64,000 nucleotides of DNA from Medicago truncatula (taxonomy: Eukaryota; Streptophyta; Magnoliopsida; Fabales; Fabaceae), in contig NC_053045.1 in NCBI RefSeq assembly GCF_003473485.1, positions 43,132,494 to 43,196,493 on the forward strand. The letters run 5' to 3'. Positions 1-64,000 of the stretch are shown here, piece after piece. The number at the start of each line of letters is the position of its first letter. Positions within the stretch are counted from its first letter, which is position 1. Made by a program: the position numbers and the translations under genes. The notes beneath the pieces are model-generated. The model ran no database searches and was not told the DNA's origin. It saw nothing but the letters and a program-made list of their open reading frames with translations.

Positions 1-868
1 TATAGCTGATAAGCTAGCTTATAGCTGATAAGCTAGCTTATAGCTGATAGCTTATAGCTGATGACTGATAGCTGATAGCTTATAGCTTATAGCTGATGAC
101 TGATAGCTGATAAGCTAATTGAACTGTTTGGTAAAACTAGCGTTTCATCTAGCTGATAAACGTAAAATAACATAAAAGGACATTCATAATAAAATTTATA
201 TCAATTGATAAATAAAATATTTTCTTTACAAAAAAGTAGAATACTTAAAATTTAATAATTCTAATTTATTATTTTAATATATATATTATATATGTATGTA
301 TATATTTTTATATACTATTGTTAAAAAGAAGCGAAACAATATATGTTTTTTCTTTTGTAAGAAAAATGCGTAACATGTATTACTAGACAATATATATAAA
401 AACAGTACAAAAAAAATGATTAAAGAAAAAGCACAATAAAAACAATATTATATAAAAGCACGTAACAAAATATAAACGCAACGTTAAAAAAACAATATAA
501 ACGTAACGTTTATTTAAAAAAATATAAACTTAACGTCATTAAAAAAAAATATAAATGTAACATTACTTCAAAGAAAATATATAAACGTGACATCTTTCAT
601 ATATATAAATAAACGTAACATTTAATAAATTATAAAGGGGTAGAAATGGGTTTTAGATAAATCAATAAGGATAAAAATGGAAGAAAATATGATAAGCTAT
701 AAGCTATAAGCTCAAACGCTACTTGAAGTAGCTTCTGAAAAATAGCTTATAAGCTCCTGAAATAAGCTACAAACTCGTTGTAAAAAAGCGTTACCAAACA
801 GAGTTTTTTTTGTCAGACGAGCTTATAAGCTATAAGCTATAAGCTCTTTTTGGGAGTTACCAAACAGA
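1..868. repeat. MITE-like element with AGCTTATAGCT subterminal repeats (left end outside window)
   Basis: The first 115 bases are a run of short variants of TATAGCTGATAAGC. The mirror motif (GCTTATAAGCTATAAGCT) recurs at about 690-845, and the block ends with GTTACCAAACAGACCC, a terminus seen on many plant non-autonomous DNA transposons. A related internal string, CTGTTTGGTAA, lies near 124. Between them, about 470-625, is an imperfect tandem repeat of a 35-45 base unit containing ATAAACGTAACGTTT. No coding sequence was seen. A hAT-like class is a guess from the subterminal repeats; the left terminus is not in the window. Confidence 0.55.
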
Positions 869-1891
869 CCCTAAAGTATATACAGATGCGGTTTGAGAAA
901 TTTTTAGTAATAATCAAGATGTATTGTTATCCGTTTAATTTACTTATTAAATCCAACTATTTTTTTTATAAAATCCAATGAATCACATTTATATAAAAAC
1001 AAAAACCATTGAATAATTTTTTTTTGAGGCAAAATCCGTTGACACCAAATCTAACGGTGTCTACTTATTTCCTAAATTGCTAACATCATGAGGTGACTCA
1101 CATACGAGTTGTTGTCGTTTTTAATCTCTGCCTAATTATTCCCTAAACTTTCATCTCTTTGAAATGGAATTACTCAATTCTATTCTGAGATATTTCTCTT
1201 TCGAATGAATTACTCAATTTTTTTTTTGGTACAATTTTTTTGGTACAATGAATTACTCAATTCTACTTTGTAAGAATTAACGTTGTGTATCCACGGCCAA
1301 CAACAATTCAGTTCCTTATTTGAATCTATGAATTTTTTCTATAGCGTTGGATCTGTTGTGAAATTTGAATCCAAAATGTTTTGCATCCACAAAAATATCG
1401 AATAGATCTCAGTAAAAAAAACGTTTTTGATCCCAATCTGAATTGAATAGATCCACAATGCAAAGCTATAGCAAAAAATCATAGTTGTGGACAATCTATG
1501 AGATCAATTCAATATTGCTATAGATGTTTTGTATAGACAATCAATTCAATATTTGAATCTATGAGATTGGGATCAAATTAAGGAATTGGATTTGAGTAGG
1601 CAAGAAAGACAATGAACCTATGGTAGCAGATTCTTCCATATGTGTCTTTGGGATGGTTGTCAACATTTGGATCAACTTGTTTCTCTCTTATGTGATCAAA
1701 TAATTCATAAAATAATTGTAGCATATAAGTGAAATTTCAAAGATCCAAAATGTTTTTTTGCTATAGAAAAGAACGTGTTCAATTTATATTTTATTGTTAT
1801 GATTCAGTTTATATTGAATCCGATTTCGGGAGGAAGAAGATGAGGGTATGAGAGTGAATAAATGTGTGTCAACTGATCCCAATTCATTTTT
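869..1891. other. AT-rich intergenic stretch
   Basis: No gene recognised. Three short direct copies of GAATTACTCAATTCTA lie near 1167, 1207 and 1250, and related phrases around GAATTGAATAGATCCA recur at 1320-1570, so this is probably old decayed repeat sequence. Confidence 0.5.
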
Positions 1892-1897
1892 TTTACT

Positions 1898-3394
1898 GGG
1901 CTTAATTGATTCGCCGGTCCCTTAACTTATTTCTTTTATTCAATTTGGTTTCATAAGTCTTAACTTTCTCAAACACGTTCATTAACTTATTTCTTTTATT
2001 CAATTTAGTTCAATTTTGATAATTTTAATCCCCTAAAAAAAGAGAACGTTGGATTACGGAAGTCTATCAAATTTTATAGTGTACCACCACCTAATTTATT
2101 TTAGTTTGCTTTATCTTCTTCCCTCATCTCCATCTTCATACAACCTTCATCATCTTCAACTTTTTTTTTTCCTTTCAAAACTCTATTTCAACTTCAACAA
2201 ATACAACATAATCAAACCCTTAACATCACAAATTATGTTTGGCCATTTTCTTTACTCTTACCTTCAACACTCATCATCTTCACCACATATTTTTTTTTCT
2301 TCAATTTCTTCATCCAACCACCACCTCCATCATCATCATCATCATCAATTTTCCTCACCATCATCATCATCATCAATTTTCCTCACCATCATCAATTTTC
2401 TCCACATCATCAAAACCCAATAAATTAAAAATTAAAACACAGAGCACAAAATTCCAATTTTTAAACCATAAAAATTTAGATCAAAACCCTAGACTTTCTT
2501 AAAAAATTGAAATTTTTCTACATTTAAACATGTTAGTTCCTCACGTTTTCATGGTCTGAGACATAAACTTAATTTTTGTTTCTTAAATTTATGATTAAAG
2601 AAACTTAATTTTTTTTGTTAAATCCAATGGAAAAACTCATGGGGAATATATGGTGGTGACGAGGGAAGATAGAATCATAAGAAAAAGAAAAGGAGATTTT
2701 TATGGGTCAAAAAATTAAAACAATTGTTGTTGTCAAAATTAGAATCCAGTAATTCTTCCCTCTATAAAAAAAAAAAAAAAAAAACCCATTAATTCTTCTT
2801 TTACTGAGAAATTGAATTTTATCAACAATAATGATATCATGATATCATTGTATTGTTGTTGTTGGGCATGAAGTGAAGTTGGAGAGAATGGTTGGATGGA
2901 GTGAATTTTTGTTCTGAATCTCTTCTTTGATCCACCACCAAACAGATTCACCATCGATCTCTTTGCGGTGGAAGTTCTGGTGACAGTTACAAGCGGCGCA
3001 AATAACAGCTTCTTGACGGCGTATGATATTCTCGGTACCTCACCGTTGAAACAAAACCGTTGTTGCCGTTACCTTTTCATCCGTCAACTTCGACGGTAAG
3101 TTTTGAACGTGAAGCCGAGTTAGCAAGTGAGTCATAACTTGTTGGCACTGGTGTTTGTGTTTCTGGAATCTCCATATCCTCTTCTTGTTCATCAAATTCC
3201 ATCTCACTCTTCAAACAATTAATCTGATAGACCTCCGTAATCCAACGGTCTCTTTTTCTAGGGGATTAAAATTATCAAAAATGGACCAAATTGAATAAAA
3301 GAAATAAGTTAAAGGACGTGTTTGAGAAAGTTAAGTTTTATGAGACCAAATTGAATAAAAGAAATAAATTAAGGGACTGGCAGGTCAATTAAGT
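1898..3394. mobile_element. Long-TIR Mutator-like (Pack-MULE-type) element carrying a ZF-HD gene fragment
   Basis: About 180 bases at 1898-2077 are repeated in inverted orientation at 3222-3394. Both arms contain TTATTTCTTTTATTCAATTT twice and the phrase TTTTAATCCCCTA followed by GTTGGATTACGGA. The interior is not transposase. It holds a CAT-rich low-complexity stretch (2318-2400) and, on the minus strand, a decayed zinc-finger homeodomain sequence listed separately. Long terminal inverted repeats around a host-gene fragment are the signature of Pack-MULEs. A 9-base target duplication could not be identified because the right end abuts another repeat, so the superfamily assignment is inferred. 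Confidence 0.6.
2905..3202 (-). pseudogene. Captured, decayed zinc-finger homeodomain (ZF-HD/ZHD) gene fragment
   Basis: Read on the minus strand from an ATG at 3202, the sequence gives MEFDEQEEDMEIPETQ, then SYDSLANSASRSK, a stop near 3078, then VRYREYH, which is the start of the ZF-HD dimerisation zinc finger (family VRYRECLKNHA). The rest of the finger resumes after an apparent deletion and frame change as ICAACNCHQNFHRKEIDGE. In another frame follows GGGSKKRFRTKI, the start of a ZHD homeodomain (family KKRFRTKF). ZF-HD proteins are plant transcription factors that dimerise through this finger. With a stop, a deletion and frame changes it cannot encode a working factor. It sits inside the long-TIR element, so transposon capture of a host gene is the simplest explanation. 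Confidence 0.75.
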
Positions 3395-3930
3395 CTTTTT
3401 ACTTTGGTCCTCGCATTTTGATCAGCTCACGAAAATGGTCCTACCTCTTTCAAATCGAACAAAATCGTCCCTAAACTATATGTTTTTTGCAGTTTTAGTC
3501 CTATCTCCTATTTTCAACTTCAGAAACGCAGAGAAATGACAGTTTTAGACCTACCCCCTATGCTCAACCATGAAATAAACAAGGAATAAAACATGTGGGT
3601 ACAAGGAACCCACTTTATTCAACACACAAACGAAAAAACCCTAATTTCTAAGATATGTTTCAAATTAGTTTTTTTTTTGTTAGCGTGCTGAATAGAGTAG
3701 ATTCCTTGTACCCACATGTTTATTCTTTGTTTATTTCATCGTTGAGCATAGAGGGTAGGTCTGTAACTGCTTAAAACTGCCATTCTCTGCGTTTCTGGAG
3801 TTGAAAATAGGAGGTATGACTAAAACATCAAAAAACATGATAGTTTAGGACGGTTTTGTTAGATTTGAAAGAGGCAGGACCATTTTCGTGAGCTTATCAA
3901 AATGCAAGGACCAAAAGTGTAATTAAGCCT
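3390..3930. mobile_element. Hairpin MITE or foldback element (about 540 bp)
   Basis: The two halves (about 3394-3640 and 3665-3925) are inverted copies. Left-arm GATCAGCTCACGAAAATGG matches the reverse complement of CCATTTTCGTGAGCTTATC on the right, and the arms stay paired through the CATGTGGGTACAAGGAA region. No coding potential. Transcription across it would give a long, nearly self-complementary hairpin. Confidence 0.8.
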
Positions 3931-4249
3931 AATAAAAATAAGAAGTATAGGGTAGTTGGATGTTTTCCCCCGACGGATCTCTAGCAAGTGGTATGCTGGT
4001 ACCCAATGGGTCTACAACGATGGAGCTCTAAGGCTTCGACTACCATTGTCATGTTTTTATTATATTTGAACTTTCATTTAATAGAATTAAATTATGAGTA
4101 AATAGGCAATTACCTCATGAAATCGTAAGTTTCGTCAATTACCCCCTTAAATTAACAAAACTTCAATTACCCCCATGAAATTACACAACGTTAATCAATA
4201 TACCCCTCCGTCAAATTCTTCTGTGAGTCAACATGATGTTTTGCAAATA

Positions 4250-4269
4250 CCCCCCCCCCCCCCCCCCCC
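4250..4269 (+). repeat. Poly-C homopolymer, 20 bases
   Basis: Twenty consecutive C residues lie in the left arm of the long-TIR element. The right arm has only GGGGGGCA-type runs at the matching place, so the run has expanded since insertion or is an assembly or sequencing length artefact. Confidence 0.9.
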
Positions 4270-4448
4270 TTGAAGTTTTGCACTTATATGCAAAATACTC
4301 CCTGAACTTGAAAATTTATATATTTTTTTCTTATCCTTGACTCAAAATATATTAAAGGCAAACAATTAACAATTAACTTAGGTCATTTTCATTGTTAAAT
4401 GTCAAAATGAAATATGGAACTAGAAACAACATATGGAACATCTTAGGA

Positions 4449-4757
4449 CATTTTCATTGCAATGAGAACACCTTTGAAATCCACACTCACCCATCAACCT
4501 CACAATTATCACCTTCTTCATAATCACTTTCATAGTATATTTTACAATTTTCATAACATGTTTCACAAGCAACAAATTTTATATCACCACAAGCCTCACA
4601 TCCACATCACCTCCTTCAATATCATCAATCCTTTCACAACAATAAAGCAATTTCTCAAACTTCTTGTCATCATGAAGTTTCTGAATTTCCTCAACTCCAC
4701 CAATGTATTTCTTTTCAAAAACACTTTTGATAATCAATCCTCCTTTACCATAGTACC
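4449..4757 (-). pseudogene. Captured glutaredoxin-like (Cys-rich C-terminal) gene fragment
   Basis: Minus-strand translation gives KYIGGVEEIQKLHDDKKFEKLL, the C-terminal part of the glutaredoxin fold. After a frame change comes the zinc-binding-type tail GCEACGDIKFVACETC, then ECGFQRCSHCNENG. This order (KYIGGxEEIxxLH, CxxCGDIxFVxCxTC, CxHCNENG) is that of the plant glutaredoxin-like proteins with a four-CxxC C-terminal module. The N-terminal half, with the redox-site region, is absent, and there are stops and at least two frame changes, so it is non-functional. Its position between long TIRs points to transposon capture. Confidence 0.75.
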
Positions 4758-5086
4758 CTTCACGAAGTAACTATTTAAGCTATTCCTTGAATCCTAAATG
4801 TGTTTCTCAAGCTTCCTTGTTTGCCTTTAATATCTTTTGAGTCAAGTATAAGAAGAAAAAAAATATATAATTTTATAAGTTCGGGGGGCATTTTGCACAT
4901 AAGTGCAAAACTTCATGGGGTATTTGCAAAACGTCATATTAACTAGCAGAAGAATTTGACGGAGGGAGTAAATTGACTAACTTTGTGCAATTTCAGGGGG
5001 TAATTGAAGTTTTGTTAATTTCAGGGGGATAATTGACGAAACTTACAATTTCAGAAGGGGTAATTGCCTATTTAATCATTAAATTG

Positions 5087-8000
5087 TATAATTTTATGGA
5101 TGGATTCAGTATATAAGTCCTGAAATTTAAGTACATTGTAAATGCCTTGTTTTTTTTATCCATGTTAAGATGGTTTTTTCTAGATTACATTTAAAGAATG
5201 GTGGCTACCTTACCCACCAATAAAAATGAGCCATTATTAGTGAGGTCAAGGGTAGTTTGTCGGCGTCACTTGAAAATGTACTTATATAGTTAATGTTCGT
5301 CGATCGGGTAAATTACCCACCATTTTTTCACTGAGGTAACATAGGTGCACATATTAACAATCTATTGATGCTAAGGTTTACGAGAGAATATTTGGCAACT
5401 ACGCGAAGTAGCATTATATATCGGTATGAGAAAGATAGTTGAAAGATCATCACATTAGATCCAAAAACAACTAAATAAAAAGAATTTGACACCACATTTT
5501 AACCGAAATCCTTAAACATTATATATAAATTTTTTATTTTTTCATCCAAAATGAAACTTCTAACACACACATATACCAACACATTAACAATTGATTGAAA
5601 TGTAAAAGAGAGCCACCTAATTCACGTGCTTTTTAATATTCATACAACCGGATCTTACATATATAGACAGATTTGGCAGATTGTTCATCAAGATATTGAT
5701 TGAATGAATGAGTTAGAGAAATGTAATCCTGAGGTGAGGTAGGTAACTTGAGATGTCAGGTGATCTGGTCAATTGGGAAGGTGAGAACAGTTTCCTGTGG
5801 TGGGACCAATTGATGAACAGAATTGTTTGTCATGAGAATCATGCATGTTGCAGGCATGCAACTACTATTTATGAAAACCAAGTCTTGTATTCGTACATGA
5901 CATTCCTGCAGAGTCCACTCATATGGTGGTGGGCATAAAAATCAGTCTTTTCTTAAATAAATTAAACTAGGACTATGTTTTGTTTTTTTACAAAAGAAAC
6001 TAGGACTATGCTAGTAGCTAGACATATAAATTTAGTAACTTATACGATTTTGAATTATTAAGATTTGATATGGCCTTCATTTTGTATTTTTTATAAGCAC
6101 CTTTTTCTATTGCAACGATTATTTGGAACCTAAAATTAGGAAATGGATTCTCATAAAATATAATGTTAACATCCAATGATTTGGATTAATATATTTTTTT
6201 AATCGACGTCTGCACGCGATTTCAAAAATTAATCCTTCAAACCGTGACTACAATGACCGTAGAAAAATTTAACTACGGGCAATCTTGATCAAGAATTATG
6301 GAGGTATCCCTAAACTGACGTCCAAGTAAGGACCTATCCAATTTTTTGTTGTCATTCAATTTTCTACAGTTCAGGTAAATAATTAGGTTAGTCGGTCACA
6401 AATGACTGGTACTTCAGTTACGATAATTTGGAAGGGAAGATGTAATCTTAACTATATAACTACCTATTACAAAAGGAAAATTAATCTAATCACACATCCT
6501 GATATTCAGGGCAATTAACATGATTTTGATAAGATTAGACCTTATCATCATGAGTGGTGTATTTTCAATGAAACCTTGCTGTTTAAGGCTTGTGAATGTG
6601 GACCTAATTTGATTCACTTTCGTAAAAAAATCCTAATCAGGGCCCATTACATTCTATGGTATAAAATTGAAGAAAAATCTTTATTGCACTGAAGTTATGT
6701 GGTAGCAATACATAAGTAAAATTAATTTAAAATTTAAATTTATTTTTCAATTATTAAAAGAGTTTAATGGTGATGGATCGACAGTTCCAAACAATTTTGT
6801 ACATGCAAGCAATCAAAAAATTCAGAATTACTACATAAAATTAAAAACATTAATTGATGTGTCAATTCTAAATGTTTTGATTGGTTGTATGACATCAAAT
6901 GATCGGATAATGTGATGTTACATATCCAACAAAATTTTAGGATATAGAGTGTTTACTTAAATATTATTATGTTATATGGCCCATATGTCATATGCTTCGC
7001 AATACATATTATAATGGACACTAAGAATACTATAAATTAATAAAGGGTATAATGTAAGCACATAATTTATAAGACATGATCATTAAAATTTAAAAATCAT
7101 AATTATTTATAATAGAAACTTCATATCTGCATATATGATCTGTGGACAGGTTGGGAGCAAGTAACATCTCATTCCACAATGCAACCATTGGTCTTTTCTT
7201 ATATTTCTTTATCCATCTATCATTTTCATGTTACAATTATTTATTTATTTTTGCTAAACATATAATTGCTTATTGATAGTCACTAAGAGGAAGAATCCCA
7301 AATCAAATTGATTTCTATTGCTAAGTTTTGAGACTATCATTTTAAGCTCCCACACCCATTCCAAGGGAAATAGGAAAACATTAAAATAATCATATTGAAG
7401 CATCTCTCAGTAAAGTATATATAACATAACAACAATAATACAGTAGAAAAGTCCCTCACAAACATTCTAAAAGGCCCCACAGGATTGAATATACTTGAAA
7501 CTTCCATAAACTAGAGTCCAAAGCCATAAGTGGTAGATTCTGTTGTTAAAAGACCGTGTATGACCAGTTTCCTTACTGGATTTTTCTATAGCTTTGCTTC
7601 TTATGGTCTACTTTCCAAGGTGTGACTCTTTTACTATTGCTTGCTACTTACTTTTCACTATGATCGAGTGGTCAATTATTATGTTAACACCAAGATCAGG
7701 TGCATAAATATAGCAAAATAAACAATAATCCATTTCTATCTAAAATTGGGAATATGAATTCATGCAATTGGGATATTCAACATTCACTCAATAAGTACAT
7801 CGATGACCGTCAGATTAAGATCTAATTGCTTATATATATTATAGATTGTGAACCATTTGATCTTGATCCAACAGTTATCGAAGTACTAATTGTGCGAGTG
7901 TAAGATATCTCAATCCGATACTTCTGTCTTGTTGTTGTCAATTGATGGCAATAGAAAGAAGAAACATCAACTTTGTAAATTAAAGTGTATATATTGGATA

Positions 8001-9587
8001 AGAAAACTTTCTAAATATGATTTACATGAATTTGTTCTGCCCAACCTTTTTATGGTTTACAATGCAATCATATATGAGTCATGAATTATTTCCCTGAATG
8101 AAAACCAACCCAAACTATAAATGAGTTTATTTAAACCATTTTTTTTTCTTTTAAAATGACAAATGTTAGTGATTAGTTGTATAATTAATTTTTATACATA
8201 AGTTCAAATCAATTGAGTTACTCAAATCTTTTCTTTAAACCATATATGAGTTGATTAATTATGGTTAATTGAAAGATTTTTTTACTGTGGAATAAAATTT
8301 GCCCGTGAAGTGATCATTAACGTACCATGGCATGTGTTTCACTCTCGTGTGGTTTAATATTGTTTTTGGAATATTACAAGCATTCATCACAGTCGGTACA
8401 ATATAATAAATAATTAAGTACATGAGGTACACAAACTACACATGATGTATAAGTCCACCATAAGGAATATGAGGTTCCACAAAATTCCATTCAAATTCTT
8501 CCATAGACCATGCATCATCAAATTTAGATCCACTTTACCATAGCATGTACTATTATATTTTTACACTATTGAGAAAACAAAGAGTGATTTGGGTGCATAT
8601 GTATAACATCAAGAATTCTGCTCTTCACCCAATGTGCTCGCACTAGTTAACTAGCGCAAGTGTAAACTTGTATGCAAGTTAAATAGCGTTGCACATGTTA
8701 AGTGGCGCAAAGTGACTACTTTTTTTTTATTCAATATGGTGCAAAGTAAAAAATATTTTAAATCGAACAATTTAAATTTTAAATTTGATGTTGTGGATCG
8801 TACAATCTTAATTGAACAATTCAGATATGGTTAACTGCATGCGGTCACAACATGCATGATCCAAATTTAAAAAATAACTAGAAAAGAGGGTAGAAAAGTG
8901 ATTTGAAGTAAAAACATGAAAAATCCCAAGAAACAAAGTGGATGTCCTATTAAAAATGAGTAGTATTATTTGAACAGTTAAATGAGACAACTTATGTGAT
9001 AATTTTTTTTCCATTCTTTTCATTGATAAAAAACAATGGAGAGAAAAAAAGAAAGAGAGAGAATAAAAGTATAATATGAGTATGAAAGAGAAAGTTGTCA
9101 GAAAATGATCGTAGAAATATCACTTCTCTTAAAAAAAAAAATATACATGGCCAATAATGAAAAAAATAGGGATATGAAATGGAGAGTGAGATCTATGTCT
9201 GCACATAGTTTAGGGTGCATTGTGGGCACATTTTGATGGGTACAGTTGGCTTGGATTTGATGCTTTGGTCCCCCAACGTAGTCTCTCTCTATATGTTTAG
9301 TGTTTTTTTGACACTTTACAGAGTTCCCTTTAACGTGCGCGTTGGGTTTCTTTCATGCTTGCTAAATTGGAATCTCTTGTCCGGTGGTGATGGGGTCCAC
9401 AATCACTCAGTGTGGTAATAAGGACCCACCTCCACTCCCTCTCTCTAACTCTAAATTGACCAATGTCACTCCCTATGTAGTTTCGCGTGCATGTTTGTTC
9501 TTACTTCAATTTTTGTAATAAAATCCACACTCACTTTCTACTTTGATGCGACTCTTACTTTACTAGTAAACAAACATAACAGCAATG
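5087..9587. other. Intergenic, no gene recognised
   Basis: AT-rich sequence on both strands. Short open frames near 5753-5938, 7890-8084, 8808-9023 and 9215-9418 show no recognisable domain, splice context or coding bias. No tRNA, SINE box pair or clear inverted repeat was seen. Confidence 0.55.
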
Positions 9588-10240
9588 TTAACTTATGTCT
9601 TGTTAACAAAATTTAAATATAGGGTTTAGGGTTTACTCTTACCACATCTTCATCTTTGTTACACTTGTTTCATTTCGCTTTGGTTTTGTTTACCGCGTAT
9701 TCATACAATACCATTGGTATTCCAGTTGTACAATAAGATTTCCTCTTTAGTTTAAGCGGTACTTTTATAGCACATAAAACACCTGAATTCGATGGTTTAT
9801 TTCTATGTCATTTTGTATGGATGGTAATTCTAAGTAAAAAAAATTCAAATCTAAATTTAAGCAATTAGTCAAAAGTCTAACAATGAAAATATTAACATAT
9901 GTCTTGTTAACAAAATTGAATATCGGTCTAGGGTTTAGTCTTACACATCTTCAACAAAACATCTTCATCTTGCTTACACTTGTTTCATTTTCGCGTTGGT
10001 TTTTTTACTGTCTAATACTCTATCCATAAAACACTGTCAAAATTAGCAGATGTACGATAAAATTTTCTCTTCAATTTAAACGGTACTTTTATAACACATA
10101 AAACACTTGATGTTTTCCTCCGTTTCAACCACCCGTTTGGATTCGATGGTGCATTTGTGTCATTTTGTACTGATTGTAATTCTATATGAAAATTATTCAA
10201 ACCTAAATTGAAGCAATTAGTCAAAAGTCTAACAATGACA
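9588..10240. repeat. Diverged tandem duplication, unit about 300-350 bp
   Basis: The block starting TTAACTTATGTCTTGTTAAC at 9588 recurs at 9892 as TTAACATATGTCTTGTTAAC. Both copies carry, in the same order, GGGTTTAG, CTTACACTTGTTTCATTT, GGTACTTTTATA with ACATAAAACAC, a GATTCGATGG or GAATTCGATGG phrase, GTCATTTTGTA, and end with CAATTAGTCAAAAGTCTAAC (9861 and 10214). The second copy has extra inserted sequence. No open frame is conserved. It may be a duplicated transposon fragment or a regulatory block; the sequence does not decide. Confidence 0.75.
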
Positions 10241-12053
10241 TTTCTCAGATCATATGTTATGGTAACCATTGATTGGTCGAGTTAAATTAATTTTCACTCA
10301 CATGAAAATAGTACACTCAAATCATGACCGATGGTGACTGATCTCAATTAGTGAAGATACATATATTGTAGCAGTCAATATTACAAACAAATCCACCATC
10401 ATATTAACAATTTTTGGACATGTTATTTTTTTATCTTATTTTGTAATATAGATTCATGCTTTATAATGAATGTACAACCTTACATATATATATATATCAA
10501 CTGATCAAATCAAAAGTGTAGTAGATGTAATATTTTAGTTAACTAATACCAAGGTTTATATGACAGAGAATTAAACTGGTGGAGAATAATGATGGGAAGT
10601 AGGGAAGGAGAAGAAAATCCCTTGGAGGACTACAAAATCTGTTTATCCACCCATATCTTCTGTGTTTTGCTTTATCTTTCTTTAATTATTGTTACTTTTT
10701 TGCTTAAAAGCTTAGCTGCTTACCACATGGTTATGTACATCAAGGTTCCATTCCATGCCACCATCTCATGGCTGATCTCTCTTCCTCACTCTCTGACACA
10801 CTCACACTCCATTAACGGTTTATTGTCTTTTGATTAAAAAAAAACAAGAACAAAAGTGATATCTTTGGTCAACATGGATGAGAGAAGAAAATTATGGAGT
10901 AGAACAAAGAGTCTTTTAATTACAAATGCAAAGTGTGACCTCGTTGTGTAATTCAATTGAGTCTTCTTGAGATGTAAAGAGCCACATGGTGGTTTTTTGT
11001 CCCTTTCATTTGGAACTTTTAGTACATCATATAAACATATTGATTGTTCTTGTTTCATTTTTTTTATTTTGTTTATCATTATATACTTCTGTTAATTTGT
11101 CTCTCCCTTTATGAATAAATACTATCTTAATAGAGAAACCATCTTTATTACCTAATATATACGTATGTTTATCTGTAAAAGGTCCATGCAATTGTCTTAT
11201 ATTTTTTGTTCATGTTATTAAGATCTTGATACTAACAACTTGAAAGAAAAAGAAAATGCTATAAAAAAACTTGACCTAAGTTACATTATTTTTGAATTAT
11301 ATACTATACTAATTAAATTAAATATTAGAAAAATTTGAAGTGGGATTTTGCCTTATTACAACATGCCTAGGGCTTTGAGCAGGTCTTAGGGATTCCCTCA
11401 ATGTATCTCTCTGCACAAAAGAATGTTACGTTGGAGTATATATGTGGGTGTGTGTTCTTTATTTTTACTATTTTTTTTTCTTTATTGAACCACTCAAGAT
11501 TCATCCTAATCACGCTTTACCTCTATGTCCCTTTCTTGGATTTCGAATGTTCTTTTTTATATTCCACTGCACAATTCCAATTCCATTATTTTATCACCCA
11601 AATTCCATCTTAGACCAAACCCATCACGTGAACCTAGCTACACAATTCAATTAATTAATCTACCATATAGTATTATATCATTCTTAAGTCTTAGGTCATT
11701 TAATTAAATAATATTATTAATACTCCAAAACATTTGAAATAAAATGGTAAAAGATCTCTTTCAACTTAACTAGATGTCTTAGTTCGAATTCGGTCATGTG
11801 AATGCAACAGTAATAACCTATCAAAAGAGAGTTTCGTCACTTATTTTGGTTTTACCAGGTTTGAGGGATCTATCTCTGCAGTTGCATGCGGATGTATATT
11901 AAATGTACATATGTTCACCTTATCATGCTAGCTAGCTAGGCAGTCTCTTCACTCTCTTTGTATACTACATTTCTAAGGCCATCAAGCGAGACTCAAGGCG
12001 CCAACTGCTCTTTGTCTGATATCTCTCATTTCAACTAACTCATAGAGACCAAA
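10241..12053. other. Upstream region of the Dof gene
   Basis: No second gene seen. The last 120 bases before the Dof start (about 11940-12050) contain CT-rich pyrimidine tracts typical of a plant 5' leader. No TATA box could be fixed with confidence. Confidence 0.4.
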
Positions 12054-13278
12054 ATGTTTGGTAACTGTGTTGATGAGAAAACGGTAATCACTTGTAACAA
12101 ATTGACACAGGTTCCATCTCACTCTCTTTCTCTATCTCAATTATTAGACAAAAATACATGACCACTCAAATTTTGTTGTTTTCCTCTTGGAACAGAATAT
12201 AGCCACTGACTAAAACATGCACCACCTTAAAACACTTTCTCTTTCTTCTTCTTTTTTCCATTAAAAAAATATCTAATTTTTTTTTCTTATCCTATTGTAG
12301 GCTGAGATAGATGATCTTAAGGTTTCAATGGCTTCTTCAAGTGGTGGTGGAAATAGGGTTATGGAAAAACCAGGTCAAGAGCTTCTTCAACAGCAACAAC
12401 AAGCTTTAAGGTGTCCACGTTGTGATTCATCAAACACTAAATTCTGTTACTATAATAACTATAGTTTATCACAACCAAGACACTTCTGCAAAGCCTGTAA
12501 AAGATATTGGACAAGAGGTGGAACACTTAGAAACGTTCCTGTTGGTGGTGGTTGCAGAAAAAACAAACGTCTTAAACGACCAAATCACTCTTCTTCAAAT
12601 ATTGATACTGCTACTGCTTCTCCTTCTTCTTCAACTCCTAATAGTGCTAATTCAAACCCTCCTTCTCAACAACAACAACAACAACACCATAGTTTTGATA
12701 TTGCTTCTACCTCAAACCATATCAATTCTCTTCTTTATGGTAACTCTTCTTGTCATGATGTGATGAACTTTCCTTTTGCAACAAGGTTCAATTCTACAAG
12801 AGTTTCAAGTTCTTCTTCTGGTTATGATCATCTTCAGCAGCAGCAGCCTCAGGTGAATGGTCTTGGATTAGGTTTTTCATCTGGGGTAGTTAATCTTAAT
12901 CATCATGATGATTACAGAAATGGGTTTGGTTCAAATAATAACAACTACAGTTCCATCTTTGGTTCTTCTTCTACTTCAACTAACGATAACTCCATGGCCT
13001 CTACTACTCCAGTTATGGCTTCTCTACTTAACTCTACACTACTGCAACAGAAATTCATGAGTGCAGCTGGTGGTGGAATGAAAGGTGGTGATCCTTTTCA
13101 TCATGAGGCTGGGATGATGGATTCAAAAGAAGTGAAATTAGGTGAAGGATTACAAAACAGGTTGGATCAGTGGAGTAATAATATGAATGTGCCTAATGGT
13201 GGTGTTGCTTTTCAAAACCAGATGGAGAATATGGGTTTGTCAGATTCTTCTTCTCTTTATTGGAATAACAACAACACC

Positions 13279-13312
<34 letters not shown>

Positions 13313-13398
13313 CTGCAGCAACAGGTTTGAGCAGTGTTTGGAATACTGATCATCAACCTAATAATATTGGTCATAATTCAGTTACTTCTCTGATCTAG
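12054..13398 (+). CDS. Dof-type zinc finger transcription factor (two exons)
   Basis: Plant-specific DNA-binding factor of the Dof family, which recognises AAAG cores in the nucleus. The single C2-C2 Dof finger begins [20 protein letters not shown] and continues [20 protein letters not shown], with the CX2CX21CX2C cysteines intact and the basic [16 protein letters not shown] tail. The rest is low complexity: Gln runs, Ser/Thr stretches and an Asn tract coded by AAC repeats at about 13267-13312. The main open frame starts at ATG 12328 (356 codons). A splice acceptor (TTGTAG) ends at 12300, and an upstream exon 12054-12083 ([10 protein letters not shown], donor ACG|GTAATC) joins in phase across a 217-base intron, giving 375 residues. 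Many Dof genes have one intron before the finger, so I favour this model; if it is wrong, translation starts at 12328. Subfamily not assigned. Confidence 0.9.
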
Positions 13399-16300
13399 AA
13401 ATCAACATGAAGCATCGTTTTCAAACTATCTAGCTATCTCTTTGAGGTCTTTTTCTTTAGCTCTATTAGGCTTCTATTGCTGAAAAATGCTGCTTTTGTT
13501 TTTTATTTTCATTTGGGGTCAATTGGGTTTGGTTTACTTACATTGGAAAAAAAAGAAAAAGAAGATACTTAAAAGGTGAGAGAGTTTAGGATCAGAGAGA
13601 TCATGTCAGCTGCAAATATACTACTACTCTTCAACCCTGTCAGTTTTATGTTTCAAGGTTGAGAATTTGGGCTGAGAGGAACCTCGGATCCTCTTCTCTC
13701 ATCATGTGTGTAACTGTGTCAGTGAAGCTCAGATCAAAGGATATGGTGCAAGTACTTCCATTACCATAGTTGATTGATTGAGTAAGTTGGTCTTTTTCAT
13801 TAATTTTGTAATGTGTATATGCAATGACATATCCTTTATTTTCTTTACTTTTTCTAATGTATTATTGTGATTAGTTAGGGTGGTGAGGTTGGGGGATTTA
13901 CTCACTATATGATGAAAAGAAATCTAATGTGTTGATTTCTTTTTTTGTTAACTTTCTTAACATTTGGAAGGGGTTAGGTTATGAAGGTTATTGGGGGTAT
14001 AATTGTGGTATAGAAGAGGAGGGGGGATTAATATTATTTACTTTGATTGGTTTGGTATTTGGTGTGTGGTTTTTCATCTATTAAGAAAGTTTTAGTTCAT
14101 GCAAAGTGTATTGCTATTATTTTGTTATTATCTACTTTAGACAAGATCACGTTAAAGAGTAGTACTACCAAGCATATAGATCCTGAAATGGTGTGGAACT
14201 GTATGTGGGCTATGATAGTCTGGCTCAAAACTGTTACACACAATAGGAATTAAGCTGCAAGACTCAAACTTATATGTTGTCATTTAGTGGCAGGGAACAT
14301 TTCATCATCTATATTCAATTCAGGTGCCTAGAAACCATAATGCTAGGTGCATGACAGGTTTTATCAACAAACACTCATATATTTTCTTGGTTCCAACTTC
14401 CAATATTCATACTCCTATTACATTTTTTTTTCACTCTATCTTTTGACAATTATCCAAAAAAAAATATTGAAAATGTGGGACTGTATATTAACCTAGTTCT
14501 ATATATTATAATTTCTTTTTTAGGGGATTATAATTTTAGAATGTTCCGTGAATGGCAAAATATTAATTAAATTCGTCTCTCCATTGATACTTATAGAAGT
14601 TTTAAAGAAATTTGATTGAAAAAAATCAAGATGTGGAGACGAATTTGATTAATATTTTGCAATGTCGACCCATTTTAAAATATTAACAATGTGATGAATT
14701 TAGTTGTTACGGTCTTACAATTCTATGGACAAAATTGGATATTTACTCCTTGTTTTCCCTCCACTTCATCTACTGCATCTATGATTTAATTTCTCTTCTT
14801 TTTTGTTTTTCATTCTTTTCATTCGAACTCTCTTTTTCCCAAGGTATACATACTCTCAAGCGGTGTCAAATAATCCTTTTTAAGCTTCAAATAACCAACC
14901 ACTACATGCATTTCATACAAAATATTATTTGACGTGTTAATTCACTCTATACGAATTGCATCTAAGAATTGTTGTTTATAGTTCATGTCAATTCATCTCG
15001 TGGTGCGGTTTGAATCGGGTTTTAAGGTAAAAAAAATTATACGATTCAAAATAAAAATCGGCTCAATTCGGTTTAGATGAATATTCTAAAAAAAGCTCGA
15101 TTTGATCCAAATATGTGGGGGTTAGCTTAGATTGATTTTTGAATATCTAAAATACAACATGTAATTCTTTTTTATTAATATAAAATTACACATACACCGT
15201 AAAGTAATAAGTTTGATGCAAAATATGACACAAATATACTAAAAAATTAACATTATATAATAAAAATGATCGATTATATTCAAAACATGTAAAGTAATAA
15301 TAATATAGGTTAAATTAAAGCAATATATAAGATTAAAAACCAACAAACAATTATATAATAATTATAAAAGAATAAATAAGTAATAAAATTTACTTTTGTG
15401 GTTCACTTTGGTTTGATTCGGTTTTAAAAAAATGATCCAAGATCTGATCCAATTTTAGTGGTTTTTACAAAACAACATCCAAACGCATCTAAAATTATTC
15501 AGTTTTTTATGGTTCTCGATTTTTTTAGATGAGTTTACGGTTTTATTTTAGATCGGTATTCGAACACTTTATATATACTACACTGCTATTCCGTCGCCTA
15601 ATACGAATATGAATTGCTAATGCTAACGTGATCCAAGCATTCTTCTACTTACTGATTTTTAGTGTACCAGCTGAGTAATCGCCAATTCATCTTGAATCTT
15701 TGCCTTTCTTCAAGTGCACCACCCTACCCACTTCAAGCATTTAGCCTGCTTGAATAATAACGCTTTTCCTTCTAGAAATTGTGTCGGTACCATATGCCAT
15801 GCACATTTTTACAAGAGTTGTGCTTACATGTACCACTAAATCAGACCAACCTTTGTGACAACATATATATCATTCTCTCTTCAAGTAACTTATATGCATG
15901 GAACTCAAGGCCGGTCAAAAAATATTAAAAAACGGAAAATCGTATGTATACACAGGGAAATACGTTGTTGGTTGTTACGTGAGTTGTTTATTTATCTTCT
16001 CCAAAAAGTAACTTATATTATTTCATTCAGCATAATAGTTGTAATACAAAATAGAATCAAATCAAAGAATTGGTGATGAACATACAAAACTTATATTTGT
16101 ATTTTATTGTAACATAGCTCTACATGTAGCCATGATATTGCCAAATACATAATGGTTATTTAATCTATCAATAGTGTTGACTACCACTAGCTTACAAATT
16201 GACCGCGAACAAATCACGAAGCTTATGTGTTTGGAGGAATACTCTACCCACAATAGACAAAGAGAAATGATGTTTGTACAATCACTTTTTGATAACTTTT

Positions 16301-16640
16301 GAAACAACTCTCTCTCTTATACTCACATGTGTTTTTATTCTCTCTATTCTTCTTTCTCTTTCCATTGTTTTTATCCAATCACAAGAGGAGAAAAGTGGTT
16401 ATCACCATAGTTGTCTGATATTAGTTGTACAAATATAACTACTCATAGACAAACACCCAACATCAAGAGTTGGGAAAAAACGCCGTATGAGTGTCAAAAT
16501 TTATAAGAGAATGCAAATAAGGGGGTATTGGACACAATTTTTATCCCAACTATTGGATGAGTTTGAAAAAGTTATGATAATACCATTCAATAGTTATAAT
16601 TAAAAATTGTGTTGTTTCTCTACAACAACAAATCTCATTC
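13399..16640. other. Dof 3' region and AT-rich intergenic DNA
   Basis: The first few hundred bases are probably Dof 3' UTR. About 14985-15570 holds a repeat rich in GGTTTGATTCGGTTTTA-type phrases at both ends, a style seen in hAT-like MITEs and again at 42.6-43.3 kb here; its borders are unclear. No gene recognised. Confidence 0.4.
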
Positions 16641-16649
16641 CAAGTTAGG

Positions 16650-17110
16650 GGGAGGGAGCATAGTCAACTAAAGTGATATAGAAAAGAGTAGTATGACGAC
16701 ATTGTGCAAGTATATGCACACACGGATTTGTCTCTCAAGGAGCAAAGCAAATTGTATTATTACAATCTCTACTTTGAAGCAACCCACGAATTTCATTGAT
16801 CAAAAGAAGTAAGGAAGTATAATTTATATGGTCTTTCTTGAGCATGTGAAAAAGAGATAGAGAGTCCGTCTCAAAAATGATGTCTTTCGTGCCCGTATCT
16901 CGAGCAAGCAAGCTGCCATTATGAAGGGCCTAAGTTCCTATAAAAATGCCATTGTTAAAGCTCATCTTGGAGTAAAAAAAAAAAAAAAAACCTCTCACAA
17001 AATTGCCATTTTGATCTTGCATTATCCCACCACAAGTCCAGGAACCAGTAAGAGCATAATGAGCACCATCCACATTCAATTTGAGGACCCATGTCCGAGT
17101 GTCAAGAAAA
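16650..17110 (-). pseudogene. LINE remnant: RNase H-like domain
   Basis: Minus-strand translation gives TWVLKLNVDGAHYALTGSWT, then CGGIMQDQNGNFVRGF, the start of the RVT_3 RNase H-like domain of plant LINE-type retrotransposons (family WxKLNxDGA, CGGVxRDxxGxxxxGF). Later, ETDSLSLFHMLKKDHINYTS and LLLLINEIRGLL match the domain's second half (family ESDS). Stops, a poly-T stretch in place of the middle of the domain and frame changes make it a dead fragment. Confidence 0.7.
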
Positions 17111-17182
17111 CACGAGTGAGTTTCGGTCTCTCCACGACATTATGACATATATTTTTTTTTCTTCATAACATACATATTTTTA

Positions 17183-17315
17183 TTTTTTTTGTCAAGTAGT
17201 CTAGTAGCTGAAGCTCACACAATTTAATTGTGGAGAAGTAGAGTGTCCGGGACTCGAACCCTGACTCCTGCATATAATATGCAATATCCCTATCAACTGA
17301 GTTAAGCTCACGGAG
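17183..17315 (-). mobile_element. tRNA-derived SINE copy 1
   Basis: Read on the minus strand it has an A-box-like GCTTAACTCAGTTGATAGGG and a B-box-like GGGTTCGAGTCCCGGACACT, about 40 bases apart, then a body ending at the T-rich (plus-strand) tail. It shares its layout with copies at 29.5 and 40.2 kb. The tRNA-like part does not form a complete tRNA gene. Confidence 0.75.
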
Positions 17316-17529
17316 ATACATATTTCTTTATTATCCATATTTTCACTTTTTTTTTTCGGGTACAAATTCATATTTTCATTTTAATTTGATATAATATTTT
17401 CTTGGGGGTCTAAGATAGACTTGATTCAAATGTGGGTCTTACTTTTTTTAATAAGTTAAAATAAAATATTACATATATTCTCCAAAAAATTTATTGTCAA
17501 ATTCATTTTTTAGTAAAATATTAAGAATA

Positions 17530-17674
17530 CTCCCTCCGTTTCAAAATATAAGCAAAATTTACTTTTTAGGTTCATTCATTTAATGATGTATGTGGTTCAT
17601 ATTATGAGTCACATACATCCTTAAATGAATGAACCTAAAAAGTAAATTTTGCTTATATTTTGAAACGGAGGGAG
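17530..17674. mobile_element. Stowaway-type MITE (145 bp) with TA target duplication
   Basis: Nearly perfect hairpin beginning CTCCCTCCGTTTCAAAATAT and ending with its reverse complement, flanked by TA on both sides (17528-17529, 17675-17676). The terminus is that of Stowaway (Tc1/mariner-derived) MITEs. The arms still pair over most of their length, so the insertion is probably young. Confidence 0.9.
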
Positions 17675-18099
17675 TACTCCTTAGACCATTTGTAAAGGTT
17701 CATATTAGATGTACCCTATTATCTTAATTATTCGATGATCTCGATAAAATAATTACAAAAAATATCATAAATGTTTTGAGTTATGTCAAATGTTTACTTT
17801 TGACGAATAAAACAATTATATAACTATTGATTTTTTTTTTTAAGAAGAAGATTAACTATTAATTTTAAAAAAAAAAACATCTAATCACTTTTGATTTGTT
17901 TAAATAATATATTATTATAGTCATATACTTTGTTTTATTTATACCTATTTAAAAAGGAGATATATGATCTTGAACTAAATATTTTATGCTTTGATTATAC
18001 CCTTCATTTAAACTATACTACTTACAATTATACTTAGGTATGATATTATTAAAATCTTTAATTAGAAAAATAGATAAATGTCATTAAAATATGAATGTT
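17675..18099. other. AT-rich intergenic gap
   Basis: No gene or structured repeat seen. Confidence 0.5.
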
Positions 18100-19075
18100 T
18101 GTTTAGACGTTCTTTTGGTTGGATGCATGGATGGAGGGAGGATCTTTTGTGTAATAGGTTTAGATGTATATTTGATTGCAATAAGATTTGATTGCTGTCA
18201 ATTTTTGAGACGTGTTCTTTAGACTGGAGGTCGAAAGAGATGTTTGAATATGGTGACATCGATTATTAGCATGGGAGGAGGAGCAGGTGGGGAAGCGAAA
18301 TGAGATACTAAATAACATTTTGTTGCATGTTCGTGTAAAAGATAGATGGAGTTGGCATCTCGCGTTAAACAAATGTTACATTGTCAGTGATGTTTATCAT
18401 ATGTCGGATGCGATAAAGCTGACTGCTCGGGCTGAAACTAATGATATTATTTGGAATAAAACAATATTGTTAAAAGTGTCTATTTTTGTTTGACGTTTAT
18501 TACGTAATCAAATTCCTACAAAAGACAATTTGGTAAGACAGGAAATCATTCAACCAACTTCTAATACGTGTATGAGTGGTTGTGGGATGGTGGAATGCAT
18601 TGGTCGTCTGTTTTTGGGTTGTGACTTTTTTGGGTGCAAGAGATGTTTGAATATGGTGACGTCAATTATTAGCATGGGAGGAGGAGCAGGTGGGGAAGCA
18701 AAATGAGATACTAAATAACATTTTGTTGCATGTTCGTGTGAAAGATAGATGGAGTTGGCATCTCGCGTCAAACAAATGTTACATTGTCAGTGATGTTTAT
18801 CATATGTCGGATGCGATAGAGCCGACTGCTCGGGCTGAAACTAATGATATTATTTGGAATAAAACAATACTGTTAAAAGTGCCTTCTTTTTTTTTACGTT
18901 TATTACGTAATCAAATTCCTACAAAAGACAATTTGGTAAGGCAGGAAATCATTCAACCAACTTCTAATACGTGTATGAGTGGTTGTGGGATGGTGGAATG
19001 CATTGGTTGTATGTTTTTGGGTTGTGACTTTTTTGGGTGCATTTGGTTCTTAGCTAGGCAATGGCTATGAGTCCG
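18100..19075 (+). pseudogene. LINE reverse-transcriptase zinc-binding (zf-RVT) remnant, tandemly duplicated
   Basis: Translation at 18690-19070 gives DRWSWHLASNKCYIVSDVYH, then NDIIWNKTILLKV, RLLRNQIPTKDNLVRQEIIQ and CGMVECIGCMFLGCDFFGCI. This is the zf-RVT domain near the C-terminus of plant LINE reverse transcriptases (family DxWxW, YxVxSxY, WxxxxPxKVxxFxWRLLxxRLPT, CxxCG). The preceding 403 bases (18238-18640) are an almost identical direct copy starting at AGATGTTTGAATATGGTGAC; its frame is cut by a TGA where copy 2 has TTA. Upstream of both, decayed LINE sequence extends to about 18100. Confidence 0.8.
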
Positions 19076-20100
19076 GTCAATGAACATGTTGCATCTTTTT
19101 GATCATCTTGTGCATTTTGGTAACGTAGGAGGCTTCTTCAAAAAAAAATCAGTCTTCTTTTCAAATAACTTTGGGTTATTGAATAGAAAGGATTACCATT
19201 TTTCCCGCAAAAGAATGAGTTTATATCTCATTTGTTAGATAAAGTAAAGCTTATTATTTTAGTGGTTGAAAACTAAAAATATAAATTTAACTTTTGTTCT
19301 TCATCGTTGGTGACTTATTCTTATTATGTGTTTGCATTTTGTCATTTAAATTGTTAGCTTTGGTAGTAATTTTTTGAAATCTAAAGTTCTATCCTTGCAT
19401 TTCTTGTGTTGTGAATAATATTATTTTTTTTAATATATTCTATTATGATTTTTTTTAACAATTCATTATAATATGAACAATGTCACGGAGAATATAAGTT
19501 AAATCTTTATTTAATAATGTTATATTCTAAATGGTTAAATATGTTTTTGATCCCTATGAATATATCATCTTTTCGTTTTAATTTCTCTAAAATTTTCCTT
19601 TAACCCTTAGTCTTTATAAAATTTTCAATCACTATTTTTTGTCTTTATTTTTAAGTAAACTTTTGTATTTTTTAATGAGATTATGCAGAAATGTGTAGAA
19701 TATTGTTAAATTCTCTAAAAAAAATTAGAATTTTTAACATAACATAAATTAAATATAAATTTTTAACCTTCAAAAATATAAAAATTCATATTTAATTCAT
19801 GTATTATTAAAAAATTCTAATTTTTTTCAAAAAAGATTCTTAAAATATTATAAATTTTTCTATAAATATTTTTTCAGAAATATAAATTCTCATATGATAC
19901 TTAGAAGAATGAATCAAAAATAAAGATGGAAAAATTTTAAAACTAAAAATCTAAGATAAAATTTAAATAAAATAAAATGAAAAATTAACATATTGATATA
20001 CGAACTAAAATATGTATAATCAAAAAACGATGCCCTCATCAACTTGACAAACAAAAAAAAAAAAGAAAAAAGGCCCGTATCATTCACGAGATAACAAAAC
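19076..20100. other. AT-rich intergenic gap with possible MITE end
   Basis: No gene. GGTTAAATATGTTTTTGATC near 19534 resembles a terminus common in legume repeats, but I could not find the partner end. Confidence 0.4.
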
Positions 20101-20231
20101 ACTCACCAGGGGCTCCATTGAAGGGGAGGAAAGAAAGAAAAAAAATACAGCCGTTCGTTTGTGGCACTGAACTGAACTCTCAACTGCCCGGAAAACGCCG
20201 CCGCAGCTGCTCATCGGCCTCTCTAGAAGCG
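20101..20231 (+). other. Probable 5' UTR exon of the DUF1764 gene
   Basis: GC-rich compared with its surroundings, ending AGAAGCG|GTGAGA, a good donor, with a matching acceptor just before the coding start 490 bases on. The transcription start is not determined. Confidence 0.45.
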
Positions 20232-20738
20232 GTGAGAAACGTTTTTCCTCTTTTTTTAATATTCAGTTTTCCTTCCCCTCTCCTCTTGCTCCCGCCAGAT
20301 CTGATTCCATTATAATTTTCGATGGCCTCCCCTGCAAAATAGATTATGTAAGCTTATATATAAGCACTTCTTCTATAAGCTGTGAATAAGTTTTTTTATC
20401 CAAACAAGACCTAAGTACCAATAATAATCATGAATTTTTGTTTTTTTTCACCTTCTTCTGTTAGAGTTTTTCGCATAATGAACACTAACTTTTTGCATTA
20501 TCACATAATTAAGTGCTTGCTTGATACCTTTCCTGCTTCTTGCTGAGCTGCTGTTGGTGTTAATTTTTTTTTTATTTTTTTTTAGGGTTTAGTGATCCGG
20601 TCCATCGATTTTAGGGTCTAAGCTTAGATGCATTGTTCTGCACTTATTCAAAGTGCAATACTTTGTCTTTTCTATGTTTAATTATCAGTTCCGTTCTTAA
20701 TATTATGTAACATGAAATGCAGCTTTCTTTTCAAGCCA

Positions 20739-21110
20739 ATGACGAATAAGAAATCCCCAACGACCCCGAAAAAGTTGCAAGAGAATAATGCCATTAAGGA
20801 AGAGCCAAAGCCTTCTTCTGCACCAAAAAAAACAGTTAGTGAAATTGACGAAATATTCGCTGGGAAAAAGAGAAAGAAATCTGATGTGAAAAAGACTGGA
20901 AAAGCCCGTGAAGCAACTAAAAGTAATGATAAAACTAACAAGAAGAAACCAAAACGGCTAGATGAGAGTGAGTTTGTGGACCGGCCTTCTCGATCAAGAA
21001 AGAAAACAGAAGATGGGCTTACCATCTATACGGAAGAGGAGTTAGGTCTTAGTAAAGGGGATGCTGGAAATACCCCGTTGTGTCCATTTGATTGTTCTTG
21101 CTGCTTTTGA
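20739..21110 (+). CDS. Small lysine-rich DUF1764-type protein
   Basis: A 123-residue basic protein of a conserved eukaryotic family of unknown function (DUF1764). Family hallmarks are visible: VSEIDEIFAGKKRKKSD at about residues 28-44, lysine-rich low complexity in the middle, then RPSRSRKKTEDGLTIYTEEE, and the C-terminal signature DAGNTPLCPFDCSCCF. The start at 20739 was chosen because a splice acceptor (AAATGCAG, ending 20721-20722) removes the in-frame ATG at 20712. A 5' UTR exon probably lies at about 20101-20231, ending at a GTGAGA donor. The length matches the usual plant form. The lysine-rich character suggests a nuclear or nucleolar protein, which is inference. Confidence 0.85.
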   Translation: MTNKKSPTTPKKLQENNAIKEEPKPSSAPKKTVSEIDEIFAGKKRKKSDVKKTGKAREATKSNDKTNKKKPKRLDESEFVDRPSRSRKKTEDGLTIYTEEELGLSKGDAGNTPLCPFDCSCCF

Positions 21111-21739
21111 TGGAAGCTTCATAATGGTTTTTGAACTCATTTCCTTGATCCAATGGACGAAGTTGTTGTGATTGTATTACATGCTTTATTATATTTATAG
21201 TTGGGCCAATTAATTTCAATTTGGCAACTGTTTTAGTTCAGCTCTTATAGGATTCATCCCCTTGAAACGGAATTGTTCATGTGTAATGTCTCTGCGAGAC
21301 GGTTTGGTTAGAAAATGGAAGAAATGTTTTGGTGTGGTTGAATGATGTTATAGTTTGTCTTTCTTCTATTTGATTTTAACATGTTTTCATCTTCAATCAA
21401 AACAAGTATTTACAAATTATTCTGTTTTTATACTCTCCTTTTTTATTATCTTAATATGCATAATGATTTTTTATCTCACAAACATCTTTAATTGCAACTT
21501 TCATAGCTGATTTCAGTGTTTGTGTTGTAGCCGCTTCACTGTTATCAGTTTTATGTACTGATGAATTCTATCATGTACTTTGATTAACTTCATTGAACTA
21601 CCCAGATGAGTGCTTTGATATTATTATTTCATATCTCAGTCTTTCTAGAGTGAAGGTCATTTTCCCCTTGTCATCAAGGTGCACCAGCTTAAGAACTATT
21701 GTTAGTCGGGCCTTTTGCCACATTATGGTGTATGGTGTA

Positions 21740-22290
21740 AATGTAGATTACAGAGATAAGCAATGAACTGGTACTGGTTGAAGCAGAGACAAAACAATAA
21801 CGAAGCATAAACATGAAGATGTTGCTTGTCAATCTAAAGCATGGCATATATGAGGCAGACCAACTGTTAGACGAGATTGCCACTGCACAACTGAAGAATC
21901 TGATTCTCTAGCTGATACCAGTAAGGTAGTAGGCTTGTTTTCAGCTTTTACTAGTTCGTCTGAGTCTAGGATCAAATAATTAGAATTTCTTGCAATGTTA
22001 AAGGATATGTCAGGATTGAAAGAAGGCAGTGAGCCTTATGGCCAGCTACATCTAGCATATACGAGGCTGATAACGAGGAAATACTCAATGTTACTTACAG
22101 ATATTGCCCAAGGGAACTAGGTACCAATAATCAGCATTAGTAAGTTTGGATGGAATGGATAACACCACCCTTGCCCAAGAATTGCTTGGATGAGTCAAAC
22201 AGCATGAAAAGGTTCCAAAACATAAACCTAAGCTCAAAGTTCAAACTGCTCAAATAACAAATGTTTCTTCAGATGTAAATCAATGATGAT
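21740..22290 (+). pseudogene. Coiled-coil NB-LRR (CNL) N-terminal remnant, copy 1
   Basis: The reading LVEAETKQ, stop, then MLLVNLKHGIYEADQLLDE and IATAQLKNL is the Rx-type N-terminal coiled coil of legume CNL immune receptors (family WLDDLKHxVYEADQLLDEIAT). It continues in another frame as DTSKVVGLFSAFTSSSESRI, stop, LEFLAMLKDMSGLKE (family FxSRIKELLExLEFLAxQKDxLGLK). Further on, GMDNTTLAQELL at about 22155 resembles a broken P-loop (family GMGKTTLAQLV), followed by KQHEKV. Stops, frame changes and loss of the rest of NB-ARC and all LRRs show it is dead. An inverted second remnant lies at 23.6-24.0 kb. Confidence 0.75.
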
Positions 22291-23094
22291 TTGTTAATGG
22301 ATCCAACCATTTTTCAGTAGAATCTTGGAAAATGGAACTCAAAATGCTGAGACCAGGGGACTGTAATCTGCTCTGTTACTGTTATATTACAGGCATACAA
22401 CAGTTCACATTGTGAGCCATATCGCACTAATGATCATTGTTTCCATTGAATCTTGTATCCTTCATAGAGAATGTAGAGAGAGCACTGTTTTGTAAGAGTT
22501 TCTAAATCTCTCAAAGATGGTTTTGACAATTGGCATTATCTCAAAATATGGATATACGCTATTTTTTTTCATTCTCAGTTTCCTTTATTTGTATTCTTTT
22601 TTTTTTTTGAAGGAACCTTTATTTGTATTCTCTTATTAAAGTATAAGGAACTGCATATTTGCTGCTGATTTTAGTTTCAGTATCCTTAACAATGCTGGTT
22701 GTAAAGTTTTTGTGTGTGTGTGTGTATTTGTGTGTATCATCAGAAGAATTGAAGGCTCAATATTTCCAGATAACTTCCTCCTTCGGTGGTTCATATTTCT
22801 CTAGCACCGACATTGGTGCAACAGCGATACAAGTGATTACATTCAATTATTTAATTTTCTCAAATTATTATTGGTGTCGGTGTTAGTGTTAGTGTTGTGG
22901 CTCGTGTCCAATGTTTGTGTCAGTACGTCATAGGTTCATGTCACTTGTATAACTTATCATGCTTTATGTCATAATTGCTGTGTTGCATTGTGGCAGAATA
23001 CTCTATAAAACATTTTATTTAATTATTAAGCTACTACATGTGCATTGAACATTTTTATTGGTGTGAGATGTTGAATTCATTTTCGCAGTGCAGG

Positions 23095-23460
23095 TTTTTA
23101 AATCCTATGGTTGGACGCTGCCCATCATCCTTGCATCATGGTTGCTTTCTACCGGCCCAAAAGCTTTCCTCATGGCATTAGCAATCGCTCTTGGTCAGTC
23201 AGCACTTGCCCTGGCATTTGAGAAATTATGGGGACGGACCGAGAGCAAACCAAAGCGCAAGTGTAGAATGAAGAGGAAACGCCGAAATGTAAATGACACA
23301 TGAGTTGAGGAAGAGCCGGAAGAAAACCAGAAAACTAATACGAGGAAGGCAGGGATGCAGTCGTGGGTAGTGGAGAATTACGGTTCCGTTGATAGTGGCA
23401 GCCGAGATGCACCAAGTTTTACTGTCTTAGTACTCGGATTGGGCAAGGGTGGTCTTACTC
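23095..23460 (+). pseudogene. C-terminal exon remnant of an unidentified membrane protein
   Basis: A plausible acceptor (CAGTGCAG) precedes VFKSYGWTLPIILASWLLST, then GPKAFLMALAIALGQSALAL, AFEKLWGR and a strongly basic stretch (KPKRKCRMKRKRR). One or two membrane segments are likely. The frame meets TGA at 23301 but stays open afterwards: VEEEPEENQKTNTRKAG, MQSWVVENYGSVDSGS, RDAPSF, which reads like genuine protein tail sequence. No other exon of this gene was found, so it is most likely a gene fragment carried here. The family was not recognised with certainty. A real gene ending at the TGA is the alternative. Confidence 0.5.
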
Positions 23461-23629
23461 ATCTTGTTGTCATTTTCTGAAAGTGATTTCTCATCTTGTC
23501 AATCTCTGATGATGAAGATTTGATTGTTTCCTCATTATTTTGTTTGCCATAAATGTAGTTGGCATTTGGCAATTTTTTAAGGGTTTCCAACTGACTCAAC
23601 CTTCATTTTTTACACATTTCTCTTTTTTT

Positions 23630-23960
23630 ACTCCTAAAGAAATTCTAGCATCTCTAGCAATTTTCCTTTCCTAGTTTCAAATGGACTGGTAAAAGCTGAG
23701 AAGCTTACTACCTTGCTAGTAGTACATTCAACTTCTTTGGTCCTTATGCATCAACATAATTTAACATTTGGCCTACCTCTTATATACAGCATGTTTAAGA
23801 TCACAAAACCACTCTTCACATTTGTGGTTTGGTGTCTCTGCTTCATCCAACACCTCCTGCACAGACAGATTGGCTGCAATGAAACTATGTGTTATGTTTC
23901 CGCTACCTCCCATGGATTTCATATCTTTGAAGTAGAGCTCAAGTTTATCGTTCAATCAAC
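23630..23960 (-). pseudogene. Coiled-coil NB-LRR (CNL) N-terminal remnant, copy 2 (inverted)
   Basis: Minus-strand reading gives SFIAANLSVQEVLDEAETPN, then EEWFCDLKHAVYK (the Rx-N coiled coil, equivalent to WLDDLKHAVYE). After a frame change comes ECTTSKVVSFSAFTSPFETR, then GKLLEMLEFL and a stop, parallel to the other remnant at 21.7-22.0 kb but slightly closer to the family. No NB-ARC follows. The two copies face each other around the membrane-protein exon, as in an inverted duplication of a dead receptor locus. Confidence 0.75.
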
Positions 23961-25305
23961 AATTAATGTGGGATACTCCTGCAGATTATGAACCAATTTC
24001 ATCGGGTTGTTGTTGGTTGGGATCTTCTTTGTCTATTTTTCTGATTCAAATCTTGACTGTGCATGGCTGCATACCGTCTATGATGGAGGTAGTGTAGCTG
24101 TGCTATAGAGGAAATGTTAACTTTTGATATATTTTTCTGGTGAAGGACATACTTATCTTTCTATGTTTGTAGTGTATTTCTCTTCCTTTTTGTTGTATTG
24201 CTTAGTCTATCGAAACATACTGGTCAGTTAAGAGGGCATACATTGCTTAAGGGACCAGTTTGGCTTGTTTTTTACTTGGTAAATACATGAAAAGTTAAGG
24301 CCTGTTTGGATTAAAAATTGTGCTGTGTTTTGCTTTTTTATTATTATTACAAAATGCCACTGTATTCCATTAGGGAGTTCATTAATCTCAACTCAGTCAC
24401 CAATTCGATTGTCCTTCAAAATTTCGATTGGATATCTGATCGCAAGTCATTATCATTTACCAAACCAGTTGAATACAAACTCAAGTAGTGATGTAACACC
24501 CTAAGTTTGATCTTCGTAGATAACAATTAAATATTCTTCAAAACTTGCACTGATTCTACTTTAGCTCGTTAACTGAATTTGAAATCCATCTACACTGGTT
24601 CTTAAGCTTGGGTAATATAATATGCTCTTGTGATAACTACGTAATTGACTAGGTTACTAGCTCACCATTGTACGGGTAAAGATCCTTTCAGTTTCTTTGA
24701 AAAATGGAGGATCTTGATCCCCATTGTAAGGGTAAGTTTTAATCAAAATAAAACAATCACTAGATTTCCGAAAATGAGGTGGAAATGTAGATTTCGAAGA
24801 AACCAAAATCAAGTTGTATCCAACATAAGATCAGTTTCACACAATTATCAACATAAAATCATATTGTGGAAATGGCCGGAAGTGGTGATAGTTAGGCCAC
24901 GTGATTTACATATTTTGTTGAAGGCATTTATTTCTTTTGGCTTGAAAGGCAAAGGAGGGAAATGTCTAACTTTAACTTGGCATTCAGTTGCGATATAAAC
25001 ATCAAAAATTGGTAGAATATTCTCATAATCAGTTGTCGAGGTGTTAAGTATCATTGAACCCGGGGGCAAGGGTTAACATGACCCTATTTGGCTATTGTGC
25101 CAACATAACATCAAATTGATAAATTTGAACTAGACAAAATTCAATTCAAATGAAATCTCAAACAAACATTTAATAATAAGTCAATAAACTCAAATGTATT
25201 TAAATTAAAACATCATAAAAGTTTGTCATTAACACCCTCATGGAACAAGACTAATGAAAACTGTTGCAAAATTCAAACTTCACCATATCTCTAGCTGTAA
25301 GCTGC
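23961..25305. other. Intergenic, unassigned open frames
   Basis: Overlapping open frames at 24645-24998 (plus) and 24848-25069 (minus) show no recognised domain. GGCCTGTTTGGATTAAAAAT near 24298 resembles a MITE terminus. About 200 bases before 25305 are probably the RPS6 3' UTR. Confidence 0.4.
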
Positions 25306-27899
<2,594 letters not shown>

Positions 27900-27968
27900 G
27901 TTGGAATCTTGTTCTCCTGATCCAGCCGCGGAAACTCTCGTGTGCAGCTTCAACAACAATGGAAGAGG

Positions 27969-28054
27969 TAGGGTTTTACACACTCTGGCCTTTTATACAC
28001 TCCTTCTCCATTTCAGCTTGGGCTGCACTAACCCAAACCCACACATTTTGGGCT
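27969..28054 (-). promoter_or_regulatory. RPS6 core promoter: telo-box, TATA and two site II motifs
   Basis: Read on the minus strand, TATAAAA lies at 27991-27997 about 95 bases before the ATG. A telo-box AAACCCTA lies at 27969-27976, and two site II-type elements (AGCCCA, plus strand TGGGCT) at about 28019-28024 and 28049-28054. Telo-box plus site II is the known combination for growth-regulated plant ribosomal protein genes. Confidence 0.7.
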
Positions 28055-28155
28055 TTTTTTATTTCATCTCTATTGGATCAAAATTAAAAGTAGAAGATTG
28101 CTCTTCTCCCATACAAAATTACTCACTCCCATACAAACACATGGAAAATGCGTCT

Positions 28156-28977
28156 GGTAGAGCATCAATTGTGATTTTATGTGTTTCGGTCGAAAAATCA
28201 AAATAAATTAAGGCTTATTCAGAATGCTATGAAACTTTTCAGATCGTCTATATATATTTTTATAGAGGTGTCTGGAATAAAAGCAACTCAAAATTCGATT
28301 TCTAAGTTGATGTTTTGGTTTCTTGAGTTTTTGGCGTATTAAAAATTCATATTTAATTCGTCCTTGGAAAATTCTAATTTCTTGTGGGAGATGTTTTTAT
28401 GTCCTAAAGATTCATGCAAAAAATAATGAAAAAATTCAACATCTATGTCACTTTTCTAAACGCGCACTTGAAAAAAATTGCAATTTTACGCGGTTCGGTA
28501 GAAAAATCAAAATAAATCGAGGCTTAGTCGGAATACTGCGGAACTTTGCAGATCATCTATATGTATTTTAATAGAGGTGTCTGCAATAAAAACAACTCAA
28601 AATTTGATTTCTAGGTCGATGTTTTGGTGTCTTAAGTTTTAGGCGCGTTAAAAATGCATATTCAATCCGCCCTTTGTCAGAAAATTCAAAAATTTTGTGG
28701 GAGATGTTGTTTTTTGTCTTAAACATGCGTGCAAAAAATCGTGAAAAAATTTAACCTCTCGGTCACTTTTCCGGACGCGCACTTGGAAAAAAATTGTGAT
28801 TTTGCACGGTTCAGTCGAAAAATCAAAACTTACTCGAAATGCTACGAAACTTTAGAGACACCTCTATAAAAATACATATAGAGGATCTACAGAATTTCGT
28901 AGCATTTCAAATAAGCCTCAATTTATTTTGATTATCGACCGAAACATGCAAAATCACAATTGATGCTCTGTCAGGAA
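28156..28977. mobile_element. Long-TIR element with internal tandem repeats
   Basis: The ends are inverted copies of about 115 bases. Left GAGCATCAATTGTGATTTTA pairs with right AAAATCACAATTGATGCTC, and the pairing continues through the GGTCGAAAAATCAAAATAAA region to the phrase with ATAGAGGTGTCT. Inside, a 310-314 base unit is directly repeated: the AATTGTGATTTT phrase recurs near 28168, 28478 and 28792, followed each time by GGTTCGGT-like sequence and AAAAATCAAAA. There is no transposase, so it is non-autonomous. The left end is about 255 bases from the RPS6 start codon, just beyond the site II motifs. Confidence 0.7.
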
Positions 28978-29520
28978 CAACATTAACATCAGCTGAGCCA
29001 GTGGTAGTTAATTGCAGTTGGAAAGACTGGACGGTAGTTAACTACTCTTCAGGGAAAAAACAATTTTTCCATGTGTTTTTAGGAAAAAACACATGTGAGA
29101 AAAACAATTTTCATTAAAAATAGTCTGTTACTTTTTCTATTCATGAGTTTCTCTAGCATCGTGTTTGGATTCTAAAATCTGAAATATTTTAAAGTGTCTT
29201 GGAGGATTTTATAAGGTGGATTTTATAAGGTATTTAATATTTATACCGTTCGGGAGAAACTTGAGTGGAAAAAGTAGGTGCCTTAAAAGTATGACGTAGT
29301 AAAGATGCACATTCTTTCCATAATTTTCTGTGTAATTGTGCAAAACGCACGGGTTGTATAGCAAAGCATAATAATATTAAAATAATTAAATTGATAATAT
29401 TTTGAAATGTTTACTGATAGTAAATGAAAATTATCAACCTTAGATTTTTGAGAGAGAAATTATCAACATTAGTATAATATTTTTAATGCAAAAATCGGTT
29501 AAATATATGCATTGTCGTTG
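28978..29520. other. Intergenic gap
   Basis: No gene. A short imperfect palindrome around ACACATG (29069-29095) was seen. Confidence 0.4.
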
Positions 29521-29528
29521 TAGATTTT

Positions 29529-29664
29529 TTTTTTTTTTTGTTAAGTAGCCTAGTGGCTAGAGCTTACACAATTTAATAGTGGAGAAGTGGAGTGTCCGGG
29601 GTTCGAACCCCGACTCCTGCATTAATATGCAATATCCCTACCAACTGAGCTAAGCTCACGGGGA
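29529..29664 (-). mobile_element. tRNA-derived SINE copy 2 with probable 8-base target duplication
   Basis: On the minus strand: A-box-like GAGCTTAGCTCAGTTGGTAG, B-box GGGGTTCGAACCCCGGACAC, then a body ending in a run of A (plus-strand T). It is flanked by TAGATTTT at 29521-29528 and 29665-29672. Closest in sequence to a canonical tRNA-like head among the copies here. Confidence 0.8.
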
Positions 29665-29672
29665 TAGATTTT

Positions 29673-31922
29673 ATTTATATGTATCAACGAAAGCAAAATT
29701 CTATGTATTGTTTTTAAAATTTTATTTTCCATTATTCGCGCTGGTTTGAAAACTTTAGTATATCGACTTTTACATATTAATGCATCAAAATTTGATTCAA
29801 CATATATAAGCAAATAAAATACGTAATGAAGAGTTTTTTTTTAATATTTATTGGATTTTTTCATATAAAAGAAAAAAAATAATCAACTGAAATGTTAGAT
29901 TAATGCTGATAATTTATATTTAATATGTATAGATGTTTCATAATTGTGCAGAAAAAAATATATATAATTTTTTCGAACAATTAAGATTGACTAATGTGCG
30001 TCTAAGTGTGCAAGAAATTCTAAACACAAAGGTAACATTTGCCTCTGGACCAAGAAGTCAAAGCACTTTGCAGAAAGTCAAAGCTCTGAACCCAAACAAA
30101 GCTCTCGATATAAAGTCAAATTTACGCACTGCCGGTCAAAGCTAGTTTACAACCCTCTATGATGAGTTCCTATGTACCAGCACCTGACTTAAGAAGTTAT
30201 CATTGATTCACACAATGACTTGTTTGTTTAAAGAATGAAACTTTATTCTAAGTCAAGTATGGGAATTATGCTCATTAATAACATTATTGATGAAATTAAA
30301 TGACTAATGCACAAACCATATTTCTCCAAGATATCTCAACATTTAATTAGGCATTCAAAGACAATGATTTATTTAACAACGGTCATCTCAGACTCAGCTC
30401 TATATAAATAAAGGATCAAGTGAATGTCATGACACATGCACATACATACAAAGTTTTGCCTGCCATGTTTAAGGAACATACTCATGACCAAGTTTAATTA
30501 TATACATACTTGTCTGTACTATATACCTTGTTTGGAAAAAAATCAAAGGAAACGTTTGTAAGGATAACACTTTGAGTGTATTACGCTCCATAGATGTTTA
30601 TTACTCCTAGAGTTTGTGTAAATGCTATCTTTTTGTAAACAAATTGTTGTTTTATATCTCTAGATGAGATTAGGAAGTCTTTTAAATTGAGGTAAGGAAA
30701 TCTAGAACAAAGTTGTCTTAATATTGTTGTTGTAAGGGTTTGGATATAGTGGAAAAAAATCTTGGAAGTGCAATCAGGACCGAAAGTAATCCAAACTGAA
30801 AGTTTTTAAAGAGCTCAAAAAGCGACAAACACAATTCAAATCTCCTTTCTCATGTTTTTTCACCTTCACAATACACGCAAACATGTAAAAAATTGGGTGT
30901 TACACAACCTGCATTGGTTGAGGTGGATGTTTTCCCCTGCATCTATTTGCAATCTTTTATATTTTAAGATGTTTGCACACATTAATAAATAATAAAATTG
31001 ATGGATATTTATTTATATCAAAGTAATCTTAGATTTATTATTAAATTCTAAAATTTAAATGCAAAAAGGATAAATATTATTATATGGGCAGAGTTCAAAA
31101 ACCAAATTGAATGATACCATTCATTTATAAATAAATCTCTAAAGGTATTTAGGAATTGGGCGGTTATGTGAGACTTTTAAAACACTAGCCTTAGTTAAAA
31201 ACTTCATTTAGAGCATATGTTGAGAAACCGCCTCCCAACAAGGGTTTGGTTACAAGAAAAAAGAGTCACCAGTAGGTTAGCCTATCTAGCATACAATTGT
31301 CCTTCATATAAGCAAATGGATTGATATTCCAAAAATTCATGGAAATGAAATGTTGATATTGTGATTTTTAATAATCTAGTTGGTTTGAGGATGTGTATAT
31401 GAGATGATTCAATGAAGAGGAGGTAGTAGACTTACTTCAAGCTATTAATTGGATTAGAAAGATAAGTGTTGATGTCAATAGTTAATCACGATGTTGTATC
31501 ATTATGTGTTTTTATCAAATATTGTATTCATTTTAAAATTGTGTATTGTTCAAACAAGATGATAGAAATCTCTAAAAGAAAGACAAATACAACCTACATA
31601 TTTGGTTTATTTTAAAGTCTGAGTTTTTCCCCACTAATAATGAACATGCTATTTCTAATGATAAAAGTAAACACTATAATACCAAATTGTTGAGTTTCAG
31701 TTGTAATATATAAATTACTACGTTAATAGTTATGATTTGAATCTGTTCTTGAGGGGTTAAATAGTATGATAATGTGTGTAGTTTTAAATTTTCACATGCC
31801 AATACTATCACTGTGAATGCAAAAAAAATAAAAAATAACACTGACATAATTGTGAGTTCGAGACCCATAAAAGATAAGGAAGGATGAAAAAAAAATGTAC
31901 GTAAAAATTAGGAATGGTCGGC
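29673..31922. other. AT-rich intergenic, possible degenerate LTR sequence
   Basis: No gene recognised. The 30.0-30.9 kb stretch has LTR-like composition (TATATAAATAAAGGATCAAG near 30402) but no paired repeat was found, so it is left unassigned. Confidence 0.35.
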
Positions 31923-32235
31923 AAAATTAGAGTTTTAGTCCTTTAACTTAATTTTATGTATCAGTTTGGTCCATTATCCTTTTTTTCATTGCATTTTTTT
32001 TCCTTTTAGTTTGTTTGCATATGAATTTTCAATTTTTAAATCTATGATTTTTTCTTATGGACACTCAAATCTTTAAATATATGGTCTTTCATCTATGTTT
32101 TTATGTGAATCTTAGATTTGAAGCATGAAAATCCATATGCAAATGGACCAAAAGAACAAACTACAATGAAAGAAGGATTAAAGACTAAATTGTTACATGA
32201 AGTTAAGTTAAGTGACTAAAAGTACAATTTTATCA
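31923..32235. mobile_element. Hairpin MITE
   Basis: Imperfect inverted arms: left GAGTTTTAGTCCTTTAACTT pairs with right AAGTTAAGTGACTAAAAGTA, and left GTTTGTTTGCATATGAATTTTC pairs with right GAAAATCCATATGCAAATGG. No coding sequence. Confidence 0.65.
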
Positions 32236-32430
32236 AATTGTTATAAATATAAAATTTATAATTGAAAAGTTATAATATTTAAAGTATTGAGCTCATTAAT
32301 AACAACTACTTCAATAAATAATTTTTCCTTAAAGAAATATAAATGATTTTCTTTTTATGTTCATTAAGCAGTCAAGGTTGGTTAAGAGGATCATATTATA
32401 TTAATTTTTTTGTTTTATAATACAAACTTA

Positions 32431-33241
32431 ATTAGTGACGAGTTATTCCTAATATTTCTACCTCTCACAAGTTGCTTAAGTTTCTATTGTTTCGTCCATA
32501 ACCAATGAGAAGCTCACGATGCAAGCTGACAGTTTAGCAGATGCGCAACATGCCAATGATGCCACAAGTTCTGATTTGATACACGAAGGTAATAACATCA
32601 ACCAACATAAGTTTTAATCCAACACAGCAACCCAAATATTTGACATGATATGGAATTGTGAAATAGAATTCGAGAGTACGATCAAAAGGGAAAGGAAGAT
32701 CCATTTACTCTTGTTTTGTCCAAGAAGCAAAAACAGAAATTGCGGCAACAACAAATTCTTGGGAAGCCGCCATATTGAACCCGCTCAAGGGGTGACTCAT
32801 CTCCAAATGCTCAATGATTGTCCTATATTGGAATGCTCGAGGTATTAGCAACTCGGACACAAGAGTTGCTTTAAAACTAATGATTTCTTTTGCACAAGTT
32901 CCTTCCTGGTTGCTGCATTGGCAGGTTGGCCAATATGGTCATTTGGTTTAGGGATCTGTTTGGTTGGCTTATTTACCGCGTGAAACTACATGACTCTGAT
33001 TTCTTTTGTGAACAGTCTACCTAATTACAGATTTTCATAATCTATTTCTTCTTTTATTTTCAGATTTTGAGGATTTTTGACCTAATCCCCTCTTGTACAT
33101 ATTTTCCCTTTTTTTAATAAATTCTTTTTCGAATTTGACGATATTGGATGGAGGTTTTACGGATGAACCTAATTGTGATGTTGTTGTTTCCTACTAATGC
33201 TTGTATTTCTCCTGGCTTACCAAAAAAATTAGTGACGAGTT
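32431..33241 (+). mobile_element. Internally deleted LINE with 14-base target duplication and A tail
   Basis: The block is bounded by perfect copies of ATTAGTGACGAGTT (32431-32444 and 33228-33241), the second directly after a short A-run, the hallmark of target-primed LINE insertion. Inside, the sequence encodes decayed ORF1 C-terminal residues and then, near 32815, MIVLYWNARGISNSDTRVAL, the start of a plant LINE ORF2 endonuclease. Within about 30 codons that reading ends, and the rest is 3' UTR-like. The element is therefore 5'-truncated and has lost nearly all of ORF2 by internal deletion. Confidence 0.75.
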
Positions 33242-33839
33242 GATATATCAATCCAAATAAAGTACATATCGATAGAATATGCAATAGTACTATAATAATT
33301 ATTTACAAAAGATTAATATCTAGAATGGATAAATGAATAATGTAGTAGTTATTTTTTCTTAGATATTCCCTCAACAAAAAAAAATTCTTAGATATATCGC
33401 TTAGATATAGTCCAACATAGCTGTAGTAACATTTTTTGTGCCTCTTATCATTACATGATGAAAATTGATTGATTAAAGAAATTACATGAAGGGTAATTAA
33501 AGTTGGTTGAGGATAGTAATTAAAGAGCGTTATGACGTTGTGCATACTATGCCATGAGATCCAAAATGTAGATATAGATTTTAAATATTTATAGAAAGGT
33601 GACATTGGATCAAGTGCTACCATTGATATAAATATATATTGTGAATATATATATAATAATATTAAAACATTTCTTTGTTGATTTTGTTTTGTTTTAAAAT
33701 AATAAAGTCCCTAGAATAATTAGTCTGTTTAATGGAGCATTAAGTGTGACTTAATCGTAAAACGAAAGGACATTATTCTTAAAGTATTCGTAGTCAAGCT
33801 TTATTGTAAAAAAGGATAACATTAAAGCATATAGACTAT
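33242..33839. other. AT-rich intergenic gap
   Basis: Nothing recognisable on either strand. Confidence 0.4.
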
Positions 33840-34990
33840 TATGTGGGTAGACGGATGATCACATCTCACGGATCATAGATAAAGAGTTATCATGTCTTTA
33901 CATATGTATAAATATTAGGAGTAATATTTATACTGGATTGAACCACCATGAGAATACTATATAGTAAAAGTTATGAATAGTGTCATAAGATATTCTCATA
34001 GTGATAGTGTTGTATTCCACCCTTTGACCTGAAACCACGATGTACCTTAGATGTTGGAGTCGAGTGCTTTATCAACATTCAAACGTTGTCTGTAACAAGA
34101 TGACTATAAAGTTGGTTGATGTGTACTCCACGAATCATGCTGAGGGACATGAGTGACCTAGATGGAATTTGCCCCTCCTACATAATAGGAGAAATGTCTA
34201 CGGGCCCAATATTGAACTAGACAAGGGTGACATACTATGCATCGTGTTCAATATAAACATGAGGGCAATAGGATAACTATACACATGATCATTATCACGG
34301 AAAAGTTTCATCAGATCACGTGTCATTCTCGTCACTTGGGTAGCAGTGATGTGTTGCTAGATACCGCTCACTGTTTATAATATTAAATATGTGATTTAAT
34401 ATTATTGCCAACGTAACGAGAACCTATATGGTCACACACAAAGGACAAATAGATGAGAGAAATAAATAAGCAAGACTTATTTATAAAATAATAAGTGAGA
34501 CTTATTAGTAATGAAATAATTAAGTAAGACTTTTATTTTAATTTACTAAAATAGAGAAACGCGGTCCACCGTAAGGTACGGTGTACTTAAGTGCTTGACT
34601 TTATGAGCACACAAGTGGTTCTATAAATAGAACCCTTGTGCTGAAACTTTTTTGGTGGTCGAAACGCTTAACCTAATTCTAAAAGTTAGAAACCTAGCCG
34701 CCTCTCTCTAAACCCTATTCTTTCTGAATATCCGTTGGAATTGACTAGCACGGGTCATCGAAGAAGCTCTGTTCGTGTGGACTGAGTAGAGGCATCGATA
34801 TCTTGCTTTGCTCGTGATCAGAAACAACTCGGCTACAAAATTTCTGCGCTTCAAGAGGTAAACACATGAATTTAAAGTGTTTAAGTTTGTGTTTGATTTG
34901 TGATTGATGATTTAATCAAGATCCGTTTCATTTTAATGGGATTTATTCCGTTGAGAGGATTAAAATTTTGAAAACCCCCTCTTGAAATCC
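33840..34990 (+). mobile_element. Probable LTR or leader fragment of an LTR retrotransposon
   Basis: GC content rises relative to its surroundings. A TATA box in CTATAAATAGAACCC (about 34620) is followed by a leader-like stretch. The earlier part contains TTTGCCCCTCCTACATAATA and GGGCCCAATA, phrases that resemble Ty1-copia LTRs of dicots. No gag or pol follows and the second LTR was not found, so a solo LTR or truncated element is likely. Borders approximate. Confidence 0.45.
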
Positions 34991-37519
34991 CTTCAACCCG
35001 CTCCAGGGATAAGTTATTGTAGTTGCTTGGGTTTGTTTCTCTCATGCTCTTTCTTTCTTCCTTTTGGTTTGTTTTGCATTTTTTCTTGTTTCTTCTCTTT
35101 CTGAGTTTAACTTTGGTCCCCTCTTTTGCTTTGCTTTTATCGTTTAAGAAGGTTTTGGTTTATGTTCCCTTCTATTTTTGTTCTTTCCACTATCTTATTT
35201 ATACATATTTAGAGTGTTGTAGTTGATTTACCATTTATTTCCCATTTGTTAAAGAAAAAACTACAAGTGTATAAAAGTATAATCATATTTATAAAGTTTC
35301 CTTCAAAAAAATAATAATATATAAAGTGAGAGGTAAAATTCAAATTGTGAAAGCATCAAAGTGTTGAATTTTTCATTAATGTTCATGAAGGTATTTGAGT
35401 TTCTTCTTGATGTCAAAAAGTTAAACTTTACCACGAAATTGAAATTTCATGTCCATATTTTTATTGATTTTAATTTATATAATTTCTTCAAAATGTTATA
35501 TCATTATTTGACCCAAAAGAAAGATCTAGGATTATTTTATTAAAATTATTTTTAATTATTTATTGACATATTTGATTTTTTATATATATCATTATTTGAC
35601 CCAAGTAAAAATAAATAAATAGTCCATTATTATTTTATGAAGTGATTGAGTTAAATAAATTATCTATTCTTATTTATATATTTATATCTATGAATAATAA
35701 GTTAAATCAAGGTATAAATATTTATTTCTATATTAACTATAGTACCATTTTAATAATTTTCTTTTGACTAATAATAAATATTTACCATAGTATTTTGTTG
35801 CATTAAATGTAGAATTTATTGTAAAAGGTGAAGTCTCCTTCAAAATACATAAAGAAGAACAATAATTTTCTGCAAAAGAAAAAAAATAACAATAAAATTA
35901 TACACAAACATATACAATAGTTAAAAATTTAAAGCTAATTGTGTTTTCAAAAGCGTAGCATTTAATATTTTCAATACATTAAATATTATAATTTTAAATA
36001 AAGATTTTTTATTTTGTAATAAATATCTATATTCCAAAAAGTCATAAGTTTGATGTTATTAAATAAATAAACATACACCGTTTGTGTATGAAAAGTCATA
36101 TGTGGGAGAGGTCGAACATTTTAATATACTTCAACTACCTTAAGTGTTCAGCATATATATATGTATGTGTGTGCGCAAGACAAGAACATCCAAATCCTTA
36201 AAGAATTATGGAGGAACTTGATGTAGGAAGTAAGCATTGTTCACGAGAAGGAAACCAGTTTCAACAGTCGGGTGAACACCCCATCAATTGCCTTATCTAA
36301 TAGGAAACAAAAGACCAGGAAAAAGCAAACTTATGAGGCTCATAGTGTGGATTTGAGTTAAAATGTATCAGGATATGTTCCAAAAAGGGTTAACATAACA
36401 TAACTTTACACTGTTATTTTGTCTTTTCTATTTGTAATATCTTTTAGTTTTCTTTGCTTTGTTTTCATTGCCAACCTTTGCTTATTAGAGATAGCCTAGG
36501 TCTTTTGTCTCTTTTGCAATCCTGTTGTGTCCTTGGCCTTTATATATATATATATTAGTTTTTTCTTAAAAAAAGTACTATCTAATTCTACTATGTACAA
36601 TGACATCATTCATAAAATATTTTTCAATTAATTTAAAATTTACTATTTTTTTATTTCTAAGATACATATATTAATAAATGATATTTTGGAGAATTAATTT
36701 TTTTTTTATTAAAACAAGGAACAAAATTAACTACTATTCTTAATTGGTATGAGAATTTTTGTTGCTTATTCATACAATTTGGTAGCTTAATTTCTCTCAA
36801 AGTTTATTGTTTTATCGTTTCATTTTTCATGTTGAAGAGTGTTGGTAACATTTACTACACTATTTTTAACACAGTCTATCTTATTGGATAAAATCCATTG
36901 AGATTAATACACCATTTTAGGAATAAATTCTACATAAAAGTGGTGTGACATACATCAATTCAGTTTAATAATAGAGTGTTTTGAAAATAATATATTAGAG
37001 CAAATGTTTATATACAATACTTTAAATATCTCAAACACCACCAATACGCATTGTTCACAGACAAAATAGGCGAACCACGACCAATTTTCATATCTTTCTT
37101 ACATACTTTTACCAATTCTTAACTTCTATAACTGGAATTCCGGTTTTTCTAGGTCCCACACAAGTTAGCATCTACGTGAATTGTAGCTTATGTTTTGGCT
37201 TTATACCTTTAGATAAAGACAATTATAGCCCCTCTGGCACCTTTCATATACATGTACCTTTGCATCAAACTAGATGGCACCTTTATTATACAAAAATGGT
37301 CGCTTGAAGGGAGGCTCCAACTTGTGGCCTTTCATCCTTATCACATTTGTTTTTCTTCCTCCGCAAGGATACTCATTACGTGGAGCCTACATGCGAGGAT
37401 GTATGTGTGGGGAAACCCAAGGGCTTCAAGGCCCCCGACTAGCACACTCATACATTTGGATAATAGATATTTGAATGTATATGTATATATGTGTATATTC
37501 CTTTTTAAAAAAATGTATA

Positions 37520-37579
<60 letters not shown>

Positions 37580-38306
37580 TTTGCAAAATAATATTTATTT
37601 TATTTTATCATAAATTATGCAACTAACTTATTTTATTTTAAATTTTATACAATATTTATGATTTTTTTATACAAATATTTTATTTTATTTTCATACAATA
37701 TTTATGATTATATACCTTTTTATCCTCCAACCAATAGATTTATAGATCTGTCTCTTCGTACATGATTTAGTGAGACTCATTTTAATTTCAACAAATTAAA
37801 AATTTAATGTTAATAAGAGTGTTGATAACACTCCTCGTGTTTGTCTATATATGTGTTAATTAATTTATTGTCTTCATTCACAACTCATATGTGATTCCCT
37901 ATGCCAAAAATTACTCATCTACTGTAATAGTACATACACAACTGGCACAATACATGCACACCACACTACGTTAATATTACTGCCATACACATTTGCTTGT
38001 TTTTATGGATTTTGATCCTCTATTGCAACTCCACAATTCATCATCCACAAAGCAATTGAATCTAAGGTCAGAGTCGAACACATTTATTCGTAATATGATC
38101 TAATAAATCTAAATCCCTACACGAGTACATGACAATTGCGATCAACAATGATCCATACTCTATCTTCCCTTCATTGTGCCTCTTTCACGTGTTAAAACCT
38201 CAAATCATTCCTATAAAACCTCCATTACCACACATCACTCTCACATCATTCAACGATAAATCAAACAAACAACCTCAAACCCTACTGGCTAACTTCTTTT
38301 TCCATA
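34991..38306. other. AT-rich intergenic region and B3 gene upstream
   Basis: No gene. 36181-36540 has LINE-tail-like composition, unproven. The last 100 bases before the B3 ATG contain CCTATAAAACC near 38210, a likely TATA box about 95 bases from the start. Confidence 0.4.
37531..37576. repeat. (TA)n microsatellite
   Basis: About 23 uninterrupted TA dinucleotides following a TGTGTG run. It creates spurious Tyr/Ile open frames on both strands. Confidence 0.95.
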
Positions 38307-40965
38307 ATGGATAAATTGTTTGCCCAATATTCCACCAACCCATCATCATCCACTGCTCACCTTCTTATCTCCTCTTCTATACCATCGTCAAACATAGATG
38401 TTTCCCAACAAACCATGGATATTTCCCAAATTAATAATATCCACTTCTCTAATAATAATGAACAACCATTTCTCTCTCCTTCAACTCACCCCACACATAA
38501 TTATTCAACATCGTATAATCCCATGCATACAATTCCCTCGATGAATCAACCTCATGAAGGTTATTCCTCTTCTTTGATGGGACAAAGTCATGTTCCTTTC
38601 ATAATTCAAACTACTCCTCAACTTGTAGTTGAAAGGGAAGAGGATAAGAAATTTTTTGAAGCAAAGAGGTGCAAAATTGCTAGGGAACAAAGGAAACAAA
38701 TACTAAAAAGAATCAGAAGTAAATCAGCTTCTAAGTTCACAGAAGAGACATCAAAGAGATCGCCTATTTATCGAGAGATCCAAGAAAGAACTCCACATGT
38801 TTTTTACAGCCCAGATGGAAAGGTGATTGTAAACTTTAATTAATTTCGATTCATCATGCATTATATGTGTGTGTGTGTGTGTGGTATTTATTACTCTTTT
38901 GGTCTCTGATGTTATTTAATGTCACCTACGAGAACAGCGATTTGAAGAAATTCTAACAAAGAAGTTGAGAAAGAGCGATGTTAAGAACTATGGTCGCATT
39001 GTCCTCCCAAAGGTGAGGGTTTCTTCGTCAAAGGGTGATGTTTGAATTAAAGTTAATATTAACTATTTGTTAAAAAAATACACATTTGGGTTGGCCTAGT
39101 GGTTGGCTTGGGATCTTGGAGTTTGCTCCTCCAGAGGTCTCAGGTTCGATTCCTTCTATGCCAATTTCGGTGGGCTAAGTCCATACATAGCTTGCTCTGA
39201 CTTTAAACGGGTCCCCCCACAAGTGAGCGGTGGGATTGGTCCCCTCGAATTAGTCGATTCTTGGATCGGATACCGAATTTTAAAAAAAAACTATTTGTTA
39301 AAAAAAATCTTTTTAATTGCTTGGTTATGTTCTTTTTATCTACCCATTTGTTATGATTTATAAAAAAAATGATTTTGATCTTTAATAATTTAGAAGTTTT
39401 TTTTTTTTAAAATAGACTATTTTGTGTTTGCTTACAATAATGAAAATAAAAAGACGATTTTTTTTTAAGAAACTATAACAAACATGTCTTACATTCCTTT
39501 CGAAAATACAGTGACACACGCATGCACACACATTCACAAAGCATAAAATCTTTCATGGAAAATCAAAATCATTTTTTTTTTTATTTTTGTTCTTTTGGTT
39601 AACAAAAGTAATATTTTTTTTTCTCCCAAAATTCAAATAGAGGGAGGTGGAGGAAAAGCTTCCAGCCCCTAGCAGAGAAGGGATTGAAGTCATTTTCAAG
39701 GATATATATTCTGGTCGTGAATGGAAATTGAAACTCAAGTAAGCAAAAATGATGATTCTTGTTTATCTAATTTGCATTTCTTTTTTTGTATATTTATTTT
39801 TTGTCACCTTCCAAACTCTAATGGGTATAGACTGGAAATTCCATAGGTATTGGATTAATGGTACAACTAGAATGTATATTCTGGAGAATACAGGTAGAAC
39901 TCCACTTCTTAGTGTTGCTAATTTTCATTGTTTCAATTCTTATGATTTTGGGTTCATAAATTGTTATTTTCTCTTTTAATGTAACAGGGGATCTGGTAAA
40001 CCATTACAAACTATGCATGGAAGATTATTTAGGCCTTTATGAGGACGAACTTAAAAATTTGGTTAGTATTACTTCCTTTTATAAAATTTATTAACATTAT
40101 TACAATTTAATCTCTTTGATATATTTTTAATAATTTTTATTTTATTTTAAATCTTTTGAGAAATACTCATTATCTATTCTTTTTTCGTCAAGTAGTCTAG
40201 TGGCTAAAATTCACCTATTTCAAGGTAAATAAGTGGGGTGTCCGAGGTTCGAACCCCGACCCATGCATATAGCAATGCATATCCCTACCAACTGAGCTAT
40301 GCTCGGCGGGGGCTCATTATCTATTCTATAATATATATGCAAATAATACTAATTATTACAGTTTATTTTTATGTCCGAATAATATGGTTTGCATTTCATT
40401 GAGCAAAAAGTTTTAGAATGAGGTTGAAAGTAATCTAATAAGCCTCAGAGTTATATTTTTAATACTCGTCAAAGATTGAGTTTCTTATACTCCAGTCAAT
40501 GCACATTTCCCAAATGAAAAAAAATTATTGTAGTGTAGTACACACTCTAATATCATATTTCTCATCCATAACGAAATTGAATGAATGAAGCATGTTTGTA
40601 TGTTTATACAATATACTCTAGTTACATTTGTTATAGTAATTAAACTAATAATAATCTCCATTGTGAGTTGTAAAACAGTAATAAATAAATGTTTTAGATT
40701 CTTATGAACTATTCTTTGTGCGAGGGTGCAGTATCTGTGCACAAAAAAGGCTTGTGATCTATCGACAGTGGATCTCTTTCCTTGTGCAAACCAAGGCAAG
40801 GAAAAAGAACCACCAGACCAATCAGTCGCCCAAGAAACCAATAATACTCCAATGTCACCTATCTTGGTAGATGGTACTGATGGTGGTGGTGATGATGACG
40901 ATGAACAAGAAAGCAGCTTGGACGAATTCTATGAGAGCCTTGACAATATTTTTGATGTTTCTTAG
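38307..40965 (+). CDS. B3-domain transcription factor, LEC2/FUS3/ABI3-like (six exons)
   Basis: Predicted 347-residue nuclear DNA-binding protein. Exons 38307-38822, 38938-39012, 39641-39738, 39847-39893, 39988-40061 and 40732-40965 join in phase with GT-AG borders (1044 bases). Residues 1-110 are Ser/Asn/Pro-rich. Residues 114-138 (KKFFEAKRCKIAREQRKQIL and following basic residues) look like the B2-type basic region of the LAV family. The B3 domain starts at residue 173: ILTKKLRKSDVKNYGRIVLP, then GREWKLKLKYWINGTTRMYI, LENTGDLVNHYK and GLYEDELKNLY. The RIVLPKREVE and RMYILENTGDLV signatures match LEC2/FUS3, seed-development regulators that bind RY (CATGCA) elements. The C-terminus is acidic (DGGGDDDDEQESSLDE), as in activators. 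Length is close to LEC2. Introns 2 and 5 contain SINEs. Orthology to LEC2 itself is unproven. Confidence 0.88.
38861..38883 (+). repeat. (TG)n microsatellite in B3 intron 1
   Basis: Short TG run right after the first exon of the B3 gene. Confidence 0.9.
39079..39288 (+). mobile_element. tRNA-derived SINE (second family) in B3 intron 2
   Basis: Plus orientation: A-box TGGCCTAGTGGTTGGCTTGG, B-box CAGGTTCGATTCC at about 39141, then a body with GAGCGGTGGGATTGGTCCCC and an A-rich end. The flanks AACTATTTGTTAAAAAAA (39061-39078 and 39289-39306) form an 18-base target duplication. The body resembles Au-type plant SINEs. Different family from the other SINEs in this window. Confidence 0.8.
40181..40312 (-). 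mobile_element. tRNA-derived SINE copy 3 in B3 intron 5
   Basis: Minus-strand SINE of the same family as the copies at 17.2 and 29.5 kb, with B-box GGGGTTCGAACCTCGGACAC. A perfect 15-base target duplication CTCATTATCTATTCT flanks it (40166-40180, 40313-40327), so the insertion is recent. Confidence 0.88.
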
Positions 40966-41590
40966 AGGCATTAATATTCCTGGGCTAATAATGTGTTTTC
41001 TCTCTGTAATATAAGGTCAATTTAGCAATGTGTTTTCTCTCTGTAATATAAGATCAATCTAGTTTTAGTTTCTGCACTTTTATTTTTTTATTTCATCCTT
41101 ATTATTTGAGATTCTTCCATTTGTAGTCATTGGTGAAATTTGACCACACAAACATGTCAATGTGGCAAATTCAAACAATTTTTTAATGGAATGTCATTTT
41201 ATATATACTTGAGTTAGTATATTTTTATACAATAATTAAATAATTGTATTTATTAATAAAATAAAAATAAATGAGGTCATTAAGGTGGGTTCTCGGTTAA
41301 GCTTGAGTAATTAAATAAAGTTGAATTGTTGACTAGTAGAAATGAAATGTGGTAGTATGTATGAGGAAATTAGTACTCTCTTGAAACCCTCATGCTATGT
41401 ATAGCTAGTTCATAAATAAATGATCCAGAGACAATGATTGATTAGAATGTTAAATTCTTCTCAAGAAAAATTAATGGGCTAAAGTTAGCAAAATCTACTA
41501 GTATATCACAAAGGAAAGAGAAAATGTATCTTTTCAGGAATTTTTGTTAGGTTTTAGTTAGTCCTTGAACTTGATGATCGGTACTTAATA
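40966..41590. other. B3 gene 3' region
   Basis: Contains a short direct repeat AATGTGTTTTCTCTCTGTAA (two copies, about 40989 and 41027), each followed by an ATATAAG phrase. No gene. Confidence 0.5.
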
Positions 41591-41863
41591 TTCTCTCCGT
41601 TCTTTTTTAAGTATCATTTTTGGAGAAAAATTTTATTTTTATTTAACCGTCACTTTCAAAGTTCAATGCAACATTAAATGTTGTTTTACCAATATTGTCC
41701 TTAATTATTTATTGCGGAGAGAGAAATATATGAAATAAAATATTAAATGAATAAAGTCATTATAGTAAAAGTATAGTTTATTGCATCAAAAGTAGTATCA
41801 ATTGTTGATTGTCTTAATTTGTGTAAAATGTCAAAATGTGACAATTAAAAAGGAACGGAGGTA
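41591..41863 (+). mobile_element. MITE copy A (about 270 bp)
   Basis: Starts TCTCTCCGTTCTTTTTTAAG and ends AATTAAAAAGGAACGGAGG, an imperfect TIR. The same element occurs inverted at 42.2 kb. No coding sequence; termini are of the Stowaway style. Confidence 0.75.
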
Positions 41864-42197
41864 ATCATATTAGTTTGATGGTTCCTTTTATTATTTAATG
41901 ACTATTGAGCTGGAAATGTTGCTTTGATATATGCGCCCTTTAAGAATTTCTCATGATAGGATAATTATGTTCTTGAACTTGGTAAATGTTGAATAATATT
42001 ATCTAGATTGTTAGAATTTCTCTGGGCTGTTGGTGTATGTTGCTATGCCAAGGATAAGAGTTTAGCGATTTCGAAATGATTAAATATAATGTTTTTTTTA
42101 AGAAAAATTGAAGATGATTGCATCATGGTAACATCTTGACATTTTAATTATGTTGGCATCCCAATGCACCTTCAATCTTATATGATCTCTCCAAAGG

Positions 42198-42474
42198 TAC
42201 TACATCCGTTCTTTTTTAATTGTCACATTTTGACATTTTACACAAACCAAGACAATCAACAATTGATACTGCTTTTGATGCAATAAGATATACTTTTACT
42301 ATAATGACCTTATTCATTTAATATCTCATTTCATATATTTCTCTCTCCGCAATAAATAAGTAAGGATAATATTGGTAAAACAACATTTAATGTTGCATTG
42401 AACTTTGAACGTGATAGTTAAATAGGAACCAAAATTTTCTCCAAAATGACACTTAAAAAGGAACGGAGGAAGTA
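42198..42474 (-). mobile_element. MITE copy B, inverted relative to copy A
   Basis: Reverse complement of the element at 41.6 kb across its whole length, including the GACAATCAACAATTGATACT and CAACATTTAATGTTGCATTG blocks, with scattered substitutions. Confidence 0.8.
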
Positions 42475-42639
42475 TTATTTAAATGAAAAAACAAAACTAA
42501 ATATGTCTCTAAAGAAACCTTATATAGAACAACTAGGTAAGTGATCCCACCAGACTAAACCATCAGCAAAGAAGACAACACATGTTAGTTTGCTGTCCAA
42601 GTATCCCCTTCTCTATAAATATGAGAAAATCTAAAGCGG

Positions 42640-43330
42640 AAAATCCTAATGTTATGAAGCCAATATTAAGGGTGCTTAAAATCGAACAAATTCAATAAAA
42701 AAACTGCAAACCGAATCAACCCAAACCGAAATCGAAAAAATCACATTTGATATGTATTAAAATAATTTTTTACTCAACCACATGATTTAGTTTGCGGTTT
42801 TTATTTTATCAACCGAACTAAACCGCAACATAAGAAAAACACTAATTAAACTTATGTCACCTAGACAAATACACATAGAAACTCAATGAAAACTTCTATA
42901 AAATGACATTTTTTTTTTCTTGTTAAATTTATTATTTACTTTTTATTTCAAAAATTTATTTACGTGCTAATTGAATTGTCATATAATGATAAAATCTTAA
43001 TCTTTTACATTTCTTACATAATAAAATTACCTTTTGTCCACGTTTTAATTTGGTCTATATGTTGTTGAGTGAGAATGAAATTGTAATGTTGGATGAAATA
43101 TAAAACTTTGTTGAAAACATGCTGTGTTTTAACTTTTTAACCTGATTTTAATGTTGAAAACAAAAAATTGTAGTGTTATTCCTTAAAAATTGTCTCAAAT
43201 AAAACTACACCAACCCAAGCCGTATTGGTTTGGTTTGGTTTGGACGACTTTTTAAAAGCCAACCGAACCAAATCGAATTTCATGACTTTTATGCTCAAAA
43301 CTGAACCAAACCGCACCGTGAATATCCATA
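42640..43330. repeat. Repeat rich in AACCGAACCAAA phrases (possible hAT-like MITE)
   Basis: The two ends carry opposite-sense phrases around CAACCCAAACCGAAATCGAA and TTTGGTTTGGTTTGGACG, with an AT-rich centre. Borders uncertain. Same style as 14985-15570. Confidence 0.4.
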
Positions 43331-43604
43331 GTCTCAACCTATGTAGAAATTACAAATACATGCTTAACACTCTCTTTGGTCTTAAATATAAACAACAATT
43401 CTTGTTTAAATCATTAAATACCTTTTTCTTAAGTCAAAATAACCCACAAAAATTATAGATTCATTAACTAATTGAAAGTGAATTTATTTATTTTTGTTTA
43501 TATTTAAAACCAGATGGGATAACATTTTTGATAATAATTTTACAAATTAACTTGACCTTTAGATAACATATTTGAGGATTAATTTGGTTGTCTGCTAGAC
43601 CCCC

Positions 43605-44300
43605 TAAGGGTCTGTTTGGTTCAACAAAGGGGAGAGATTTCAATGGAGGGGAGAGAAAGGGAGGGGTGAAAAGGGGAAATATTTTAATTAAATGTATGTT
43701 TAGTTCAAAAGAGTGGAGGGAAGAAGAGGGAAGGGATTTAAAATTAATTTACAGGTTTACCCTTAAACTCAATCAAAGAAGGATAATAGGGCAACATAAC
43801 AATAACGATGTAATCGATAACAACACGATGTAATAACATGATGTAGACGATGATAACAATAGTGTTGGAAGAGTGGTTTTTACAGGTAACAAATTAGAGT
43901 GATAGATAACCTAATAATAAAAGTTGTCACAAGGATAATATAATCAAATAATAATAATAATAATAAAAGTTGTTACAAAATAATATAACCTAATAATAAT
44001 AAAAGTTGTTACAACCTTACACGGATAATATATAACCTAATAATAATAAATGTTGTTACAAAGATAATATTGAGATTTTAAATTAATCTACGGATAATTT
44101 TGATAGTGCAATAAAATTTGAAAGAGATAATTTCCTCTCCCCTCCAAAAAACTCCAATTTGAGGGGAAGCAAAAAGTGAGTCTTGAAGGGATTTTGTTCC
44201 CCCTCCCCTCCCATTCCCTTCTAAAAATTGAACCAAACACGCAAAATTAAAAATATTCTCTCCCTTCCCCTTCAAAACTCTCGAATCAAATTAACCCTAC
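43605..44300. mobile_element. Non-autonomous DNA element with GGGTCTGTTTGGTTC terminus
   Basis: Left end GGGTCTGTTTGGTTCAACAA and purine-rich subterminal GGGGAGAG blocks are mirrored on the right by CTCTCCCCTCC blocks and AATTGAACCAAACACGC near 44227. The centre holds a (TAA)n-rich stretch in which AATAATAATAAAAGTTGTTACAA is repeated in imperfect form. No transposase. Confidence 0.55.
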
Positions 44301-44820
44301 GAGAGAGATGAACACAAATTAGAGAAGGAGGGAGAAAGAGAGAATGAAAGAAAGAAGATGATCCAAATACCTTGTATACTTAGAGATGAAAATGACAATT
44401 TAATATATTTTTGTTTTTGTTTTGGGGACTGCTTTTTTAATTTTATATTACTGTTTGCTCTTTTTAATATGTTTATGTGTATAGACTATGAATATTAGCT
44501 TTGTGAAATTTTAATTAAAATTACAGATATAAATATTTAATATACTAATCTTTTTAATGCAGATAATATAATAATAATTATTTTTTGTTACAATATAATA
44601 ATATAGATATAAAAATGAAGAGTATTTTGTACCAAAAAAAAAAATAAAAAAAAATGAAGAGTATAAGATGAGATATAGTAGTCTATCTATCTACTGAAAC
44701 CAAAAACCTTATCTCTAGTTAGTTTTTGCATCAGTTTTGTATAATTTGTATATCTTTTCAATTCAATTCATTTCATTTCATTCATGTTCCTCTCACTGTG
44801 AAACATCATCTTCATATTCA

Positions 44821-46606
44821 ATGGCTGCTTCACCTTCTTCAGCACTCAATTCTCTCTCCTCTCTCTCTTTCCGATCCTCTTCTTCCTCCTCATGTTTCTC
44901 TCTCCTCCCCACAACCCACAAACTCACATTCCCACTTACTAAAACCCCATTCACTCTCTCCACAATTTCCTTCACCGTCAAAGCAATTCCCACCTCCGAT
45001 GAATTCGACATCACCATCCCAGAAGAAGACCTTCCCTTCAACCCACCGGAAATCCCGGAAGGCTTCATTCCACCACCTTCCATAGACGACGGCCCAGACG
45101 AAGACGAAGATGAAATCGCCGCCGCATATGAAGAGCTATACGGTGTTGCGTACAGTGGTGTTAGTGTGCTTGGAAATGATATAAATGTGATGGATAAGAA
45201 GGCGAGGAAAGATACCGGATTCGGTTCGGGTGTAAAGAAGGAAAAGATAAGAGATGGGTTGGAAGAAAGAGTTATTCAAGTTAGGAGGGTTACTAAGGTT
45301 GTTAAAGGAGGGAAACAAATGAGGTTTAGGGCTATTGTTGTTGTTGGTGATAAGCAAGGAAGAGTTGGTGTTGGTGTTGGGAAAGCTAAGGAAGTTGTTT
45401 CTGCTGTTCAGAAATCTGCTATTAATGCTAGGAGGAATCTTATTAGAGTTCCTATGACTAAGTACTTGACTTTTCCTCATAGGTAACTTTCTCTAACTTT
45501 CATTCATTTTATCATTTTTTTTTTTAATTAAACTTCATTTCACAATATAATCAGGCTTCATTCTAATATTATCATGTGTCTCACATTGTCAAATTGTCAG
45601 CATTGCATTATGTCATGACAGATTCTGTGCCAGGTGCCATAGGCAGCAGCGACTATCTTATCATTATCACTATGTTTCCGACTTTCTGCTATAGGCCGCA
45701 ATGCCCTTTTAATATGGTGAATTTTTGTCTGGCCTCCATGTAAATATGACATTGTGGCCTATATAGTAGAATCTGCTTTGTGGATTATTCACTTATGCTG
45801 AAATTATACGTTGACATGTGACTACCCGTATGCTCTATGTAAAAATGAGAAACGAATATGAAATAGGTTGAAATATGGACATTCAATTTGCTATTAGCAT
45901 CGTAAGATTTTACTGGCCTTCATTTGAACATTTGATGGATTGAAGTCCCCTTCTCCCCGAGGGATACCAGAGCTGAATATATAGTATTCGATTGAGGTTG
46001 TAGTTGGATCATGCATTTTCCACTAGCAATGCCCTTCCATAGATCGCTGCATACGTGTTTGGTGCCTATTTGTGAATGCTTATCGCAGCTGAAAGGGCTC
46101 TTACTGATGAATGCCTAAGTAACTTATGGTCACTTAAGCAACCTATTAAGATGTTCCCTGTTAGATTTCCTTAACTCAAATAGGAGCCGAAGAGCAGAGT
46201 CTCTTGCTGAGAGATGGAACTTTTATTTCAAAGGAGAAGCATATCAATAACTTCGATTGAGTTCCTCGTGTTCTAAGATGCTAGAATTTTAGTTAGATAT
46301 GAATTTTGAGTTGCAAATTGCCACTAATTTTATGTCGTATATAATGTTTTTTCCAGAGCTGATGGAGATTATGGAGCGTCAAAGGTGATGCTTAGACCCG
46401 CTTCTCCTGGTACTGGAGTTATTGCAGGTGGGTCTGTGAGAATTGTTCTTGAAATGGCCGGTGTTGAGAATGCTTTGGGGAAACAACTAGGAAGTGACAA
46501 TGCACTCAACAATGCCAGAGCAACTATAGCTGCCGTGCAGAAAATGAAGCAGTACAGTGAGGTCGCTGAGGAGCGTGGGATCCCTATGGAAGAATTATGG
46601 AAGTAG
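44821..46606 (+). CDS. RPS5: Plastid 30S ribosomal protein S5 (uS5c), nuclear-encoded, two exons
   Basis: Component of the chloroplast small ribosomal subunit, made in the cytosol and imported. Exon 1 44821-45482, intron of 874 bases, exon 2 46357-46606, joining CAT AG|A GCT in phase: 303 residues, as in other plants. Residues 1 to about 55 are Ser/Thr-rich and poor in acidic residues, a typical transit peptide. Residues 56-145 are a plant-specific extension with the acidic stretch [10 protein letters not shown]. The S5 N-terminal RNA-binding domain spans about 146-210 ([40 protein letters not shown]). Exon 2 gives the C-terminal domain ([36 protein letters not shown]). An in-frame ATG at 44737 would add 28 residues unlike a transit peptide start, so MAASPSS at 44821 is preferred. 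Confidence 0.96.
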
Positions 46607-47282
46607 TGAATTTTTTGAAGCCAATGTGATTTTCATACGTCAATCATTGTGATGTAGAACTGGTGTTAGTACCTCAGAAAGTGTTCCAACTGTTGTTGTA
46701 AGTTTCTTGGAAGTAAACAACTTCAAAATATTACTTGTTCAACCTGAATCACATTCTTCACTTGCCTGTTTGATCTGTATTTATGACTGTCCAATTTATG
46801 CTTGGTTTTGATAAAACTTAGATCATGTTCCTTGTATTTTTGCTTTTAAATTATCTAATTAAATAATGATATGTTGATATGTTTTCGACATTAATAGCCT
46901 CCTTTAAAAATATGTCATAGAATGAAAAATTTGTTCTGTGTCATTGTTTGATTTGTAAAATTGATTAGGGTTATAATGAACTTGGTATAAGTTCTGCACT
47001 TCCTCACAATATGTGACTCGATTATTCAACACATGAATTGTCGTCTGCTTCTGTAGCCAATTCACATCGAGAAACAAAGACCAGAAGTTTCATACTTATG
47101 ACATATTTCATTTGATTACATGTCTATAGTAGATGGTGTGAGTTTACAGCAAAAAATAATTCTTTCACTATATGACTAGCTACAAGAAAAAATTTGCATT
47201 TACACAAATTTAACTAACAAATCCTGAAAACTGAAGCATGGAACGAAGTTTACACCAAGGAACAAAGACATTAACTGGAACT
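46607..47282. other. Convergent 3' intergenic region (RPS5 / LUG-like copy 1)
   Basis: 3' UTRs of the two convergent genes. Nothing else seen. Confidence 0.5.
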
Positions 47283-49409
47283 TCATTTCCATATTTTCAC
47301 AGTACAGTCGCTGCTACATGATGCAATGAATTCATTTTGAGGACAAGCTGCTAGTCCAGTAATTGTTGCATTAGTATGGGCATGAATATGATATACTTGT
47401 CCAGTCTCAGGAATCCACAATTCCATGTTCTGCAATATGCAACAACTTTATTTCTTACATAAAACAACCAAAGACAACAACTTAGAGTTGAAATATTTAA
47501 AAACATAAAAGTTTTTCATTTTCAGAGGAATACAACACGTGAAAACAAGAGACTTCAATCCATAAAACAGCACAACAGGATAGTTTAATTACCTGAAATC
47601 CACCAATAACTAGTGCATTAGGGTATCTAGGATGGAAGATGATGGACTGAAACCTCTTCCCATTTGATTGATACTCATGTAGGCATTGTCCGCACACCGC
47701 AATCGACCAGACACGTGCACAATCTTCAGTGACAGAGGCAATCTTTTGCCCCTTTGCATCCCAACACATTGAAAAAATTTCTTTGTTGTGTCCCTTATAG
47801 AGATTATCAATATTTAGTCAGTCATGCTATGTTACACAAACTCATTATTCAATCAATTTATAAGTGAACCTAACCTGAAAACGGTTTTGAACATTCCAAG
47901 TCTGAATATCAAGTATGGTGATAGTATTTCCCTTAGCAACTGCCAAAAACTTCCCAGATACAGGCTGGAACCTTATTTGTTGCCCACCTGCCTGAAATTC
48001 ATTGTTAAGTATATATGGATCATTAATCAGTGAAGTAATTCATGATGAGTTAGAATTACTCACTATAAAGTTTTTCATCCTAACACCCTGAATGAGATCC
48101 CATACTTCAATTACATCAAAGCTATCAGATGAACAAAGAAGTCCTTCAAATGGATGGAAGTCTAATGACTTTACCACACCATTGTGCCCAGCAAGATCAA
48201 ACAACACTGTTCCAGGCTATAAAGGAATGAATGCTCATGTTACAAAAGGAAAGGGAAAATATATGACATGAAAAGAAAGAGACTCTTACTTTGTTTGAAT
48301 CCCATAATTTTACTGCTTTATCAGAGGAAGAAGTTGCAAATATATTTGTTCCTGGTTGAAATCTAACTTCTGAGATAGGAGCTGAATGTGACTGTGATGT
48401 AGTAATACAATCACAGGTATCCATGTAGCATATTAAAGGCTGCATGTCGTTAATCATAAACCAAAATAAGCATTACTACAGAGACAGTAATTAAGAAATT
48501 AAAATTGGAAAATATGATCAAATTGATTATTCACCTTCCTCCCAAACCCAGCACTTGCCAAAACCTTTCCATCAGACGAAAAATCGCAGGCCGAAAGCAA
48601 GTCAATGCTTCGAAATGCTTGTACAAGAAATTAAACTAAACACAATTAGATTCAACAATATAATTCGTAACATTGATAAATGTTTTCTCAAATACATTTG
48701 TAGATAATAGAATTTTACTTGCAAGGGACTGAATAGAATATCCTTCTTGATATATTTGAGGGGTAGTGTCTCTTTTAGAACCAACGTTTAGGGCCTGAAT
48801 TTTGATTATACATATAAATAAATAGTAAATGACATGTGTTTAATTAATTACACTATATGAATCAAACAAAACCAAAAAGAAACATTAATGAGCATTTAGG
48901 CATAATCACCTGATTGGAGGATGGTAGCTTTTTTGGTAGTCTAGGCTTATACATGTCATCATGGAGTTTAACCCAAAATTCATGCAAGAATCCATGTGGA
49001 TATTGATTAAATTCTGAAAACACAGAAACTTATAATAGTAACAACAGTATGATATAAAGAAATGAATATTACGTAGAAGAAACAATTATATGTGTCGGTG
49101 TCGGACACTGACCCTGGACACGTCTAATCCGAGGAGTGTCCGTGCCTCATACGTTATTATATATTTTTGGATAAAACGAATAAAGAGAAAGGGAGTATAT
49201 ATACCAAAGGGAGGTTGTGTAGTAACATGGCCTTCCTTTCTGAAAATTTCAGCAGTATAGGACAATCCACGCTTCTTCAGGTAATCATACATGTACATTC
49301 GGAAACTACAGAAAATAAAACGAAGTTTAAGTAACAAAATCAAAGAATAAGGAAAGAATAACATCTAGCATTGTACTCACACATCTTCATGGGAACGTGT
49401 AGGGTTCAT
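47283..49409 (-). CDS. Compact LEUNIG-like LisH-WD40 protein, copy 1 (ten exons)
   Basis: Predicted transcriptional corepressor-like protein of 386 residues. Exons (minus): 49381-49409, 49205-49305, 48910-49013, 48719-48794, 48535-48617, 48290-48439, 48064-48216, 47875-47991, 47593-47793 and 47283-47429, all GT-AG and in phase (1161 bases). The N-terminus has a LisH motif (MYMYDYLKKRGLSYTAEIF) and the LUFS-type continuation QYPHGFLHEFWVKLHDD (LUG family GFLFEWWSVFWDIF). The rest is WD40 sequence: SACDFSSDGKVLASAG, VRFQPGTNIFATSSSDKAVK then LWD, SLDFHPFEGLLCSSD, CWDAKGQKIASVTEDCARVW, and the last repeat ending CSSDCTVKIWK. LUG proteins (about 900 residues) have a long Gln-rich middle that is absent here, so LisH/LUFS runs almost straight into the propeller. 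No disabling change seen. Repressor activity is inferred from family. Confidence 0.88.
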
Positions 49410-50287
49410 GAATTAACAGAGTTAGCATGTAGTATCATGCAAAAGAAGAATTAAGAAATATTTTACGTTATTTATTGTTTGTGATGAACGAGGTTTGTGG
49501 TGTGTTTGTTGTGATTATTGACTAACTGACCCAACGTGTCTCATTTTTCACTGTTGTTACTTGTACATGAGTAATAAACAAGTAATCAATTTTCTCAACG
49601 TGTCTTATTTCTCTCTTTTGTTCCATTTCATTATTTTTTTAATCAAACTAATTATCCTTTAATATATCAAATTTAAATGCAAATTAATTATTATTATATT
49701 TTAATAATTGTAACATTTTGCACACAATGTAGATTTCATTCCTGGAACTGAAAGGGATTGAATATGAACCGTGCATTAAGGATCTTGACTTATTTGGATT
49801 TTATATTCATTTCATTTCATTTTTTTTTATATTTTTATAGGTTATTTAGCTTCATATTTCATATATATTTGATAGATTGGAGTTTAATATTCATCACCCT
49901 TTTAGAGAAAAGACAATTCTTGTGTGAATGTATTAGCAAAGAGAGGAACTACAAGTTCACTGAAGGTATGGTCGAACATAACATTACTTTATTGAAACAC
50001 CGTACAACTATAATATAGAAAAGCATGAGAAGCCCCAAATTTTTCTTCTGTTACACATGAGTCATTTCCATTTGATTATTACAATTTACATCACAATTTC
50101 AGGAACATTTCCATTGAAAAACAAAGACATGTTTTATTTGATTACATCTATACTGGCCTCAATCAACAGCAATTATTTTTTTCCACTACGTGACTAGCTT
50201 ACAAAACATACACAATTATCTAACAAATCTTAAACACTGAAGTAGTGGAGGAATTTACACCAAATAACAGAGACATTAACTAGAACT
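49410..50287. other. Intergenic between LUG-like copies 1 and 2
   Basis: Contains sequence at about 49750-49950 that recurs at 54570-54830, and the shared 3' flank of copy 2 at 50068-50165. No gene. Confidence 0.6.
50068..50165 (-). repeat. 3' flank shared by LUG-like copies 2, 3 and 4
   Basis: The block with CATTTCCATTTGATTATTAC and AAAAACAAAGACATGTTTTA just beyond the stop codons recurs near 55547-55640 and 62306-62410. It shows that the duplication unit extends past the coding region. Confidence 0.75.
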
Positions 50288-52820
50288 TCATTTCCATATC
50301 TTCACCACAGAATTACTGCTAGCTGATGCAATATCGAATTCACTTCGCGCTGTAGTAGCTGCTAGTCCAGTAATTAATACATCAGAGGCATCTCCTTTAG
50401 TACGTATTTCCCTGGTCTCAACAGTCAACAATTCCAAGCACTGCAATAAGTTGTCCACAGATTATTTACTTACTATTTATGCAACCACCTCGTATACTTT
50501 TATAGTTTTAATAGGTTCAACTATGACTGAGTCTAACTGTAACCTCTGTAACATTTACTTAAACGGAGATATAGATGGGACACAACAATCATATAATAGA
50601 AGCAGAGGGAAGAGTTTACCTGAAAACCAGCAACAACTAAGACGTCAGGATATCGAGGATGGAATATGATAGACTGAAACCTCTTCCCGTCTGATTGATA
50701 CTCGAATATGCATTGTCCGTCCGACCAGACACGTACATCATCTTCACTGACAGAGGCAATCATATTCCCAGTGACATCCCAACATATGGAATTTATGTCT
50801 TTGACGTGACCCTATTAGGGAACAAGATTCAGACTCATACTGTATTAATACTATATCATGATACACAACTCAAATTTTAATCAATTATATGTCATACGTG
50901 AACCTCACCTTAAGAATGTTCTTAACGTCGAAAGACGGAAATTCAAGTATGGCGATAACATTTTGATTAGCTACTGCCAAAAGCTTCCCTGATCCAGGCT
51001 GAAATCTCACTAGGCTTCCTGCCTGAAATTCATTTTTATACAAGTCATTGTATTCATGTGATCTATGAGTAGTTGTCATTCAGTTTTGAATACTAAAAGA
51101 TGAGTGTAAGACTCACAATACAGTGGTTAATCCTGACACGCTGATTGAGATCCCATACTTTAATTACATTACTGGTATCGGACGAGCAAAGAGTTCCTCC
51201 TAATGGGTGGAAGTCCAATGATCTAACTTGCGCCTCATGTTCATCAAAACCGGACAACAATGTTCCAGGCTATATATATCATGAAACATCAAAACATAAT
51301 GAATCAATCCTCAAGTTACAATGGAAGGACTAATGCAGAAGAGTGAGTAGAAGGGGATATGAAAAGAAAGAGACTCACTTTTTTTGCATCCCATAATTTT
51401 ACTGTTTTATCAGCAGAAGATGTTGCAAATATAGTCGATCCTGGTTGAAATCTAACTTCTAAGATGGTAGATGAATGTGACTTTGACGTAGTAACACAAT
51501 CGCCAGTGTCGATGTAACAAATGAAAGGCTGTTTAAACCATAATATAAAGATAAATACATTACGCAGACACGTAGTGGAGACAGTAAACAGACGAAATTG
51601 GGAAACTTATCGCATTAATTATTCACCTTCCCGCTTTTCCCACAACTTGCTAGAATATTTCCATCCGATGAAAAATCACAGGACAAAAGCTTTTGACTAC
51701 TTGTAAAACCTTGGTGTTAGAAATAAAAATAAACATCGAATCAACTAAATTTCCATCATTGTCATTTCAAATTGATAACTGAAGCTACTAACAAGATTTT
51801 GTGAAGTATATAAATGACAGAATTGTGATGCCAAAGATGCAAAGAATAGAAATTTACTTATAAAGTGTTGAATAGAATATCCATCCCGAATCATTTGAGG
51901 GGTATTGTCCATTATAGCACCAATGTTTGGGGCCTGAAAATTGAGTAATATATGACTGCGTTGCACTATATATGAAACTAAGAACCAGTTATTAACATTG
52001 AACATTTAGCCATCATATATAACCTGACTCTGACCGGAAGGTCCTGGTATCTGTGGAATAGATTTTATCCATAAATCGTACAACAATCCATGTGGTTGTT
52101 TATCAAATTCTGAAAGCACAGTTAAATAAAATTAATCAGTTACAGAAATGAATGAAAAAAATAAAGAAAATATAATAATAATAAGATAAATAAAAGAATA
52201 TGTAGAACAGTAGAAACTTATGTATCCTTCACAGAACAATTACACACAAGCTAAATTATCCATATTATAAGAAAAATGAATAGTAGTGCAAGGAGTATAA
52301 TGCAAAGACAGAGAAACGATTCTTGGGAAAAATGAACAAAAAAACCGAGAAGACAAATAATTGTGGTCCACTACCACAAGTGCAGCTACAATATATAAAG
52401 ATTTTAGAGGTCTCGGCAATGATACTGCCACCGCAATGGCGGTATTATCAGCTACATTTGTATACATTTTTTAGCAATATCAAGATTTGCAATGTAGAAA
52501 CAGTTCCTGGGTAAAATGGCTAAAGAAAAAACTAGCAAAAGGATGCAAAAGCATACGTACCGGGTGGAGTTTGTCCATTAATTCGAGCTTCACTTTGAAA
52601 CACCTCAGCAGTGTTTGACAGTCCTCTCTTTTTGAAGTAATCATGCAATAAGGTATCAAGACTACACAGAACAGACGATAAATTATATGGATAAGATTAA
52701 GAAGCATTTTAAGAAAGAAAATAAAAGAAAGCAGCGCAAGAAAAGTGATAGAACATGCATGCAGCATTGTACTCACAGTTCATTTTTGGGATTTTTCGGG
52801 TCCAGATATGGATTGTTCAT
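50288..52820 (-). CDS. Compact LEUNIG-like LisH-WD40 protein, copy 2 (ten exons)
   Basis: Same ten-exon architecture and intron phases as copy 1; reconstructed length 1152 bases, 383 residues. Start ATG at 52818-52820 (MNNPYLDPKNPKNEL), stop at 50288-50290. LisH: LLHDYFKKRGLSNTAEVF; LUFS-type segment EFDKQPHGLLYDLWIKSI; propeller segments SCDFSSDGNILASCG, VRFQPGSTIFATSSADKTVK then LWD, SLDFHPLGGTLCSSDT, CWDVTGNMIASVSEDDVRVW and a C-terminal blade ending SNSVVKIWK. All splice borders are canonical and no stop interrupts the joined frame. Closest visible relative is copy 4, with near-identical exons 8-10. Confidence 0.88.
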
Positions 52821-52888
52821 CTTTGATAAAGGAAGATGAACAAGATTAATGGAAAGGTGGGGAACTAAGGTGGAATTAATAGTGAGTT

Positions 52889-53027
52889 TGTTAGAACAAG
52901 ACTTCACAAGAAACTGATATCTTTATTCAATGAATCAATTAACTTTGATTACAAGTGATTACTTATATACTTGATTAGTATAACCAACTATAAAAACTGA
53001 CAAAACAGAAATTCTAACTGTCTAACA
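52889..53027 (-). mobile_element. 139-bp LTR-like unit (possible copia LTR)
   Basis: On the minus strand it starts TGTTAGACAG, contains a TATATAAG box and an AATAAAG poly-A signal in the usual LTR order, and ends GTTCTAACA, giving TGTTAGA/TCTAACA terminal inverted bases. No target duplication was found at its edges. It may be the 3' LTR of the copia remnant that lies further upstream in the same orientation. Confidence 0.5.
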
Positions 53028-53889
53028 AACTAAGAGAAGCTGAAAAATTCCAAAGGCCCATAAACAATAGAGACTTAAGGCCCAAATAAGAAATGCTAAA
53101 TGTTAAAGCTTCTTTATTTTTCATCGTATATATTTTCATCGTTGAATGCTTAATATAAAATTCAGAGAAGATAGAGCAACTAAGCATATAAATTATGGTG
53201 GTAGAATGCATTTGACCCAATTTTTTCATTGCTTCTTTATTTTTTTGTATCTGTTTTAATTTATTAATTTTTTTTGTTTATTTCTTAAATTTTGTTTAAT
53301 GGGTTCAGATCCATGGTTTGTTGTTGGGATTAGCCTTAGCATTAATTAGTTCTATACCATTAATATATTTCCTTTTTATTTATTATTTTATATATCATCC
53401 AGAAATTTTGAAAAATTATATTTGATCATTACCAATCCAACTTTAATCAATTCTTTGATTACACTTTACACTGAATTACAAACATTATATAGCACAATGC
53501 TGCGACGTAACAGAAACATAGCCGATTTTCCTGCAGTCGAGAATCCCGCAATCACACAATCATAATTTACAAACATGGTGGTCTATAGAATACAATATAA
53601 TCTATCTGGTAAGTCCAGGTCAAACTAATAGAACACTTTGGTAATTTTGAATAAAACTACTTTTTAGGAATTGTGGAAAGTTGAGAGAATGAATAATAAG
53701 ATTTTTTTTTTTGTATTCATTAGGATCACTACTTACTTTCTACTTATACAAAGAGAAATCACAACTAACTTCTCAAAACTAACTCGTAACTTGTTATTGA
53801 AGTAACCTAACTAACAAACTAACTTGTTTCTTACCACACAAGTTACAATAATAATCACAATAACTAATAAGCTAATTTGAAATGCAATG

Positions 53890-54450
53890 ACCAATACACC
53901 TTATTTCAAACTAGTTAAAAAGTGCTACTCTTCAATGGCTTTGTCAGCAAGTCCGCCACTTGCAATTCTGTCATGCAATACTCTAGCTCAAGTTTCTCTC
54001 CATTCACCCGATCCTTTAGAAAGTGAAATCTCGTTTCTATATGTGTATTCCTACAAGTTCAGCTCATACATTAACATGATCGACCATTGAGCTTGACAAG
54101 CAACTATTGAAGTTGCAATATACTCTTTCTATCACATTTGACACCACTCCAATCTGAATCATATTATCCTTACACTGATACACCTCTTGTTTCTGGTTGT
54201 TTTGATTCTTCCTTTGACATACTAAATGAGATGTTACAGGAATCTCCAGTCTCCATGAACCTACTGATCAGTCCTACTCCATATGCTATATCAAGCCTAG
54301 TATGACACACAAATCTCAATGATTCAATTATTTTAATCACTATTGAACCTCTTCAGTAGATCTCTTGCATATTTTCTTTTGTCATTTACAAACTCCATTC
54401 CTATAAAGTAGGATAGGGCTCCAAGTTTAGGTATCTCAAATTCCTGTATA
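53890..54450 (-). pseudogene. Ty1-copia reverse transcriptase/RNase H remnant
   Basis: Minus-strand readings match the C-terminal half of copia polyprotein: LSYFIGMEFVNDKRKYARDL, then DIAYGVGLISRFMETGD, then HIETRFHFLKDRVNGEKLEL and EYCMTELQVADLLTKPLKSS (family SKHIEIRFHFLRDxVxxGxLxLxY, then ADIxTKPL). Frame changes and stops between these blocks show decay. Confidence 0.75.
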
Positions 54451-55751
54451 TATCATGCTCCTTCTGAAGTAATTCATTATTTTTAATCAAATTAATATAC
54501 CAAATTTAAATGTAAACTAATTATCTTATAATAAATTGCAAGATTTTGCACATTGGTAATTTTTTCTCTTATGCGTTATGCACTCATTCACATCATACAT
54601 AATGTAGTGTATATTTTATTCGTGGAACTAGAAGGGATGGAAAATGAATCATGCGTTAATGACCTTGGCTTATTTGTTAAATTTGGATTTTATATTAATA
54701 TAACTTTTTTTTACATTTTTATAGGTACTTTAGCTTGACATTTCGTATATATTTGTGAGATTGGAGTTTTGATATTCATCACACTTTTAGAGAGAAACAA
54801 TTCTTGTGTGAACCTATTATCAATGAGAGGAACAACATTTACTTGGATATAAGCAGAATAATTTGGATTCTGAATAATGCTTCTCCAAATATTGTAGTTT
54901 TGTTCCTGCAGTTGGTTGTGCAAGCGGAGCTTATGAAATAAGACTGCAATTCGATTCTGGCATAACACATTCTTGAGGAGAGATGACGAAAATTGTTAAA
55001 ATTTCATTGTTAAATATTTGATTTGTTCATATTTTAAGAGTCAGTTATGTTTTAATGAGCAAAATGATAACAAGAGCCAAGAGAGGAGACATAACAGAAA
55101 GGAATTGATTCAATTCGGTATTAAGACTATGTTATAGTTTGTTGTAGGATTCATATAAAATTGGGATGCGAACTAACCAACATATATCTACAGACCATTA
55201 TGCTGCTTTTCCAATGTAATGATATCCTCACACAAAAATGGTTCATCCTTATAGGGAAAACTATTGAAAGTGAAGACAGTAATTCACTTTCATTTAAATT
55301 TGTCTGAAATCATATCAATTTCTTCAAAAAGTTATACAATATGCATCAATCTTATAAAAACTTGTTTCCTTTTGGAAATCTAATTTTGTATGCAGATTTC
55401 TTCATTCGTTTTTATATCTACTAAATGTTTAGGGAAGGTATGATAAATTATAACGTTACTTATTGAAGATAACGTTCCTATAATATAGAAAACGTGATGA
55501 GAAGCCCTTAATCTTTATTTTGTTACTATACATGCAGTACATTTCCATTTGATTATTACATCGTAATTTCATGAACATTTCCATCGAGAAACAAAGACAT
55601 GTTTTATTTGATTACGTCTATACTGGCCTCAATCAACAGTAAAACTCTTTTCATCGTAATTTGTACATATAAACAAAGATTATCCAACAAATCTTAAAAA
55701 CTGAAGTAGTGGAGGAATTTACACCATAGCACAGAGACATTAACTAGAATT

Positions 55752-58192
55752 TCATTTCCATAGCTTCACCATAGAATCAGTGCTAGCGGATGCAATATGG
55801 AATTCACTTTGCGCCGTTGAAGCTGCTAGTCCAGTAATTGATATATCAGAGGCACTTCCTTTATTAAATCTTTGCCCGTTCTCAATAATCAACCATTCCA
55901 AGCACTGCAATAAGTTGTCCGAAGATTATTTACTTAATATTATGCAATAACTTCTGTACTTGTTACATAAGCATCAAAGGGAACAACTTTAAGCTGAAAT
56001 TCTCATGATTTTTGTTTTCTTTTTTTCAAAGGAACCAGTTGGAAATCTATATTCTTATGAGCTTCATAAATAGATACCAGAAATGGTTCATTAGGGATAA
56101 TGGAAACCCTAATTAGCCAACAAATAAAGAAACCTTGGTTTTGGTTCAACTATGACTGAGTCTAAGTGTAACCTCTGTAACAGTTACTTAAATGGAGATA
56201 TAGATGGCACACACGATCATAATAGTAGCAGAGGAAAGTATTTACCTGAAAACCACCAATAACTAAGACGCCAGGGTATCGAGGATGGAATATGACAGAC
56301 TGAAACCTGTTCCCATTTGATGGATACTTATACATGCATTGTTTCACCATAAAAACCGACCAAACACGTACATCATCTTCAGTGACAGAGGCAATCATTT
56401 TACCAGTGACATCCCAACACATGGAATAGATGTCTTTGGTGTGTCCCTAATAGGGAACGAGATTCAGAGTTTCAGACAGAATTGTGCAGTAATACTAGTG
56501 CCATGATTCACAACTTATATACGATATTTGAAACTCACCTGAAGATTGATCCGAACATTGGGATCCTTTAAATCATGTATGGTGATAACATTTTGATTAG
56601 CAACTGCCAAATGCCTCCCAGATCCAGGCTGAAATCTCACTAGGCTTCCACCTGCCTGCAATTCATTTTTATACAAGTCATTGTACTTAAGTGACCTGTG
56701 GTGAGTACTTGTTTGTTATTCAGTTTTGAATAGTAAAAGATGAGTGACCTGCAATTCTTTAATCGTGGCATGCTGTTTAAGATCCCATACTTTAATTACA
56801 TTGCTATCAGATGAGCAAATAATTTCTTCTGTTGGGTGGAAGTCCAATGATCTTACTTTTCCATTATGTACAACATAATTGAACAATGCTCTCTCAGGCT
56901 ATACATAAAAAATATATCTAGTGAAACATCAAACGGCAAATTACAAAGGAAGAACTGATGCAGAAGAGGGAGTTGAAGGGGATACTCACTTTTTTTGCAT
57001 CCCATAGTTTTACTGTTCCATCACGAGAAGTTGTTGCAAATCTAGTTGATTTTGGTTGAAATCTAACTTCTAAGATGATATCTAAATCTGACTCTAATGC
57101 AGTAACAGAAGCACGACTTTCCACGTAGCAAATGAAAGGCTATATAAACCACAATATATGGATAAATACATTGGATAGACACATAGAAAAAGTGACAGTA
57201 AACAAATGGAAGCGGAAAATTTATCGCATTGATTATTCACCTTCGCCCCATTCTCATCACTTGCCCCAATCCCACCACTTGCTATAATCTTTCCATCAGA
57301 TGAAAAATCGCAGGACATAAGCTTCTGATTGCTTAGAAAACCTTGTGTAAGAAATAAAAATAAACATTGAATAACTTAATTTCATAACTGAAGTTACGAA
57401 TTGCAATATAGTTGGCAAGATACTAACAAGGATTTTGTGAAGTTTATGAAATGACAGAATTGTGATGCCAACGATGTAAAGAATAGAAACTTACTTGCAT
57501 GGTGTTGAATAGAATATTTATCCCGAATTATTTGAGGGGTATTGTCCATTGTAGCACCAACTTTTGGGGCCTGAAAATTAAGTAATATATGAGTGTGTTG
57601 CGCTATGAATGAAACCAAGAACCATTGATTAACATTGAACATTTAGCCATTATATATAACCTGACTCTCACTGGAAGTTCCATAGTTTAAATTCCAGAAG
57701 TCGCACAACAATCCATGTGGTTGTTTATCAAATTCTGAAAGCACAGTTAAATAAAACTAATCAGTCACATAAATGAATGAGAAAAAGAAAGAAAATATAA
57801 TACCAAGATAAAGAAAAGAATATGTAGAATCACACAAAAGCTCAATTATCCATATTATAAGGCAAATGAATAGTATAATGCAAGGAGCATCAAAGAAGAA
57901 ACAGTTTTTGGGTAAAATGAATAAAGAAAAATTAGCAAAAGGGTGCAAAATTAAGCATACCAGGGAGAATATGTCCGGAAACTCGAGCTTCATTTTTGAA
58001 AATCTTAGCAGTGTTTGACAATCCCTTCTTCTTGAAGTAATCACACAGAAAGTTTTGAAAACTACAAAGAACACACAGGATTCGTATTACGAAAGAAAAT
58101 GAAAGAAAGCAATTCAAGAAAAAGGAAAGAACATGCATGCATGCAGCATTGTACTCTACTCACAGTTCTTCTTTGGGATTTTTTGAATCCAT
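55752..58192 (-). CDS. Compact LEUNIG-like LisH-WD40 protein, copy 3 (ten exons)
   Basis: Start ATG at 58190-58192 (MDSKNPKEEL), stop at 55752-55754. Ten exons with the array's standard phases, 1152 bases, 383 residues, no interruption. LisH: FLCDYFKKKGLSNTAKIF; LUFS-type segment EFDKQPHGLLCDFWNLNY; propeller segments SCDFSSDGKIIASGGIGA, VRFQPKSTRFATTSRDGTVK then LWD, SLDFHPTEEIICSSDS, CWDVTGKMIASVTEDDVRVW; C-terminus STDSMVKLWK. Exon 5 carries an 18-base expansion encoding extra residues (ASDENG) in the first propeller segment, and exon 3 is shorter than in copies 1 and 2. Changes fall between rather than within structural core motifs, which suggests a maintained protein. Confidence 0.87.
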
Positions 58193-58611
58193 GTTAAAGG
58201 AAATGGTTCTTGCACTTAGATGAAGAAGATGATTAATGAAAGAAAATGAAAGGAGAGAAAGTGAAGTACTGCAAGACAATAGCGAGTGACCATGCAGAGT
58301 CATGCATAACAAGAAAATCTTTTCATTTTTATACTGTGGCGGTTAAGTGTGTGGTTAGTTTTTTTTTGTTGGTTTGTTTTTGGATTGTCACATATATAAT
58401 TCACAATTCCCGTTGGTACGCCTTATAAGTACTAGTTTATTGGAAGCAACATGAAAAGAATCCGGTACATAGGAAGATATAGAACTTCGGTTCGTGTCGG
58501 TTTGTCGTACCAGTATTACCTAATTAAGTAAAGTAAGTTATCAATACATTTTTAATAAAAAGATTATTTTTTACTAGAATTTTGAAACAAAACTTAAAAT
58601 TAAAAAGAAAT

Positions 58612-58850
58612 CACTAAGGGTTTCTTTGGATTGAGGGTTTAGGAGGAGAAGTTTCTTTTTTAAATTACGGACTATATAACATGTTTTTCTAAAATAAATT
58701 AAGTGTGATTGAAGTATTATATGATTATTTATCATGTTAATACGTTAACTTTTAAAAAAATATTCTTGAGTGTCCATAATTTAAAATTGAAAAGTAAACC
58801 CTCCCCTCCCTACCTCTCCTAAACCCTCCATCCAAAACACACTAAATATT
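58612..58850. mobile_element. MITE with AAGGGTTTCTTTGGATT terminus
   Basis: Left CACTAAGGGTTTCTTTGGAT and GGGTTTAGGAGG are mirrored on the right by CCTCTCCTAAACCCTCC and ATCCAAAACACACTA. About 240 bp, no coding sequence. Confidence 0.65.
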
Positions 58851-58934
58851 TAGATCCAATGGAAGTCTTTTTCAAGTGCTCAACTCTATCTCTGCTCCGA
58901 TACTAAAAACCTATTATTATTTAATTAATCGTGC

Positions 58935-59105
58935 AAGAAATCGTAAGATTGTGATACTTAGGAGACCAAAACTGCAAATCGGTATAAGATTAGTGTCCAA
59001 AGGCTGTACCCAAACTTATGGCGTAGATTATCAAGAAGCCTTTTCATTTGTAGCTAAGTTAAACATTGTTAGAGTCACCATTTTTACCAAACCTTTTCAC
59101 TTGTA
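58935..59105 (+). pseudogene. Ty1-copia reverse transcriptase fragment
   Basis: Translation gives IRLVSKGCTQTYGVDYQEAF, then SFVAKLNIVRVTIF, the start of the RVT_2 domain (family RLVAKGFTQxYGxDYxETF, SPVAKxxTIRxxL). Only this segment survives. Confidence 0.8.
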
Positions 59106-60070
59106 CACAATATTAAAAAGTCAAATTTTTACCAACCTTTAATTTCGACCAAAATTTTGATGATGTGGAAATAGTTTAAGTGATGTGGAATTAAATATTA
59201 TGTCTACATGGAATCTAGTCAACATTTATAATTTTTAAATGACCGACATAGTTTGTAAATTTCTGAAATTGGAGAGGAACAAACACCACCTCGGCACATT
59301 TGTTCAACAAGCTCTTATCATCAAAGGTCAGACTCAAACGATACAATGTCGTTGTTTCGCTCTGTTCTTAACTGGAGTTGAATTCCATTGGGTCAATTGG
59401 GTTTTACATTTTCAGTTGTTGAAAAAAATCTCAATTGAGGTTTCGAGTTAGATGTGAAAACTCGAAACCAACATATATGGACAATTATGCAGTTATACTA
59501 TTGTGTAGCACTAATATATATGTGATAGTTTAGAGTGCATAATTGTTTCATGTGCAAGAATCTTTTTCAATTAGTTGCATAAAGTGCACGATTGTCATTT
59601 AAAATAAGAAGCATAGAGAATTCTCAGGAACAATAGACAAAATCCCCTTCCTTCATGCAACTTTTGTGTTTTAGCTTTTAGTCACAAGGCTTTGTAATAA
59701 ATACACTACAAAGAATTACACATAGCAAAAGATTCTAATCCATTATGTATTTTGTCGCTAAAACATTCAAAGGTGGAACTTATCATCAATTTCTGTTACC
59801 AAAACTTGATTTATTCTGTTTATGCAAATAACCTACTTAGTTTCTCACTCAAACAAAATTAGAAGACTAAGACAAATGTAAAAGGTAATAATTGATAATC
59901 TAAACTCTATATATATGTTGTAAGCAAATTGCTCAATAATTCATGATGATATTTTAACTAAACAACTTCCAATTAAGGAAAATTACATGATAACATCAAG
60001 GGTATTCATCCCACACAAAAACCATAATATCATTCAAAATCATTAAAAAGATATAAACCAAGACGAGACA

Positions 60071-60736
60071 CTAATTGGATTCATCTTCAAAATCATCACT
60101 TGCAAGCTCGTTCAAATCAAAATTCTTCACAACTTTTGACCCGATTTCAGTTTCAGCTTCATTAATCTTCTTCTCTTCATTATCTTCAAAATCATCACTT
60201 GGAAGCTCGTTCAAATCCATATTGTTTGGAATTTTTTGCCTTTTAGCGCCGCTGTGATTCACATCGATATTGGCAGTTGATCCTTCATAACCCTCGCGAG
60301 ATATATGCAACAGAGTTTCAGCAACAGTAACTTCATCATCATCATCATCAATATCCATATATCTTTTTCTCCAGAGCGCCTGCCGTTTCTTGGGCGGTAG
60401 AAACTGATCATCAATGGAAGATGGGAGCGCATGCCGTTTCTTGGGTGGTAGAAACTGATCATCAATGGAAGACGGTGCTGTAGTTGGTGTGTTAGTAATA
60501 CCGTTTTGAGAGTGACACCTCTTATGTTCATCCAATGCTTTGTTAGAAGTAAAAACCTTGTTGCAAACATCACATGAGTGTTTATTTTGTTTTCCAACAT
60601 AATTGTTATTATGAGTAGGAACAGAATAAGAAAAAAACCATGCAATCTTTTGTTTTCCAGCATGATTAGTTTCAATGAAAGAGAAAGAAGGGTATTTGGC
60701 ATTGGTTTTTGGTTTATGAGACATTTTCTTGTTCAT
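60071..60736 (-). CDS. Single C2H2 zinc-finger protein with EAR repression motifs (intronless)
   Basis: 221-residue predicted nuclear protein. One C2H2 finger at residues 55-75 (CDVCNKVFTSNKALDEHKRC then H; spacing CX2CX12HX3H). The plant QALGGH helix is replaced by KALDEH. Residues about 88-116 contain an internal duplication of SSIDDQFLPPKKR, basic and possibly a nuclear localisation signal. Two C-terminal repeats, MDLNELPSDDFEDNEE and FDLNELASDDFEDESN, are EAR-type motifs; the first fits DLNxxP exactly, the second has Ala for Pro. EAR motifs recruit TOPLESS-type corepressors, so a repressor is likely. A TATATA box lies about 70-80 bases upstream on the minus strand (plus 60804-60819). ATG at 60736 chosen as first in frame; Met5 is an alternative. 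Located between LUG-like copies 3 and 4. Confidence 0.85.
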   Translation of the reverse strand: MNKKMSHKPKTNAKYPSFSFIETNHAGKQKIAWFFSYSVPTHNNNYVGKQNKHSCDVCNKVFTSNKALDEHKRCHSQNGITNTPTTAPSSIDDQFLPPKKRHALPSSIDDQFLPPKKRQALWRKRYMDIDDDDDEVTVAETLLHISREGYEGSTANIDVNHSGAKRQKIPNNMDLNELPSDDFEDNEEKKINEAETEIGSKVVKNFDLNELASDDFEDESN

Positions 60737-61301
60737 GAAGGAAGGGAGAGTACCTAGCAGAATAGGGTTTGTTTTGAATTGAGAGGGAGAGCGTATAATT
60801 GCTGCTTATATATCTATTACCAATTAATCCGTGCCATTAATCCTTCAATAAGCAATCAACGAGTCTAAACATGCCACCTAATCAATCCGTGCCATTGAGA
60901 ATTGCTGCTATTATTTTTCAAGCGGTTCCTTTAGTTTAGGTACATTCTTCTTCTTTTATTTCTCTATATAAAACTCTCTTTTTTTAGGAAATTAAACTCA
61001 TTTTATAATCTTTCTTTTTTTCTTTTGGGGAAATTCTTATATATTTTTTTTTATATAAAAAAATAAAAATATATTTTTATTTTATCATAAAAGTTATGAG
61101 ATTTGACTCTTTAATTTAAAAAAGCAATTTTTTTCACTATAATATGTTCCCATAGCAATTATTTTCACTATAATATGTCTCCATTCTAGTGAAGGTAAGA
61201 ATCATAAAAAATCATCTAAGGAAATGCCACCACGTTTTCACTTTTAACTAATTACTAGTTAAGAATCATACATTGAATGTAACACAATGGTAAAGTGAAG
61301 T

Positions 61302-61662
61302 AAACTATTAAATTGGTCCCTACCTTTGTACTAAATTTTTAAATTGGTTTAGGATTCTATTAATAACTCAAAATGGTTTATGTCTTTGTCAAATATTTTT
61401 TAGATTGATCTCTGACGCTATTAGTTATTTTGCATTTTAAGTCATTAAGATACCAAATAAGATCCAAAAGACATTACGTCATTAACCACTAAATAATATC
61501 CAAAAGACATTGAGTTATTAACACTCAAAATAAAAAACAACTAATAGAGTCAGAGACCAATCTGAGAAACATTTGAGAAAGACAAAGACCATTATAAGTT
61601 ATTAATAGAGTTAGGGACCAAATTGAGAATTTGGTACAAAGACAGGGACCAATTTGGTGGTT
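61302..61662. mobile_element. Hairpin MITE with about 140-bp TIRs
   Basis: Left GTAAACTATTAAATTGGTCC and ACCTTTGTACTAAATTTT pair with right AATTTGGTACAAAGACAGGG and ACCAATTTGGTGGTTTAC. The arms also share TCTATTAATAACT and GACTCTATTAGTT blocks. No coding sequence. Confidence 0.75.
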
Positions 61663-61710
61663 TACTCGCTAAAGTGTCATGTGCACTTTTCTGATATATA
61701 TAATACTCCT

Positions 61711-61975
61711 CAAAATAATTGTCTTTTTAACATTTTTTTCTCTGTCTCCAAATAATTATCAATTTAGAATACCAAAACAACATTTATTATTATTTTTCAT
61801 TATTATATCCTTATTTATTGAATTTCATCTAACTTAATTACTCCACTAATAATGGTATTTTAGTAAATGATATTAATTTTATCATTGAAATAACCACAAT
61901 TAATTATTTTCTTGAAAATCATGCACAAATCTCAAACGACTATAATTTTGAGACGGAGATATTACTTATCAATTT
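61711..61975. mobile_element. Possible Stowaway-like MITE, diverged
   Basis: Starts TACTCCTCAAAATAATTGTC and ends GACTATAATTTTGAGACGGA followed by GATATTA, imperfect inverted termini. Old copy. Confidence 0.5.
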
Positions 61976-62538
61976 TAAGTTTAGTTTCAAATTTCTAGTA
62001 AAAAATAATATATTTTTTTTTAAAAACATATTGATAGCTCAGTGATACAAATCGAAACAAATTGAAGCTCTATATCTTCATACGTAATGAATTTTTCTCA
62101 TGTCGCCTATTGCAGACCCGTACTCGCATCGCATACAGCCGTGAATTGTGAATTATGTGACTATCCACTAAAAAAGAGCATATGAAATAAGACTGCAATT
62201 CTTGAGGAGAGATGAAGAACATTGTTAAAATGATAACAAGAGCATTAAGAGATGGATTGTTTGTACATATATTGGTCGCCTATTTTTCTTCTGTTACTTA
62301 TAGATTAGTCATTTCCATTTGATTATTACATCATAATTTCATCAACATTTCAATTGAAAAACAAAGACATGTTTTATTTAATTACATCTATACTGCTATC
62401 AATCAACAACAATTTTTTCTTTCACTGACTAGAGCTTACAAGACAAGGAGTACATATACACAAAGATCATCTAACAAATCTTAGAAACTGAAGTAGTGGA
62501 GGAATTTACACCAAAGAACAGAGACATTTACTAGAACT

Positions 62539-63938
62539 TCATTTCCATATCTTCACCACAGAATCACTGCTAGCTGATGCAATATTGAATTCACTTCGCG
62601 CCGTAGTAGCTGCTAGTCCAGTAATTAATACATCAGAGGCACCTCCTTTATTACGTCTTTTCTCAGTCTCAAGAATCAACAATTCCAAGCACTGCAATAA
62701 GTTGTCCACAGATTATTTACTTACTATTTATGCAACCACCTCGTATACTTTTATAGTTTTAATAGGTTCAACTATGACTGAGTCTAACTGTATAACCTCT
62801 GTAACATTTACTTAACAGAGATATAGATGGGACTTAATGATCATAATAGAAGCGCAGGGAAGTGTTTACCTGAAAACCAGCAACAACTAAGACGTTAGGG
62901 TATCGAGGATGGAATATGACAGACTGAAACCTCTTCCCGTTTGATTGATACTCGAATATGCATCGTCTGTCCGACCAGACACGTACTTCATCTTCACTGA
63001 CAGAGGCAATCATATTCCCAGTGACGTCCAAACATATGGAATTGATGTCTTTGACGTGTCCCTAATATCGAATGAGAATCAGAGACACGGTGCAGTAATA
63101 ATAGTATCATGATACACAACTTATATATGATATGTGAAGCTCACCTGAAGTTGGTCAATAACAACCATAGTCGGAGTATCAATTATGGTAATAACATTTC
63201 GATTAGCAACTGCCAAAAGCTTCCCTGATCCAGGCTGAAATCTCACTAGGCTTCCTGCCTGAAATTCATTTTTATACAAGTCATTTTACTCTGTGATTCT
63301 GTTTTGAATACTTTAAAAGATGAGTTTTGAATACTGCAAAAATGAGTTTAAGACTAACCTTAAATTCGTTAACTAAGACATTCTTATGGAGATCCCATAC
63401 TTTAATTACATCACAGGTATCGGACGTGCAAAGAACTCCTCCTAATGGGTGAAAGTCCAATGATCTTACTGTCCCATTATGTCCAACAACATTGCAAAAT
63501 GATCTCTCGGGCTATACATATACAAATAATGAATTAATCCATAAGTTACATAGGAAGGAATAATGCAGATGAGTGAGTAGAAGGAGATGTGAAAAGAAAG
63601 AGACTCACACTGTTTGCATCCCATAATTTTACTGTTTTATCAGCAGAAGAGGTTGCAAACACAGTTGATCCTGGTTGAAATCTAACTTCGAAGATGGTAT
63701 CTAAATGTGACTCCAATGCCGTAACAGAAAGACCAGTTTCCAGGTAGCAAATGAAAGGCTATATAAACCACAATATAAGGAAGGATAAATACATTGGATA
63801 GACAAAGTGACAACAAACAAATGGATTTGAAAAATTTATCATATAGATTATTCACCTTCTTCCCAATCCCACCACTTGCTACAATCTTTCCATCCGATGA
63901 TAAATCGCAGGACAAAAGACTTTGACCGCTTGAAATAC
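62539..63938 (-). CDS. Compact LEUNIG-like WD40 protein, copy 4 (5' part beyond window)
   Basis: Exons 5-10 of the same gene structure are visible, ending at the stop 62539-62541; exons 1-4 (LisH/LUFS) would lie past 64000. Segments: SLLSCDLSSDGKIVASGG, VRFQPGSTVFATSSADKTVK then LWD, SLDFHPLGGVLCTSDT, VRFQPGSGKLLAVANRN, MIASVSEDEVRVW, C-terminus SSDSVVKIWK. Frame is open throughout and splice borders are canonical. In exon 9 the conserved Trp of the blade motif CWD is Leu (CLD), unlike copies 1-3. Sequence is closest to copy 2. Confidence 0.82.
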
Positions 63939-64000
63939 CTTGTGTTAGAAATAAAAATAAACATTTAATCAACTAAATTTCCTTAATTGTCATCTAAATT

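Follow-up and report, generated by a model that had tools for sequence, protein, structure and literature searches.

Compact LEUNIG relatives in a tandem array of Medicago truncatula: intact, fast-evolving genes with hints of a decoy or conflict role

What a corepressor-derived protein could still do after losing the middle of its ancestor is the question raised by a group of tandem genes in a 64,000-nucleotide stretch of Medicago truncatula DNA (the window). The proteins of this array consist of a LisH start joined almost directly to a LEUNIG-type WD40 propeller. LEUNIG and LEUNIG_HOMOLOG (LUG and LUH), the plant Groucho/Tup1-type corepressors, have the LisH start and the propeller in common with them; the compact genes differ in being tandem, in having 9–10 exons and about 385 residues with no linker, and in an eroded LUFS alpha-3 face. 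An earlier note had proposed that proteins keeping both functional ends of LUG could modulate or compete with LUG complexes by way of SEUSS and LUFS. The sequence evidence assembled here instead shows intact relatives that evolve under selection far faster than the canonical gene, which hints at a decoy or conflict role.

Gene models and extent of the array

The array of compact LEUNIG-like genes is real. Spliced models on the minus strand give three complete ten-exon genes, A (47283..49409, 386 residues, intact and with all introns GT-AG), B (50288..52820, 383 residues) and C (55752..58192, 383 residues, with a six-residue insert in blade 1). The window edge cuts the fourth minus-strand gene, D, leaving its last six exons, which encode 280 residues including the propeller (62539..63938); with flanking sequence D is complete at 62539-64689, with nine exons and 383 residues. 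The outer limits reported earlier are exact, as 47283 is the end of the A stop codon and 63938 the 5' limit of the outermost D exon still within the window. An exon layout identical in all copies, as had been claimed, holds for the ten exons of A, B and C but not for D, which lacks the intron separating exons 3 and 4 and so has nine exons; the layout therefore differs among copies. Similarly, a count of four genes describes the window but not the array, which in the window plus flanking sequence comprises nine units over 50 kb (window coordinates 47.3–97.6 kb). Six of these are intact (A, B, C, D, E and G), and three (F, H and I) are decayed, as judged by eye from the sequence; pseudogene drift is accepted for those three on the same reading. 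The intact copies encode 382–386 residues, all 53 introns of the six genes are GT-AG and reading frames are open in every spliced model, in support of the earlier view of maintained frames. Among the six, A is the most divergent in the tree.

Exons 5–10 of A, B and C, all on the minus strand, encode a LUG-type WD40 propeller, with seven blades in A by spliced model and alignment (47283..48617) and with corresponding spliced models in B (50288..51709) and C (55752..57341). The Gln-rich linker of the LUG/LUH subfamily is absent. A missed Gln-rich exon is ruled out by the shortness of the stretch from exon 3 to exon 5 of A, which totals 292 bases including the 76 bases of exon 4, and the intact gene models likewise offer no space for linker sequence at this point, which bears out the loss of the linker. 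For comparison, soybean LUG genes have 16–18 exons, and the shortest protein in a survey of the wider family has 513 residues (PMC13275459).

A whole-genome protein search at E 0.01, in which only the best candidates are scored, gave 70 matches and no second compact array, the matches inspected outside the array being those stronger than a group at 24–35% identity; the best matches of the compact proteins outside the array among those scored are C2, LUG and LUH-type loci. In viral contigs, none of 136 pattern matches was confirmed. Open literature on LEUNIG in legumes or Medicago, on its short forms or on selection holds no description of such an array in the titles and abstract beginnings of the matches listed.

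Origin and the eroded N-terminal surface

Of the relatives found, the one closest to the compact genes in the tree is a full-length but divergent LEUNIG-like gene from a different chromosome (C2:3.896-3.903 Mb). By eye, this gene resembles the compact genes in its first exons, in intron phases after exons 1–3 and in the intron positions of its propeller, and its LUFS motif is partly eroded; unlike the array, it occupies one locus and has retained exons for the linker, some of them Gln-rich. The C2 gene and the compact clade are split from eight LUG/LUH-type rows with support of 99/98, a placement that the long compact stem (0.81) could assist. Origin within the LUG lineage, as first suggested, is supported by the tree and by the LUG-type propeller, and the best explanation is descent from a divergent third LEUNIG-like lineage with loss of the linker exons. 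Direct descent from LUG or LUH is disfavored by the tree.

The LisH motif of the LUG/LUH subfamily is present. A Pfam scan of the N-termini of A, B and C places exon 2 of A (49205..49305, minus strand, 28.7 bits) and of B (52561..52661, minus strand, 25.6 bits) above the cut-off of 21.6 bits, with the LisH-like exon 2 of C (57961..58061, minus strand) 0.5 bit short at 21.1; LisH in D, E and G is assigned by alignment only. The remainder of the proposed LisH/LUFS start has fared differently. The subfamily's LUFS, in which LisH is followed by an FLFEWWSVFWD-type helix alpha-3, is not retained: the genome's canonical LUG genes have an intact alpha-3, whereas all six compact copies have an altered one, in which one tryptophan is preserved and G-[FLI]-L...W is left as a remnant motif. 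The claim that both functional ends survive is not supported at this helix. Comparison with the LUFS domain of SSDP/SSBP2 (structures 6iwv, 6tyd, 8hib and 6s9r) shows the same division, as the LisH part aligns with the compact proteins whereas the LDB-binding alpha-3 is unconserved. The N-terminus of canonical LUG matches SSBP2 at E 1.7e-9, and the three compact copies searched fall to 0.11 (A), 0.58 (D) and 0.02 (E).

These changes bear directly on whether the compact proteins could titrate SEUSS by way of their LUFS part, acting as LUG modulators or dominant negatives. Such a role would be consistent with the LisH and remnant motif still present and with LUH, whose LUFS part, according to PMC4015341, binds SEU-like proteins and suffices alone for SLK binding. 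In solved homologues, however, alpha-3 contacts LDB-type proteins (SEUSS relatives), and the SSDP substitution V65K essentially blocks co-immunoprecipitation with Chip/LDB (PMC6800368). In A, the eroded alpha-3 segment of exon 3 (48910..49013, minus strand; GFLHEFWVKLHDD) aligns with a lysine opposite V65 of SSBP2/SSDP; E has arginine there, and B has lysine on an ungapped reading, MAFFT setting a gap beside the position. At the V65 position C, D and G remain hydrophobic (L, L or I), but their F66-equivalent is altered to N, Y or R. The surface for LDB/SEUSS-type partners is, on these alignments, eroded while LisH is retained. As alpha-3 is altered in all six copies, capture of SEUSS or competition with LUG through LUFS appears unlikely, and titration of SEUSS as the role of the array is correspondingly improbable.

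In layout and size the compact proteins also resemble LIS1/PAFAH1B1 (LisH plus propeller, about 410 residues). The N-terminus of D matches LIS1 (E 0.062) better than SSBP2, and that of E matches it at 0.046, near its SSBP2 value. Since the compact propeller is of the LUG type, this likeness is taken as convergent.

Rates of change and their distribution

A confounding issue for comparison among the compact copies is that gene conversion disturbs their trees. The last exon of B with its flanks (50215..50514, minus strand) is 94% identical to D at 62466-62765, but upstream of the last exon identity in the B–D alignment is 72–86% in seven of eight windows of 250 columns, a conversion-like mosaic. 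A nucleotide tree built from the six copies has weak support (30, 43 and 53). The array shows marks of a diversifying birth-and-death family, namely intact and decayed tandem members, gene conversion and sites with omega (dN/dS) over 1.

Pairwise omega for all 15 pairs of the six copies is 0.59–1.23 at dS 0.18–0.56. The canonical LUG pair of the genome, with omega 0.097 at dS 0.56, is under strong constraint (omega about 0.10, against 0.6–1.2 for the compact genes). That omega near 1 together with a lack of transcripts would disprove function had been proposed beforehand. In 12 of the 15 pairs omega is indeed indistinguishable from 1, but this average pools sites under constraint and a class well above 1, so that a value near 1 does not by itself mean that function has been lost.

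Site models, run with custom code and empirical posteriors on six paralogs from one genome assembly, find this class at omega 2.6–3.2. For the whole alignment, M1a/M2a gives 2 delta lnL of 49.3, a multi-start figure (M1a lnL -5230.9, against a worse single-start optimum of -5237.2); the single-start value of 59.8 (54.8–62.4 on four other topologies) may be about 12 too high. With four exon blocks each fitted on a separate tree, the summed statistic is 45.5 (p 2.9e-7), with just 3.6 from exon block 1 alone, and M8a/M8 gives 50.8. Trimming around gaps reduces M1a/M2a to 32.2, and dropping one copy from the trimmed set gives 17.4–40.6; because the set without B (40.6) exceeds the full trimmed set, these leave-one-out figures hold optimizer noise of several units. 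Forty null simulations gave values no higher than 9.0.

Fast sites (P over 0.8) are unevenly spread. With blade elements assigned by hand, c-d loops, d strands and d-a loops together contain 21 such sites among 87 residues, and strands a, b and c contain 8 among 153; posterior omega differs between these groups (p 1.2e-11). In the N-terminal part they number 17 of 108. The expectation that copies differ mostly at loops and at the C-terminal blade is borne out for the fast c-d loops, but the outer d strands, the N-terminal part and blades 4 (10/41) and 6 (6/42) change as well, and the C-terminal blade 7 contributes 4 of 27. Diversifying selection is thus shown here for the outer strands, c-d loops and N-terminal part, with the propeller core constrained.

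Relaxed constraint after duplication, in which redundant copies head toward loss and only nonsense changes have so far been purged, would account for the many pairs near omega 1, for an exon divergence that is 0.81–1.14 times intron divergence (ten pairs without A) and for the three units already decayed. This reading is nevertheless unlikely. Six intact genes with uniformly GT-AG introns stand where about 1% of unconstrained simulated copies would be stop-free (1.3% at 0.10 substitutions per site), the class above 1 recurs in whole-alignment, trimmed and leave-one-out runs, and the core strands are constrained. Pseudogene drift for A, B, C, D, E and G is rejected on the intact models, the stop-free simulation and the site models.

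Candidate roles of the compact propellers

If the compact products cannot capture SEUSS, what remains is a LisH-paired propeller. LUH offers a precedent, as in vitro its WD part binds AP1 by itself according to PMC12643531. The compact proteins would hold ligands of the LUG/LUH propeller while being unable to dock on SEUSS-type adaptors or supply linker functions, and could thereby act as decoys or competitors for those ligands. A nine-unit birth-and-death array of such decoys is the reading we favor, tentatively and at somewhat less than even probability.

Shortened paralogs of corepressors and other regulators that are thought to compete, such as AES/Grg5 and plant microProteins, provide a parallel, with the difference that AES keeps the N-terminal part without a propeller, whereas the compact proteins lose the linker and keep the propeller. 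The top face of propellers, with its d-a and b-c loops, is often the site that holds peptides. As the fast sites lie mainly in outer strands and c-d loops, outside those top-face loops, the ligand model is a guess.

A second use of the retained LisH would be to poison heterodimers, with compact proteins pairing with LUG/LUH or C2-type proteins in half-complexes short of one linker and one LUFS face. LisH is a dimerization motif in plant Gro/Tup1 proteins according to PMC4015341. Pairing of compact with canonical proteins is purely hypothetical, however, and the LisH segment is itself diverging (mean posterior omega 1.23), which makes this role rather unlikely.

For the favored decoys, diversification could be driven by a changing ligand, which might be a pathogen effector or other antagonist, or else a partner in reproductive conflict. 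That one branch of a strongly conserved corepressor family has become a set of conflict genes diversifying against a moving antagonist, whether corepressor-aimed pathogen effectors or reproductive or genomic conflict, is a more doubtful proposition than the decoy role; a search of the open literature on that question found no report of a conflict or decoy role for LEUNIG-type proteins. The six intact copies form a natural set with which to ask what a propeller binds on its own, and they open a test of plant corepressors as targets in arms races.

Anatomy and extent of the compact array

The window holds a tandem array of compact LEUNIG (LUG)-like genes whose anatomy can be read directly from their spliced models. 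Three intact minus-strand genes lie wholly within it, A (47283-49409, 386 residues), B (50288-52820, 383 residues) and C (55752-58192, 383 residues); D, also intact and on the minus strand, occupies 62539-64689, with 62539-63938 inside the window. Two more intact copies, E (80099-83013) and G (87141-89645), lie beyond the window on the same strand as the rest. All introns are GT-AG and all frames are open in A, B, C and the visible part of D, and across the six intact copies, of 382-386 residues, GT-AG boundaries are found in 53 of 53 introns. The N-terminus carries LisH (Pfam scores of 28.7 bits in A, 25.6 in B and 21.1 in C, the cut-off being 21.6), and the C-terminal part is a WD40 propeller. 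As the interval from exon 3 to exon 5 of A comprises only 292 bases, 76 of them taken by exon 4, a Gln-rich linker has no room there, in agreement with the earlier note, which had described a LisH start and a WD40 propeller lacking the Gln-rich middle. Its account of four genes with identical exon layout stands for open, spliced, same-strand genes, but in D the intron separating exons 3 and 4 is absent, and the array has nine units. By eye, the exon 3/4 junction of D preserves the spliced-form length, as would be left by a putative cDNA-mediated loss.

The window (C4:43132494-43196493) belongs to a genome of 430 Mb in 42 contigs. With its flanks added, the array reaches window coordinate 97.6 kb; the flank search met no similar unit between 97.6 and 183.9 kb on that side, nor between -40 and 47.3 kb on the other. 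By our own count all nine units share one strand and six are intact. The decayed units, judged by eye, are F, a broken fragment; H, without exons 2 and 3 or the acceptor of exon 7; and I, missing its 5' half and carrying an in-frame stop. Just upstream of truncated unit I, at about 97.7 kb, a tRNA-like stretch is followed by an A-rich run (by eye), perhaps a tRNA-derived SINE close to the point of truncation. Translations inspected by eye also reveal Copia-like retroelement remnants between units, at 53900-54500 and 58840-59140.

Between C and D, a minus-strand gene at 60074-60805 encodes a single-C2H2 zinc-finger protein (Pfam) with two DLNEL motifs, which we take to be EAR-type, and a duplicated SSIDDQFLPPKKR stretch; the presence of an EAR repressor amid a corepressor-derived array may be chance. 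A plus-strand gene for ribosomal protein S5 (44812-46606; plastid type by our own reading) adjoins A, the last unit of the array, and elsewhere in the window lie a Dof transcription factor gene (12325-13395, plus strand), a zf-RVT match (18660-19067) and a gene for a DUF1764 protein (20682-21107, plus strand).

Full-length relatives

Whole-genome protein and LisH family searches, followed by tblastn on the loci fetched, identified seven LUG-like loci outside the array, with further weaker matches elsewhere at 24-35% identity. Two are LUG-type (C3:53.25 and C1:2.15), three are LUH-type (C1:20.4, C7:27.48 and C7:27.49), and two are divergent, at C4:54.57 and at C2:3.90, the latter being the best match outside the array. 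By eye, the first exon of the C2 gene resembles that of the compact genes, the introns following exons 1, 2 and 3 agree with theirs in phase and the propeller introns in position, and linker exons with Gln-rich stretches are present. Within its linker (C2:3898960-3900110), a Gln-rich exon-like stretch of the KQDQQMQMQSQNL type is apparently a tandem triplicate (by eye). In a propeller tree of 15 rows, including two Arabidopsis rows and partial rows for C1:20.4 and C4:54.57, the compact clade is supported at 100/100, and the eight LUG/LUH-type rows split from the compact genes plus C2 at 99/98. The partial C4:54.57 row has a long branch (0.68); this gene (C4:54565001-54575218), which shares its chromosome with the array, keeps the LisH/LUFS motif.

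A soybean survey describes 12 LUG genes of 16-18 exons, no tandem duplication and family proteins of at least 513 residues, the shortest having 513 (PMC13275459), in contrast to the 382-386 residues of the compact copies. As the survey required both LisH and WD40 domains for inclusion, an absence of compact forms from soybean is suggested by it but not proved (PMC13275459).

Divergence and selection among the copies

The earlier note had argued for maintained function and proposed a pairwise dN/dS comparison of the copies. Across all 15 pairs of the six intact copies, maximum likelihood omega is 0.59-1.23 (dS 0.18-0.56); omega of 1 is rejected in three pairs, each including A, and is not rejected in the other 12. 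The canonical LUG pair (C3 and C1:2.15) gives an omega of 0.097 at a dS of 0.56, and omega is 0.025-0.124 in four further pairs of full-length genes, including one whose dS, at 11, is saturated. The tandem pair of LUH-type full-length genes at C7:27476944-27500976, with propellers 99% identical (omega 0.095, dS 0.06), is likewise strongly constrained, whereas the compact array is not. Exon/intron divergence ratios, 0.81-1.14 in the ten pairs without A and 0.60-0.69 in the five with A, look like decay when taken alone. Against this, just 1.3% of unconstrained copies remain stop-free when simulated to 0.10 substitutions per site. Each pair has 20-38 gap runs in its introns, the majority of lengths not divisible by three, yet six of six coding frames are open; exon gap runs that are not multiples of three number 0-3 per pair in the genomic alignment, with frames unbroken.

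Pairwise identity in 250-column windows reveals mosaics of the kind that gene conversion leaves. Identity between C and D is 91-96% in the region of the promoter and first exons, and beyond these it is 77-85% in eight of nine windows with data and 93% in one. B and D share 91-98% identity over the stretch from exon 9 through the 3' flank, and from exon 1 up to exon 9 they are 72-86% identical in seven of eight windows with data and 57% in one, where D misses its intron.

Diversifying selection on the compact array is well supported by site models run with code written for this analysis (empirical posteriors; relative branch lengths fixed, with a free scale). M0 gives an omega of 0.95 for the six intact copies; the M1a/M2a comparison yields a 2 delta lnL of 49.3, with 24% of codons in a class of omega 3.2 (alternative M2a optima place 31-34% at 2.6-2.7), and M8a/M8 yields 50.8. 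Because the copies are mosaics, M1a/M2a was refitted to four exon blocks on their own trees, giving 3.6, 8.3, 22.4 and 11.3, a total of 45.5. The gap-trimmed alignment, with 282 codons remaining, retains 32.2, and 17.4-40.6 when one copy at a time is removed; the maximum in 40 null simulations on mosaic trees is 9.0.

With blade elements hand-assigned on copy A by repeat pattern and posteriors from one site-model fit, mean posterior omega is 0.88 in strands a, b and c versus 1.58 in c-d loops, outer strand d and d-a loops, where 21 of 87 sites exceed P of 0.8 as against 8 of 153. Fast evolution also marks the LUFS-motif segment (1.64) and the linker stub (1.60). Altogether, P exceeds 0.8 in 50 of 405 columns and 0.95 in 13; by part, sites over 0.8 number 10 of 41 in blade 4, 6 of 42 in blade 6, 4 of 27 in blade 7 and 17 of 108 in the N-terminal part.

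The SEUSS-facing helix and a possible decoy role

In SSDP, a LUFS-domain homologue from the fly, the LisH dimer is built from alpha-1 and alpha-2, and Chip/LDB is bound by the alpha-3 surface; this binding is essentially blocked by V65K and weakened by D68R and by F66E/L69A/Y70A (PMC6800368). V65 was placed in the motif FLHSWWCVFWDLY from the residues named in that paper (F58, V65, F66, D68, L69 and Y70). The canonical LUG N-terminus, hand-joined from three exons, matches SSBP2 (E 1.7e-9), with GFLFEWWSVFWD at the motif. A has GFLHEFWVKLHD there, aligning K opposite V65; E has R, and B has K if read ungapped, next to a MAFFT gap. C and D have L and G has I at this position, with N, Y and R, respectively, at that of F66. 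In a PDB search of the N-termini of three of the six copies (A, D and E), D matches best to the LisH of TAF5 (E 0.052) rather than to SSBP2. Since SEUSS carries a domain resembling the dimerization domain of Ldb proteins (PMC4015341), loss of SEUSS binding by the compact proteins is a reasonable prediction from their sequences.

For LUH, AP1 is bound by the WD part on its own, SEP3 binding requires the Q region too, and SEU-like proteins bind to the LUFS part (PMC12643531); LUFS alone did not achieve reporter repression (PMC4015341). From this division of binding among parts, a compact protein would be expected to act as a decoy: with LisH and propeller, no linker and an eroded alpha-3, it would hold propeller ligands as a dimer without docking SEUSS. 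We offer this mechanism tentatively, as a plausible reading with somewhat less than an even chance of being correct. Because diversifying selection is joined here with birth-and-death of copies, the ligand of the propeller may itself be a moving one.
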